A stretch of DNA of 64,000 bases from Blattamonas nauphoetae (taxonomy: Eukaryota > Preaxostyla > Oxymonadida): positions 186,001 through 250,000 of the forward strand of contig JARBJD010000023.1 in assembly GCA_033064195.1 (NCBI GenBank), given 5' to 3'. Below are positions 1-64,000 of this stretch, piece after piece. The first letter of the stretch is position 1. Every line of letters begins with the position of its first letter. The position numbers and the translations under genes were made by a program. Under the pieces are notes generated by a model. That model saw only the letters and a list, made by a program, of their open reading frames with translations, was not told the DNA's origin and did not search any database.

Positions 1-2848
1 AGAGAAAGAGGAACGTTTGAAGCAGGAAAAGCAACAGAAAATCGAAACACAAAGACGATTCGATCAAATACGAATGTCTGACAAGAAACTGGCACAAGCC
101 AAGAACAGACCAATACAAACCACCCTTGTTCAACCTCCTCCTAGAGAAAAAAGACCATATTCTGCACGTTCACCACAAAAACGTGATGAGAAAATTAGTC
201 CACAAAAACTGTCTCAACATGTGTCTAACATACCAATAAATATAACCGATGGTCCAACACAATCTCCAGAACCAACTTTTCGCACTAGAAGGATTGAAAA
301 AGAACATCCATCGCTTGTTTTTGCCCCAACTCCACTTTCTGTCAGTCGTGTCCAACCTTCCATCTCATTTGACGAAAGTCGAACAAAAGCCACACATTCA
401 TACACTCAACTTTTTCACCACCAATCGAATACTCCGTTTTCTCCCTCAATACCTTCATTTCAGCCAAACACTGTCTCGTCAGTGGATTTCATCCCGCGAT
501 TTTCTTTCTCAACACAACACATCCCCATATCAGCACTAGTATCCCCACATCACTCCATTGATCCACCTTCGACAGAACGATATCGAACTATCGAACGTGA
601 TTCAATGGAAATCCTCTCGACCCTCCAACTTTCACAACCCATCCATCTTTCACCAACCCGGCCATCTCTCCCTCTTTCACTCCCCACCTCACAACCATCA
701 GATAGACACGATATTCCTCAACAACAACCCGAATGGTCCAGTCAGGATATCACTTCGACATTTCGATCGACAGAGATTGGAACGTGGAGGCATCAAAACA
801 CAGAACAGCCTGAAATTGACGAGTTTGATGAAAAAGAGCAAAGACGCTTGTTTATCAACGCAAGTCTCCTCGTGATGAGGCTTATTCTGTCGACACTGAC
901 AGACAAATGGACCGATCTGAAGCAGAAAGTGAAGAAAGGGACAAAAATTGCAGCATTCCTCCAAAACGAGAGGATCAAAGAACACGAAACGGACAAGATC
1001 AAACAAGACGACAAGCTGCAGGAATGGGTCATCAAAAAGGAAATTGAGAAGGAGCGCCGACGCAGACAACGAGAGAGGGACCAGCGAGGAGTGGAGTTGG
1101 GGAGGGAGAGGCGAGATTGGATTCGAGTCATCAAAACTGTCGAGAAGACGATGGACATCAAACCAAAATCGAAACAATCGTCTCTTCCGGCAATCCGAGC
1201 ACAGGAGCAGTCGGAGCTGGCTGATGTCAATCGATCCCCGACGAAGACAACGCCAGTCAAAGGAGATGAAGAGGAGAACGAGGATCTGTTCCACTCGCAG
1301 CTCAGAACACCACTTCGAGACGACACTCTGAACTTCTCTCTCTCGTCAACTGGAATGAGTGGGCGAGGGTGGAATGAAGACATCGACGATTTTGGGGAGG
1401 AGTTTGGTGAAACACGGCACACAAAGCAGAATGCTGATAATGACGGACGAAACGAAACTTTGAAGTCGTTCACGTCTCCCCTCCGAACGCCGAACCGGTG
1501 GACAACAAATGAACGCTCACCACGATACACCACCACAAGACGATCTCCTCGTCAAGGATCAGCTCCACAAAAGAAAGAAAATGAACAAGAGATGACACTG
1601 AATGAGACGCTGAGAGTGAGAGAGGAGAGATCGACGCTGCTGATGGAGCAGGCACTGTCTTTTGTTCAGTCGTATGTCCCGACACTCTCAGCATCACTCG
1701 ACCCGGTCCAATTTGTGTCATCCTCTCCACGCTCCCGGCGAGCTCAACACCAATCCCTGTTTCACACCTCCCTTTCTGTCTCTTCATTCTTCACCTTCAT
1801 TTCACACTCACTCCCACCACCACTCTCCTCCTCATACGCTCTCACATCGTCCATCACTTCGAATAACGACACCACATATCTCCAAACCCTTCGCTCCTCA
1901 GAAACACGACGCCATCACAACACTTCATCGTATGTCTCTGCTTTCTCGTCTCTGATGCCAGGTGCCGGGTCTGCAGCGACACAGATGGTCGCTCGATCCG
2001 ACACACTCCGGCTGGGAGCAACGGAGGTGAAGAGGAGAGAGACAGACCGAAGACCCGACAAGACACTTCCAGCAAAGGGAGCGCTGGGAAGAAGAGAGGA
2101 AGAAATTGTCGGTGATCTGGTGTTCTCTCTGATGACGGATACCGCGTTGTTGGATGTGTGTTGGGCGACGCTTCGAGAGGAGGATCGAATGTCGGATGAG
2201 ACGGATGAACACGCAAACACTTTCCGATCTGAATTTGTTGCGGACGATGCCGACCAATCTCCGCCCATCTCTCTCCACGAACTCGCCGAGTCGTTTGAGT
2301 CTATTCTTTCGAGTTTGAAGGAAGCTTGGCTGTGGACGTCGTATTTTTCGGTCCAATTATGGCTCACCACGAAATCCATCGAGTCGGACACGGCAGCACT
2401 GAAAAAGATGAGAAAACACAGACTTGAGGCCAAGCAAGGCGAGAGGTTGCATACAAAACAGAAACGAGAGGTTGGGCTTCGTGATTCTGAGCGGACAACC
2501 AGAAATGAATCGAACCGACCTCCTATTTGGGAGGTCGAGATGCCTCGATCGCCAACGGTTTATGATTCGACGACTCACTTTCTTTCTCCCACAAAATCGA
2601 TGGACTTAGCCCAACAGCAACGAATTGAACGAGAAAAAGAAGCACTGGCTAAAGAAAAGTTCAAAAAGATGGGATTGAACGATCTGAACGAAACAAAACT
2701 CAGCGATCCGCCGCACTATCTCTCTCCAACACGGAGCTCACAACAAAAGAACAGAGAAGAGAAAGAACATCGAGAGAGATTCCAGCAAGAGAAGATACGA
2801 ACTCAAAAACTTGATTTACGAGCCTCATCACGAGAAAAAACAAAATGA
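1..2848 (+). CDS. Hypothetical Ser/Thr-Pro-rich charged protein, 5' end outside the window
   Basis: The reading frame is open from the left edge (codons from base 2) to a TGA at 2846-2848, so about 948 C-terminal residues are visible and the start lies outside. I do not recognise a family. The first third is low-complexity and rich in Ser, Thr, Pro and Gln. A charged, probably coiled-coil stretch follows (about 930-1160), then a Ser-rich part with a few hydrophobic helices, and a Lys/Glu-rich coiled-coil tail. Short motifs of the type L-S-P-T-(R/K) recur (around 650, 2585 and 2725), with S-P-R and S-P-T-K variants elsewhere. These look like proline-directed phosphorylation or microtubule-binding sites, which is inference. 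No splice junction is required within the visible part. A cytoskeletal or centrosomal role would fit the composition but is unproven. Confidence 0.7.
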   Translation, partial: EKEERLKQEKQQKIETQRRFDQIRMSDKKLAQAKNRPIQTTLVQPPPREKRPYSARSPQKRDEKISPQKLSQHVSNIPINITDGPTQSPEPTFRTRRIEKEHPSLVFAPTPLSVSRVQPSISFDESRTKATHSYTQLFHHQSNTPFSPSIPSFQPNTVSSVDFIPRFSFSTQHIPISALVSPHHSIDPPSTERYRTIERDSMEILSTLQLSQPIHLSPTRPSLPLSLPTSQPSDRHDIPQQQPEWSSQDITSTFRSTEIGTWRHQNTEQPEIDEFDEKEQRRLFINASLLVMRLILSTLTDKWTDLKQKVKKGTKIAAFLQNERIKEHETDKIKQDDKLQEWVIKKEIEKERRRRQRERDQRGVELGRERRDWIRVIKTVEKTMDIKPKSKQSSLPAIRAQEQSELADVNRSPTKTTPVKGDEEENEDLFHSQLRTPLRDDTLNFSLSSTGMSGRGWNEDIDDFGEEFGETRHTKQNADNDGRNETLKSFTSPLRTPNRWTTNERSPRYTTTRRSPRQGSAPQKKENEQEMTLNETLRVREERSTLLMEQALSFVQSYVPTLSASLDPVQFVSSSPRSRRAQHQSLFHTSLSVSSFFTFISHSLPPPLSSSYALTSSITSNNDTTYLQTLRSSETRRHHNTSSYVSAFSSLMPGAGSAATQMVARSDTLRLGATEVKRRETDRRPDKTLPAKGALGRREEEIVGDLVFSLMTDTALLDVCWATLREEDRMSDETDEHANTFRSEFVADDADQSPPISLHELAESFESILSSLKEAWLWTSYFSVQLWLTTKSIESDTAALKKMRKHRLEAKQGERLHTKQKREVGLRDSERTTRNESNRPPIWEVEMPRSPTVYDSTTHFLSPTKSMDLAQQQRIEREKEALAKEKFKKMGLNDLNETKLSDPPHYLSPTRSSQQKNREEKEHRERFQQEKIRTQKLDLRASSREKTK

Positions 2849-3008
2849 ACTTATTCATCATCATTTTCCAGGCTAGTATCATCTTATGTTCAATTTATTT
2901 ATTTACAGCGATCTTTATTTCATTTTTCCTGTTTTTCTGTTCCCTGATTGGCTATTTCAAAAGTTGTGAGTCAAAACAACGACTGTGGGTCCGATCCAAA
3001 AAGTCTCA

Positions 3009-3252
3009 ATGCTCCTCTACTACTGCAATACCTGCAAGAAATACACACTCCAAAAGGTGTGCAAATGTGGTTGTGCCACTCGTTCAGCTCATCCAGGTGT
3101 GATTCAAAACTTCATCATTCCATTGTTTACCAACACTTTTCTCGCATAATTAAGCTCGATTCTCGCCCGATGACAAGTTCTCCAAGCATAGAGTGATTTG
3201 CAAAAGACGTAACGGCATTCTGATGACGCAGCTTCCGGCAAAGAAGGACTAA
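3009..3252 (+). CDS. NOP10: NOP10, H/ACA snoRNP subunit, 61 aa, two exons
   Basis: NOP10 is a core protein of H/ACA ribonucleoproteins, which guide rRNA and snRNA pseudouridylation in the nucleolus. It binds the pseudouridine synthase dyskerin/Cbf5. Exons are 3009-3096 and 3155-3252, with a 58-nt intron (GTGTGA..AAG). Splicing gives 61 residues, the usual length. The C-terminal half carries the family signature [17 protein letters not shown] followed by a K-R-x-x-G-I-L-M-T-Q segment. The N-terminal half has cysteines C6-x2-C9 and C18-x-C20-x-C22. They lie where archaeal Nop10 has a zinc ribbon and where yeast and human proteins have none. The gene is too short and interrupted to show as one long open frame. 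The start is the only ATG that gives the family N-terminus M-L-L-Y-Y. Confidence 0.93.
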
Positions 3253-3536
3253 GTGGAAGATGACACTTTTAACTCCATCTTCTCCGATAAGAAACATTTC
3301 ACACTTCTTCATTCAGTCTCACAAGACTTTCGCCCTATCTGGAATGCATTAGCCCATTGTGCATACATTATCTTCTTCAAAGAACGAAATAGCGCTCCGA
3401 AACGATATCGATCAATTCCTTCTGAGCTGTGGAGAATAGATGCTTTCTCCACAATGTAGATGGATTTATATGGTGGTTTGATGGTTTATGAGGCGAGCGG
3501 GTACGTGTTTCGTTTTGGTGAGTCCCCATAATCAAA

Positions 3537-4892
3537 ATGACGTCGATCTCTGATCTCGACAATCAAATTGAACGACTGAAACGGTGTGAAACCCTCAAAG
3601 AAACCGAAGTCAAAAACCTTTGTGCGAAAGCACGAGAAATTTTGATTGAGGAATCCAACGTCCAGCCAGTCGATGCTCCTGTCACCGTATGTATTGCTCT
3701 CTGCACATGACCTCGCTCAAACAAACAAACCTTCGCACTATTTTGCTGTCCTTTCCATTCTTCACTTCTTGTCCTTTTTCTTATTCCTTTTATTGGTACG
3801 GTTTGTTCTGAACGACCTCTGACTTTTTTCTGTGTTATCTACCTAGGTTTGTGGAGATATCCATGGTCAGTTCTATGATCTGAAGGAATTATTTATTGTT
3901 GGAGGAGATTGCCCTGACACAAACTACCTCTTCATGGGAGATTTCGTTGATCGAGGATTCTTCTCTGTAGAAACATTCCTCCTTCTTCTTGCTTTGAAAG
4001 TCCGCTATCCAGACAGAATTACACTCATTCGAGGAAACCACGAGTCTCGACAAATTACCCAGGTTTCCAACTTTTCCATTCGGGAACCAACACAATTCTT
4101 TCCTACTCTTAGGTGTATGGATTTTACGATGAATGCCTTCGAAAATATGGCTCCGTGAATGTCTGGAGATATTGCACAGAAATTTTTGATTATCTGTCAC
4201 TCTCTGCCATCGTTGACGAACGCATCTTCTGTGTCCATGGTGGTTTAAGTCCATCCCTCACAACATTGGATCAAGTCCGAGTAATTGATCGGAAACAAGA
4301 GGTTCCGCATGATGGTATTTCCCTTTTTCCGTCTTATTTCTGTTTCTAGGAAGCATGTGCGATCTTCTCTGGTCCGATCCAGAAGGTTTTTCTCTTTAAC
4401 TTCTCAATCAAACACTTTCTATACACAACAGAAATTGATGGGTGGGGATTGTCACCTCGTGGTGCCGGCTTTCTCTTTGGTTCTAATGTTGTTGAACAGG
4501 TCTCGCTTTCACAAACATTCATCATCCTCACTCGTCATATTATTCACCTTCGATTCTCCACACTTTCTTCTGCATCCAGTTTAATTCTACAAACAAAGTC
4601 GATCTCATTTGCCGAGCTCATCAGCTCGTGATGGAAGGATACAAGTACATGTTTAACGAGACACTAGTGACTGTTTGGTCAGCTCCAAACTACTGCTACA
4701 GGTTATTTTTCAACTTTCTCTGATTATTCCGTAATCTTTTTTCACTATTTGTCTCACAATAGATGTGGAAACATCGCCGCTATTTTAGAGTTTGATGAGA
4801 ACTTGAACAGAACATTCAAGATTTTTGATGCAGCCCCACAAGCTTCTCGGGGAGTTCCTGCTAAGAAAGCCACACCAGATTATTTCCTTTGA
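3537..4892 (+). CDS. PPP4C: Serine/threonine protein phosphatase 4 catalytic subunit, 7 exons
   Basis: PP4c is a metallo-phosphatase of the PPP family acting in DNA-damage response, centrosome maturation and splicing-factor assembly. Exons are 3537-3686, 3847-4062, 4113-4315, 4350-4385, 4432-4499, 4580-4701 and 4763-4892; introns are 160, 50, 34, 46, 80 and 61 nt. The spliced protein follows human PP4c almost residue for residue. Metal and catalytic motifs are intact: G-D-I-H-G, G-D-F-V-D-R-G, R-G-N-H-E and R-A-H-Q. The N-terminus I-S-D-L-D-x-Q-I-E and the segment C-A-K-A-R-E-I-L separate PP4 from PP2A and PP6. The C-terminus ends D-Y-F-L, matching the methylatable leucine tail of the PP2A group, so carboxymethyl regulation is likely. 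It converges with the MAP2K gene, with 193 bp between the stops. Confidence 0.97.
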
Positions 4893-5085
4893 AAGCCGTC
4901 ACCTCACCAACGGCAACACAACCGTTTCATTATTCTCACGTTCATAGCGGATCCTTTCCTAACCATATTATGCGAACACATGAGAAATGACTATTGGAGC
5001 CAGTTGGCGAGAATAAAGTGCAAATGGAAGAGAATTATACGAATTGCTGATTCGATGGAAAAAAGAGCTATTTCGAAACGTGGAA

Positions 5086-6583
5086 CTAATTTCCCATGTC
5101 TAATTCCGCATCATGAGCAGCTTTGACTAAGTTCTGTTGGATGAGCTTCACGTAAGGCTTGATCCACTTTTGGATATCAGCGGTTGTGGCGCAATTAGAT
5201 TCGGCGAGAAATGGATGGTTAAGGAGATCGGAAGCACTTGGACGATCTTTTTCTTCTTTTTCAAGACTGACAAGTGGAAGAAAGCATGTTTGAAAAGAGA
5301 ACTAAGGGCGGACCATTTTGCGACGAAATCGGAGATTTCTTTGCTGAAGGAGTCGGTCGACAGGGACGGAGCAGGTTTCTGTACAATCAAATCAAGCAGT
5401 TCCCAGAAACCCATCTGACCATTTTCCGATGGAGGGTAAGGATAGTGAGCAACTGCCAGTTCAAAAACGGTAAGTCCAAAGGACCAAATATCACCAGGAA
5501 ATGAATATTCGCTTCCCTTAATTCTTTCTGGCTGTCAAAGATCACCAGAAGAAAAACACAGACACTCATATAAGTCACAGTTCCGACCCATGTGCTTGCG
5601 GCATTTGCTCCTCCATCCAAGCGGCTAGAGGTTCCGAAATCTGCTATCTTTGCTTCACCCTTGATAATATCAATACGTAAGAGAAGAGTACAAGACAAAA
5701 ATTGAGGATGAACGATTTGATACCTTGGAATTAACGAGGAAATTGGATGGTTTGATATCGCGGTGAAGATAATGTTGGTTGTGACAAAATGACAGCCCGG
5801 ACAGAATCTGGATCAAATACAATAATTGCGGATTACATGGAAAGAGGTTTCAGACCTGTCGAGCAAACGAGGCGATGATCTTTTCGGGAAGTGGTCCACT
5901 AACTTTGATGAGATCTGCAAGACTGCCACAGTCAAAATACTCAAGAAGGATATATCTTCATGAAATAATAAAGGACACAAGAACAGACAAAGTTCCTTCG
6001 ATCAAGAAGGCATCAGGGCAGGCAACAATGTTTTGGTGGGCAAGTCTGGAATTTGCACGAATTTCTTGCAGGAGTTGGAGGCGGACTTGCTTCGAGCAAT
6101 CCATAGGAATACACTTGGAGAAATCGACAATGATGTGCGAAGAAGAGGATTGATGGAGTGTGAGGGAGAGACGAAGATAAGAGAAAGCAGAAAGCTCAAA
6201 CTTTGAGGGCAAAATCGCTCTTCGTTTCTCTATGCTGAACATGAAATACTCGTCCACTCGATCCAAATCCAATTAGTTCCATTTTTTCCAATGAATCAAG
6301 TGAATACTGCGAGAAGAAGAGTGATGAACAAGGAACTGGGATACCTTGGTTGGTTGTGCGATTGTATCATCTTCACTGGAGCTTCCGACTTTGCGTTTGT
6401 CTTGGATACCTTGACGCCCAACGACGAAGGAAGCTTCGTCCCATTGTCCGTTAGAGTCACTAAGCGATTGAAAATTAGAAATAAGACTGAGATTGAATTG
6501 TAATACATGGCAGATTCCTCTTCCTTCACAATAAGAGGTGGGGGCTTTCTTTTCGACTTGACAAAATGAGCCATATTGTCCAT
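5086..6583 (-). CDS. MAP kinase kinase (MAP2K/MEK-like), 366 aa, 9 exons
   Basis: This dual-specificity kinase is of the STE7 family, which phosphorylates MAP kinases. Exons in transcript order are 6583-6507, 6459-6345, 6306-6202, 6113-5989, 5955-5856, 5807-5724, 5659-5564, 5531-5314 and 5266-5086. Introns are 47, 38, 88, 33, 48, 64, 32 and 47 nt. Kinase motifs are complete: the glycine loop I-G-F-G-S-S-G-R-V, catalytic lysine in [15 protein letters not shown], and Y-M-S-P-E-R. The segment [10 protein letters not shown] and the activation loop ending S-T-W-V-G-T place it near MEK/plant MKKs. Aligned to MEK1, the second phosphosite is Thr and the first position is Asn, so activation may rest on one or shifted sites. 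The first ~75 residues form a low-complexity leader. The start is the first ATG after an in-frame TGA. It is transcribed divergently from the gene at 6631. Confidence 0.92.
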
Positions 6584-6630
6584 ATGGGCCCCGAGAGATC
6601 GAATCCACAAATCTCACATTTTATTTCCGC
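6584..6630. promoter_or_regulatory. 47-bp divergent intergenic region (shared promoter)
   Basis: Only 47 bp separate the start codons of the MAP2K gene (minus) and the hypothetical gene (plus). Both promoters and both 5' leaders must sit in this gap or inside the neighbouring coding sequence. No TATA box is evident; the right end is T-rich (ATTTTATTT). A bidirectional promoter is inferred from geometry alone. Confidence 0.5.
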
Positions 6631-8342
6631 ATGACTCAACCTATTCAACCCCAATTCACTCTCATCAAACTCAAACGAGCATATCTCGAAAATGATTCCA
6701 TCACGATCACCCACATCTTGAAACTCTTTCAAGATTATTCAGTCACATTCACTGATCTCCTTTTCCTTTCATCAATACTTCTGTTTGGAAAACGCCGTTC
6801 TCTGTCCTCTTTTTCGCTCTCCGACTTTTTTGAAGGGACAATCCCACTCACAGAACATTGGCGATTTCGCACTGGACTTGCGTTACAACATTTGCAGTTG
6901 AGCAATGAAATATCTTTTCACGCAGACTTTTATGATCTTTTTCAGAAATATATGAATGATACTGGGATAAATAAATGGTTGGTCGGAAAACATCTCAATT
7001 CTCTCCTCTCCCTCTCTCCATTCCATGGTATTTTCCTGTTAATCAATTCATATCAATAGATTCATCAAATATCTCCGATGTCATTGATTCTCTAATCCTT
7101 GAAACACTTCCAAAGGCCACAGACACATCACGTGCAATTTCTGTGATTTCTTCAGCATCTCTCACAATGAACCTCAACCTCTTTGAAGAGAACTCGAGAG
7201 GCACTATTTTAGCATTTGATTCTGCTGTTCACACTATCAGACTTTTGTTTACTCTCTGGGAACATTCTCCACTTTCATCCATCCCATACTCAGCCCTCAA
7301 TCGTCTCATCCAGCCCCATCAGACGTCCTCTTCATCAATATTCTCCTCAGCTGCACTTCCTGTCTCGACGTGCTATCCTCTTGTCCTTCGGAACACGACT
7401 CCACCGTCGTCACTCTTTCTACTCGAAACCGACCCCGAGACGGGCAGGCTCCAATCGTCGCTTGTTGAGGATTTCCTTGAAATGAACGGCTGGGTGAAAG
7501 AACAGGAATTTCACGACTATTTCAGAGGTATTCGGAGCGAAACGGCTGATTTCTTGGGCGAGACACGGATGGTCCGTGACGATCCTGATGAACAGGACGA
7601 TGAATTGCAGCAGACACCAGAGCTCTTGGTTGAGTTCTACAGACAGTGGTTGCAGACTGATCCTTTGGCTGATGAAGCGATCTTGACGTTACATGAGTGT
7701 GATTCGAGATTAACACTGTCTTTCTTTGTTCTCTCCTCTCTTCTGTCTCACCTCGCCCTTTCTCACTCTTTTTGTCTCTCCCACAGATTCTGGCATAACA
7801 ACTTTGGTGGAGCGTGTGTTCAGGATCTTCTCGTCACTCTGGTCAACAGAATCGACGCGTCAGTCTCGTTCGTCATGCGCACCCACACTTCGTTCAGTCC
7901 CTGGATCGTTCTTGCTGAAGTACTGCTCCAATTGCTCAACATTGCAAATCCCGCTGTCAATGAGCCCTCAGGCCTCCACACTGACTTCTCCATCACACAT
8001 GCTAAACAAACGGAGATGCACAATCTGGTGTTCTCTCAGCTGAATTATTGGAAGACGAGGTGGCTGGACGTGGACATCACAGAAACGGCGACTTTTGAAG
8101 AATGGAGTAACATCTTGGATGTGAACAAAGGACGCATTGATCTCTGGAATTTGATCGGCGTGGGGGCAGTCGAAGCGGCAGCTGGAATCCTCGCGGACTT
8201 GAAGAAGGTTCAGCTTGAATATGGGGCTGTTCGGAAGTGGGTTGAGATTGGAGTGAAGAATGATTGGTTTCAACAACTGAAACTGTTGGACGGTGACCTC
8301 ATCTTTTTGAGGGAACTTCTTTTTGCTTTGGGATTCACTTGA
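6631..8342 (+). CDS. Hypothetical protein, 559 aa (536 if a second intron is removed)
   Basis: I do not recognise this protein. Exons 6631-7027 and 7060-8342 are joined across a 32-nt intron (GTATTT..TAG), giving 559 residues and a TGA stop. A second candidate intron at 7718-7786 is 69 nt, starts GTCTTT, is almost pure pyrimidine, ends CCACAG, is a multiple of three and has no stop. Removing it deletes a Ser/Leu/His stretch that looks unlike its surroundings and leaves 536 residues. The protein is mostly helical by composition, with an acidic linker near the middle (D-D-P-D-E-Q-D-D-E) and a C-terminal half of Leu-rich amphipathic helices. No signal peptide, membrane segment or catalytic motif is visible. 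It shares a 47-bp divergent promoter with the MAP2K gene. Confidence 0.75.
7718..7786 (+). other. Candidate in-frame intron, 69 nt, no stop codon
   Basis: GTCTTT at the left and CCACAG at the right enclose a nearly uninterrupted pyrimidine tract. The length is 3n and the frame is open, so the gene reads through with or without splicing. Only transcript data can tell which form is made. Confidence 0.55.
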
Positions 8343-8522
8343 ATCTCCACCAAAGATACGATTATTCTTCATCTCTGCTTCCTTCAGAGAATATTGCCCT
8401 AACGTTCTGTTTCATGTCGGACAAATACTTTTCACTTTTTCTCATGCCCATTTTCTCCATTTTACGAGCTAGGTATCTGAGGAAAAAAACTCACCCATAA
8501 CTAGATCCATCCTTACATTCTG

Positions 8523-9336
8523 ATGTTTATCTGGAAATGGTTGCGTGGACTTCTTCAAACGTGGGGGCTTTTGAATAAATCAGGCCAACTTCTCTTCCTC
8601 GGACTTGATGGAGCTGGCAAAACCACTCTCTTGCACATGTTAAAATTTGGAAACACAATCCCACAGGACCCAACTCAGATGCCAAGTATACTCTCAATAC
8701 TAACTCAATCCATCGCTGATCTTCTCTTCTTTCCTTCCATCTTTTCTCCACTGATTGTTCATTGATATTTTCTCTTTTTACAGTCGAAGATACTTTCACT
8801 GTGGAAAACTTGACCATCACAGCATACGATATGGGAGGTCATCCATCTGGTATATCCTTCCCATTTATTGATAATTCAACTTTTTTCTCTGCCGTGGATA
8901 TTTAATCATTCCAAATTTTGCTCTTGAAAACAAACCATTCAGTCCGTCACCTGTGGAAAGAATATCTGACAACAGCCAATGCTATCGTCTATATTGTCGA
9001 TGCGCATGATCATGACAGACTTGAAGAATCTCGTGTTGCATTGGAAGCCATTCTAAATGACCAACGAATGGAGAAGGTCCCAATTTGCATTCTCGGCAAC
9101 AAAATCGATCTCCCTTACGCAGCAAATGAAAGTGATTTGAAGAGAGCGCTTGGGGTTGAACTTTTATGCACAGGAAAATCCAACTTTGACACTAAAGGAC
9201 GCCGGCCACTCGAAGTCTTCATGTGCTCCATTACACAGAAACAGGGTTATGGAACAGGTCTGTACCTCTGCTGTTCTGTTATTTGTTCCTTTTTCATATC
9301 TTTTCAGGAATTAAGTGGTTGTCAAATTTCTTTTAA
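8523..9336 (+). CDS. SAR1: SAR1 small GTPase (COPII coat initiator), 4 exons
   Basis: SAR1 inserts an N-terminal amphipathic helix into the ER membrane in its GTP form and recruits Sec23/24 to start COPII vesicle budding. Exons are 8523-8685, 8784-8849, 8943-9257 and 9308-9336; introns are 98, 93 and 50 nt. The N-terminus M-F-I-W-K-W-L-R is amphipathic, without the N-myristoylation glycine of ARF. The P-loop is G-L-D-G-A-G-K-T-T. Switch II reads D-M-G-G-H, the SAR1-type G-G-H with the catalytic histidine. N-K-I-D is the base-binding motif. The C-terminal stretch E-V-F-M-C-S-I-T-x-K-Q-G-Y-G-x-G-I-K-W-L is the family signature. In switch I, P-T-Q-M-P-I replaces the usual P-T-x-H-P-T, a mild divergence. 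Confidence 0.95.
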
Positions 9337-9469
9337 TTGCGTATTCAATTCACTTCGTACAGTCTTTTTCGGGAATCAGTCTCTTCTACCGATCACTCAT
9401 CACACACAACCCTGGATCATCACCTTTATTTTGTCATTGTCTTCGATAAAAGAGTCAAATCTCGCAGAA

Positions 9470-12400
9470 ATGACTGGAGATCTCCCCATCATGAAACTTT
9501 GTCCGACTGTCGAGACAAATATCCAAAATAACGCATCCCCTGTCTCTAATTTCTTCCATAAATGTACACCCATGACGCACCTGCATCATCTCAAACTAGT
9601 TCTGTTTGTATATCTCACATTCTCAATAATATTCTTTTCTGACACTGTCGAACACAATTACTCTGACTATGATTTTCTTTCCTCTAGATTGCGACACTGA
9701 AACCTCTTGTGAATGGATTATCACGGAAAACATCTGCAGAAGCACTGGCATCAATCAATTCTCTAACAGCACTGGCCTATCGTGGTATGTTAATTCACAA
9801 GTCTATCCGATTCTTATTCTGCTTATCTCATGTTCTATTTTGTTATATTAATATATGACACATCTATATCACCAACTTCAGCCGATTCACCTAACGATCC
9901 AATCCTCAACTCTAAAGAACTTATTGAGGAAGTCTGTCGACGAATCTCACACAACTCTGACAAAAAGACACAAGTATTTCCTTACTTACCTCTCATTTCT
10001 CAACGTTAGCTCCAATGCCATGTTCTACTCTCCATCCTAAGTGAACGAGTATCTCCTGAATCTGCCCCCATACAAAGATCAATCCACATTCAAACCGCCA
10101 TTCTGTTATTGGAAACACGAAGTTTGCTGTATATTAAACCTGCAATTTCAATGATAAGGTCTGTCAATGCCATCCACATTCTTCATCGATTCTTTAGTAA
10201 CGACATCACGAACCACAAGGAAATTCTCCAAGACTACATTGACAGAGGACTCTTAATTGTTTTAGATCAAATTGCGGAACACATGCGCAATCCAGACCTC
10301 TTGTCACCACTCACGATGATCCTCTCCACAGTCGATCATCGATTCAAATCAAAATACGAATCTCAAACGAGTTCCATCAAAAAGAAATGTGGGTTGGTAA
10401 CATCATCAACCCTCTCACTGACCCAGAGCATATATTCAACGCCTCAAACCTCAACAACTCGTCCCATTGCAGAGAGCACGCGCCCCATCCCCCCTCCCCT
10501 CACCCTCTCCACAATCAAACCCCCAAAAATCCAACTCTCAACCATCAAATCACCAAACACATCAACCATTCGTTCGCAGAAACCTCTCAGCTCACCTCAT
10601 CAACAACAACAATCAACAAAGACCGAAGTTAAACCATCTTCGAACACAGCCAAACTGGAAGCGAAGAAACCGAGTCCATCCACACCAGTCGAGCGGAAAG
10701 ATTCAGGAACACGGATCCCTCCAATGAACCCGAAGAAGATCCTCTCCATCGTGCGAGACGAATCGAGTCATGCTCAAACGGAGAGGGTCTCGCTCATCGC
10801 TGAAAGTGCGAATCACTCAAAAACACCGAAAGAGAAGACCATTATTCAGGTTCTCTCAGATTCTGAGAGTGAAACTGTCGAAAATCCGCTCGTACGGAAC
10901 AAGCGACAAACTCGGAGACAATCTCAAGTTCAGGATGAACCAAACACAATAAAGCCAACAGCCAAGTCAGCACCAAAGCGAGGATCGGAGCCACCGAAAC
11001 GGAAGAAGCCCAAGACGCCGCCAAAACCGAAGGCACCTGAACCGAAACCAGTCTCTTCATCAGCGCTCCTCGAAATAACACCACGAGGCCGTGCAAAGAA
11101 GCCACCAGCGTCTGACGAGAGCTTCCTTCCAGACTGGTTCTACACTCGCTCGAGGAGAGACGACATCGTCACGACACCATTCCTCGGGACGGATTTCGAT
11201 CATGCGGCAGAGAAGAAGGCAAACCCGGCATTCGGACTTCCGCTGATGTCCAATCATGAGATGGAGGAGCTCAGGTCGCGACTGATGGGATTTTCGGACG
11301 TCTCTCAATGGGACACCATCCTCAGCGAGATTTCTGTGAAGATCACGCCGGCAGGTCTTCATGTTCGTCGCAACAAGCTTGCTCTCGTTCAGATTCTGTC
11401 TGTTTTGGAAGACATCTTCGTCATGCAAGCGCTTATCGCCCCTTTCAGACACCCACTCATCAGTGCCTCGCCAACGTTGCTGAACGGGATCACCGCCAAA
11501 CTGAACGACGCGTACCGATCTGTCGAAGAAGCAAACAGACACTCGACAGCCAACTCGCCGGACTCCGACCTGCTCAGTCGACTCAAATTTCGATTGGTCG
11601 CCTGTTTGTCGGTGTTGAGCAAAGCAACACGCCATTGGAGTGCGCAGAGTTACCTGTTCAGATATCTGGAACACATTGTTTTGGAGCAGTACGAAGCAGA
11701 GGACAGGCTGCAGGAAGGACAGAAGCAGTCGGGATTGGACGATTTGGTGTTGGAGAAAGCAGCACTCTCGCTTTCGTTTTTGATGGAGACACACACCTCG
11801 GCAATGAACCCATTCTCAACTAGTCCGCAGGAATTCTGTGCGATTGTTGTCGGTTTTCTCTTGTGTGCCTCTACCTTCTTCCCTTAATCTTATTCGCATA
11901 TTCTTATTCCCATATTTATATTCGCATGTTCTTATTCCCATATTCTTATTCCCTTAATCTTCTTCGTCTTCTCCCCTCAGATGCAAACCATATTCCATCC
12001 AGTTCGCTCTCCTCCGACTCTGCCGAAGCCTCATCCAACCTCACTCGTATTGGCGACAGCCTTTTGTGAACTATCGGCCTTCGTTCATCCTCCACAACCT
12101 GTCTTCTCTCGTCCAGGGCGGTGTGATGAGCAACAACTTCATCATTCCTGTGCTCTGGGCGTCGGTCGTCTTTTCGGTTGTCTCGAACAAAGGCGTGCAC
12201 ATCTCCGACGTCCTCGAAAACAGTTTGGGGAACGATGCCGGAATGATTTTGGGGATCTTTCAAAGTTGGAAGGAGGGCGATTGGGGGGAGGACCATCTGA
12301 CTGAGCAGAAGCGTGAAGCGACGGAAGAATTAACGAAAATTGTGGATTCTCTCCTTCGAGAGCGATCCGTCTCTGTCGTATCAAGCAATGCTATCCAACT

Positions 12401-12860
12401 GATGGCTGTTGGGATCGTGAACTCTCTCATGATCCAGTCCACCACGAGTGTGGAGGAGGTTCTCTGGCATTGCAGCGAATTCTTACCCCGCTTCTTCAAT
12501 TCACTCACAAAAGACTTCTCAGCCAATCCGAAAGATGTTGCAGTGGACGACGATGATTCTGATGAAGAGAGAGGAGATAACAGCACATATTTGTCGGATG
12601 ATGAGCTCACCATCCCCAAACTGGAGTTGGCTGGAAGCGGAGTTTCTGAGGAGGAGCATGCATTCGTTGCTGATCCAGAATATCAGAGTTCGCTCTACGC
12701 CAAACATCAAGTTCGAATGGAGTACGACAAGGGCATTCGTTTGTTGACAGAGGTTGGATTCATGGAAGCTCTTTACTTTCACTTTTCAAACCAGACGTCA
12801 GGCAAATACAAGAAGATGAACAGTTGGGCTCGTGTTGTTTGGTCCAAATTATATTTGTAG
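9470..12860 (+). CDS. Hypothetical helical-repeat/disordered protein, 5 exons
   Basis: I do not recognise a family. The solid exons are 9688-9784, 9882-9973, 10010-11862 and 11981-12860, joined in phase across introns of 97, 36 and 118 nt. The last donor (GTGTGC) is one of several possible. The first exon is tentative: an ATG at 9470 reads to a GTATAT donor at 9608 in the right phase. The N-terminal quarter is Leu/Ile-rich helices resembling ARM/HEAT units. A long basic disordered region follows (about 10400-11100), rich in Ser, Thr, Pro and Lys with a P-K-x-P-P-K-P tract. Next is a helical domain, then a Leu-rich C-terminal domain containing an acidic D-D-D-D-S-D-E-E-R patch. The composition suggests a nuclear scaffold or chromatin-associated factor, which is a guess from charge and disorder only. 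Confidence 0.62.
11881..11965 (+). repeat. Short tandem repeat within an intron (TTCTTATTCCCATA-like units)
   Basis: This A/T-rich, pyrimidine-strand stretch repeats units close to TTCTTATTCCCATA, with CGCAT variants, about five or six times. It lies inside the 118-nt intron at 11863-11980, so local slippage may explain why this intron is longer than most in the window. Confidence 0.6.
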
Positions 12861-12977
12861 ATGAAATACATCACCTATCCTCTTTTTTTTGATTTTTTCA
12901 ACCTCTCTTGAGGCCATTTTGGACGATTTCTGATATGGGTTCTTCCGAGACCATATTTTTTTTCGAAACTCAGTTCC

Positions 12978-14745
12978 ATGACACAAGCCACAATCACTAT
13001 TAAGTCTGTTCGAGGAGATGGAACAACTGTTGATATCACTCCAGATATGACCATTTTCCAGCTTAAGGAAAAAGTTAGCGAGAAACTCAACATTCCTGTC
13101 GGAGACCAAAAACTCGTCTTTAATGGTCGAATCGGCAAAGACGAGCAAACAATGAGAGATCTAGGTACGATTCTACAACATTTTTCCCCTTCACTTTCCC
13201 GAATACGGTCCTTTTATTTCATTTGTACTCTGTCTTATCACAATCTCTGCTATCCTCATATATCTTTTTATTGACCTTGCATTCATCATTACTTCCATCA
13301 ACGTTCCATTTCTCCTACAGCCATCGTGAATGGTTGTGCTGTTCACCTGGTCCGCTCTCCGCAAAAGACGACGGCCCCTGCAGCACAACAAACATCAGCC
13401 CAACCAGCTCAGCCAGCTCAACCCACCCAATCTTTTCCACAACACACACCGTCCCCTGCTCAAGCAACACCTCAAGGCGGAGCAGGAGGCGTCCCTCCAC
13501 TTGACGCTGCAACGGTAGCAGACCCTGCTTCTCTGCTTCGAAACCCACAAGTTGCAAGTTTATTTCTATTCTTTTGGCTATCATGTTTCTTTTTTCCAGA
13601 TCTCCTCCAGAATCCCGCAATTATGCAGATGGTCGATTCACCAATGTTTGAACAGCTTGCTCAAAACTTTCTTGGACCACAAGCGACTCCAGACCTCATC
13701 CAACATATTCGGCAAGAAGCTCACAATGTCGGCCAAGGCCAACAAGCTGGTCAAGGTGCTCCTCTGGGACAACAACCACCAACAAATCTTCCTTCTGGTG
13801 CAGCTGCACCAAATGGGGACGCTCCCGGACAAGGTTTTGGAGGCGCGTTTCCTCCAGAAATGATGAATATGCTCCAAAATCCCGGAATCCAGGAACAAAT
13901 GGGACAAATGTTACAAAACCCACAGATGCTTCAAAACATGATGCAGAATCCAGCAGTTCAGCAGATGTTGAACGGAATGGGGATGGGTGGACTTGACCTG
14001 AGTGGGATGCTTGGACAGATGCAGAATATGGATTTGAGCGGGTTCGCTGGGAACATGGCAGGACAGCCAGCCCCGGCCCCAGCAAACGCAAATCTTCCAA
14101 ACCAGCGGCCAATGCAAACAGGACTACTGCGTCCACCAAAGGAGGAAGCAAAAACACTCTACGCGACACAATTGACGCAAATGCGCGAATTTGGATTCTA
14201 TGACGATGATCTGAGTCTTCGACTTTTGACTGTTTGTGATGGAAATGTTCAATACGCAACAGATCGAATTCTCAAGATGTTTGTCTCGCTTTTTCTTCCA
14301 TTTTGTTAGTCTCGATGGTACTGAGCCGCCACTCACAGATGCACAGGTCTGGCCACCTGTCCAACAACAAATTCCACAATCTTCACCTTTTGCCAATCCG
14401 TGGTCCCAGCAGCAGTCATCTGGCTCCAATGTCATCCACATTTCATCGGTCGCAGACTACAACACCAGAATGGCGAACGCTGGATCGAAACTTGTCGTTG
14501 TCAAGTTTGGTGCCGAATGGTGTCCACCGTGCCAAGCCTTCAAACCCATTCTTGATAGGTTATCTGTCCAACATCCAGATGTCATCTTCCTGTCTGTTGA
14601 CATCGACCATCTTCGCGATCTCTCTGAAGTTGATTCAGTTCAAGGAGTTCCCACAACTAGACTTTGGAAAAATGGCTCAAAAGTCGCAGAGTTTTCTGGG
14701 GCAAACGAAAGTCTACTTGTATCGTACATCAATCGGTTTAAGTGA
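12978..14745 (+). CDS. Ubiquilin/Dsk2 fused to a C-terminal thioredoxin domain, 512 aa
   Basis: Ubiquilins carry ubiquitinated or membrane clients to the proteasome. Exons are 12978-13164, 13321-13557, 13600-14278 and 14310-14745; introns are 156, 42 and 31 nt, and all junctions keep frame. The order is a ubiquitin-like domain (about 1-75, ending D-L-A-I-V-N-G-C-A-V-H-L-V), a Gln/Pro/Ala-rich linker, and a STI1 region with two L-Q-N-P-type blocks (about 142-190 and 228-275). A UBA domain follows (about 330-368, with E-F-G-F and C-D-G-N-V-Q-Y-A). After a Gln/Pro linker comes a complete thioredoxin domain with W438-C-P-P-C442 and G-V-P-T cis-proline, ending at residue 512. Known ubiquilins end at the UBA. 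The 31-nt intron links UBA helix 3 to the linker, and without it the UBA is cut short. W-C-P-P-C rather than W-C-G-P-C changes the expected redox potential. Confidence 0.9.
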
Positions 14746-14886
14746 GCCACTTAGTCTTCATTTTTAATCATTCGTTATTTCACGCAGGTCATTGCATTTT
14801 TTTGCGTAAACTGTTTTGTTCCACTTTTTTCAAAGATCATATAACCATCATTAATTTGTTTGGCTTGCCCACTCGTTCAATCAAAG

Positions 14887-16145
14887 ATGCAGAGAGATCC
14901 AACGGTTCTTCCCGCAGGAATTTCCCCGTCATACTTGCAAGACATTCCAGCAACCCTCGATATTGACGGGATCATCCAACAACTTCTCGCTGTGAAGGGT
15001 TTACGTCCAACACCTTTTGTTGATCTCCCTGAGTCTGATATCAAAGGTCTCTCTCCTTATTCACCGAATTATCATTTATACCATTATGTAGCCCTGATTC
15101 TAGCCGCTCGTTCTGTCTTCATGTCTCAAGACGTTGTTCTTGAGTTAGTATCACCGATCAAAATATGTGGGGATATTCACGGGCAATATTATGATCTCTT
15201 GAAACTTTTTGATCATGGAGGATTCCCTCCAGAATCTTCGTACCTCTTCTTGGGCGGTTTTCTCTAATTCGTTCATCACAAACATTTTTCCTGCTTATTT
15301 AGATTATGTGGATCGTGGTCGGCAATCTCTTGAAGTGATCTGCCTTCTCTTTGCATTCAAAGTGAAGTATCCAGAGAGCTTCTTCCTCATCCGTGGAAAC
15401 CATGAATGTGCCACAATCAATAAAATATTTGGCTTCTTTGATGAATGTATGGATTTAATGTGCCTTTATTCATTCCATTTTAGGCAAACGACGTTATTCT
15501 GTCAACCTATGGAGATTATTCACGGATTGTTTCAACTGCCTCCCTCTCTGCGCGGTATGCATTATATTTCTCGAACGACATTCTTCTCAACTTCACTCAA
15601 CATAGATCATTGATGGAAGCATATTTTGTGCCCATGGCGGCCTATCACCCGATTTGGTGAACATTAATCAACTTCGTGATATTGTGCGTCCCACTGATAT
15701 CCCCGATCATGGGCTTCTTTGTGATCTTCTTTGGTCTGATCCAGATGTTACCACATCAACTTGGGGAAGAAGTGATCGCGGTGTTTCACAGACGTTTGGG
15801 AACGATGTTCTGAAGAAGTTTTTGACTGATAATGACCTTGATCTCTTTGTAAGGGCCCATCAAGTCGTCCCAAATGGATATCAGTTCTTTTCTGATCGAA
15901 AATTAGTGACTATTTTCTCTGCTCCAAACTATTGTGGAGAATTTGACAACAGTGGAGCGACGATGAATGTTGGAGAGGATGGATGCTCTTTCACGATCTT
16001 GAAATCTGTTGACTTGCTTCCTATCGATGCTAAACAGCCTTCGTATATGTCATCTGCAGGAAGTCCGCCGCAACAACGGATTCCTCAAGCCATCGTCAAC
16101 AAAAATGGTGTAATCACGGAGTTGAGTGGTCTACTGAAAGATTGA
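14887..16145 (+). CDS. Protein phosphatase 1 catalytic subunit, 355 aa, 5 exons
   Basis: PP1c is the PPP-family Ser/Thr phosphatase with many regulatory partners. Exons are 14887-15046, 15104-15256, 15303-15446, 15484-15554 and 15606-16145; introns are 57, 46, 37 and 51 nt. Motifs are intact: [25 protein letters not shown] and [17 protein letters not shown] is the PP1-specific beta12-beta13 loop. It is longer than animal PP1 (about 330). The N-terminus is extended (residues 1-50 include a P-S-Y-L-Q-D segment), and the catalytic region has a short insert V-T-T-S-T-W. The C-terminal tail lacks the usual T-P-P-R phosphorylation motif, so cyclin-dependent control of that kind is not expected. The hydrophobic groove for RVxF partners appears conserved. 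Confidence 0.95.
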
Positions 16146-16244
16146 GTTTTTTCTTAATTGAGTCTTCCTTTTTCACTTCACAATAATCTTCATAAATGAT
16201 GTGCCATCTGCTTTTTCCTCGAGAGGCCCTTGAATGAATTTCTC

Positions 16245-18169
16245 ATGTTGAAATCTCTCTTATTTCTAACTTTCTACTGTCATTCATCTCTTCCTGGCTT
16301 TAATTTTGCCTCGACAATACGTGAACTTGATCCAAAATCGCTTCAATCCATATCGAAGGCAGAGTCGTCTCTCATCATGTTTTACATCCCTGAATGCCCA
16401 CAATGTCAAGGATTCTCATCCGTTTTATCAGATCTCACCAAAGAGACATTTTCTCAGTCTCTGTCGATTTACACAGCAAACTGTCGCCAATATCAAGATC
16501 TAGACTTTGCCCATCGTTCAGACGGATATCCAGCCCTTACACTCTATCAGTCTGTATTTTAGACTTTCAATTTGATAAATCTGACTCTAGACGAGGCCAT
16601 TCTCTTTTGTACCAAGGAGAACTCACCATTTATAAAGTGAGAGAATGGATCAACTCAAATCTCCTTCCACCGTTTGTCGTATTGAGTACAAGACCTGATC
16701 TGTCGGTCCACGCTAATAACGATTCTTTTTTACTTCTTGGTGAATTTAAATCGAATGAAAGCAAGGAATACCAGATCTTTTCATCTGTCTGCCAACAAAC
16801 TCAATTCATCGAGTTCCGTGAATCTTTTATCGATCCTTCAATTCAACAATCAACAGTTTCAATTGTCTATCCACGCAATTCAAGAACAGAAATCTTCTCA
16901 CGACCTCTGGAACAATGGAACATCACATCCCTCACTAACTTCATCTCCAAACGAACATCCCCCCTTCTCGATGAGGGTAATCCTCTTGTACTCCGAAGTA
17001 AGATCAATCCTGGCCGCTTTGTCGGGTTCTTTTTCATCGATCCGAAAGATCCAACTCGGGAAGAATGGAAAAACACTCTCCAACAAATCGGTGAGGAGTT
17101 TCGTGATGATCTCTCATTTAGTCTCGTCGACACACAGAGGTTCGGAGTTCTTCGTGATCAATTCACAAGTCAACGTCCTCCCCCAAACATTGTTTTTGCA
17201 CTTGAAACAACGAGAGATTCGTATCTTACACGATTTCGCCCTCTCCACTCGTTCCCTCTGAACACGACGGGATCACGAATTCAAGAGCGACCTCTTCGAT
17301 TTCTTTACCCATCCGAGACATCGCCTTTGACATCTGAAGCGCTTCGGCAATTCATTGCTTCTGTTTTGAACGGATCCATCTCCTCGACTTCCGTGTCGTC
17401 TCTCGCCCCACAGACAGCTCATGTTGATGTCGAATCCATTTTCGGGTCACTCCCGAATCCTCCTCCAGTCCTCAACGAATCGTCGTTCTTCTCACTCTCT
17501 CATCAGAATTACTCTTTTGTCTTTCTCCGATTCTTCTCCTCAACACACCCATCCACCCTCCACACACTTCCACACTTTGCCAGTCTTCATTCCAGACTCG
17601 TCAATTCCGGAAACTCTTCACTCCCTTCCATTCTTTTTGCACAGTACGACATCTCAGCGTCGACATTCCTTCCATCAGTCCCAATCACTGCTCCGTATCA
17701 TTTCCCGAGTTTTCTTCTTCTCTCGCGGACAACATCTCCTCTCCCAACAGACACGTCTTACACCAGTCAGCTGGATGTGTTTGATGTGCATCCATATTCG
17801 GGGTGGGATACTGCAGAACAGATCAAAGCGTTTCTTTCGGACTCAATCGGCAATATCACCCATGGGAGGATCAATCTAGAGCCTGTTCTGAAACCGAACA
17901 GAGGTGTCATTGCAGATGAATACGAGGCTAAGATGATTTCTTACACTTGGGATTTACGGATGAATGACTTTGAAGAAGAACAGAGATCAACTCAAGACAC
18001 CATCCAAAGAAATACAATCCTCTCGGAACAACACACAGCCACAATCAATTCAACGAGCCCACCGATATTAACTTTGAATGAAAACAGTGTGAAAAAGGAT
18101 GTCTGTTCGGACGATCAGGAGAGATGTGGTCAGCGGCCGCCTCAAGAGCTCAATCACATCGATCTTTGA
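16245..18169 (+). CDS. Protein disulfide isomerase-like ER protein, 627 aa
   Basis: PDI-family proteins form and reshuffle disulfides in the ER. Exons are 16245-16549 and 16591-18169, with a 41-nt intron. The first ATG at 16245 opens a signal peptide (M-L-K-S-L-L-F-L-T-F then polar residues). The first thioredoxin fold follows, with active-site C-P-Q-C (F-Y-I-P-E-C-P-Q-C-Q-G-F) and cis-proline in G-Y-P-A-L-T. Middle regions look like redox-inactive b-type folds. A last thioredoxin-like fold has F-F-S-S-T-H-P-S-T where a CxxC would be and H-F-P-S-F cis-proline, so it is redox-dead. C-P-Q-C departs from the standard CGHC. The C-terminus is H-I-D-L, which may be a weak KDEL-type retrieval signal. 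The gene sits 166 bp before another ER-type gene. Assignment to the PDI superfamily is firm; the exact subfamily is not. Confidence 0.78.
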
Positions 18170-18335
18170 GAGAGCATTTCACCCAACTCATCATTTCGGA
18201 ACGTATAATATTCTTTTTGGTTTGATATTTGTTCAAACGTTATCTCTAATGTTCAACATCTTCTGGATCAGTTTTGAATTCCATTCTCGCCTGTATTCTC
18301 AAATTAGCCCATTCATCAAGTTTTCTAGAATCTTG

Positions 18336-20819
18336 ATGCTTATTGTGTTATTCTTCTACATAACACCAAAATTGCATGCAAAAGCAGATGATCTAACATA
18401 TATCATCGATTTTGATGATGAAAAAATCTCCATCCTTCAAATACCTCGAACAATGACTCAACGTGACTTATATCATGTTTCAGAGAATGAAATGGACATA
18501 TTATCATCAAAGAAGTCAAAACTAGTATGTTTTCTTCATAGCTTTATGGACTAGTCATTTGCGTCCATTTTCTCCACCAAAATTCGCTCACCACTCAGTG
18601 AGGGCTTATCCAGATACAACGGGAATATCTTGAATTATCTCAATGATCCAACTATCTTCTTCTCGAATGATTCGTTGGAACTTTCATTGTTACGGCATGA
18701 TCAGGTTATATCCAGCATCTCTGACATCTTCGACTCCTTGTCGATGTTCCTGAATTCATCGGAGGAAAATGGACATAAATCTCTCGTTATCATTGTTCCA
18801 ACACACTTTCCTCAGTTGAGCCGCCAGATTATCGCTTTTCTTGCTTCAGAATCCGGATTTACCGTAAAACAGTTCATCGAAAAGAATGCAGCTTTGAGTG
18901 TTTGGATTGGAGGGCTCATTCTTCATTTCCCTGACAAAAGTCAAGTGGAGTCCACTTCTTTATCAAATGATTCCACTGTTCAATCGCCACTTGACAAGAA
19001 AACCGACAGATTTAAATCGAAAGGAGCGTCAAGCCAACATAAACAAAAAGAATCGAAATGGAACACAGTCAAAAGAGTTGATTCAAGCATTCCTTCAAAG
19101 GGACCTGCTCAGAAGCATTCGTTCATTATTGTTGAGACGTTTGCCAAGCATTTCACATACAGTCTAGTGGTCCTTCGCGAAAGAGACGCTCATGGGCAAC
19201 TAGAACCAGGGGTGATCATTGACATTCTCCTCACACATGACGAACAGTGGGACAGTGAACACCCCATTGCACATGATCTTCCAGACGCTTTCGTTCAGAA
19301 GGTTCATCGAACAAATCCATCAATGGTCCCTGGCCTCTCAAGAATTGGCCGAGTGACTGTTCAGAAAGGAGAGATCTGCTCTCTCTCGTTTTCAAATGTC
19401 TCTCCATCCCTCAATGCCACTGTCTCCTCGATGAATTCAACATGTCGTCCAGCCATCACAGGGGCAGGTCTGTTAGAATTGATGACTCCGTCGAATTTGG
19501 ATGCTCTCGTCGAAAAGAGACGGAAGGAGCTCTTCCCATTGACATCGTTGGAGGGCCATTCTGGACTTGCTCTCAGTGATGTTGAAATTGAATCAACATT
19601 CACAGTCCACCAACCGGTCTGTGAGAACCTTCTCTTGAACATCACAGCTTTCTATCCACCTTCAGCACCTTTGGATGGGAGTCAGAACCTCACTCACCGG
19701 ATGGGTGAGACTCGACCGAGCTATCCGTTTGAGTTTTCGCTCAGTTCGGAAGTCTCTCTCAGCCCAACACAGATTTCTCGTCTTCTGATCCCACTGTCGA
19801 CGATCTTTCTCCCAATCAACAAACTATCTCCACAACAACTTCTTTCGAAGACGAAACGAGAGGATACAGAACGGATGTTGAATGAACAAGATCTGTTCAT
19901 GTTTTATGGCAACGTTTCCGGTCATCTTGATCGACCACAACCGGCTCGGGATCTTCCAGAGAAGCTTGTCATCGATCTCTCCGAAGTCTTTCACAGACCA
20001 GACAACCAGACATCGAAAGTACATTTATCAACTTTTGTTGTGAGAGACATCCACCAGCAGGTCCGTGACTTTCTCGGGGCGTTTTCGTCGTTGAAGGGAC
20101 AACATGCAGACTGGGATTCAGCTGTGGACAAGGCACTGAAATCGAAATCAGACCGCATCCCGTCGTACATCCTTCGCAACACCATGCTTCGAGTTCACGT
20201 CGGAACAGATCGAACTGGACTCACCAAAGTTTTGGGGACAAGCATCTCTTTTGTGCAGAGCACTGATCTGCAAATGAACGACCACTCAGTCGGATCATCC
20301 CCACAGAACACTTCGAAGTCGGATGAGCCCAAAATGAAAGAGGAGACTCTTCGCAAACTCCTCGATGCTTCTCTGGTCTCGCTTTCTGAAGAACCAGAAT
20401 TTGTCATCCTCACGAATCCTCACCAGGTCGTGTATCGACCAAAGCCAGTTTCGTCTCTCCCAACGAATTATTCCACCTCTCGGCCGTTCCACCAAATCTG
20501 GCCCCCATCGGAAAGTGCGATTTCCGACGAAGATTTCGAACAGTTCAAATTAAAATTCGATCTCGAAGAGAGGAACACAATCAGGAAGACGTTCACGGGA
20601 CTGATGGGAAACCCAATAGAACTGGAAGGCACTCAGAGGGGGAAATACATGATAAAACCACAATGGTATGTCATTGAGAAGCTGACCGGTTCAATTGAGG
20701 AGCCCCTGTGGACAAAAAGCCATGTTGAGACACGTCCCCAGTCAGCTTACAAGATTTATGCGAGGAATACAATCCAAAATATTCATGATGGTTCAGATTC
20801 TTCGTCCGATGAGTTATGA
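18336..20819 (+). CDS. ER-lumenal divergent Hsp70-like protein (GRP170/HYOU1-type?), 817 aa, SDEL terminus
   Basis: Exons 18336-18524 and 18555-20819 flank a 30-nt intron. The ATG at 18336 gives a clean signal peptide (M-L-I-V-L-F-F-Y-I-T-P-K-L-H-A-K-A), and the protein ends S-D-E-L, an ER retrieval signal. The segment K-S-L-V-I-I-V-P-T-H-F-P-Q-L-S-R-Q resembles the Hsp70 motif A-V-I-T-V-P-x-F-F-x-Q-x-E-R-R. The downstream G-F-T-V-K-Q-F-I-E-K-N-A-A-L-S resembles the G-x-x-V-x-x-L-I-x-x-x-x-A-A-A-L block. The phosphate-binding loops are gone: I-I-D-F-D-D-E-K stands where Hsp70s have D-L-G-T-T, and V-E-T-F-A-K-H where they have D-L-G-G-G-T. Many N-x-S/T sequons fit lumenal location. ATP hydrolysis seems unlikely. 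ER residence is well supported; Hsp70 kinship rests on eye alignment. Confidence 0.6.
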
Positions 20820-21122
20820 ACACTCGGCTGAACCAGTTTTTCACAAGACTAGTGAATATCCCAAGAGTTGGCCAATTTTGAGCAAATAAAGCACACATTC
20901 TCAATCGTAGATGAGAATTGGGAAACTTTGTCCTGTTTACTTCATTATTTTTGTATTGTTGCCTGTCTCCATCGAAAAACTACGATGAAAATTCAAAATG
21001 GATGATATGTATCCCATCAATGAAAGAAGTTGATGATCATATGCACGAAATCAACATTGATTTCCTTTCCTGATCTTGGAAAAAGTTGTTCCAGTTCGAT
21101 CAAACCAGCATTTTTTTATTAA
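20820..21122. other. Intergenic region, 303 bp
   Basis: No gene is seen. An AATAAA at 20885-20890, about 66 nt after the SDEL gene's stop, could be its polyadenylation signal. The right half should hold the Pol III subunit promoter; it is A/T-rich with a T-run just before the ATG. No TATA box or RNA-gene structure was recognised. Confidence 0.45.
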
Positions 21123-24100
21123 ATGAATGTGAACCAATTACAGGCACATTCAAAAGTCGTTAAGATGCGATTTAGCATCATGACACCGAATCAAATTGTT
21201 AAGAATTCTGTCGTTCCTGTGGAAACCTCTGCTCTGTACAATCAAAATTCTCTTGTCCCAATTCCATATGGTCCTCTCGACAGACGAATGGGATTAAACA
21301 CGAAAGAAGGGATATGCGATACATGCGGGGAACGATCAGCAGACTGTCCTGGCCATTTTGGATATCTCAAACTTGTCCTCCCAGTTTTTCACATCGGTTT
21401 CTTCCGTAGTATTCTGACAACACTCCAAACAATCTGCAAGAGCTGTGGAAGAGTGATGATTGAGGACAGTGACAATAAAACTCGCGTCCTAATGTCTCTT
21501 AAGCAGCAAAACATGAACTCTCTTCGAAAAGGTGCAATTGTGAAAAGAAACATCGAACTTGCGAAAAAATGCCGCATTTGTCCGTTTTGTGACACTGAAA
21601 ATGGCTCAGTCAAAAAGATTGCCCCTTTGAAACTCGCTCATTTCGCCTACACAGACAAAACTTCAGAACTCCAAGCAGAATTCCACCACATGGTGTCAGC
21701 ATGCATCAAAAGCGACCCAGAAGTGGAAAAATCGTTGAAATATGCTCAAGATGGTATTTCCCCGATTAGAGCGCAAAAACTGTTCCAAATGATGCCTGAT
21801 GATGATGCCATCCTCGTTGGGTTCAACCCACCCTATAGCCGTCCAGACCTCATGATTATGACTCATGTGCCCGTTCCACCATGCTGTATTCGTCCATCTG
21901 TCATGACTGATGCCTCTTCAGGAACCAACGAAGACGACTTGACAATGAAAATCCATGAAATCTCACAAACCAATGGGTTTCTCAAAGAACACATGCGACG
22001 CGGGTCACAAATGGCACAAGTTATGGAAACATGGGATTATCTTCAGTTACAATGTGCTCTCCACGTCAATTCAGAACTTCCAGGTCTCCCTCGTGGAACA
22101 GTCCCTGTCCGTCCTACCAGAGGTCTTTCACAACGTTTGAAGGGAAAACAGGGTCGTTTCCGTCAAAATCTGAGTGGAAAACGTGTTGATTTCTCCGGAA
22201 GAACTGTTATCTCGCCCGATCCAAACCTTCGAATTGATGAAGTCGGTGTTCCCCAACTGATTGCTATGAGCCTCACTTTTCCTGAGCGTGTCACTTCACT
22301 CAACAAGCATATCATGATGGACCTTGTTCGCAACGGTCCAAACAAGTATCCCGGAGCAAACTTCGTGAAGAAGACAAATGGACGGCAGTTCATGTTGCAG
22401 CACGGAGATCGAGAAGAAACAGCAAAAAGACTGCAATTCGGCGACATTGTGGAACGACATCTGAAAACAGGCGATGTAGTTCTCTTCAACCGTCAGCCAT
22501 CGCTTCATCGTGTCTCCATTATGGCCCACCACGCTCGAGTGATGCCGTATCGAACACTGCGCTTCAACGAATGCGTCTGCACACCGTACAACGCAGATTT
22601 TGATGGCGACGAAATGAACATCCATCTCCCGCAGACACAGGAAGCTCGGGCAGAAGCGGAGATTCTGATGGGCGTTGTCTATAACCTCTGCACACCTCGA
22701 ACAGGGACCCCTCTCATCGCTGCTACGCAGGATTTCCTCACAGCGTCGTATCTCCTCACACTCAAAGATTCCTTCTTCACAGAACGAGACTTCATGCAGC
22801 TTGTGGCAGGCATGTTTGATGGGAACGTTCACGTCGATCTCCCATCTCCGGCTGTTCTGAAACCTGTCAGGCTGTACACAGGAAAACAAGCTGTCGGGCT
22901 TCTTGTTCATCCAAATCGCAACGACAAATGTCTCCTCACGTTTGAAATGAAGGAGAAGATGCACAGCACGTCTGAGAAGCATATGGACGTCACAGACGGA
23001 TATGTCTGCTTCAGAAAATCTCGCCTGATTTCGGGAATTCTGGGGAAGAGTATCCTTGGAAGCGGAAGTCGAACTGGCCTCTTCTCGCAGCTTCGTCGCC
23101 TCTATGGACCGACAGCTGCTGCGGATTGTCTGGTTCGACTGTCGAAATTCTCGGGACGATGGTTGACCAACCGAGGATTCAGTTTGGGATTGATGGATGT
23201 CTGTCCAACACAGGAGGTGACAGATGGGAAGAATGAGATGGTCCGAGTGGGATATGAAAAGTGTGATGTTCTCATTGAACAGTTCGACACAGGAAAACTT
23301 GAGGCATCTCCAGGGTGCTCACCTGAAGAAACAGTCGAAGGATCGATCAACGGAATCCTCTCGAAGATTCGAGACGATGCTGGTCTGCTTTGCCTTCGCT
23401 CGCTCCCAAACAACAACCCTCCTCTCATCATGGCCATTTCCGGTTCGAAGGGATCGAACATCAACATCTCTCAGATGGTTGCTTGTGTCGGCCAACAAAT
23501 CGTGTCTGGTCACCGAATTCCAAATGGCTTCACAAATCGGTCACTTCCTCACTTCGAGAAGGGATCCCGTCAGCCAGTTGCGAAGGGTTTCGTCTCAAAC
23601 TCTTTCTACACTGGCATGGATGCTCTCGAGTTTTTCTTCCACACGATGGGAGGAAGAGAGGGTCTTGTGGATACAGCTGTCAAGACAGCCGACACAGGGT
23701 ATATGCAGCGTCGAATGATGAAAGCGCTGGAAGATCTGAAAGTTGAGTATGATGGCACAGTCCGAAACGCGTATGGACAGGTGATCGAGTTCTGCTTCGG
23801 CGAAGACGGTGTCGATCCACTCGAAGTGGATGGGGCAAAGGGGATTGATTACGAACGGAATTGGATTCATTCCATCACCAACGTCCCTCCAGAAGGCCAT
23901 CCAAACGAGAACCATATGATCTCTCAATTTCAGATGAAAATCGAAGAAAAACCGTTTGGAAAGAGCGAGCCAGATGATGGAATGATGTTGGACGATCCCA
24001 ACAATCTGTTCAACTCGGTCAACCCCAACGAGCAACTTACTCCGGAACAGATACGCCAGATTGTCTTCACCAACCGACGTACTTGGGAAACACAGCTGGT

Positions 24101-25556
24101 CCACAAGATTCCACAGTCAATCCTCCTCAGTGACGATGGCCGAACGAAGGAAGAACAGGATGAAGTCGCTTCTGATGACAAGAACGTCGTCTTCATCGAC
24201 AAACTGTGCACCTTTATCAACAAAAAGGCGGACAACATCACAAACATGCTCGAGAATCTCACAATCTCTCCTGATCCGACGCAGCAGGCGCTCTGTGTCC
24301 AAAACATCAACCCCGCACCAACTCTCGGCCAGTTCAACTCGTTCCTCCACAACTCAATTGAAATGCTGTCGCATTCCTTCATCGAGCCAGGGACAGCCGT
24401 TGGTGCCATCGCCGGACAATCGATTGGCGAACCCGGAACTCAAATGACACTCAAAACCTTCCACTTTGCTGGTGTTGCTTCGATGAACATCACTCTCGGA
24501 GTCCCACGTCTCAAGGAAATTGTGAATGCTACGCAAACCATCTCGACTCCCATCATCACTGCACCCCTCGTCAAGCCGTACGATGTGATCAGTGCCAGAA
24601 TTGTGAAGGGAAGAATCGAGAAAACAAGACTTGGAGATGTCGCAAGTTGCATTCAAAGTGTGATTGATGGTATTGGTGCCTCCATTGAAATCCAACTCGA
24701 TGTGGACACGCTCTCCGCACTTCAACTCGAAATTACACTTGATTCAGTCGCTGATTCGATTGTCAACACCCCCAAAATGAAAATCAAGCACGAGCATCTC
24801 TCACTCGTCAGAGATAAATCCACAATCATCATCCATCCTCCAAAGAACACCAACGATACACTGAACTACACCATCCACATCCTCCTCACTCAACTCCCAA
24901 ATGTGGTCATCTGCGTATGCTCTTTCTCTTCTTTACTTTCTTGATTTCCACAGGGCCTTCCCGGTATTGAGCGTTCTGTGATCAGTGTCCGAGAAGAGGA
25001 CACAAACGCGGAGAGAACTGCTTACCACCTTTTGTCCGAAGGAACCAACCTTCTCGGTGTCATGACAACACCAGGAATTGATGGATATCACACAACGTGC
25101 AACCACACAAATGAAATTTCCCGTGTGCTGGGTATCGAAGCAGCACGATCATCGATTGTGTATGAGATTGATTACACAATGAAGAGCCACGGAATCACTA
25201 TCGACCCCCATCACACCCGTCTTTTGGGAGATATTATGACGTCCACTGGAGAAGTGCTTGGAATCACCCGTTTTGGGATTGGAAAGATGAAGGACTCAGT
25301 CATGATGCTTGCTTCGTTTGAGAGGACACTCGACCATCTCTTCGATGCCGCTGTGCACGGAAGAGCGGATGAGATTGAGGGCGTGTCAGAATGCATCATC
25401 TTGGGGAAGAATATTCCGATTGGAACGGGGTCTTTTGGATTGGTTATGGATGAACGACAGTCTAAACCATTCGATCAGCAATCATTGCAGAGAAAACCGC
25501 TCCTCAGCACAGAACGTGCTCGACTCAGTTCCCTTTCCCACAAAGACTTACCTTAA
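21123..25556 (+). CDS. RPC1: DNA-directed RNA polymerase III largest subunit (RPC1), 1464 aa
   Basis: RPC1 forms half of the Pol III active centre, which makes tRNA, 5S rRNA and U6. Exons are 21123-24914 and 24954-25556, with one 39-nt intron near the 3' end that joins V-V-I-C to G-L-P-G-I-E. Zinc-binding motifs occur near the N-terminus: C-D-T-C, then D-C-P-G-H-F-G-Y, then C-K-S-C and C-R-I-C-P-F-C. The catalytic magnesium loop N-A-D-F-D-G-D-E-M-N is at about residue 490. The bridge-helix/trigger-loop block reads E-F-F-F-H-T-M-G-G-R-E-G-L-V-D-T-A-V-K-T-A-D-T-G-Y. Pol III rather than Pol II identity follows from the N-terminal clamp sequence, the Y-M-Q-R-R-(M)-x-K-A-L-E-D-L block, and the lack of a heptad-repeat C-terminal domain. 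Length is near the usual 1390-1460. The C-terminus carries about 40 polar residues beyond the conserved core. Confidence 0.97.
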
Positions 25557-25666
25557 TCGGATCAATTTTGTCTTAATTATCCCGAAATCATTTCATTTCT
25601 CTTCTTAAGTCGTGAATTGCATCTTCTCACAAATGTGATTTCCAGAGTACGGGTTGATCAGCAATA

Positions 25667-26523
25667 ATGGTGTGATTCACTCATTCTCAAGTAAAACTCT
25701 CTCTTGGTTCTCAACTATCCCACTCTATGTTCTAGCCGTACCATTCTTCACATAACAAAGACGACGTGAGGCTTGTTTCTCAATTGCCAATCCTCCCTTT
25801 CAACACAGCTGTGAAAGGACCAGCACCACAGTACAAAGGCGGTATGTGATTTATATAAATCTTTTCCCTTTTTAATCTTGATATCTTCGTTTCTTCTGAT
25901 GGACATACTCTTTGTTTCATCCCGATCTCAAACTCATAAATCTCATCATTTGGCTTGTTTACTGTAGAACAAGGGAAGGATATCATCGATGAAACCATTG
26001 AATATTATCGTGCTAATGTCCTTTTCAAACAATTTGATGTTGAAGGCCCAGCAGACAAACTCATGATTTACCTCACCTTATTCATCACTCAATGCCTCCA
26101 AAAGGTTGAGAAACAACCTGCAAAAAGTGATGGTCAAAGACTGTTGGTTTGCACAACGATTTAAGTTTTAAATCAATTTCTCTGCCTGGTTTTTTATTTT
26201 GGCAGATCCAACTGGCACAAGGACAATTTGACCTCCCTGGTGCCCCCAAGTTCCCGCTTGGTGGTCTTGTTAATACCCCGGAAGTGAATGAGACAGGTAT
26301 CTCCTTTCATATTCCTCTTGACTATTTTTATCTGTACCGTCTTTTCATTCATAGATCTGATTCGCAACTATCTCCGCCAAGCACGCGAAGAGATTGTTGT
26401 TCGCCTTGTTGACCGCATCTATCCAGATGGAAAATTATCCAAATGGTGGGCCCAATTTGCCAAAAAGAAGTTTATTTTTTTCTCTCGTAATCTTTCGTTA
26501 GGTTCCTCAACAAAACTATGTAA
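25667..26523 (+). CDS. ARPC3: Arp2/3 complex subunit 3 (ARPC3, p21), 171 aa, 6 exons
   Basis: ARPC3 is a structural subunit of the Arp2/3 complex, which nucleates branched actin. Exons are 25667-25669 (start codon only), 25736-25841, 25968-26146, 26206-26296, 26355-26469 and 26502-26523; introns are 66, 126, 59, 58 and 32 nt. The spliced protein starts M-P-Y-H-S-S, like the human M-P-A-Y-H-S-S. It continues with L-P-I-L-P-F, V-K-G-P-A-P, D-E-T-I-E-Y-Y-R-A-N-V-L-F-K, I-Y-L-T-L-F-I-T-Q-C-L-Q-K, K-F-P-L, then K-L-S-K-W-W and K-K-K-F-L-N-K-T-M. Length matches the family (about 178). The first intron lies directly after the ATG. No other start gives the P-Y-H-S-S N-terminus, because the exon-2 frame is closed just upstream by the TAG of the intron acceptor. 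Confidence 0.94.
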
Positions 26524-26778
26524 GTGGTTGAACGTTACCTAATCCATTGTAGCCAGACTCACTTCCCTGAATTTTCTGTCATTTATTCTCATCCATTCCA
26601 CCTCTTGTAACATTTTTCTTCCGCTGCATCTTTCTTTGGACAAGGTTTTTCTCTGGTACATGTACTGCACTAGAGCATTATATACGCATCCAATGTGGTT
26701 CCACGAACAGAGATCAGCAATTTATGTCTTGTTAGTTGATGACACGAAAACGATTTTCCCACAACATAACAATTTCAG

Positions 26779-27637
26779 ATGTCGAAAACCAAACGAGGAA
26801 TGAGTCGGGACGAGAAGAAGATGGCCATGCTCAAATATCTTCTTGAGCACGTCTGTTTCGTTTTTTTCTCCTTGATTTCTCCTTCTTCGTGTGATCTGGT
26901 ATCATCAGCCAGTTCCATTCACAATGAAAGAACTCGAAAGAATTGGTCCAAAAGTTGGAGTAAGTATGATCTTTTCTGCTCTAATTAGTTCATTAAAAAT
27001 CATTAATCATCTAAATCTTCTCTCTCACTCAGCATCGATGACTGTAAAAGATGCTGTGATGGACGGAGTTTACGATGGATATGTGAGCACCGACAAGTGT
27101 GGGACTCAGACTCTCTTTTGGGCTTTTCCCAGTGAAACAGCAAAACAGGTTTACGACACTGTCTACAACACTATTCATAGAAAGTTGTCAAATTGGAGCA
27201 ACTAACGGGAAATGCAGCCTCACTTGAAGCTAAACTCGTTCAGTTGGAAGAACAAAAGGCTCTTCTTTCTGTTGGACGAGAAGAATCGGTTTTAATTCGC
27301 TTTTGGTACTGATTTTCGTTACTCAGAAAGAAAGACGTCGCCAGTTGGCAAAACTAGATGAACTTAAACGAAGAAATGCTGAAATCAAAGCAGGTCTTGA
27401 TATGTTTAAGGAAAATGATCCAGATATTCTTCGAAAAATGGGTATTCGTTATCTTCAGTACTCATTCTTTAACACACATTTACAGAAGAAACTGTTCCTA
27501 TAGCAAAAGAAGCAGCCAACCGCTGGACAGACAATATGTTTGCGATGCGTAGTTGGCTCAAAAATACACTCCACCTCAGCGATGACGATATCACACACCA
27601 ATTTTTCATTCCTGACGAAATGGACTATGTGGATTGA
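26779..27637 (+). CDS. MND1: Meiotic nuclear division protein 1 (MND1), 205 aa, 6 exons
   Basis: MND1 pairs with HOP2 to stimulate Dmc1/Rad51 strand invasion in meiosis. Exons are 26779-26850, 26909-26963, 27033-27148, 27181-27288, 27327-27441 and 27486-27637; introns are 58, 69, 32, 38 and 44 nt. The spliced length, 205 residues, equals human MND1. Family blocks are present: N-terminal M-S-K-x-K-x-G-M-S-x-D-E-K, the winged-helix region with T-S-M-T-V-K-D-A-V, W-A-F-P-S, a long coiled coil (about residues 85-155), and the C-terminal signature A-K-E-A-A-N-R-W-T-D-N-M-F-A-M-R-S-W. The tail is F-F-I-P-D-E-M-D-Y-V-D, matching F-G-I-P-E-D-F-D-Y-I-D. No residue loss suggests decay. It converges on the giant repeat gene, with 269 bp between the stops. 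Confidence 0.97.
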
Positions 27638-27906
27638 GCATGCAGATGTGTACAAAGAGAAACGAACAGGATGCATAGTGTACTGTTCATCACCGAAGAA
27701 GGTTGGGGATATAGAATATCTGTGTCTTCGGATCTCCACACAATTTTCATCATCACTTTGCTGAGTCCACTTCGATTCTTGAATCACTCAAAGTTCCCAT
27801 TAATGCAAATTGAGAAAGGATATCACATTTAACAAGAGATGTCATAATGAACAATATTTTCTACAAGGAAAAAAAAACAATTGTATTTTAAACACGTGGA
27901 ATGAAC

Positions 27907-30900
27907 CTATGCGTCCGGTGGAATTTCTTCCGGAGCTGCTGTTAGGTCTGTCCTGAAAGGTTGTGAAGGTTGTTGTCCAGTGATTGGGATATCAGAGGAG
28001 GAGGAACCTGTTGAAATGGCTGGTGGGTTGGATTGTGACGACGAGGGGATGGATGAATTGATTGAGTCGTCTTTCTTGCCTTCGGCGGGAGTGGTGGTAT
28101 TCTCCTCTGCTGTGGAATCTGACTTTGGAGGGGCATAACATTCTGGTGAATACCAGAGGAGTGTGGGGATTTTGGTGGAGCGAGCGTGGTGGTTGGAATA
28201 ATAAGTTGAGAAGACGAATTGGGAGTTTGATGAGTAGTTTGATCCCATCAAATCCTCAAATTCGACAATATCTGAAGTGATTTTCTTGGAGAAGACTTTT
28301 GTAATTGGCTTTTCAATCTTTTTCTGAAGTTTTGGATTGAGCATTGCGAGAGATGAGGTGCTGCGAGTGAGTGACATTTTGTTCTGTTCCATGCGTTCTT
28401 CTCTCAGTTTGTGGAGGATGGATGGTGCTGTTGTGAGGGGAGAATTATCAACAAGAGCTTTCCTTGGGAGGGTGTGATGGGGATTTAAACCTGCTTTCCG
28501 CATTGACGAGATGATTCGATCGAGACAAGCTTTTCTTCTGATGCGATGATCTTCAAAGACGAGTTCTTGAGCTGCCGTTCGTTTTTCGTCGCGTTCACGT
28601 TCCTGCTCTTCTCGAGCAGCTTTTTCTTCTGGAGTTTCAAGACCCTTAACTTTTTCATCGAGTTCGGCTTGAGTAATCTTTCCTTGTTGGAAAAGTTCTT
28701 TCGCTTCTGCTGCTTCCTTCTCCTTCCTCTCTCTTCGTCGTTTCTCTTTTTCAATCTTCCTTGTTACAATCCTCTCCTCTTCATCATAGTCGCGGATTTC
28801 CATTTCCAAGACCCAGAGATCTTCACGAGCTGCACGAATAGCTTTCTCCAATTCTTCTTTCTCTTCGTCACTGAGTTGAGCGGCTTCAGCTTGCCTCTGA
28901 GCATCTGAAATGAGCTCGTCTTCCACTTTCTTTTCTTCATTCTCTGGTTCAGCTGGCGATGGTTTGAAGTTTGGGGGAAGAACTCGCTCGGTAATTCCTC
29001 CGTCGTGTGGAGTTTCATCAGCAGCTTCATTGCTTCCAGCTTTTGCGATTGCTGCCTCGACAATTTTAGACGGGCCATTTTCGTCTGGTGGGATTTGGTC
29101 AGGAGCAGCAGTGAGATCCGTCCTGAATGGTGAGGCGATTCCTGATTGAGACTTGGGTTGATCAGTTGATTGTGAAGTGGATTTGTCAAGACTGGCACTT
29201 GCTTTCGGATCTTCAGTCGGTTCGTCAGAGGTGCTGAAGTTGGGAGTAAGATAGACAGTTGTTGCAATTGGGGGACACCTGTCATGGGATCGCTGGTAAT
29301 ACCCGGCGAATGCAAACTGTGAGAGAGAACTGAAGGATGGAGCGTTTTTGTCTGCAAACTCATCCAGAGTGTTGATGGTTTGACGTGACCAGATTTCAGT
29401 GACTGGCCGATCAGAAGGTTTTTGGACTTTGGGATTGAGCAAGGCGAGAGATGATGTGCTTCTGGTGAGAGACATCTTGGTGGCCTCACGCTGTTCGTCC
29501 CGGATTTGTTTGAGTAGTTGCGGAGAGTGGGTGAGTGGAGAGAATGGGACAAGAGCTTTTCGAGGGAGAGTGTAGTAGGGATTGAGTCCAACTTTGACCA
29601 TACTTTTGACAATTCGATCGATGCATTCCTTCCTGCGGACACGATGATCGCTTAAAACTGCTTCGCGAGTGAGAGCACGTTGCTCCATTTCATGTGCTTC
29701 TTTTTCTTCCCGTTGTTTCTGCTGGCTCTCTGTTTCGAGATACGGTTCAAGTTCTTTCCATTCTGGTTCCGAAATCTCGCCTTTCGCAAATTTGTCCTTT
29801 GCTTCGACTGCTTCCTTCTGCTTCTTTCGTCTGATGGTCTCTGCTCGGCGGAGGTTGCGGTCGATCAATCTTTCACTTTCGTCGTAATCTCTGATTTCCA
29901 TTTCCAAAACCCAGAGGTCCTCTTTTGCTTTTTTGACTTGTTCATCAAGATCTTCTTTTTCTTCGGGGGTAAGGTTTGATGTGTCCGCTGCTTTGAGGAG
30001 AGCAAAGATTGCATCCTCATTGCTGCTGTCTTGTGGCGAAGCTGTCAAATTCTTCTGCATATTCAATTCAGAGTCTGATCTGTTGATGCCAGAGGACGAA
30101 TCTTTGTCCTTCGCGGAGCGAGGAGCATTTTCTTCGATCCGATTTTGGGCAGACTTGGCCATCTTAAAGTCTTCACTGGAGTCTGGAGGGATGGAATCTG
30201 GGACGGCAGTCAAGTCAGTCTTAAACTTGCTAGCGGGCTTCTCATCCTCATCATCATCAGCGGTGGATGACTGAGCGAGTCGGGAGGCAGCAGGAGGAGC
30301 GTTGGTTGGTCGGACTGGTGGTTTCGGTTTGGCTTCCTCAGTTTCTGAGACGAGATGACGATTGATGAAAAATAAAGAATAAAAACCTTCTTCGTCATCT
30401 TCAAAGAAATTAGGAGTGAAATATGCGGTTGGAGGGAAGAATGGTGCTTTCCGATCTTGTCGGGCGTAATAACGGGCAAAGATGAACATTGAATTCGATG
30501 TATGGAGAGGATCGCTGGCCTTTTCGAAATCTGAGAAAGAATAGAAAAGAGAGAAAAATACCTTGGACATGAGCGGAGTGTCGTTCACCCCAAACTGATG
30601 AAGCACTAAGTTTGATGTCTTTCTGGATTCCGGGTTTGATCTGGCCGAGACTTGACGCTGACCTGGTGAGACTGTTCTTATTCTGTTCGTCTTTCTCTTC
30701 TTTCAGCTTTTGAAGGACTTCGTTGGGAGTCACAAGCGGAGAATTCTTCATGAGAGCGTAACGTGGGAGGACTCGTTTTGGATTCATTCCGGCTTTTTCC
30801 AGAGCAATTTTCAGACTGTCAATGCACACTTTTCGACGAGCCTTATATCCTGCATATCGGTTGCGGTACGCCTCCTTTCGTTCTTCTGCTTCAGCTGCCT

Positions 30901-31085
30901 CTTTGGCGAGTGTCTCTTCATTCTCAACGTATTCTCCTCTTTGCTGGGCCTCCAATTTGTTCTGATTGCGCGCTCTTGTGTCAAATGTGTCTTGCTCTTC
31001 TGCATCACGGATCTCCATCTCGAGGATCCATAACTCATCTTGATACATGGTGACAAGGCGCTTGAGTTCTTCGTTTTCTTCTGCC
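27907..31085 (-). repeat. Three C-terminal modules of about 250-300 residues
   Basis: Each module contains a coiled coil with (D/E)-x-L-W-(V/I)-L-E-M-E-I-R-D. This is followed by a basic patch R-R-K-x-C-(I/L)-D, G-(L/M)-N-P-x-x-x-L-P-R-x-A-L, then S-L-T-R-S-(T/A)-S-S-L. A compact segment ends in x-Y-(F/L/S)-(T/S)-P. The first is near 30387-31085, the second near 29220-29975 and the third near 28110-28890. Each is followed by F-(R/K)-T-D-L-T-A-(A/V)-P-x-x-I-P-P-D; the last copy is the protein's C-terminus. Confidence 0.88.
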
Positions 31086-34000
31086 TCAATTTTCTCTGCC
31101 TTCGCGTCCTTTTTCTTTGCTTCATTTGCCTTTTTCTCCTCTTCAGACTCGGGAGGATTGTATTCGACCGGTGCTGGTTTATCGTTGACAAGCTTTGAAG
31201 AATCTGATTTGGCCTGTGTGAAAGTAGCTGCTGGAGGAGGCTGCTCTGGCGGTTGGACAGTCGGAGGAGTTATAACTGGAATTTGGACTGTTGGCTTAGT
31301 CTCAGTGACAGGCTTTGCAGCTGACTTGGTTTCATCAACAGGTGGAACTTCTGGTTTGGATTCCACCTGAGGGACAACTTTTTGAGGGGGTGGTTCTTTC
31401 ACTTCCTCAAATGAACCGTCCGGACGAGTTTTGATTTTGAGAGTTTTGCCATTCATGATCCCATGGAGGAATCCGTCATCTGCTTCGTTCGATGGCGCAA
31501 CAGTAATGATGTCCTTCCCTTTAGTTTCAGGTGGAACTTCCACAAATGTACCATCCTTTTTCTTTCGGAGTTTTCGTGCACCTGGAGCAAACGCGACATT
31601 AAGTGGAGTTTCGTCTTCATCGACATCTTGGAACGTTCCGTCTTTCTGCCTCTTTAAGAGACGCTTCTCTCCATTGATGATGACAGGGATTCCAAATTCC
31701 TCCTCCTCATCGTCACCTTGCTCACCAGCTTGCTTTGGTTTCTTGAGTTTTCTTGAATTGACCACTGTTGCGATGATGATGTCTGCACCATCGGCATCGA
31801 GTTCGGCTTCTTCCAGAGACCCATCTGGTTTGCGACGGAGCTTTCGAACGCCATCTGCAAGTTTCAATCCAGGCACCTGTTCTTGTTCTTGTGCTTTTTG
31901 TGGCGATTCGTGCCCAAAGACGAGAGCGTCATCATCTTCAGCTGTTTCGATAATATCGAGTCCCGATTTCTTCTTCTTAGGACTTTTGCTCTTTGCGAGT
32001 GATCCTTTGCTCTTTGTCTTCGTAAGCGGCTTGTCGCTCTCCAGTGTTTGATCTGGAAGTGCTGCTAGATCGTTTCCGTTGCTGTCCATTGTGTCGAAGC
32101 TGCTCAAAGTATTATTCTGAGTATCATCATCCCCTTTCTTTGCCTTCTTCTTCTTGCCTTTCCCAACAAGAATCCCAAGTGGTGAATCATCTTCTCCTTT
32201 CTCTTCTCCATCCTTTTTCAGCGCTGCTTTTGAGCCTGATTTTCCGAGTTTCGCTTTCGAGCCCGACTTCTTGATCTTTTTGTCTTTCTTCCCTTTGGCT
32301 CCACTCTGATCGTCGTCGCCCGCATCGCCTCCTTCTTCATTGTTCTTCTCGGTTGTTTCGGACTCTGGACTGCTGGCTGGTGGTTGAGTGGATGGCGGAA
32401 TGGTTGGATTGATAGGTGGAAGACTGACAATCGGAGCTTGTGGTTCATCTTTTGGAGGTTGTTGCGGTTCATCTTTCGGAGGTTGTTGCGGTTCAGTTTT
32501 TGGAGGTTGCTGTGGTTCAGCTTTCTGAGGTGATAGCTCTTCTCGAGTCGTGTCTGGTGCAGTGTCACCGGCGACTGTTCCAGATCCATTAGCTCCTTGC
32601 GAAGGTTTGAAATCGTCCGTTTCCTCCAAACCATCAAGTGTATCATCAAGATTATCTTTTCCTTTCTTGACCTTCTTCTTCTTTCCTTTTCCAACCAGAA
32701 TCGCAAGCGGTGAATCATCTTCTCCCTTTTCTTCTCCATCCTTTTTCAGCGCTGCTTTTGAGCCTGATTTTCCGAGTTTCGCTTTCGAGCCCGACTTCTT
32801 GATCTTTTTGTCTTTCTTCCCTTTGGCTCCACTCTGATCGTCGTCGCCCGCATCTCCTCCTTCAATATCGCTCTTACCTTTCGAATCCAAGTCAGGACTT
32901 TCAGCTGGAGGTTGAGTGGATGGCGGAATGGTTGGATTGATAGGTGGAATACTGACAATTGGAGCTTGTGGTTCAGTTGTTGGAGGTTGCTGTGGTTCAT
33001 CTTTCGGAGGTGGTTGTGGTTCCGCTTCGACAGGCAGTTGCGGTTCTGTTTTGGTGGGTGGTTGTGTCTCGGTTTTTGGAGGAAGTTGAGGTTCAGACTT
33101 CATAGGTTGTTCGACAACAACTGGCTCGATGGATTTCCCTTCTTGAGGTGAGGGTTCTTCTCGAGCAGTGTCTGGTGCAGTGTCAGCTGCGACTATTCCA
33201 GATCCGTTGGCTCCTTGCGAAGGTTTGAAATCGTCCGTCTCTTCCACACCATCGGCAGTATCGTTAAGATTATCTGTTCCTTTCTTGACCTTCTTCTTCT
33301 TGCCTTTCCCAACCAGAATCCCAAGTGGTGAGTCATCTTCTCCTTTCTCTTCTCCATCCTTTGTCAGTGCTGCCTTTGAGCCTGATTTTCCGAGTTTCGC
33401 CTTTGAACCCGACTTCTTGACCTTCTTTCCCTTCTTCGGTTTGGCATCCTCGTCTCCTCCTTCTGTCTCGTCAATGATTGCATCCGGGGGTGTCGTTGTG
33501 GTGGGCTCCTCCCCATTGCGGGATGACGATTTGGTATCATCCTCTCCAGTGACTGGCTCAGGGTTCTCTGAGAGTTCCTCGCTTTTCAGGTCGTTTTTCA
33601 ACGATGATGCAAGCGCGACTAGATTTGCACTGGATTTGGTTTCACTATCATCTTTCTTTACATTGGCTTTCGATCCCGATTTCTTCATCTTCTTTCCTTT
33701 TCCAGTGAGGATGTTGAGTGGAGAATCCGGTGCATCTTTTGTTGTCTTTCCATCCTTCTTTTTCTTTCCTTTCTTCGGTTTCGGGCCATCTGTTGCCGCA
33801 GAATCTTCTCCATCATTTCGAGGAGTTGGTGTTTGAGCTATTGAATCACCGTCGTAGTAACTGTCTGTATCTCGCGAATCGTAGCTGTGGGTGGACATGG
33901 GAGAGGCAAGAGGGCCACCAGCATCTTGGACGAGCTGATTGGCAACTCCTCTCAGAACTGAACCGCCTCCGGGGCCGGTGGTTTCGATGTACATTGGAGA

Positions 34001-37000
34001 CAGTTCGATCGGGTATTCTGTTCCTTCGACCCAATTCTCTTCCCCTTCAAGATATCCTGCGAATTCTCCTTCGTAGAGCCCTTCATTTCCAGGCAGAGAA
34101 CATTTTGGATCATTCGGTTTGCGTTTGAGCATTTTCTTTCCATTGATGATGACAATGTCACGTTTCTCCATCTCTTTCTGGGACATGACTTGGTCTGTCA
34201 AGCCACTGAAACCTCCAAGGGCTTCGTTCGGGTTGCGGAGGATGGTTTGACCATTCGCGGAAGTAGTCGGAACATAATCTGGAGTGATTTGGACTTTGTA
34301 TTCTCGTCCTTCTTTCATGTTTGCTTCACCCTGCACGTATCCCGCAAATTCGCCTTCAAACTCTCCTTTTGATTTTCGTTGTGGATCGTTGGGTCGCCTC
34401 TTCAAGAACTTTCGTCCATTTTTGATAGTGATGATTCTCTCTTCCGTGGCTGGAGTGTCTGGATTCATAATCGCCTGAAGAACTTTCGATGAATGTTTCA
34501 GAGATCGGAGAACACTTGAGCCGTTTGGACCGACGGTTTCCAGATAGTCAGGGGCAATCTGCACAGGATAAACCTGACCTTCCACGAATGTGTGTTCGCT
34601 TGGGAGATAATCGGCGTACTCACCTTCATACAAACCAGCATCTCCAGCGAGGGCTCTTCGAGGGTCGTCAGCCTTTCGTTTCAGCAGCTTTCTTCCGTTC
34701 ACAAGAACCAATTCACGAGCTTCTGTTTTCCCATCCCCTGTTCCTCCTGCGCCTCCGAGGCCACCCATCAGCTCCCGAGGATTTCTCAGTTTTCTCGAGC
34801 CAGCCACTGATATCGTTGTGATGTAGTCTGGGTCGATCTTCTGAGAAAATTGTTCCCCTTCGCTCCTTCCCTTCTCTCCGTTCAAAAGGGGAATATATTC
34901 GCCTTCAAAGATGCCATCGTTTCCGGGAAGAGATCGGAGTGGGTCATCATCCTTTCGAAGGAGCATTGTCTTCCCATCTTGAATTGCAAACTTTCGGAGT
35001 TCGCGACCCTTTTTCTTCTTTGTTCCATCGCCGATTGGATTGTTTGGAACACGGATGATGTCCTGTCCATTGATGCCCTTCATCTCGAGATATCCTTTGT
35101 CAATCTGGACCTCGTAATCCTTTCCTTCAACGAAGTGTGCTTCGCCAGGAATGAAATCGACGAACTCTCCTTCAAATAGTCCAAGATCTCCATTCTGGTT
35201 CTTCCGAGGATCATCAGGTTTCCTGCGGAGCATTTTCCTCCCATTCTTGATCGTGATCGTTCTGAACGTCTTCTCCGAATCGCCTGTTGTTTTACAGTTC
35301 TCAATTCCTCCAATGTCCGATCCCGGTCCTCTCAGGAAAGTTTTGTAGTCATGTCCGACTGTTTCAATATAGTCTGACGGAATAGTGACTGGATATTCGC
35401 CTCCATCGACGAATCGTCCCTCTCCGGGAATTAATGGAACGAACTCTCCTTCGAACTTGCCCTGCTCCCCAGGCAGATTGGATCTTGGGTCGTCAGGTTT
35501 CCTGTGGAGGAGTTTCCTCCCATTTAGCATGGTGATGACACGATATTCTTGTCCAGGTGGTGCCAGTGAATTTGCATTCTGGTCTGGATTTGAGCGATGG
35601 AGTTTTCGTCCGACAGCGTCGCCTGTTGTGCAAACGACGGAGGTTGGGAGTTCGACTCGATACTGGCCTCCTTCCTGATAATCCGCCTCTCCAGGAATGT
35701 AATCAGCGAACTCTCCTTCATACAGGAGATCGTCCCCTTTCAAGCCCTTCTTCTTCAGTTTCTTCATGTCTTTTGCTCGACGTTTGAGCATTTTCCGGCC
35801 ATTGACAATTGTGATGGTTCTAAATTCCTTTTCTTCTTCTTTTCCAGCGCTTGGGAGTTGTGCGTTCGGGTGATGACGTTGGAGTTTTCTGTTCGCTTTG
35901 GCGGCAATCGTGAATCGAGACTGGTCGTTTCCGATCGGAGCACTCGTGCTGAGACCACCCTGGGCTTCGTTTGGATTGATGATAATGTTCTTGTTCTCCA
36001 CACCTTTAGTGACGAGGAGAGACGTTGGAAGCTCAACACCAATGACCGCTCCTTCCGTGAACTTTTCTTCTCCTTTCACGTATCCAACATACTCTCCTTC
36101 GTACATCTTTTCTTCTGGTGTCATTTTTGCGGCGAGCGGCGAAGCCAGGACTGGATCGTTTGGCTTCCGTTTCAGCATTTTCCGGCCATGAACAAAGACA
36201 ATCTCTCGTTTTTCGTTTTCTTCTTTTCCGTTCTTTGAGAGAAGTCCACCCTGAGGAAGATTTCGATCAACCAGACATGTTTGTCCGTTAGCACCAACAG
36301 CAGTGATGTAATTCTCAGGAATGCGCACCTTGTAACGGTTCCCTTCCACGAATGATTCAGAACCAGGAACATGAGGAACATACACCCCTTCGAATTGATC
36401 GGGCTTTGGAGCCTTTGGATTTGCGTCTTTCTTCACAAGCATCTTGTTTCCTTGGCTGAGTTCAATGAACCGATCTTCTCCGGATTTCATTGCTGTAAGA
36501 GCGTTTTCTGGGTCTGTCGCTTGACGGAATTGTGTGTGTCCGTCGTTAGCTTTTAAGGCAATCAAATTTGTGGGGACAGTGACTGAATATTCACCACCTT
36601 CTTGAAATCTGTTCTCGCCAGCAACGAGAGGAACAAACTCTCCCTCAATTGCATCTTGACCATTTCCGGCATTCTTTCGTTTCAACCATTTCTTCCCATT
36701 CTTGAAAACGATGGTCCTTTCTTCTGTTCTTGTAGCATTTTGAGCCGCATCAGCACTTGGAGCAGGTTGTTGCTGTGGAATAACCAGTGGACGGAGAAGG
36801 ATAGAATTGTTGATTCCAGCCATGGGCATGTAATCAGGTGAGAGTTGGATTGGGATCTGTTGGCCTTCGAGGAAGAGCTGCTCTCCAGGAACATATTGTG
36901 TCAATTCTCCTTCAAACTCCCCCTTTGTTTTGATTGCTGGGTCGTTTGGACGACGCCTCAGCATTTTCTTTCCGTTGACGATTTGAATCGTTCGTTGCTC

Positions 37001-40000
37001 TGGGGGATTCATGCACACTGGTGGAATGAGACCACTTTGAGGATCGAGAGGATCTCGGACAGCTGTTTTTCCGCCGACTGTCTTCATCTCAACAGGAGCT
37101 GCTGGGAGACTGACGTTGTACTCCTTTCCTTCAACCATCGATTCCTCACCTTTCACGTATCCAACCCATTCTCCTTCGAATTCAGCTTCTTCTCCTGTTG
37201 CTGTTTTCTTCCGAGGATCGTTCGATTTTCGTTTGAGCATCTTTCGTCCGTTTTTGACGACAATGGTCCTATTTTCGAATGTGGGGTTTCCGTTTTCTCC
37301 GATGACTGGTTTGAGTGTGCGGACATCTCGGGCCACAGGCTTGTTACAAGCAGATGTAACAACGACGTACTTTGGATTCATTTGGATTGGGTATTCTTTG
37401 CCTTCTTCAAAAGTAGCCTCGCCTGGAATGAAATCGGTCAGTTCGGCTTCAAATTGGCCGTCATCACCTGGGAGAATTGACAATGGATCACCCGGAGCTC
37501 GTTTGAGCATCTTCTTCCCATTTTTGATGACAATCATTCGATCCATCTTCTTGTCGGTCGGTGCCATGCCAGAAAACGGATCATGATTGACTGTTCTGAG
37601 ACGTGGTTGGTTATTGACTCCTCTTGTCTCCATGTAGTCGTTGGGAATTGACACCTGGTATTCCTTTCCTTCTTGGAACCGTCCTTCTCCAGTGAGAACA
37701 GGAACATATTCTCCTTCAAACAATCCGAGATCACCTGGCTGGTTTCTGAGAGGATCAGAATCACGTCTTCTCAACATTTTCTTTCCATTTTTGATCATGA
37801 TCGTTCGTTTCTCCGGAGCAAGTGCTGGCTCAAACACAGCAACTCCAAGCAGACCTCCATCCACATCCAACGGGTTGCGGATGATATTTTGGCCCATTGG
37901 ACCTTTTGTCTCGACATAATGAGGATCGATCTGAACTGAATATTCCTTCCCTTCTTCAAATTGTGACTCGTCGGGGAGTGCCCCAGCGTAGATTCCTTCA
38001 AACTTCCCTTCATCGCCTGGTTGTGACGATCGGGGATCCTCAGGCCTTCGTACCAGCATTTTCTTTCCATTTTTGATGACAATCTTTCGGCTCTCTTTTT
38101 GGGTGTTTCCGGCTCCTGCTTCAAGTCCAGAGCCCATCGGGTCGCTTACAGAACGAATCTGAATGGCTCCAGTTGCCGACTTCAATTCGACGTATTCAGA
38201 CGGGATCTGAACTTGATAGTCCTTTCCCTCGACGAAAGAAACCTCGTGAGGCAGGATTGGGATGTATTCTCCTTCGAACTTGCCCATTGCTCCCGGAAGG
38301 GTCTGACGGGGATCTTTGTCCTTTCTTTTCAGCATCTTCTTCCCGTCGAGGATGGTGACGACACGGTTTTCAGCTTTTGTCCCGGCATCTGCAGGTGGTG
38401 CAGTTCCTTCATCTGATGATGGCTGCGCTGGGTTGAATTTGCGTGTTTCCCGCTTGTCTCCAGCTGTTTGGAATCCTCCCATTCCTCCCAACTTATCGTT
38501 CGGATTCAACAAAACTGTCTGCCCTCCTGTTCCTCGGATTTCGATGTAATCTGCGGGGATCTGAACGGGGTATGTTTTGCCTTCTTGGAACGATTTCTCT
38601 CCATCGACGTATGGCACGTATTCTCCTTCATATTTGCCCTGATCTCCTGGGAGACTGGACGAAGGGTCGCCTTTCTGTCTGAGAAGCATTTTCTTTCCGT
38701 TTTTGATGATCAGCTGTCGAGTTTCGACGAGGGCTGCTCGTTCTTCGGGTTGTGACTGTTGCTGTTCCATTGTTCCTTGAGGTGTTTTCTGTTTGAAGGA
38801 AATTTCGACTTCTTTCTTTGAGTTTGTTGAGGATTCGAGTTCTCTAGGAAGTTCGATTTGATATTCCTTCCCCTCTTCCATTTCATTTGAACCAGCAATT
38901 TCTCCAACAAAAACGCCTTCATATGGACTGGTTCCTTTCTTCTTCAGGAGAGGATCCCCAGCCCTTCGTTTCAACATTCGCTGTCCGTTCACAATAGCGA
39001 TTGTTCGGACTTCCTTCTGTCCAGTCACATCTGCTCCTCCACGGATCTTGGCATTCCACGCTTTGTTTTTCGCTACAACAACAGTTTGACCCTTGTCTGT
39101 CTTGACATTCTCAGTGGCAACAGGAACAGGAGCAGCATAGCTGTTTCCTTCTTCGAGGGTGTCATCGCCAGGGAGCTTCTCAAAATACTCTCCGACGAAC
39201 CTGGAATCACCCGTGTCACTTGGTTTCAGGTCTTTAGCTCTTTTTTGAAGCATCTTTCTTCCTTGGGAGATCGTTACGACTCTGGTCTCTGTTGGTTCTT
39301 CTTTGGCTGTGAGAGCGAGCTTGCGGAGGTAGTTCTGGTTCCTCCAGTGAAGGACTGTTTTTCCGTTTTCAACGCTTGTGGTGAGATCGACAGGAATAAG
39401 CACTTTGTAGACGTTTCCGTCCTTCAGATCTTTGTTGTTCACGTCTGGGATCGGATCAACAAGTTCTCCTTCGTATTGATTGTTTGGATCGAGCTGCTGT
39501 CCCGGTCTTGTCCTTCTTCGGAGCATCTTCTTTCCACCGACAACAGCGATCTCTCGTTCAACGAGGGGCTCCATCAGCGATTCTGGTTCGTGGAAGTCGT
39601 CATCATCGTATTGATCACTTCGAAGTTGGATGCTTCCATTTGGTCCTTCAACCGGAACGTAAGTCGACGGAAGATCGACAGTGTATTCCTTTCCTTCCTC
39701 GAACTGAGCCTCGCCAGGAACGAAGTCCATGTACTCACCTTCATACAACCCAGCATCGCCAAGAAGCGAGGAGAGTGGGTCGTTTGGTCTTCGTCGAAGC
39801 ATCTTCTTTCCTTTGACGACAACGATCTTTCGGTCGAGCACCATCTCCATCTCCGCCTCCTCTTCCTTCTCTTCCATGTGCCTCACCCACGTCTCAAACT
39901 CCTGTTTCGCACGGAGGAGAGTCTGGCCTTGCGGTCCCTTTGTCTCGACATAGTCTGGAACGATATCAACTTCGTATTCCTCTCCCTCCCTGAACTGACC

Positions 40001-42101
40001 TTCCCCTGGCACATACACCATGAATTCTCCCTCGAAGCGTCCTTCGTCTCCGGGAAGAGAGCATTTTGGATCGTCTTTCCGTCGAAGAAGCATTTTGCGG
40101 CCGTTCAGAACCATCACTGTTCGGCGCTCGACATTGGAGGCTTCAGTTGCAGCCTCAAGATCGACAGCGAGAGATTCAGCTGTGCGGAGAACACTCTTTC
40201 CTCCAACACCGTTCACTTCGAGATAATCAGATTGGATTTGGACATCGTATGTCTGTCCGTCTTCGTACGCCTCTTCGCCAGGAATGTATCCGATATACTC
40301 TCCTTCGTAAAGGCCTGCATCTCCCGACAATTTGGAGCGAGGATCGTCCTTTTTTCGACGAAGGAATTTGTGGCCGTTGATAATCACAATTTGTCTGTTT
40401 TCCATCTGAATTTTCTCTTCCGCATGTTCCATTTCATCATCACTCTGTTCATCCTCATCGTCCATGTCCGAAGAAGCTTTGCTGATTTGTTTGTTTTTCA
40501 AGAGACGGAGAACGATACCAGCGGCTCCCTTAGCCTCAACATAGTTTGCCGGAATCATGACAGTATATCCAAAACCTTCTTCGAACGATCCTTCGCCCTG
40601 AATAAACTCCGCATACTCCCCTTCGAAGAGACCTTCATCTCCTGTTAACATTGCTCGTGGGTCTGAAGTACGCCGAACCAGCATCTTTTTCCCATTCTTG
40701 ATGATAATTTGACGCTCTTCAAGTTGATCTGACGCAGCTTCGTTCGTTCTTGCATTCTTGATGTTTCGATTTCTCGGCCTTAGAATGACCGACTGTCCAA
40801 TACCTTCAGATTGAACGTAATCGGGGAAAATATCCACTTCATATTCTTTACCCTCCTCAAATTGATTTTCTCCTGTGATATATCCAACGAATTCTCCTTC
40901 ATATTGATCTTTGCCTTCTATATTTGGATCACCTGGCCGTCGCTTCAGCATCTTCCTTCCATTGATAATAACAATCTTTCGCTTTTCAGCCTTCAATCCA
41001 GTTCGATATCGGAGTCCGGGCCTTCCTCGCCTCCTTCTTCGTTGTCTTTGTTTCGGACCAGCTAATTCGGCCTCTTTCTTCTTCTTCAGCATTGCTGCAA
41101 CTCTCTCCTTCCATTTTGAGTTAGCCTGCTGCGCATCAATCTTCTTTTGTTCAAGCATACGCTGTTTTCGGTCTTCAGCCTCTGCTAGCTTGTGTTTGAG
41201 ATCTTTCATGTTTTGCTTTGCCTTTTTCTTTTCCTGGACATGCTTTTGACGAAGACGCTGGGCAGCCTCTTGTTTCTTCTCATCGTCTTTTGCCACACGA
41301 AGCTGCATTCTTTCGGCAGCTGCCTGTTGTGCTTCATTTGAGAAGTCTAAAGGAGAGATGGAACGTTAAGACAGATACACGGATGAATGAAATCACACCT
41401 CCAGTTTGAAATGTAGTAGAATCAGAGAGACTTGCTGTTGATCTGTTTCGAGAATGTTTGATTAGTCGTGCTAACGATGATGTGTTTCCTCCAGTGGTAA
41501 GTGTGCGAAATTGATCTTCCCTATCCTCATCTTCACTAGCATCAGAATCAAGAGAGTTGATAGTTGTCAACGAGGATGTAGATCTGGCATGCTTCTGGTT
41601 CTTCAGCAACTTTTTGGTGACGGATGACGATGACTGTGAGAGAGGGGATTTTGTATGACCATCTGCAGATTTTCCTCCAGCATTGGGTGTGTCATGATGA
41701 GTTGTGTCTCCAGCGTTCGGTGAAGTGTTATCGTTGGAATTGGTTGTCTTCTTCGTCTTCGTTTTCTTCTTTCCCGATGGTTCTGGTGTTTGAAGCTCCG
41801 ATCGGTCAATCAGGAGAGAGTCTGTGGAATCTGTGATCGTGAGTTTGGATTTCTGATGAATGTGTAATGTGGTGAAAGGGAGAGAAGGATACTTTTGTCT
41901 TCTTCGGTTTAATTTCTGTAGTTGTTGACACAACAAGTGTTGATGCAGAGCGAGAAAGTTCATTTGCTGTATTTTTCTTTTTCAAGTGCTTCGTGGATGA
42001 GAGCGTAGCCACAGACTGCGCCCTTTTGCTCTAATCGGAAAAATATGAAGGATAGATTGCATTTGGATCAAAGAAATGACAAAAAAAGAAACCGGATCCA
42101 T
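27907..42101 (-). CDS. Giant multi-repeat protein of unknown family, about 4655 aa, 6 exons
   Basis: I know no family for this protein. Exons in transcript order are 42101-42093 (codes M-D-P), 42030-41893, 41852-41399, 41346-30562 (10785 nt), 30530-30387 and 30344-27907. Introns are 62, 40, 52, 31 and 42 nt; the last is a multiple of three and stop-free. Residues 1-200 are Ser/Thr/Lys-rich; 200-310 are a basic coiled coil ending R-Q-R-R-R-R-R-G-R. About 316-2670 hold 25 repeats of roughly 94 residues built on I-x-N-G-(K/R)-K-M-L-(K/R)-R and (F/Y)-E-G-E-(F/Y). Then come Lys-rich K-K-S-G-S-K-A-K blocks alternating with P-Q-Q-P-P tracts, four K-L-(R/K)-x-K-x-D-G-(S/T) repeats, and three copies of a coiled-coil/basic/T-P-N-F module. 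No signal peptide, membrane helix or enzyme motif is visible. A large cytoskeletal or scaffold protein is a reasonable guess only. Confidence 0.88.
30345..30386 (-). other. 42-nt in-frame intron in the giant gene
   Basis: Donor GTTTTT and acceptor TCTCAG enclose a T-rich 42-nt segment without a stop. If retained it would add a hydrophobic G-F-Y-S-L-F-F-I-N-R stretch in the middle of an acidic linker, which argues for splicing. Read-through would cost only 14 residues. Confidence 0.65.
31390..31870 (-). repeat. Four short basic repeats (K-L-x-x-K-x-D-G-S/T type)
   Basis: Four units occur about 45-60 residues apart: V-R-K-L-R-R-K-P-D-G-S (near 31800-31856), E-K-R-L-L-K-R-Q-K-D-G-T (31620-31672), A-R-K-L-R-K-K-K-D-G-T (31530-31580) and G-K-T-L-K-I-K-T-R-P-D-G-S (31395-31450). 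Each is followed by an acidic or polar stretch. They echo the N-G-K-K-M-L-K-R core of the long repeats and may be relics of the same unit. Confidence 0.75.
32110..33800 (-). repeat. Lys-rich and Pro-rich tandem repeats in the giant gene
   Basis: Three near-copies of a block containing K-K-S-G-S-K-A-K-L-G-K-S-G-S-K-A-A-L, K-D-G-E-E-K-G-E-D-D-S-P-L and I-L-V-G-K-G-K-K-K-K lie near 33270-33450, 32650-32860 and 32110-32330. A degenerate fourth copy lies near 33640-33800. They alternate with P-Q-x-P-P-K-(T/D)-E minisatellite tracts (about 32960-33110 and 32430-32530) and an I-P-P-I-N-P-T-I-P-P-S-T-Q-P-P segment. The block is strongly basic with an acidic break in each unit. Confidence 0.9.
32203..32854. 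repeat. 124-bp direct repeat, identical by eye (32203-32326 and 32731-32854)
   Basis: The two 124-bp segments are the same base for base, including third codon positions, at an offset of 528 bp. Flanking sequence is similar but not identical. Both encode the Lys-rich K-K-S-G-S-K block. Exact identity at silent sites points to recent duplication or gene conversion. Confidence 0.88.
33930..41000 (-). repeat. 25 tandem protein repeats of about 94 residues
   Basis: Reading 5' to 3' on the minus strand, I count 25 successive units, mean period about 283 nt. The consensus has five blocks: E-x-R-x-(I/V)-x-(I/V)-x-N-G-(K/R)-K-M-L; then (K/R)-R-x-x-D-P; then G-x-x-G-x-(F/Y)-E-G-E-(F/Y); then G-E-x-x-F-x-E-G-x-x-Y-x-V-x-(I/L); then Y-(I/V/L)-x-x-x-G-x-x-G-x-x-x-L-R. 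Linkers between units vary from about 15 to 45 residues and are acidic or Gly/Pro-rich. Units 6, 7, 8, 16 and 17 are the most diverged. Alternating beta-type and turn residues suggest a small all-beta fold, which is inference. Confidence 0.93.
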
Positions 42102-42344
42102 GAAGTATTCTTGCCAGCTCCGAGTATCTCGGTGAAAAGCTGGAGAAGTTGACGAATAGTTCGAATAAAGGACGGATCCATCTCATCAATTCTGTCACAA
42201 GAAATCAGACATCATATTATTCATAGAGGAAATGTCACTGATCTCCTGAATGTAAAAATCGGAATCGCAGATGATGATAGACGGTTCTCTTAGTCAGTAA
42301 AGGGGGCATCGATCTGTTCGACACATCTCTTATTCACACAAAAC
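42102..42344. promoter_or_regulatory. Divergent promoter region between the giant gene and OTC
   Basis: 243 bp separate the two start codons. The region is A/T-rich and shows no open frame that continues either gene. No specific factor-binding motif was recognised. Confidence 0.4.
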
Positions 42345-43338
42345 ATGGCACAACCAGCAAGACACCTTCTGAAAATTTCTGATCTCTCAAAAGTTCGACC
42401 TTTCTTTAGTTTAAAAATCCACCCTCGTTCAGGAAGAAATCATGAAAATCATTGACTGTGCGAAGTCTCTCAAGGCACACCCCGAAAAGTATGCCGATAG
42501 AATGAAGCAAGAAACACTATTAATGCTGTTTGAGAAGCCTTCCCTCCGTACACGTGTCTCCTTCGAGACTGGAATGACCCAAATGGGAGGCCATGCCATC
42601 TTCTACTCCGTGGCTGACTCGCCCCTCGGGAAGAAAGAATCTATTGAGGATACAGCCAAGGTTCTTTCTCGTTTCGTGAATGTTGTCATGGCAAGACTGA
42701 ATAAGAGATCGGACTGCCGTCAGCTCGCTCACAATTCGACGATCCCTGTCATCAACGCCCTTGATGACTTCGCCCACCCATGCCAAATGCTCGCCGATCT
42801 TCTGACAATTATTGAGAAGAAACAGAAAGTCGAAGGTCTCAAGATGGCATACTGCGGTGACATCCAAAACAATGTCACATACGATCTGATGCGCCTCGCA
42901 TCAGTCATGGGTTTCGAAATCCACGTTGCCGGTCCTTCGGGCGAGGGATACGATGCCGAAAAAGAGGTCATTGACGAATGCAATGAACTCTGCGCAAAAT
43001 CAGGTGGCAAAGTCGTTCTTTTCCATACGAACGCTGCTGACGCCTGCAAAGATTGCGACATCATCTACTGCGATTCGTGGATGTCCTATGGAATTCCTGC
43101 TGCCGAAGCTGATCAAAGAGTCGCAAAATTCATGCCGTTCCAAGTCACTCAGGAGGTTCTCAACCAGGCCAAGCCAGATTGCATCTTCATGAACTGCCTG
43201 CCGGCTGCTCGTGGAATGGAGCAAACTGCCGAAGTTGTTGATGGACCCCACTCTGTTGTCTTTGACGAAGCTGAGAACCGTCTTCACGCACAGAAGGCCC
43301 TCCTCCTCTTCCTCTGCGGTAAGAAAATGACCGAGTAA
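42345..43338 (+). CDS. OTC: Ornithine carbamoyltransferase, 317 aa, 2 exons
   Basis: OTC interconverts ornithine plus carbamoyl phosphate with citrulline. In anaerobic protists it usually works in the catabolic arginine deiminase pathway, feeding carbamate kinase for ATP. Exons are 42345-42392 and 42433-43338, with a 40-nt intron. The carbamoyl-phosphate site S53-L-R-T-R57 and H-P-C-Q-M-L-A-D are intact. The ornithine loop reads D230-S-W-M-S-Y-G rather than the common D-x-W-x-S-M-G. The usual H-C-L-P motif reads N270-C-L-P; the reactive cysteine is kept but the histidine is replaced. No mitochondrial presequence is present, so a cytosolic enzyme is expected. G+C at third positions is higher than in the neighbours, which may reflect high expression. 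Putrescine carbamoyltransferase is less likely because the S-x-G loop is present. Confidence 0.95.
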
Positions 43339-43541
43339 ACTATCAATCTTACAATGATACCGAGTTTTCAGGTTTAACATTCGTCACATTTCCTGTTTCG
43401 TCTTCTCCTTTGATTAACAGATTTTTCAACAGGAATGCAATTCAATCTGTGAAATGAAAAAAATATAGTTGTTCATGTGTGAACGAGCAACGATAGCTCG
43501 ATTCGGTTTAAATTAAAAGAGAACGAACAGTTGGCCAGTGC

Positions 43542-44927
43542 TCAGAGTTGCATTTTCTTCGTCTGTCGACACAATGACCACAGGGCGATGATCGCAATAA
43601 CTAGCGCGACCACAAACAATACAGCGAGAACAATATCCAAAATGAGGATTGGGACATTGTTCACAGTTGTTCTATATCCACATTCGTTGTAGAACCATTC
43701 TGTGAGAGATTCCGCTCCAATCACGGTTTCATAACCTTTTGAGAATTCCGAGATTGGACATTTTTCTGTAGAAGAGCATACATTGGGCTTGACTGCCTTG
43801 AGATCACTTGTTCCATCTAGTGCTGGCTTCAAATCACTGAAAAATCTGACGAATGATGCGTCTCCTTCGCTCCAAAGCTCAAAAACGATCATCGCCGCAT
43901 ATTCAGGACGGTCAGTGAAAGGAATGTCGTAGCAATCAAGGAAGATTTCCATGAATTCTCCATCAGTGGAATAGTGATGGACGATGGGATCTTTGGCTTT
44001 GATGTCTGCATTCATGTTTGAGACGATTTCACGCATAAATGCACCAAGAGACGCATGACAGTACGATTGATCATCGCGGGGGATCTCCGCCAAAGATACT
44101 GCAAAACTCAGAAGAAGAATTGGATACATTTATAGAAAAGTTGTGTGATTTCTTGTTCCTTTCCAACAAGACTTGCTGGGAGTGCAATTCTAGGAATCTG
44201 ATAAAATATGTGAACAGGCAAACTCTGACTCTGCGTTGCACTTCAATGTCTCCAGAACTTCCAGAACATTGTCATTGTTTATTTTGAGTTCAATAGCCTT
44301 TGCTACCGTCTTCAAAAACACGGCATTATCTTTCATAAGTTTCTTGAATTCTTTGGATCCCTTTTTCTTGTTCATAATCGCTGAGGCGACAGGGCTGAGT
44401 GACAATGAATGATGAGGAGATTTGATACCAGTTGTTGTACGCTTTCAAAAGATACTCATTTTTTTCCATCACAGACACGAGAGGGACAGGTTGGTTGCAC
44501 TTGTCAGTGAAGATGCATTTTCCATCGTCAGTCTTTGGTCCCTTCCCAGCAAAAAGCCCATTCGTGAAGGCCAGTGATGACATTTTGGAATGCTCCTCAA
44601 AAGTGCTGTAAAAAGAGAATTGGTTGTAATCATAAGCTCGTGTTAGGAGAGCCTTGTATTTGTCCTGTTGAGCAAGGAACTTTGCTGTTGCTTGGGCACG
44701 CTTCTGTCCTTTTTCGGTGATCATACCGAGAGTAACATGTGATGGTGTCGGACCTCCAGTAAAGTTCATTGTTCCGTACATATCTCCTAGATCATTTGTT
44801 CATCAAGAGAAGAAATGTGTGAGAATGACAATGGATGACGGATACCGTGCTTTTGGAGAATGTAAAGTCCTTTTAATGTCTCTTCACATCCAGAAAATCC
44901 AATTAAAAAGAGAGCTACGAGAGTCAT
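43542..44927 (-). CDS. Histidine acid phosphatase-like type I membrane protein, probably inactive, 409 aa
   Basis: Exons in transcript order are 44927-44846, 44786-44429, 44394-44224, 44189-44128 and 44098-43542; introns are 59, 34, 34 and 29 nt. The protein opens with a signal peptide (M-T-L-V-A-L-F-L-I-G-F-S-G). It closes with one long hydrophobic helix (about residues 365-395) and a short basic tail, so it is a type I membrane protein. The fold matches branch-2 histidine phosphatases: the start motif Y-I-L-Q-K-H-G, L-G-M-I-T-E-K-G-Q-K-R, the Y-S-T-x-x-x-x-x-M-S-S block, and E-Y-A-A-M-I-V-F-E-L-W near the end. Key catalytic residues are replaced: R-H-G-x-R-x-P reads K-H-G-D-M-Y-G, R-S-T reads Y-S-T, and the H-D pair reads S-T. 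A receptor or adhesion role for the inactive fold is a guess. Confidence 0.78.
44099..44127 (-). other. 29-nt intron, the shortest in the window
   Basis: GTATCC..TTGCAG, 29 nt, joins exons 4 and 5 of the phosphatase-like gene. It contains an in-frame TGA in the incoming frame, and removing it restores a frame that matches the family on both sides. Confidence 0.8.
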
Positions 44928-45136
44928 AAGATCAAGTACGAGGATTTAGGATCGTCTTGTGAGATCGAAGCATGATTTTTTATTTCTCGAACCTCAGATC
45001 CTCTCTGTTTCAATCCAATATTTTACGACATCATTTGCTTTAAATGCAAGTTCTTTCTCAAGCAATTCAGGCTGACTTGTATCATACCCCTGTTGTTATC
45101 TGTCTAGGACTAGTTCTTTTCTGACGCATCATTCTC

Positions 45137-45651
45137 ATGGATCAATCATTTTCATCCAACTACAGCAGATGTCTAGTTTGTTGTTCGCGTATTTATTTAA
45201 AAATATTGTATTTTAGTTTGTGAAACCAATCCAAACAATCTCTACGATAATTGTGATCCTCAACAAGGTCAGCTTCGACATATACGATATTTTATTCCCA
45301 ATTCTGTTCATTCATTTGATAAATTTATATATCTTCTTACCTCTCTCGCTCAGTGGAACCGCTATTCAGGCGATTAAATGAGATAAAACTTGCTCTTTTG
45401 GGACTCTTAGAAACAGTGACTCCCTTCACTGAATCAAGCTCAACAGACTTTATATCCTCATTAAAGCAGGAAATTAAGCTGAAGGTTTCATTTTCTTTTC
45501 AAATACTAAAGCATTTTCACTTCTTTCGAAGAACACACTCATTGACTCAGTCGAGATAGGAATGGATGAAACACGACTCCAAGAACTTTCGGCAATTTGG
45601 GATGTGTTACCGTATTTCGATCATTTCAAGACTGAAAATGCCTTGTCATGA
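45137..45651 (+). CDS. Small hypothetical protein, about 103 aa, 4 exons
   Basis: I do not recognise it. Exons are 45137-45170, 45217-45267, 45354-45484 and 45556-45651; introns are 46, 86 and 71 nt and all junctions are in phase. The product begins M-D-Q-S-F-S-S-N-Y-S-R, then N-P-N-N-L-Y-D-N. It has an amphipathic helix (P-L-F-R-R-L-N-E-I-K-L-A-L-L-G-L-L-E-T), a Ser-rich break, and a second helix ending at W-D-V-L-P-Y-F-D-H-F. The last acceptor used here is GAG at 45553-45555; the nearer CAG would give a stop two codons later. The two-helix design is typical of small complex subunits (for example Mediator or kinetochore proteins), but no assignment is justified. It is divergent from the phosphatase-like gene and converges on UBR4, 83 bp away. 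Confidence 0.55.
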
Positions 45652-45734
45652 CACTATCTGCGCTTTCCTTTCCATCAATGTTCATCATCATCTTCGAAGA
45701 AGGTAAAAAGGTGAGATGAGATCAAAAAATTAAC

Positions 45735-48700
45735 TCAAGATTGTCTCTTTGCGGATCCGATCCACTCTATGAATCGTTCGCAAGCATCCGTGCTTTCCGA
45801 AACGAAAGACGGATCAATCTCGAAAGAGTAGAAGAGATCCAACACTTCCAAAACATCGAAGAATTCCGAGAATGTTGTAATTGGAAGGTATTCTTCTTTG
45901 ATCGTCGTTTCTATCGCTGCCGAGAGTGATAGGTAGAGTTCTGCATTCTCAAAGCGCAGACTCGTGAAGATGCTACTGGCATACGGGGAGGATGAGCTCG
46001 CAGTCACAGAAAAGGGGGCGGGGAGGGGATTGGCTGTGAGGGATGGAACATTGAAAAGGGATGGGAGTTGGTTTGATGAAGTTGTTATGAATGAAGTGGA
46101 GGAGGATTGGGCAGGCGGGTTGACTGCTGTTGGACGAAGTTTCGTCCCGAAGAGTTCAACAACAACAAAAAGAAGAAGTGACGGTTGAAGTGAGGCAAAG
46201 GTCGGTTTGGAATGAGTCTTCCGACGGAGGATGCTGTGCATGAGATGTCGTCGGAAGAAGAGTGGTCGAAGTTGTTTCCATTCGTTGGAGTCAAAGAAGA
46301 GCAGACCAAGGAGAGCGTAGAAGATTGGAGTGTTGATGGCAGAGGATGACGACCGAGAAGCAAGCATGTTGGCTAAGAAGACAGAATCGGTTTGGTTGAC
46401 AAAGCTTTCGAGATCTCGGCCCACAGTCTCTCGAGCTTCGATCCCAGACCAACTTAGAGAAGTTCCCTTTGAGAGGATCCAATGTGCCATCCCGAGGAGA
46501 TGAGGAACAAGGAGGATTTGTGATTCCTTCGATCCTCCAATGTCTTGATGTGCTGAACCGAATGAGGTGGGAGAGCACCACAATGAGACAATACGCTCGA
46601 CTGACTGACGGGCGCACTCGATGAGCACACGCCACTTCGGGATTCGTTTGTTGAGGCCAGCTGAAGAATCACACATTCTCTCGAAAAATGCCTCGACTAA
46701 GCTTCTATAGTCAGAATCTGAGATTCCGTCGGAAACGAGTGGGAACATCGCATTGCACTTCATTCCACCATTTCGGAGGGCTGCACCGTCCCATTCGTTC
46801 CTCATTTTTCGTTCACTGCTATCGGCTTTCGCTGCATTCTTGTGGCAGTTCCTGTGCACGAGCGCGAATTGAGTTGAAAGTTGAATGCCGTCTGACTGGT
46901 TGCTTGCACTTTGGATGAACATCGACGTCCCCATCGGACTCTTCGTCCCATTGACGTACACGAGGAGTGCTTCATTCTTCCTGTACTTGAATCCTTCGCG
47001 ACAGATCAGGCAGCACATCCGTTCATCTTCTTCTTCGTAATCCGCAAATTTGTTCTTTCCGCCTTTGGACTCACTTTCCATGAGCTTTTGTGATATCTCT
47101 GTCGCTGTCGAAGAAACAACGGTTCCATTCTGTTTGACGCCAAAGCCCATTTCCTTGAGCATCTTCTCTCGGAGCTTCTGAGCCTTTTCTTTCTTTTTCT
47201 TCTTCTCTTCCTCAATGATGTTCTGCCCTTTTTCAGAAACAGCTGTATCTGGACAATCGTTGATTGCTCGCATTATTCCCTCAGCTGCAGCACCCACTCT
47301 GTCAATGGATGTAACTGTGGTCATCTTTCCAATCGACACGAGTAGAGCTTCTTGAGTCATTGTTGCATTCAAGATCATCTCAAGCACAGGAGTGTATCCT
47401 CCACGGCAAAGACCTTCTACGATCGACAGCGCATATGGGAACGATGGAACATGGATTGACTCCTCGCAGAATGTTGTTGGATGGGCCTGCGCCGAATCAT
47501 TGACAACTCGTGCAATGTAGTCAACGCATTTCTTAGTGATTCCTCTTTGTGTCACGAGATCTTTAATTTTCTGTCCAACTGAATCGATTCCCATTGAACC
47601 GCAGAGCAGTGCAAAGCAGCTCAAGTTGAAGGTCAGTTTGCTTCGTTGAATCGCATTCTCGCTTGTTGGGTCTTCTTTCTTGTCCTCCAGGGGGAGCTTG
47701 TCGAGAGCTTCAAAATCAAGGTTTGGCTCGAAGTATGAGACAAGGAGATCCATTGCTTTATCCTCCCCAAACGTCAGGAATGGAAGGATGGACATGATTG
47801 ATGACACCAACTTCTGATTCTTCTTCACAGTCGGCGATGAAAGACGAGAGAGGATTGCACTGATGTGAGAAGAATGAGAGCCGAGAGTTGCACTCTGAAT
47901 GGACGATGAGTAGTTCAAAGTTGAAGAAGCGATGAGATGAGGAGTGAAGAGAACAGGTGACTGGTGACTTGGAGGAAGCAGGAGATCTGTGGGCGGCGAC
48001 TCTTTCAGCCGATGGGAGTCTCTGTTGTGTTCGATGCTGCTGATCGACAATGACTCTTGCTCAGATACAAGTGTTCCCAAGATTATGATGATTTGTTCGG
48101 CTGCATCAACGTCGACTTGTTTATCACTGTTCATTGCAACCCTCAACAACGAAACGAGAATGCCAATGGGATCGATTCGACCAGAAGGTGTTTCCAAGCC
48201 AGAAGAACGGATTGTTCCAAAAGAACTGCTCAGTTCGAGAATTCGCCTCTTCACACAACGAAGTCGGCAACCATAGCGGAGGAGACGGAGAAGATATCCG
48301 GCGAGCTCGGATTGAATGTCGAAGTTCAAAATGGAGCTCAGGAAGATGAAGATAATTGCTGTTCCGTCTAAACCGTCCTTTTCTGAGGAAACACTGAACG
48401 TGGGTGAAGCGGTTGGGGATTGCTGGGCAAGTTGTGTGGCTGGAGACGTGGCAAAACGTACTGTTGTTGTAGCTTGTGTGACAGCAAGATCTGCTTCCTT
48501 TCTCACGATGTTCAGAGGATCCGACTGTGGGCTCGGTGTTGGCTCTGGGATGGACGGCATCATGTGGTGGATGTAGTGACCGAAGAGGGTTTCGTTTCCG
48601 TTCTTGTCGTAAAACACGACGAGTTCCTTGTCTTGGGAAGCTTTTTTGGAGAGTTGTCCCGACGATGGAAGAGACACAGCATCAAGCTTAAGGAGGAGAG

Positions 48701-51700
48701 AACTCGCTGGGTCAACTGATTCGTCATCGACCACCTGGTCACCGTCATCGTCTTGAGGGATCTCTGAAATGAGTTCCTCTGTTGCAAGTCCGTCAAATCC
48801 TTGAAGTCTGAATGTCACAACCATCGGAACCTTGTAAGAGTTTGGTCCCTGGCGATTCTGAATTGTCCGCCGGAAGACGTGGTCGTAGATGGCAGCGATG
48901 TCCATGTCGAGTGCAATGATCTTATCAGCAACGAGCAATTCGATGGAATTGTCGTCTTGAACAAGATCTTCACTTAGAGCACATTCCTGGCAGATCCGGA
49001 GCTTGATGTCTTTGAAGGTCTGGCCTTCGAGAGTTTTGCTGGAGATGGGTTGACGAGGGAGTTGTCCAGGGATGAATTCTTCCTGTGTGTGAGCCTTCTT
49101 CAACGTGATGAACACTTCAGGTGTTTGTTTGATTGGACAGAGCAATGAACACAAACGAGAGAACACAGAAAGTGGTAATCTCGTTTGACTCTGTGATCGT
49201 CCACTTGATGAACGAGATGGAAGTGTCGTGCGGAGAGCTCGGAAGCATGATGTCACAAGGAGATTTCTGCCTTCTTGCGACATCGACGAATCTTGTGACA
49301 TGGAAGGATCTTGTGGTTCCTCCGATTCTCTTGGCTGCGACTGATCATCCGTCTTCTGAAGTGCTCCACTACTCAAAACACGTTCCAGGAGCGAGTCGAT
49401 AAGAGCACCACTTGCATCTGTTTCCACGGTCTTTGCGAGTAGGAGGGCATGCGACATAAACACGATATCAAGGAGAACTCCAACCGCGAAACTATCACAT
49501 CCAAGCCGTTTCATCGACAGTACTGAAACGGGATCTGGTTTAATGACAGCTGCTTTCTCTTTTCCCTGTGGCGGGATCATGACGATGGCAAGGAGGAGCT
49601 GAGTCGCTGCAAGAATCATTCCAGAAGGCGATGAGAAGAGTCTGTGGAGATGTGTCTGGTACAACGGATCGACTCCATCTGTCGTTGCATTTGAAAGTCT
49701 TGTCACAGATTTCGTCTTCTTCTGTAGAATGAAGGAGTTCAAATTTGATGGCTGAGACTGAGTTTGTTGCGTCTCCAATCCTTCTGACTCGAGTGCTTGT
49801 GAAAACCCTGCACGGATGATGTAGATCAAGTAGCGATAGATTCCTCTGGCTGAGAGATACAAACAACAGGTTGTGTTCTCTTTGAGGAGCCCGAGGAGAT
49901 AAACCACAACTGGATGTTGCTCGAGTCCTGTTGATTGATCGTCTGACTCTGAGTCATTCGAACATGAAGGGTCCACAATTCCTGGCGACAGGAGTGGGAG
50001 GATGGAGAACAAATAATCCAACGAAGCAAAAAGGCGATAGTCGTTGGAATTTGAGAGTTCTTTGAGAAGGTTCAATGACTGAAGAGTGACGGCCAATGAC
50101 GAAGACGTCAACAAAAGAGTGAGCCAAGAATGAGGATGGAACTCGTTCTCAAGCGACAGATCGGAATAATTGCGAAGTTGGTTCAACTTTGCTTGTTGAT
50201 GGAAAGTTATCCACTTTCTTGCACAGGCCATGACGGTTGCTGAGTATACATCCGGAACGAATGTGTGTGGATTCTCTTTCTTCTGATTCAGGGCAGAAAT
50301 CCAGAGGTTGAACGGTGTTGGTTTTGATTGATCTGTGGAATCGATAGATTCTTCAAACATTTTGAATGGGACAGGGCATGGTTCTGAAGTCTCGTTTGGC
50401 GAGAATTTTGATGGTTGTTTTCCAAGGCTGATGGAAGAGACAAGGATTCGGATGCATGGTAGAACAGCGTAAGTAAGGAGAGGAGCTGACGACGGATTGA
50501 TTCGCATTACCTTCATCAAAATCGAGAAGACGACTCCCATTCTCACATGCCAGAAAGGATCATGAGACGACGCAGCAGATGCACTCACACACCACTGTTC
50601 CAGGAACTGCATTTCCGCGGAAAGTGTCTGCGCGACGTTTATCTGTGCAATGATTGTTTGATGAGTGGTCTCGTTGGGAGTGTTCTCGAGGACGAAATCC
50701 ACCTTCTGTTGGATGAATGTTAAGATGGCATTTGTTGCTTGCTCGGATTGATGAGCGAGGGCACAGAGTGTGGCGCATGAAAGATGCCTCAGAGACGCTG
50801 ACGAACGAGACGATAACCCCATCTCGAGAATCGACTGGAGGAGTGATGGGGTCGATGGGTGGAATCTCATCGACAATTCATGCGACATGAACTCAGAAGC
50901 GAGGTGACCAATATCAACAAAACGCATAATCAGCGTGAGGCCAGAATAGACAAACGACGAAGCACATCCATAACATTTGGAGATGGTTGGTTCTGTGAGA
51001 TTCTCAATAAAGGCAGCATCCTGTTGCGTCTTCGAGGAGAAGAACAAGTTGCTGAGGAGATAGCTTTCCTCATCACGAGGGAATGAGGTTGGGGAGAACG
51101 GAGAATGGTGGGAAGAGTTCTCAACCTTCTCTGGAATGAGATCAAGGCCAGTCGTTCCCTTCGGCTTTGTTGAATCTTGAACTCCACCGTCTGTCAATTG
51201 TGAGAGCTGTGAGTAGTAAGCTTGAAGGGCAGTACGAGCAATTCGGAGTGATGTTGTGATTGATGCTAGTTCCAACGACGCTGATTGAGCATCACCGAAA
51301 TATTTCTGAACAAGCTTGTTGATGGCTGGATTTACCCTCCCAGTGTCAGAGGTTGTTGGTTTAGGAGAAGAGGATGATGTCTTCGTGTTTGGTTTTGAAC
51401 TGGTTGAGTTCGCGAGATGGTAGAGGATCGAATCCTGAGGAAGAGAAATCCCTCCATCCTGAGTGTGAACAGGGACATGATCGTCGCGGAATTGGTTTTC
51501 TTTGGGAAGGACGAGGGCATTTGAGATTGGATTCGTCTGTGTTGTTGTTCTTGTAATGAATGACATTTCAATTGATCCATCGTTCACAAATGATAATTCT
51601 TTGGTGATTGAACGACGAGTTGAATCGAGCGAATGGAGGAGATGGCTTGCTCTCTTGTTCATCCGTTCAATTTCCGACGCAACATACGCTCTCTCCGCAT

Positions 51701-54700
51701 CAGTATCAATCTTTTCCGGCATCGATGTCGGCAGATCTCTCGCCAAGAAAGTCGCTTCATACTTGATGAACCGACAATGCCCGCATTCAGGACAGAGAAG
51801 GGAATATGGCTTCTCGTAGTTGATATGACGGCATGACTTGCATTGATAAGCGTTATCTTGGCATCTTGAACAGACACCATGTTCAAGGTCGGTCACAATA
51901 TTCTGGCACTGAGGACAGACAAGTTTCTCTTGAAGGGCGATTCTTCCATTTCGAGGAGCGGTTGGTGAGAGTTGTGGTCCATCCACAAGTTCGATCATGA
52001 GAGCAGCAGTCGAGATTGGGAATGGGAAAGTGTATGTCAAGGTGTCACTGCTTCCATCAGACGGAATGTTCATCGATCCGACGAGTCTCCACTTGGCCAT
52101 ACTCGATCGGAGAGAAGGCAGGTTCAGAGATTTCGGATCAAGAATTGTTGTTGATGAGGCAGATTTGTTGAGAACGTACAGATTAACTCCCGTCACAAAC
52201 TGGGTCATGACCTGCCTCTTTGTGAATCCTTGTGTGGCAGACAGTGATTTTCCATCCGAAATTCTGAAGAGGATGGATTTGAGTGCGATTGGGTGTTTCA
52301 GTTTGTACAGAATTGATTGACTTGTATACTTCTTTTCTTCAACAATGGAGTCCTGAGACATCAGAATTGGTGAGGAGTCCGTATTCATTCCTGTTTTGGC
52401 AGAGCAAATGCTGCATGGTTCGCCGTCGAGGTAGAAGAGTTGTTCTTCACTGACATTGAGATACCTGCGGAGATCGTTGTAGATGTTGGCATTTTGGTGA
52501 TTGGTGATTGTGTTGAGGTGGGTTACGATCAGAACTGCAATGATTTCGATCACGCGTTTGATGATGAGCTTGTGTTTCGTGACTTGTGGGTCGGTTGATC
52601 CGTTCCAAGACCCTCTGAAATGATGGAATGTGTGTTCGATCATTCCTGAGAGGAGTGCAAAGAGTGCAGTGGTGTGTTTTCCGTGTTTACCCGAATGCCA
52701 GACGTGTGGGAGGAGCATCGCGAGCATTTGAGACCGAAGCGATGGAAACTGTGAAGTGATCCCGACAAGCATCGGTTGTTTTGTCTGCGCGTCATTTGAG
52801 AGGGGATGAATGTTAATGGCAGATGGAAGGATGATTGAGTAAGACTCCAGAGTCGTTGATTGAATCAGAGAGAAGATACTCTTCATTGCCACATCGATTG
52901 GATCAAATGACAGTGCATTCCAGATGGCTGTCATGAGTCCAGACGCTGAAGTTCTGATTTCGCCTGACTTTTCAGCTAGCAGCAGTGATGGAAGTATCAT
53001 CGAGATGAGGTTCGGGTGTGAGAGGAGAACGTAGACGAAAAGAAGGACAGGCGGCTTTGGAGACGAATTCTGTGAATCTTTGTCAGCTCTATGTTTCTTG
53101 GCAGGCTCTTTCGATTTTGACTTTGAGAGAACTGGGGAGGGATCAAGAAGGGTGGTGAGGAGAGTCAAAATTGGGATGATCAAGACAGCAGGAAGATCAA
53201 ATGTGAGGAGATGGAGCAGCGTTTGGATGGCTGATGGATGGCATGCACAGAACAGAGACCAACATGCACTTCGTGATTTACTGGCAGAAACGAGAATCGA
53301 CAAAGCATGTTGAAGATTGACGAGTTGTGAATAACTCAGACTTGTCGATGAAGATGGGGTTGTCTGCGTTGGCGTTTGAGGAGTCTGTTGAGCCTTATTT
53401 GAGAAAAGAGCTGTCATCGTTCTTAAAACATTTGGTTTAACTTTCGTCACAGCATGAAGTGGATTCGACAGGTACAGACTGATCGGAAGAGAATCTTTCT
53501 GAGTGTCCCTTCTTCCTGATGAAGAGGTCTTTGTGAACGCTGAAGAGTCGAAGCCAAGATCGCCGATGATGTGACCAATCTGCATCATCCGAATCGCGAA
53601 CAAACCCTCATCTCGGAGAGCGTAAGACATTCCCTTTGAGTGATAGCTCAGTCCAGAGAAGGTCCGCTTCACGAGGAGATGAATGTTGATTCGTGGTGGA
53701 AAGGCAGGCGATGAACTTGACGAGCTTGAACTCTCGATGTCTTTCAGGAATAGTGCCCAACTGAGCAATTCAACGAGCGGAACTGTGTTCCAGCGTTGCT
53801 TGGGATATGTGAAAACGGAGGGAATGAGAGTTGCAGCGAGTGAACTTGGTTCAGAAATGGAGAGACTTGTCTTGGCAAGATATTGGATTCGGCTTGCTGA
53901 TTGTGTGCATGAGATGAAATGAATGATGGATCCAGCCCAGATGAATGAGAGAGAATTTTGCGATGTCAGGAAAAGAGTCTCAAAAGACACGTTGGGGACA
54001 TCATTCGGAAGAAAGAGCCCTCCGACAATCATTCTGGATGTTGTGAGTGGCGGGGTGAGAGGTGATCTCAGAACAGATGTGGTTCGCAAAGCTTGGCCTT
54101 CGAAGGATTGTGTGGATTGAATCGAGTCTGGAAAAGCTGATGACAGAGATGGGTCCGTAACAAGTTTGGTGAGAATTGAACGAAGAACGACAACTATCCA
54201 ATCCATGGTCTGCTCACAAAGAAGAACCTTTGTCAGAGCAGAGATACAAATATCTTCTGCAAAGTCAAACGAGATCGGTTCAATCTGATCTGATGTGTCA
54301 GTGTTTGTTGAGTGATCAACTACTGTGGCGTTGATCGGAGTGTCTGAGTGTTTTGGATCAGAGGTGAGAGTGGCTACGACTTGTCTTTGAGACGATTTCT
54401 TCAAACTTTGAGAAAGGACACAGATGATGAGGGCATCAAACAATCGCCAGAAAAGACGATCCTTTGAGTTCAAGGTTTCTGGAGAGAACGTATTCTCATC
54501 AATGCTCTTTCGAACAGTGAGATCCTCAGACAGCACAGGAGTGCATGCAACCAAGCGAAGCGAACGTGGCAGGTACAGATCAAGTGATGGAAGATGATGC
54601 TGGTTGTCGCCTTCTGTCTGATCCAGAAGTGGAATGTGCTCTCTGAGTGACTGCATCAGGATAAATCCAGCAAAACTGGTCTTCGCGATATCATAAGTCA

Positions 54701-57700
54701 AGTTGAAGCAGAAGAGAGGGCGAGTTATCAATGAGATCAGAATTGCCAAATACGAGGAGGTTTGCGAGACCGAGAAGGAGGAAATGTGTTCGCGTGTTGA
54801 ATCGAGAAGGGAGTCGGTATTTGCGGAGAAGTCAGAATGGCGTGACTTAACATATGTCTGTAGAGAAGTTGGAGAGGCTACTTCAGTGACGAGCTGATAG
54901 AATAACAAAGTGGGGATATGAGAGAGTGGGAATCCCAACAGTTTGGATGAAAGAGACGTCGTATCAACGTTTGGCAAACTGTACGATTTCATGTTGGCTG
55001 CTTGTCGATCCGACTTCGCTTTCAGAATCACACGGACGTTCTTCTTTGGGGTGGCGACTGCAGATGACTGCGGTTCAGACGGTGGATGAAAGTCAACAGG
55101 TGGATGCAAATCTGAATCTGGGATGTCGGGTCGGTAGTGTGCCATGTCATGTGTTGGGACATGTGAATCGATTTGTCCCAGATCTTGTTGTTTCTGATGG
55201 CATTGATCGCACAAATCAAAGTCTTCGCATTCGTTACAGTGATGTCGATAGTCTGTTGACTGGATTGACTTGTGACAAAGGTCGCAGTTGAAACGGCCTG
55301 TGTTTCGACTCCAGGAATAATAGTATGGCTTAGGAGCTGTGGAGAGTGATGCTTGAGGTGTGCGGGGACCTTCCTCAGACTCGTCCATCGAAAGGTCTTC
55401 TGTGGACTCCGTGGCAGCAATGAGTTCTTGTCGATCTCGATCATCTGATGCCTCATCGAACACTCGTTTCGGACTTTCTGAGCTACCGACTTGGGTCTTG
55501 ACAGGAGTCTCGGGGATGAGGGTGATCCATTGGTTGATGATGTTGTACAGAATTCCAGAAGTGGTCTGTCCCAGATGGTGGTTTTCGTTGAACAGGAGGT
55601 CACGGGCAAAGTTGTAGACTGGCTTAGAGACTGCCAACAACTCGGCGTTCAAATTGCTTGATTCATCAAGTGATTGCGTCTTACTTTCGTATGTCTTTGT
55701 GATCTTGTCGATCTTGGACTTCAGTTCGATGAAACTGGTGGCAAAGATTGTGTTCAAGATGAAAGAAGAGCAGAGAAATTGTTTTTGTGCAGGAGATGAG
55801 AAGTTAAGAAGAGAGTTGTGGATTTCTACCATGTCTGAGGGAATCGTATCAAAATGAGAAAGGGTGGTTGGTGAATTCATGATGAACGTGACAACCTCTT
55901 GGAACGAGAATGCAATCATTTTGGCGAATGGCTCGATGATTCGACCAAACAGTGCGCAGAGTTGATCCGACTCACGGTTGACGACAAATCGAGACTTGAA
56001 TCCCAAAAGAAGCCGAAGAGTGTGGAGTCGGAAAGCAATTGATTTGAGGAGCGAGGAGAGTGTTGAAGAGTCTGAACTGACGCTCTTCTCACTGGCTTCT
56101 TCCAGCGATTGGTCGTCGGGGAGGGCCAGAAGGAAGGCTGATTTGAGTGAGATGACTCTTGGATCTGTGTTGATGAACGGGAAGACAGACATCAGTTCGG
56201 ATTCGAAGAGAGAGTCCTCTTTCTTGAGCATTTTCATGAGAGGGATCATTGCATTGAATGAGGTGAGAGCATAATCAAGCTCTCGTCGATCTGACAAGCT
56301 ATTTCCAATCACTGTGAATCCAGACCAATCAACGACGTTGATTGGGATTGGGAGTGATGGGATGTAAGACGATGGATCGAGGAACACCTTTCTGTTCAGA
56401 GGATCTGATGCTGCTGATGATTTGCCGATCAAAGAATTTGATTCGAAATTGTACATCAAAGTGAAGAGGGTTGAGTCAAGCCCGATGATTTTCACTGTGA
56501 TGGAAATGTCTCCTTGCTTTTCGGGATAACTGATGCTGAATGGGAAGTAGTTCTGGAGTCGCATATTTGTGAGAGAATACGGGTCGGAGGAATTAACAGT
56601 CGTGTTGCATGGGATATCAACCCATCTGCGGACACCTGGTTCAATAATTTGATTCTGAGGAAGAGTGTTGAGATAGAAAGACGATGAAAAGTGGTCGGGA
56701 GCGTTTAACGTGATTGGGATGGCGTCTGACTGCACCAAAATGGAAATACCAACGATGTAAAATTGTGAACTTGCATTGGTGATACTAAATGACCGTTCTT
56801 TTGTCTTTTCTTCTTCTGATCCTTGTTCTACCTGATATGTCATCGAGAAGACAGTTTCGTCGCCATGCTGAGTGGGATTGATCACTGCTTCTCCTTCCTT
56901 CATCGTCACGAATGGTGTTGCATCAAAGCCAATTTCGATGTTCCTGAATGGGAACAGGCGGGTGGCTTCAGGACGCACGACTTCCGACGGGCAGACAAGC
57001 TCTTTCGGGAATTCGAAGGTGAGTTCGGGGATGGTGAGAGCAGATGGGATGTGCGACAAGAAGGGCGGTGAATGAGCGAGAAGGTTGACCGCGAATGATG
57101 GGCATGGTGTTTGGCTGGAAGGTCTCAGTTTCTTCGCAGATCTCACAAGATGATTCAAAGACTGGTATCCTCGTGGTAATGTCGATGTCGAGATCTTCGC
57201 GTTATGGTGCTCCCAAACAGGATGGAATGGCGAGATGTACAGTGGATGATCAGATAATGCATTTGAAGTAAAGAATTCCGAAGGAATGAGCGGGTAGTGG
57301 TTGATGATGGGATCAAGTTGATGGGGGATGTTAAAGGCTCGTTGGTCGTCTGGAGTGAGTGGAGATGTTTGATGTGGAAGCGATTGGAACAGTGATGATG
57401 TCAATGTTGGAGACAGGGCAATCAGAGACTGTTTGTGCTGAACGGGATGGATTGTGGTGGGAAGAGGAGTCGGTTGGAGAGAGGCGAGCTCAGAAGAGGT
57501 TCGGAACGTATTCAAGATGATTGGATCTGGGAGATCACGAGCGAAACAGAGGAAAATGACATCGTTGTTGCTCAGAACAACGCCAACAATCAACGGTGCT
57601 GTCTCTGGTGAGCTTTGAGCAGTGGAAAGAAGGGCAGTTTGAGAAAGTTGGCATTTCTCCGAAGTGACGATCGTTTCTTGGTGGAGTTCAGACGAAATCG

Positions 57701-60700
57701 ACTCCAAATTCACTGCGAAATCAATATCTCTCTTTGGTTTGTTCATCAATGAAGCAACACTGATTGTGGAAGCGTCCTTCTTTGAGTCACTCAGCAGAGA
57801 AGTGCTTGTTGGATTTGATCTGAAAGGAAGCAAAGTGTTTGCTGAGAGATATGACTGAAGATCGTTTGCGATAGAATTCCGATTGGCCAGTGTTGGTGTT
57901 GAGAACGACGATGGTGACAAAGATGGAGTCGCACCTGGCTTGGTTGAGGGATCCGTGGCAGGAAGTGGGGGGTTCTGTGTGAGAGAGAAGATTGTCAGGC
58001 CCTCAATGGCATTCACAACAGAATTTGATGTCATCAGTTCGGTCGGAATATGGAATGTGCGCTGATGGATCTTTGTGGTGCTATCACCAGATGAGAGGAC
58101 GGAGAGAGTGATGCGATTCCCTGACGCTGAGAAGATAACAGGAAGGTTCCACGCATAAGTGCTTTGAATGATCGGTGATCGTTGGACAGAGAGAACGTAG
58201 GCCTGTTTGGTGAGCTTGTAGTCAGTTGTTTTGTCCAGATTCTTGATGGTGGCTCGATTTGGACCAACATACAAAACATCATCAACTTTGTTGCAAGCTG
58301 GATTTAGAAGAACAACGAATTGATGTTCTTTGGCGGCGCCAAGGAGGAGTGTTGGATGGAGGGCATCTCCGTTAATCGAAAGAAGAGGCTGAGAAGGAGC
58401 CAGCGAGAAGAATGTCGACGGCTGATCAGCCGGGAGTGGTGGGGCACTTGTCATTTCCTGATTGGAATTGAGGTCGAAATATTGGAACGTGTGCTTGTTC
58501 GATTCAGCGATGAGGTCGCGATATGTTGTCAACTTCTCGAGTTTAGTGTAGGTGGCATTCGTAGATTGGAGAAGAGATTTGCCGAGAGTAAATTTGGCTG
58601 TGTGAATCACACCTTCAAAGGTGACGACAAAGATGGAATATTCGGAGGGGGCATCGCTCAGCAAGACGTTCGGATTCGAACGGATGATGCATCCTGACGT
58701 AATGATAGTTTGGTTGTTGACTGGAAGCTTGGATTGATGTGTGTCACCAAAGCTGAAAATGTAGATGGTTGATGATGGGCGCATTGAAGTGTTGATGATT
58801 CGAATTTCATTTGTGAGGAAGACACACAAGAATCCTGCGGGATGGTCCGTCCATTTCATGCCGACAATGAGTGGCTGAGTGAAGTCAACTTCCTTCGACT
58901 GTGGAGTGTTTCGTGAGCGACCTTGCTTGCCTTCGTTAGGATCGGCTGTGGCGAGAACAACCTCGAATGCAGGAAGTGATTGTTCTGTCTTCTTTTCTCC
59001 TTTCAAGAGGTACGAAGGAATTGCATAAACGAGGCATCTTCGTGCTCCACCAAAAGCGATCTGAGATTCGTTGTTTGGATTGGGTTCAATGAAGATAACC
59101 GGAAAAGCTGTGCTGAGTCGAAGACAGGAGAGTGACGATGCTTGAATCTTCTTCGAGTATTGTCTTGTTGACCAGTTTGTTGTTCCTTTGGCAAGTGGTC
59201 GAGGGACGGAGAGAGTTTGGCTCAGCAGTGACAGAATGAATGGTGCATTCTTGAAGGCATCATCATACGAACAGGGGGAGAGGGCGAGTGGAGTGTGTTG
59301 CTTGACGCGACGGTCGGAACTGGACGGTGTGGGCTTTTTGGGAGATTTTTCCGGAGTGGCACTCACATTGCCTTTTCGGTCTTCAATTAAACGATTCAAG
59401 CGCTCTTCAGGTGTGAGTCCATTTTGTTGATTTCCTTCTCGGCCCAGCATGGATCGAGAACCAAAGCCAGAACCTGATCGACGGAACTCAAATGAGGCGC
59501 CATCAAAAGAGAATGGCGGCACGAACGGTGCCTCGGATGATTCGCCGCTTCGGCCAAAAGGAAAGGCTCTTGGGGCAAGTGAACTCCCAAAACCAGAGGG
59601 GTCCATTGATCGTCCGAAGGAAGCCGAAGACAAATGAGGCAAGTTAAGTGATGGGCCAGCATATTGCCGATGCAGTTCTTCCATTTCCTGTTGGATCTGC
59701 ATGGATTCTTGTTCAAGTCGGTGCTTCTCGGCAGACGAGAGATGCCCGGCGAATTGTTGTTGTGATGTGTTTCGGAGTTTCTCGATAAGTTCAATAAAAC
59801 GGGTGCGAGCGTAAGATGGACCCTGAGACCCTCTCTCTGGCGAAAACGCCTGAGAAAACGACAAAAATGGAGCCATTCGTAATCCAAGGCCTGATCGGTT
59901 CTCATCCTGTTCGGGTGCGGATGCTGTCTGTGGTGAGAATGGGGCGACGAATCTTTTGTCTGGTGATGGAGATTTCTCGGTTGTGTTTTGAGGCTGTTGT
60001 GGAGTAGCTTTGAAGTTAAAGCGCGAACCGAATGCATTCGAAAGTGAATTATCTTCATGTGGTGGCTCAACTCCAAGTGTGTTCATGGTGCCGATGGCTT
60101 CGTTAGCACATGGTTCGAAACGCATGAAGGATAGTGCGTTTTCTTCTCCAACAGCGAAGAAAGTGCGGTTGATTGTGGCGATTGGGGTGGATCTGATGGG
60201 CATCAGATGACTCCAGAAGCGAACAGGTGCATTGTCGTTATCATTTGAGCGTGAATGTTTGTCAGAATCAGAGTGTGGCTGAAGCTGGAACAGACCAAGA
60301 TTCAGATCTGGGAGAGGTGTGTCGGTGAACGAGGAGATGATGTTTCGCTGGGTTTGTGGCTTGAGAACAACGGTTTCTGATGACACTCGGACAGTTCCCT
60401 TGATATCGGCGGTTGGGACTGTGCAACGCATAAACGATGCTTCCATTTCTGTTTGATTCCTCTCCTTGAGGAGTTTGAGCAGTTTGAGAAAGACTGCCTG
60501 GAGAGTATTCAGCAGTCTTTTGTGTGAAACAGGATCAGTGTCTGAGGTGAATCCATCAGTCAGTTTCTGAAGCTCGGGAGACGATGCCAAGAAGGGATGG
60601 TTGATGAACATCTCGTTTTCGACAGTTTGATGGAGGTCTTTGTTGCATTCTGGGCAGATGTGTGGAGTGGCTGTTGTCCCTTCTTCAGACTGCGACGGGT

Positions 60701-63700
60701 GTAGCAGAGAAATATTGTGAGCAGTGTGATTCTTTCTCACGCAATTCCCACAAATGACAAGAGGTGCTTCCTTCGTTGAACAATCAGCACAATGGAATGC
60801 TGGTGAGTCACGGAAGAAGAATGAAAATCTGGTGAGCTCTGGGATTTCTAGTGTATCGTCTGGTTTCACAAGGACAGGCAGGAGTTTCTTTAGTGTGCTG
60901 GGCTGTGAATTGGCCGGACAGAGTTTTGTTGGAGAATAAATTGTGAGGACACGGGAGACGTAATGGTCGACAGATTCCGTGGGTTCTTCCGTCGATGAGG
61001 AGAAGTGCTTTGAGGGGCTTCGAGTGTTCATGAGGAGGAGCAAATCAAGCCATTGGAGAGTCTGAGGGAGCGTAGACGTTGAAATGGTTGAAGACTTTTG
61101 AACATGTGCTTGCGCAATAACGACGGGGAGAAGCTGAGATAGGAACGAGAGGACAAGCTGGACAGCGATCAGCGATGGTTGATCCACGTTGTCTTTCTGC
61201 TCGGGGACAACAGTCCGAGAGAAGATATGGGCGAGAAGTTCGTTTCCATATTCGTTTCGATCAAAGAGTTGGGAAAGAGAGTTGGGAGTCAGTTTGTCTG
61301 ATTCAGCAGAGAACGATTCGAGGAGCGAGTAGGCTGCATCAACAATCTTCCCAACAGACTGCGAATCAAACCCAAGTTTCTGGGTGAGAAGGAATAAGAA
61401 AAGTGTCGATGACGGGATAGAAACGTGTGTTTTGGTTTGATTAGGAACAGACAGGATGCGAGTAATATTCTCGAGAAGAACTGAAAGAGACGTTTCCTTC
61501 AAAGAAGTCAGTGATTCAAGGTCAGCAACCTGAGTTGGGAGTAACAAAGTGGTCATGAGAGCAGCAAGCAGTCTTGTTTGAGCATTCAGGAACTGTGAAT
61601 TGCGGGATGAGTCCAATTCCTGTGAATGAGCTTGAGTTGCCATAAAAGAGACCATCAGTTGGATCAGATCCTTGAATGAGAATCTGGGATCATTCTCTGT
61701 CAGTGACCGATGAAGATGCTTTCGAGAGTCCGAGTCTTGGGAGAGAGAATACAACAAGGACGACGTGTGATACAACGCTGAAGGAAGGAGAACATAGTGC
61801 TCGTCATTCTCCTGAATGGTTTGGATCGGATCGATTGTTGAGAGAAGTGGAAGCGCATTCCGACACAGCTTAATTGTTTGGGTATTCAATGAATATGGCG
61901 ACCTGAGCAAAAGTTGGAGAAGAGAGAAGAGGCCACGGAGTGAAGGCAAAGTTTTGATTGTCGGAAAAGACCAATGTTCATCCACTGAGAGACACGAGAA
62001 AAGCAGCCTGACTTTGTTGAAAGATTGTTCCGTTGGTTGGACATGCCGAGAGAGAGATGACAACGGATACGTCTCAAATGGGTTGGGAATGATGGGAGCA
62101 GAGTAGTCGGACCCAACATGGATCTGTTGGTCTGCCTCTTGTGGGAGATTCGTTAGATCGATCTTTGTCATGAACGTCATGAAAATAGTGTGTGATAGTG
62201 GACTGTTGTATAATTCGATGAGAGAGCGAAGAATTCTTGTCTGGATGATTTGAAGAACGACTTTCTTTAGAGAATCTTCTGCTTCATCTGTCTTCTTTGG
62301 AAGCGATGGCTCAATTTCCATGAGTGAATGGAGTGCAGTGTAAGAATATGGGATGAGATGGAGAAGAAGGAGCTGGTCGTTGAACTGTGCAGAGAAGATG
62401 GCTCTGAAACAATCAATGACTCCTCGTTGGAGCCCCGTTCCAAGTTCGGTATAAACAAGAAGCGACGATAGTAAATCATGCGTCGATTGAAGAAGCCCGC
62501 GGGGGAGGAAGAATGCTGGTGGAATCAGACCGAGTTTGTGGACGACAGGTGCTGCTGCTGGCGTCGGTGCTGGTTGTTTGGTAGGATCCGCGGACGGCGA
62601 TGTAACTTTCGGTTTCGGAGCTTCAAAAGTTTGTCCAGACGGCGACGTTGCTGATTCGGAGATTGGGGCTGTATCGGCTGCTTCGATTTGTGAGTTCGGT
62701 GGAGTGATATCTGAAGCGCTGGCAGAGAGTGCTTCTTTTCCTGAGCTGGCGTCTGAACTTGATGGTTGTGTTTGAGCAGACTGTGGATTGCCTGGAATAG
62801 ATATGGCATCGAGTAGGGCTTCATGCAAGTGAAATGGTAAGTCTTCGTTCTCCATCATGATGTCGTTTTCAATCTCATACGGATGACGCATTGAATACGG
62901 CATGGAGTCTTCTGATGCGAGAGAGAGATGGGATGCCATTTCTTCTTCACTTGATTCTTCTTCGCCGTCAGTTCCTTGTTCCTGGTCATGGTCACCGTCC
63001 TCGCCAACCAATCCAAGGATGGTTTTGAGTTCGTCTTCGGTCATTTTCAGCTCGTGGCAGAGTTCTTCGAAGCGTTGTGGATTGTTCATCAGGTCGTCTT
63101 GCGCTGACTGCATGTTGTTGTGTTCGTGAGCGGTTCGAAGATCAGCGAATGATTCGAGCATTTCCATTGCGAATGATTCTCGTGTCAGAAGATCTTTTCG
63201 AGCTTGAGACAAGAGAGCATCTTTCGGAGTGGGCGGGAGTTCTGACGGTGGATGGAGAGGCGCGAAATCAACACCATCCGGAAGCGTGATATCAACCTTC
63301 ACTGACGGGTTGACCTTGTTTCCGAAAGGCCCCTCAAAACCGCCATCTTCTGTTGGGTTGGCATTTGGCTCTTGTTTTGGTGGCACCTGAGTGCGGAGGA
63401 GTGATGGTGTCCGCAGGTTTCGTGATGGAGTCTCTTCAACGAGGCTTCGCGACGAAACACCAGGCCCTGTTTTCGAATTCTGTTGGCTGTTCTCAGATGT
63501 CGACGGTGGTGTTTCAGAATTTGGCGGCGATGCGGCGAATAAAGGTCTCGCCGAGAGAAGGACGCGGAGAGCATCTGGCGATTGGATCAGTTCGGAGATT
63601 GTTGACTGAATCTTGTCGAGGATTGTCTTTGGGAACAGCATGCTGTCGCATGTTGTTGATGGTTTGGTTGGTGGAACGAGAAGGTCTGTTGAACTGGGTT

Positions 63701-64000
63701 CTGGTGTCGAATGGTTTGAAGCGAGGTACCCAGCCCATCCATTGGTCAGGGACTCCATCGGGGTCATCGCTTCAATTTGGAGATTCTCGTTTTGACTGAT
63801 GATGCGGGTGATCAGCTGCGAAAGAGTATCCAGGAGGAGTCGAAGTGTGTGAACAGCATAGATGAGAACATTTGCATGCGCGTGGAGGCCGGATTGCTGG
63901 ATATGTGTGAGACTCTGTTTGGATGTTGTGAGGAGGTTCGCTTTTTCCTCAAAGTTGTCGAGGAAGGTGCTCATCACCGGAGAGAGGCTGAACTGCTCCT
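45735..64000 (-). CDS. UBR4: UBR4/BIG/Pushover-type giant E3 ubiquitin ligase, N-terminus outside the window
   Basis: UBR4 is an N-degron-recognising ubiquitin ligase and chain elongator. The frame is open from the right edge to a TAG at 45735-45737, more than 6080 residues with no intron. Numbering from a GTG at 63977, a degenerate UBR box lies near 1055-1110 (F-H-C-A-D-C, V-I-C-G-N-C, N-H-T-A-H, H-I-C-P-E-C). A seven-bladed WD-like region may follow. A ZZ finger is near 2890-2950 (F-N-C-D-L-C, H-H-C-N-E-C, D-L-C-D-Q-C). The UBR4-specific cysteine cluster is near 4015-4080 (V-C-S-R-C, Q-C-K-S-C-R-H-I-N-Y, L-L-C-P-E-C-G-H-C). T-F-R-L-Q-G-F-D-G-L-A-T-E-E falls near 5060. The hemi-RING/UZI region is near 5655-5720 (C-C-L-I-C-R-E-G-F-K-Y). 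The tail ends in E-E-Y-L-P-I-T-T-F-S-E-F-F-D-V, matching human. Visible length already exceeds human UBR4 (about 5180). Confidence 0.92.
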   Translation of the reverse strand, partial: EQFSLSPVMSTFLDNFEEKANLLTTSKQSLTHIQQSGLHAHANVLIYAVHTLRLLLDTLSQLITRIISQNENLQIEAMTPMESLTNGWAGYLASNHSTPEPSSTDLLVPPTKPSTTCDSMLFPKTILDKIQSTISELIQSPDALRVLLSARPLFAASPPNSETPPSTSENSQQNSKTGPGVSSRSLVEETPSRNLRTPSLLRTQVPPKQEPNANPTEDGGFEGPFGNKVNPSVKVDITLPDGVDFAPLHPPSELPPTPKDALLSQARKDLLTRESFAMEMLESFADLRTAHEHNNMQSAQDDLMNNPQRFEELCHELKMTEDELKTILGLVGEDGDHDQEQGTDGEEESSEEEMASHLSLASEDSMPYSMRHPYEIENDIMMENEDLPFHLHEALLDAISIPGNPQSAQTQPSSSDASSGKEALSASASDITPPNSQIEAADTAPISESATSPSGQTFEAPKPKVTSPSADPTKQPAPTPAAAPVVHKLGLIPPAFFLPRGLLQSTHDLLSSLLVYTELGTGLQRGVIDCFRAIFSAQFNDQLLLLHLIPYSYTALHSLMEIEPSLPKKTDEAEDSLKKVVLQIIQTRILRSLIELYNSPLSHTIFMTFMTKIDLTNLPQEADQQIHVGSDYSAPIIPNPFETYPLSSLSRHVQPTEQSFNKVRLLFSCLSVDEHWSFPTIKTLPSLRGLFSLLQLLLRSPYSLNTQTIKLCRNALPLLSTIDPIQTIQENDEHYVLLPSALYHTSSLLYSLSQDSDSRKHLHRSLTENDPRFSFKDLIQLMVSFMATQAHSQELDSSRNSQFLNAQTRLLAALMTTLLLPTQVADLESLTSLKETSLSVLLENITRILSVPNQTKTHVSIPSSTLFLFLLTQKLGFDSQSVGKIVDAAYSLLESFSAESDKLTPNSLSQLFDRNEYGNELLAHIFSRTVVPEQKDNVDQPSLIAVQLVLSFLSQLLPVVIAQAHVQKSSTISTSTLPQTLQWLDLLLLMNTRSPSKHFSSSTEEPTESVDHYVSRVLTIYSPTKLCPANSQPSTLKKLLPVLVKPDDTLEIPELTRFSFFFRDSPAFHCADCSTKEAPLVICGNCVRKNHTAHNISLLHPSQSEEGTTATPHICPECNKDLHQTVENEMFINHPFLASSPELQKLTDGFTSDTDPVSHKRLLNTLQAVFLKLLKLLKERNQTEMEASFMRCTVPTADIKGTVRVSSETVVLKPQTQRNIISSFTDTPLPDLNLGLFQLQPHSDSDKHSRSNDNDNAPVRFWSHLMPIRSTPIATINRTFFAVGEENALSFMRFEPCANEAIGTMNTLGVEPPHEDNSLSNAFGSRFNFKATPQQPQNTTEKSPSPDKRFVAPFSPQTASAPEQDENRSGLGLRMAPFLSFSQAFSPERGSQGPSYARTRFIELIEKLRNTSQQQFAGHLSSAEKHRLEQESMQIQQEMEELHRQYAGPSLNLPHLSSASFGRSMDPSGFGSSLAPRAFPFGRSGESSEAPFVPPFSFDGASFEFRRSGSGFGSRSMLGREGNQQNGLTPEERLNRLIEDRKGNVSATPEKSPKKPTPSSSDRRVKQHTPLALSPCSYDDAFKNAPFILSLLSQTLSVPRPLAKGTTNWSTRQYSKKIQASSLSCLRLSTAFPVIFIEPNPNNESQIAFGGARRCLVYAIPSYLLKGEKKTEQSLPAFEVVLATADPNEGKQGRSRNTPQSKEVDFTQPLIVGMKWTDHPAGFLCVFLTNEIRIINTSMRPSSTIYIFSFGDTHQSKLPVNNQTIITSGCIIRSNPNVLLSDAPSEYSIFVVTFEGVIHTAKFTLGKSLLQSTNATYTKLEKLTTYRDLIAESNKHTFQYFDLNSNQEMTSAPPLPADQPSTFFSLAPSQPLLSINGDALHPTLLLGAAKEHQFVVLLNPACNKVDDVLYVGPNRATIKNLDKTTDYKLTKQAYVLSVQRSPIIQSTYAWNLPVIFSASGNRITLSVLSSGDSTTKIHQRTFHIPTELMTSNSVVNAIEGLTIFSLTQNPPLPATDPSTKPGATPSLSPSSFSTPTLANRNSIANDLQSYLSANTLLPFRSNPTSTSLLSDSKKDASTISVASLMNKPKRDIDFAVNLESISSELHQETIVTSEKCQLSQTALLSTAQSSPETAPLIVGVVLSNNDVIFLCFARDLPDPIILNTFRTSSELASLQPTPLPTTIHPVQHKQSLIALSPTLTSSLFQSLPHQTSPLTPDDQRAFNIPHQLDPIINHYPLIPSEFFTSNALSDHPLYISPFHPVWEHHNAKISTSTLPRGYQSLNHLVRSAKKLRPSSQTPCPSFAVNLLAHSPPFLSHIPSALTIPELTFEFPKELVCPSEVVRPEATRLFPFRNIEIGFDATPFVTMKEGEAVINPTQHGDETVFSMTYQVEQGSEEEKTKERSFSITNASSQFYIVGISILVQSDAIPITLNAPDHFSSSFYLNTLPQNQIIEPGVRRWVDIPCNTTVNSSDPYSLTNMRLQNYFPFSISYPEKQGDISITVKIIGLDSTLFTLMYNFESNSLIGKSSAASDPLNRKVFLDPSSYIPSLPIPINVVDWSGFTVIGNSLSDRRELDYALTSFNAMIPLMKMLKKEDSLFESELMSVFPFINTDPRVISLKSAFLLALPDDQSLEEASEKSVSSDSSTLSSLLKSIAFRLHTLRLLLGFKSRFVVNRESDQLCALFGRIIEPFAKMIAFSFQEVVTFIMNSPTTLSHFDTIPSDMVEIHNSLLNFSSPAQKQFLCSSFILNTIFATSFIELKSKIDKITKTYESKTQSLDESSNLNAELLAVSKPVYNFARDLLFNENHHLGQTTSGILYNIINQWITLIPETPVKTQVGSSESPKRVFDEASDDRDRQELIAATESTEDLSMDESEEGPRTPQASLSTAPKPYYYSWSRNTGRFNCDLCHKSIQSTDYRHHCNECEDFDLCDQCHQKQQDLGQIDSHVPTHDMAHYRPDIPDSDLHPPVDFHPPSEPQSSAVATPKKNVRVILKAKSDRQAANMKSYSLPNVDTTSLSSKLLGFPLSHIPTLLFYQLVTEVASPTSLQTYVKSRHSDFSANTDSLLDSTREHISSFSVSQTSSYLAILISLITRPLFCFNLTYDIAKTSFAGFILMQSLREHIPLLDQTEGDNQHHLPSLDLYLPRSLRLVACTPVLSEDLTVRKSIDENTFSPETLNSKDRLFWRLFDALIICVLSQSLKKSSQRQVVATLTSDPKHSDTPINATVVDHSTNTDTSDQIEPISFDFAEDICISALTKVLLCEQTMDWIVVVLRSILTKLVTDPSLSSAFPDSIQSTQSFEGQALRTTSVLRSPLTPPLTTSRMIVGGLFLPNDVPNVSFETLFLTSQNSLSFIWAGSIIHFISCTQSASRIQYLAKTSLSISEPSSLAATLIPSVFTYPKQRWNTVPLVELLSWALFLKDIESSSSSSSSPAFPPRINIHLLVKRTFSGLSYHSKGMSYALRDEGLFAIRMMQIGHIIGDLGFDSSAFTKTSSSGRRDTQKDSLPISLYLSNPLHAVTKVKPNVLRTMTALFSNKAQQTPQTPTQTTPSSSTSLSYSQLVNLQHALSILVSASKSRSACWSLFCACHPSAIQTLLHLLTFDLPAVLIIPILTLLTTLLDPSPVLSKSKSKEPAKKHRADKDSQNSSPKPPVLLFVYVLLSHPNLISMILPSLLLAEKSGEIRTSASGLMTAIWNALSFDPIDVAMKSIFSLIQSTTLESYSIILPSAINIHPLSNDAQTKQPMLVGITSQFPSLRSQMLAMLLPHVWHSGKHGKHTTALFALLSGMIEHTFHHFRGSWNGSTDPQVTKHKLIIKRVIEIIAVLIVTHLNTITNHQNANIYNDLRRYLNVSEEQLFYLDGEPCSICSAKTGMNTDSSPILMSQDSIVEEKKYTSQSILYKLKHPIALKSILFRISDGKSLSATQGFTKRQVMTQFVTGVNLYVLNKSASSTTILDPKSLNLPSLRSSMAKWRLVGSMNIPSDGSSDTLTYTFPFPISTAALMIELVDGPQLSPTAPRNGRIALQEKLVCPQCQNIVTDLEHGVCSRCQDNAYQCKSCRHINYEKPYSLLCPECGHCRFIKYEATFLARDLPTSMPEKIDTDAERAYVASEIERMNKRASHLLHSLDSTRRSITKELSFVNDGSIEMSFITRTTTQTNPISNALVLPKENQFRDDHVPVHTQDGGISLPQDSILYHLANSTSSKPNTKTSSSSPKPTTSDTGRVNPAINKLVQKYFGDAQSASLELASITTSLRIARTALQAYYSQLSQLTDGGVQDSTKPKGTTGLDLIPEKVENSSHHSPFSPTSFPRDEESYLLSNLFFSSKTQQDAAFIENLTEPTISKCYGCASSFVYSGLTLIMRFVDIGHLASEFMSHELSMRFHPSTPSLLQSILEMGLSSRSSASLRHLSCATLCALAHQSEQATNAILTFIQQKVDFVLENTPNETTHQTIIAQINVAQTLSAEMQFLEQWCVSASAASSHDPFWHVRMGVVFSILMKVMRINPSSAPLLTYAVLPCIRILVSSISLGKQPSKFSPNETSEPCPVPFKMFEESIDSTDQSKPTPFNLWISALNQKKENPHTFVPDVYSATVMACARKWITFHQQAKLNQLRNYSDLSLENEFHPHSWLTLLLTSSSLAVTLQSLNLLKELSNSNDYRLFASLDYLFSILPLLSPGIVDPSCSNDSESDDQSTGLEQHPVVVYLLGLLKENTTCCLYLSARGIYRYLIYIIRAGFSQALESEGLETQQTQSQPSNLNSFILQKKTKSVTRLSNATTDGVDPLYQTHLHRLFSSPSGMILAATQLLLAIVMIPPQGKEKAAVIKPDPVSVLSMKRLGCDSFAVGVLLDIVFMSHALLLAKTVETDASGALIDSLLERVLSSGALQKTDDQSQPRESEEPQDPSMSQDSSMSQEGRNLLVTSCFRALRTTLPSRSSSGRSQSQTRLPLSVFSRLCSLLCPIKQTPEVFITLKKAHTQEEFIPGQLPRQPISSKTLEGQTFKDIKLRICQECALSEDLVQDDNSIELLVADKIIALDMDIAAIYDHVFRRTIQNRQGPNSYKVPMVVTFRLQGFDGLATEELISEIPQDDDGDQVVDDESVDPASSLLLKLDAVSLPSSGQLSKKASQDKELVVFYDKNGNETLFGHYIHHMMPSIPEPTPSPQSDPLNIVRKEADLAVTQATTTVRFATSPATQLAQQSPTASPTFSVSSEKDGLDGTAIIFIFLSSILNFDIQSELAGYLLRLLRYGCRLRCVKRRILELSSSFGTIRSSGLETPSGRIDPIGILVSLLRVAMNSDKQVDVDAAEQIIIILGTLVSEQESLSISSIEHNRDSHRLKESPPTDLLLPPSHQSPVLFTPHLIASSTLNYSSSIQSATLGSHSSHISAILSRLSSPTVKKNQKLVSSIMSILPFLTFGEDKAMDLLVSYFEPNLDFEALDKLPLEDKKEDPTSENAIQRSKLTFNLSCFALLCGSMGIDSVGQKIKDLVTQRGITKKCVDYIARVVNDSAQAHPTTFCEESIHVPSFPYALSIVEGLCRGGYTPVLEMILNATMTQEALLVSIGKMTTVTSIDRVGAAAEGIMRAINDCPDTAVSEKGQNIIEEEKKKKKEKAQKLREKMLKEMGFGVKQNGTVVSSTATEISQKLMESESKGGKNKFADYEEEDERMCCLICREGFKYRKNEALLVYVNGTKSPMGTSMFIQSASNQSDGIQLSTQFALVHRNCHKNAAKADSSERKMRNEWDGAALRNGGMKCNAMFPLVSDGISDSDYRSLVEAFFERMCDSSAGLNKRIPKWRVLIECARQSVERIVSLWCSPTSFGSAHQDIGGSKESQILLVPHLLGMAHWILSKGTSLSWSGIEARETVGRDLESFVNQTDSVFLANMLASRSSSSAINTPIFYALLGLLFFDSNEWKQLRPLFFRRHLMHSILRRKTHSKPTFASLQPSLLLFVVVELFGTKLRPTAVNPPAQSSSTSFITTSSNQLPSLFNVPSLTANPLPAPFSVTASSSSPYASSIFTSLRFENAELYLSLSAAIETTIKEEYLPITTFSEFFDVLEVLDLFYSFEIDPSFVSESTDACERFIEWIGSAKRQS

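Follow-up and report, generated by a model that had tools for sequence, protein, structure and literature searches.

Titin-like giant modular proteins of the cytoskeleton combine a long array of small domains, fixed in number, with distinct ends. Long arrays of small domains are also common in secreted or surface adhesin-like proteins. The MORN repeat (PF02493), which we take to be a unit of about 23 residues, presumably resembles the unit described below only superficially, in the motif Y-E-G-E-F/Y and in glycine spacing. In oxymonads, the axostyle is made of most of the microtubules, according to a published account (PMC2837639).

We studied a gene for a giant repeat protein that lies in a 64,000-nucleotide stretch of the genome of Blattamonas nauphoetae (hereafter the window). 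Its likeness to titin-like proteins is one of layout only, and neither Ig nor FnIII was found among the Pfam matches of its units. The MORN model matched 0 of the 25 units at E≤1, and the units are spaced by 94.7 aa on average (range 82 to 129). Titles and abstract beginnings in the literature searched, with few subscription journals covered, held nothing on this protein or on an axostyle or preaxostyle proteome.

A predicted six-exon gene encodes the giant protein

An earlier note, made from the letters of this DNA alone, had described at 27907..42101 one long gene for a protein of about 4655 residues, with a basic head, 25 repeats, a Lys/Pro-rich spacer and a triplicated tail, and had supposed an oxymonad-like host. 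B. nauphoetae is indeed an oxymonad. Both the coordinates and the length were reproduced by a spliced model of six exons on the minus strand (42101-27907), which gives 4655 aa with 0 internal stops and has introns of 62, 40, 52, 31 and 42 nt; it is a predicted model whose exon borders were picked by sequence (GT..AG). Basic head, 25 units, K/P-rich linker and triplicated tail were all present in the resulting protein. The features are given below, the coordinates of T1, T2 and T3 being arithmetic from the gene model and the tail alignment.

27907..42101, minus strand: whole gene model, stop-free when spliced; same architecture in the paralogue P0003
42101-42093, 42030-41893, 41852-41399, 41346-30562, 30530-30387, 30344-27907, minus strand: the exons, with GT..AG borders
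42093..42101, minus strand: exon 1 (M-D-P, 9 nt), followed by a phase-0 intron, as is the first exon of P0003
40994..42030, minus strand: remainder of the basic head, aa 4-318 (exons 2 and 3 plus the beginning of exon 4), S/T/K-rich and then a charged stretch free of P and G
33911..40993, minus strand: array of 25 units, aa 319-2679 (profile HMM)
40993, 40726, 40408, 40135, 39844, 39568, 39295, 39019, 38731, 38377, 38101, 37819, 37552, 37282, 37006, 36730, 36484, 36220, 35833, 35554, 35275, 35008, 34729, 34450, 34174, minus strand: unit starts (profile HMM)
31115..33910, minus strand: linker, aa 2680-3611, K/P/D-rich, with motifs and DNA repeats
30100..31114, minus strand: tail module T1, with introns 4 and 5 inside; 57% identical to T1 of P0003 and its sister in the tail tree
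29002..29994, minus strand: tail module T2, sharing 44% identity with T3 of the giant protein
27910..28896, minus strand: tail module T3, ending in F-R-T-D-L-T-A-A-P-E-E-I-P-P-D-A (spliced model and tail alignment)

The reading of the region as one long gene was supported by P0003, in which head, array, linker and tail follow one another in this order within one deposited protein. A very short first exon in phase 0 opens each of the two models (3 aa in the giant gene, 5 aa in P0003), and a phase-1 intron lies at the identical site of T1 in both (H-V-Q/D-F and H-V-E/D-F); the remaining tail introns differ between the two genes. A deposited full-length record of the giant gene was not among the matches listed by the protein search, which gave only P0003 and P0004. 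The frame P0006 (887 aa) is the tail of the giant gene translated across two introns and does not point to a separate gene. According to the genome paper (PMC10703272), the gene prediction by its authors used intron hints from RNA-seq as well as assembled transcripts.

Other genes and frames were recognized in the window. An ornithine/aspartate carbamoyltransferase gene with both Pfam domains (42442-43338, plus strand) is divergent from the giant gene; beyond it lies a 6080-aa frame for a UBR4-like giant E3 ligase (45735-63977, minus strand; PF13764, E 1.3e-117), and on the other side a gene for the largest subunit of RNA polymerase with Rpb1 domains 1-5 (21123-24944, plus strand).

The array is made of 25 diverged units outside the families searched

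The unit profile gave 25 matches of 65-114 bits on the giant protein, plus one of 1.3 bits within the linker, and leave-one-out profiles recovered 25 of 25 units (50-115 bits); in 200 residue shuffles of the giant protein the best stretch reached 3.1 bits. At the DNA level, Tandem Repeats Finder (score ≥50, period ≤500) reported only repeats of 24 and 48 nt, at 32438-32531 and 32967-33026, both in the linker. Since no DNA-level tandem repeat accompanies the 25 units, they have diverged too far to be explained as recent duplicates or as identical copies produced by mis-assembly.

Hydrophobic positions flank an N-G turn in the unit (I-x-I-x-N-G-K-K-M-L), and the further conserved columns are E-G-E-Y/F, P-G-E, E-G-x-x-Y-x-V-x-I and a final G-x-x-G preceding L-R. 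In all 25 units the charge is split, the first part having a net charge of +1 to +7 and the second part of −2 to −9. A crude propensity average was strand-like at positions 4-8, 38-39, 53-56, 61-62 and 70-73 and helix-like at 13-16, 44-46 and 48-49, which is weak evidence that the unit may be a strand-rich domain.

The earlier note had matched the unit to no named family, and this judgement holds: no credible match to the unit was found in Pfam, NCBIfam, PHROGs or PDB sequences. Pfam-A, NCBIfam and PHROG gave weak matches, each in 1 of the 25 units, with best E values of 0.03, 0.047 and 0.029, respectively; four Pfam-A families were matched by any unit at E≤1. Against PDB sequences, the 25-unit profile had no match at E≤10, a 71-unit profile had a single match (E 1.1) and a two-unit query returned five rows, the best being a levansucrase (E 0.49).

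P0003 has kept the number, order and spacing of the units

Two more intact genes of B. nauphoetae, P0003 and P0004, carry the unit, which is new here. P0003 is a deposited protein of 4291 aa (C45:12288-25587) made of a head, 25 units (an extra match of −4.4 bits was discarded), a linker and three tail modules, and it is 53% identical to the searched array region across 99% of it. FtsY, the SRP receptor, is defined by its SRP54/FtsY GTPase domain. The name under which P0003 is deposited, 'putative signal recognition particle-docking protein FtsY', has no supporting domain: a Pfam scan at E≤1 returned one family only, aRib, with 17.2 bits for a cut-off of 27, and the aRib matches, a 22-residue stretch each, were rejected as under this cut-off.

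When the units of the two paralogues were compared, the best BLAST match had the same index in 19 of 25 cases. A maximum likelihood tree of 71 units, built on few alignment columns and with 26 of its 68 inner branches open, placed 22 of the 25 same-index pairs as sisters, with ≥95/80 for 20 pairs; it left pairs 20, 23 and 25 unresolved and contradicted none of them. The distance from the first to the last unit is 2273 aa in one paralogue and 2294 aa in the other, a difference of 21 residues, and the 24 inter-unit spacings are correlated (r=0.948), a value as high being reached in 0 of 10000 permutations. Conservation of unit number, order and spacing in P0003 lends indirect support to a ruler or scaffold of the kind that the earlier note had proposed.

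The arrays align over 2340 codons with 54.7% identity and 45+22 gap columns, so that 45% of the residues differ. Third codon positions are 38.6% identical, dN is 0.41 and dS is saturated (not computable); an array kept at such values argues for long-lasting purifying selection. In contrast, BLASTP at E≤1 found no match between the linkers, for which 950 and 620 aa were compared, meaning that the array was conserved and the linker was not. That of P0003 is E/K/R-rich and poor in P and G, whereas that of the giant protein is K/P-rich. Units 1-5 formed the most alike group (66-73% identity, where 18 others average 54%; p 0.0014). This group was picked post hoc among 23 of the 25 units, units 23 and 25 being left out because their same-index match was not among the two best; units 19 (71%) and 9 (67%) are as similar to P0003 as units 1-5.

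Head, linker and tail modules

The head (aa 1-318) has a net charge of +32 and contains a charged stretch free of proline and glycine at aa 201-296, putatively the coiled coil of the earlier note. It is 49% identical to the head of P0003 across 86 aa. In the linker we found seven K-S-G-S motifs, 24-nt repeats encoding Pro-rich stretches and, at aa 3370, 3430, 3460 and 3505, four short hairpin-like motifs of the form D-G-S/T. To read these last as truncated units found no support: compared by profile with the short form of the unit, they reached a probability of 1.5%.

The three tail copies of the giant protein share 31-44% identity with one another. All six copies of the two paralogues, three in each, have in common the motifs L-W-x-L-E-M-E-I-R-D, R-K-x-x-I/L-D, L-P-R-x-A-L and S-P-L-T/V, and further S-L-T-x-S-x-S and F-x-T-x-L-T-x-x-P-x-x-I-P. 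In the tail tree T1 is sister to T1 of P0003 (100/100) and T3 of the giant gene is sister to T2 of P0003 (91/91), which suggests that the paralogues differ by an exchange of T2 and T3; if so, the tail was kept less strictly.

A divergent single tail module ends a gene-like locus on C31 (L042:3470-4431), which appears intron-rich as read from its frames. One of its tail pieces matched the tail profile with E 1.2e-16 and another with E 0.0097 (among 1723 frames), and a Pfam scan of one of the two pieces had no match at E≤0.1. As no unit on C31 was among the matches listed by the six-frame unit searches, the tail module is not tied to the array.

P0004 joins the unit to kinase-like and ARM-type parts

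P0004 (BLNAU_9451, 3297 aa, on C612) contains 21 units of the giant protein's family (27-105 bits), long and short forms being intermixed; the short form is related to the long one at a probability of 99.6%. In the tree, 20 of its 21 units cluster apart, the exception being the unit P4_2. Units 7 and 16, like units 10 and 19, are sisters at an offset of nine, which indicates that the unit family is able to change its number, by blocks. No tail module on C612 was among the matches listed by the tail search.

The remaining domains of P0004 are an alpha-kinase-like domain (PF02816, E 2.7e-7, 31.3 bits for a cut-off of 21.3; aa 2262-2435, C612:162495-163016) and an ARM-type region, ZER1-like above the cut-off of that family and matching ARMC5 below its own. 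This was the one alpha-kinase match of the six-frame genome search, in which two candidates were scored and which intron-split copies could escape. Two stretches of eEF2K that we take to be catalytic, D-I-Q-G and T-D-P-Q, are not kept in its alignment with P0004, so the domain may be a pseudokinase.

Other copies in the genome and beyond

Six-frame searches of the assembly (88,311,006 bases, 837 contigs) with the array, the tail, the P0004 units and the head revealed an unbroken unit array in three genes: the giant gene, P0003 and P0004. The array search scored 20 of 54 candidates and the P0004-unit search 54 of 54; counts of dispersed pieces are lower bounds. At least 16 dispersed places (L003-L007, L010, L014-L016, L018-L024) are 57-93% identical to P0003 in their best stretch, and 14 of these contain stops; L029 and L030 add pieces to two of the 16. 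On account of the stops and of their identity to P0003, they were read as decayed P0003-like copies and rejected as further members of the family. L063 was read likewise; the 20 matches listed by the search of L063-L065 were all from L063. The P0004-unit search also gave weak unit matches on C648 and C254. On C3, fragmentary matches to the tail profile suggest a decayed tail.

Seven of these places (L010, L018-L021, L023 and L024, on C527, C754, C285, C99, C825, C250 and C200) lie in a dispersed repeat, roughly 3 kb long, that carries a decayed piece of P0003, approximately units 24-25 and the linker. The repeat is 98.9-99.9% identical among the seven contigs in aligned stretches of more than 150 nt, has diverged relatives in L014-L016 and L022, and looks like an element that may have captured host exon sequence.

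Outside B. nauphoetae, no relative was among the matches listed by three protein searches of 5.8 billion sequences, a result that does not imply absence from other oxymonads. The searches scored the best 2297, 7998 and 7997 candidates by word sharing and covered lengths of about 1977-6290 aa, 261-831 aa (array) and 362-1153 aa (tail); array relatives of about 831-1977 aa would fall outside these ranges, and the Monocercomonoides proteins sourced from GiardiaDB may lie outside the database. Among viral contigs, 70 pattern matches included 0 relatives; phages gave no match and a prokaryote scan nothing credible. An archaeal match, L066 (36% identity over query residues 216-257), has stops in the three surrounding frames and an E value relative to candidate stretches only, and was rejected as a chance match.

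What the giant protein may do

The reading that we prefer, with chances that we judge to be evenly balanced, is that the giant protein works inside the cell as a scaffold or cross-linker whose length is conserved and which is anchored at both ends. The basic head and the triplicated tail would be two different anchors, and the 25 small domains in fixed order the spacer between them. As each unit is basic in its first half and acidic in its second, head-to-tail packing could occur between successive domains or between molecules lying in parallel, and the protein would span or space two structures. We infer the intracellular and cytoskeletal role, the ruler function, the manner of packing and any particular site, the axostyle included. 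In favour of a scaffold of conserved length are the 25 units of both paralogues with their order and span kept, the conservation of the array under purifying selection while the linker diverged, and the charge split found in every unit. The three tail copies of both paralogues and the single tail without units on C31 point the same way, as does the absence of a strongly hydrophobic segment together with few cysteines (best 19-residue hydropathy 1.11; 12 Cys in 4655 aa), from which the protein is probably intracellular. These last features, with a basic head and no hydrophobic N-terminus, make a secreted or surface adhesin-like repeat protein highly improbable, even if arrays of small domains are frequent in such proteins. 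Several observations weigh against the scaffold: the apparent T2/T3 exchange suggests a tail less strictly kept, helix-like as well as strand-like stretches occur in the unit, and no more than 19 of the 25 units picked their own index in BLAST. Signalling or nuclear scaffold roles would fit equally.

The count of 25 may also be passive. Units that differ by half their residues offer little substrate for unequal recombination, and the count may stay as it is for that reason; a ruler would need a conserved count, but the count would stay just as constant in an array whose divergence prevents recombination. The strong divergence of the units without DNA-level tandem repeat and the block-wise changes in P0004 both suit an old, non-recombining array without ruler function, an explanation that rivals the ruler part only and that we regard as somewhat unlikely, given that the spacings were kept as well while the adjoining linkers show no match between the paralogues. 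If the units were instead docking domains joining the array proteins to P0004, the giant protein would be a signalling scaffold. Kinases are suited by R-S-x-S-x-L motifs, and these are present in the head and the tails; P0004 itself combines 21 units with PF02816, the sole alpha-kinase match of the six-frame search, and an ARM-type region. With D-I-Q-G and T-D-P-Q not kept in the alignment and a pseudokinase possible, we consider this reading unlikely. To place the protein in the axostyle or preaxostyle, as the earlier note had suggested, is a special case of the scaffold reading, with which its chances overlap. The oxymonad host and the lack of a relative outside B. nauphoetae among the matches listed by the three protein searches are consistent with such a site. 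The tie to microtubules consists of the K-x-G-S motifs of the giant protein, which presumably resemble tau/MAP2 repeats, but P0003 has a single K-x-G-S, and this outside its linker; we consider such a component unlikely. Less probable still, in our view, is the fuller picture in which a unit family private to oxymonads or to the genus would build a pair of 25-domain rulers of fixed length that cross-link or space sheets, microtubular or paracrystalline, in the axostyle or preaxostyle, with P0004, which has the unit too, as a regulator.

The giant repeat protein offers a concrete candidate for a structural protein specific to its lineage. Its unit lies outside the libraries searched, occurs in two paralogues with nearly equal array length and has been recombined with a kinase-like domain. 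Altogether, the giant gene and P0003 offer a case of a fixed domain count over a long divergence.
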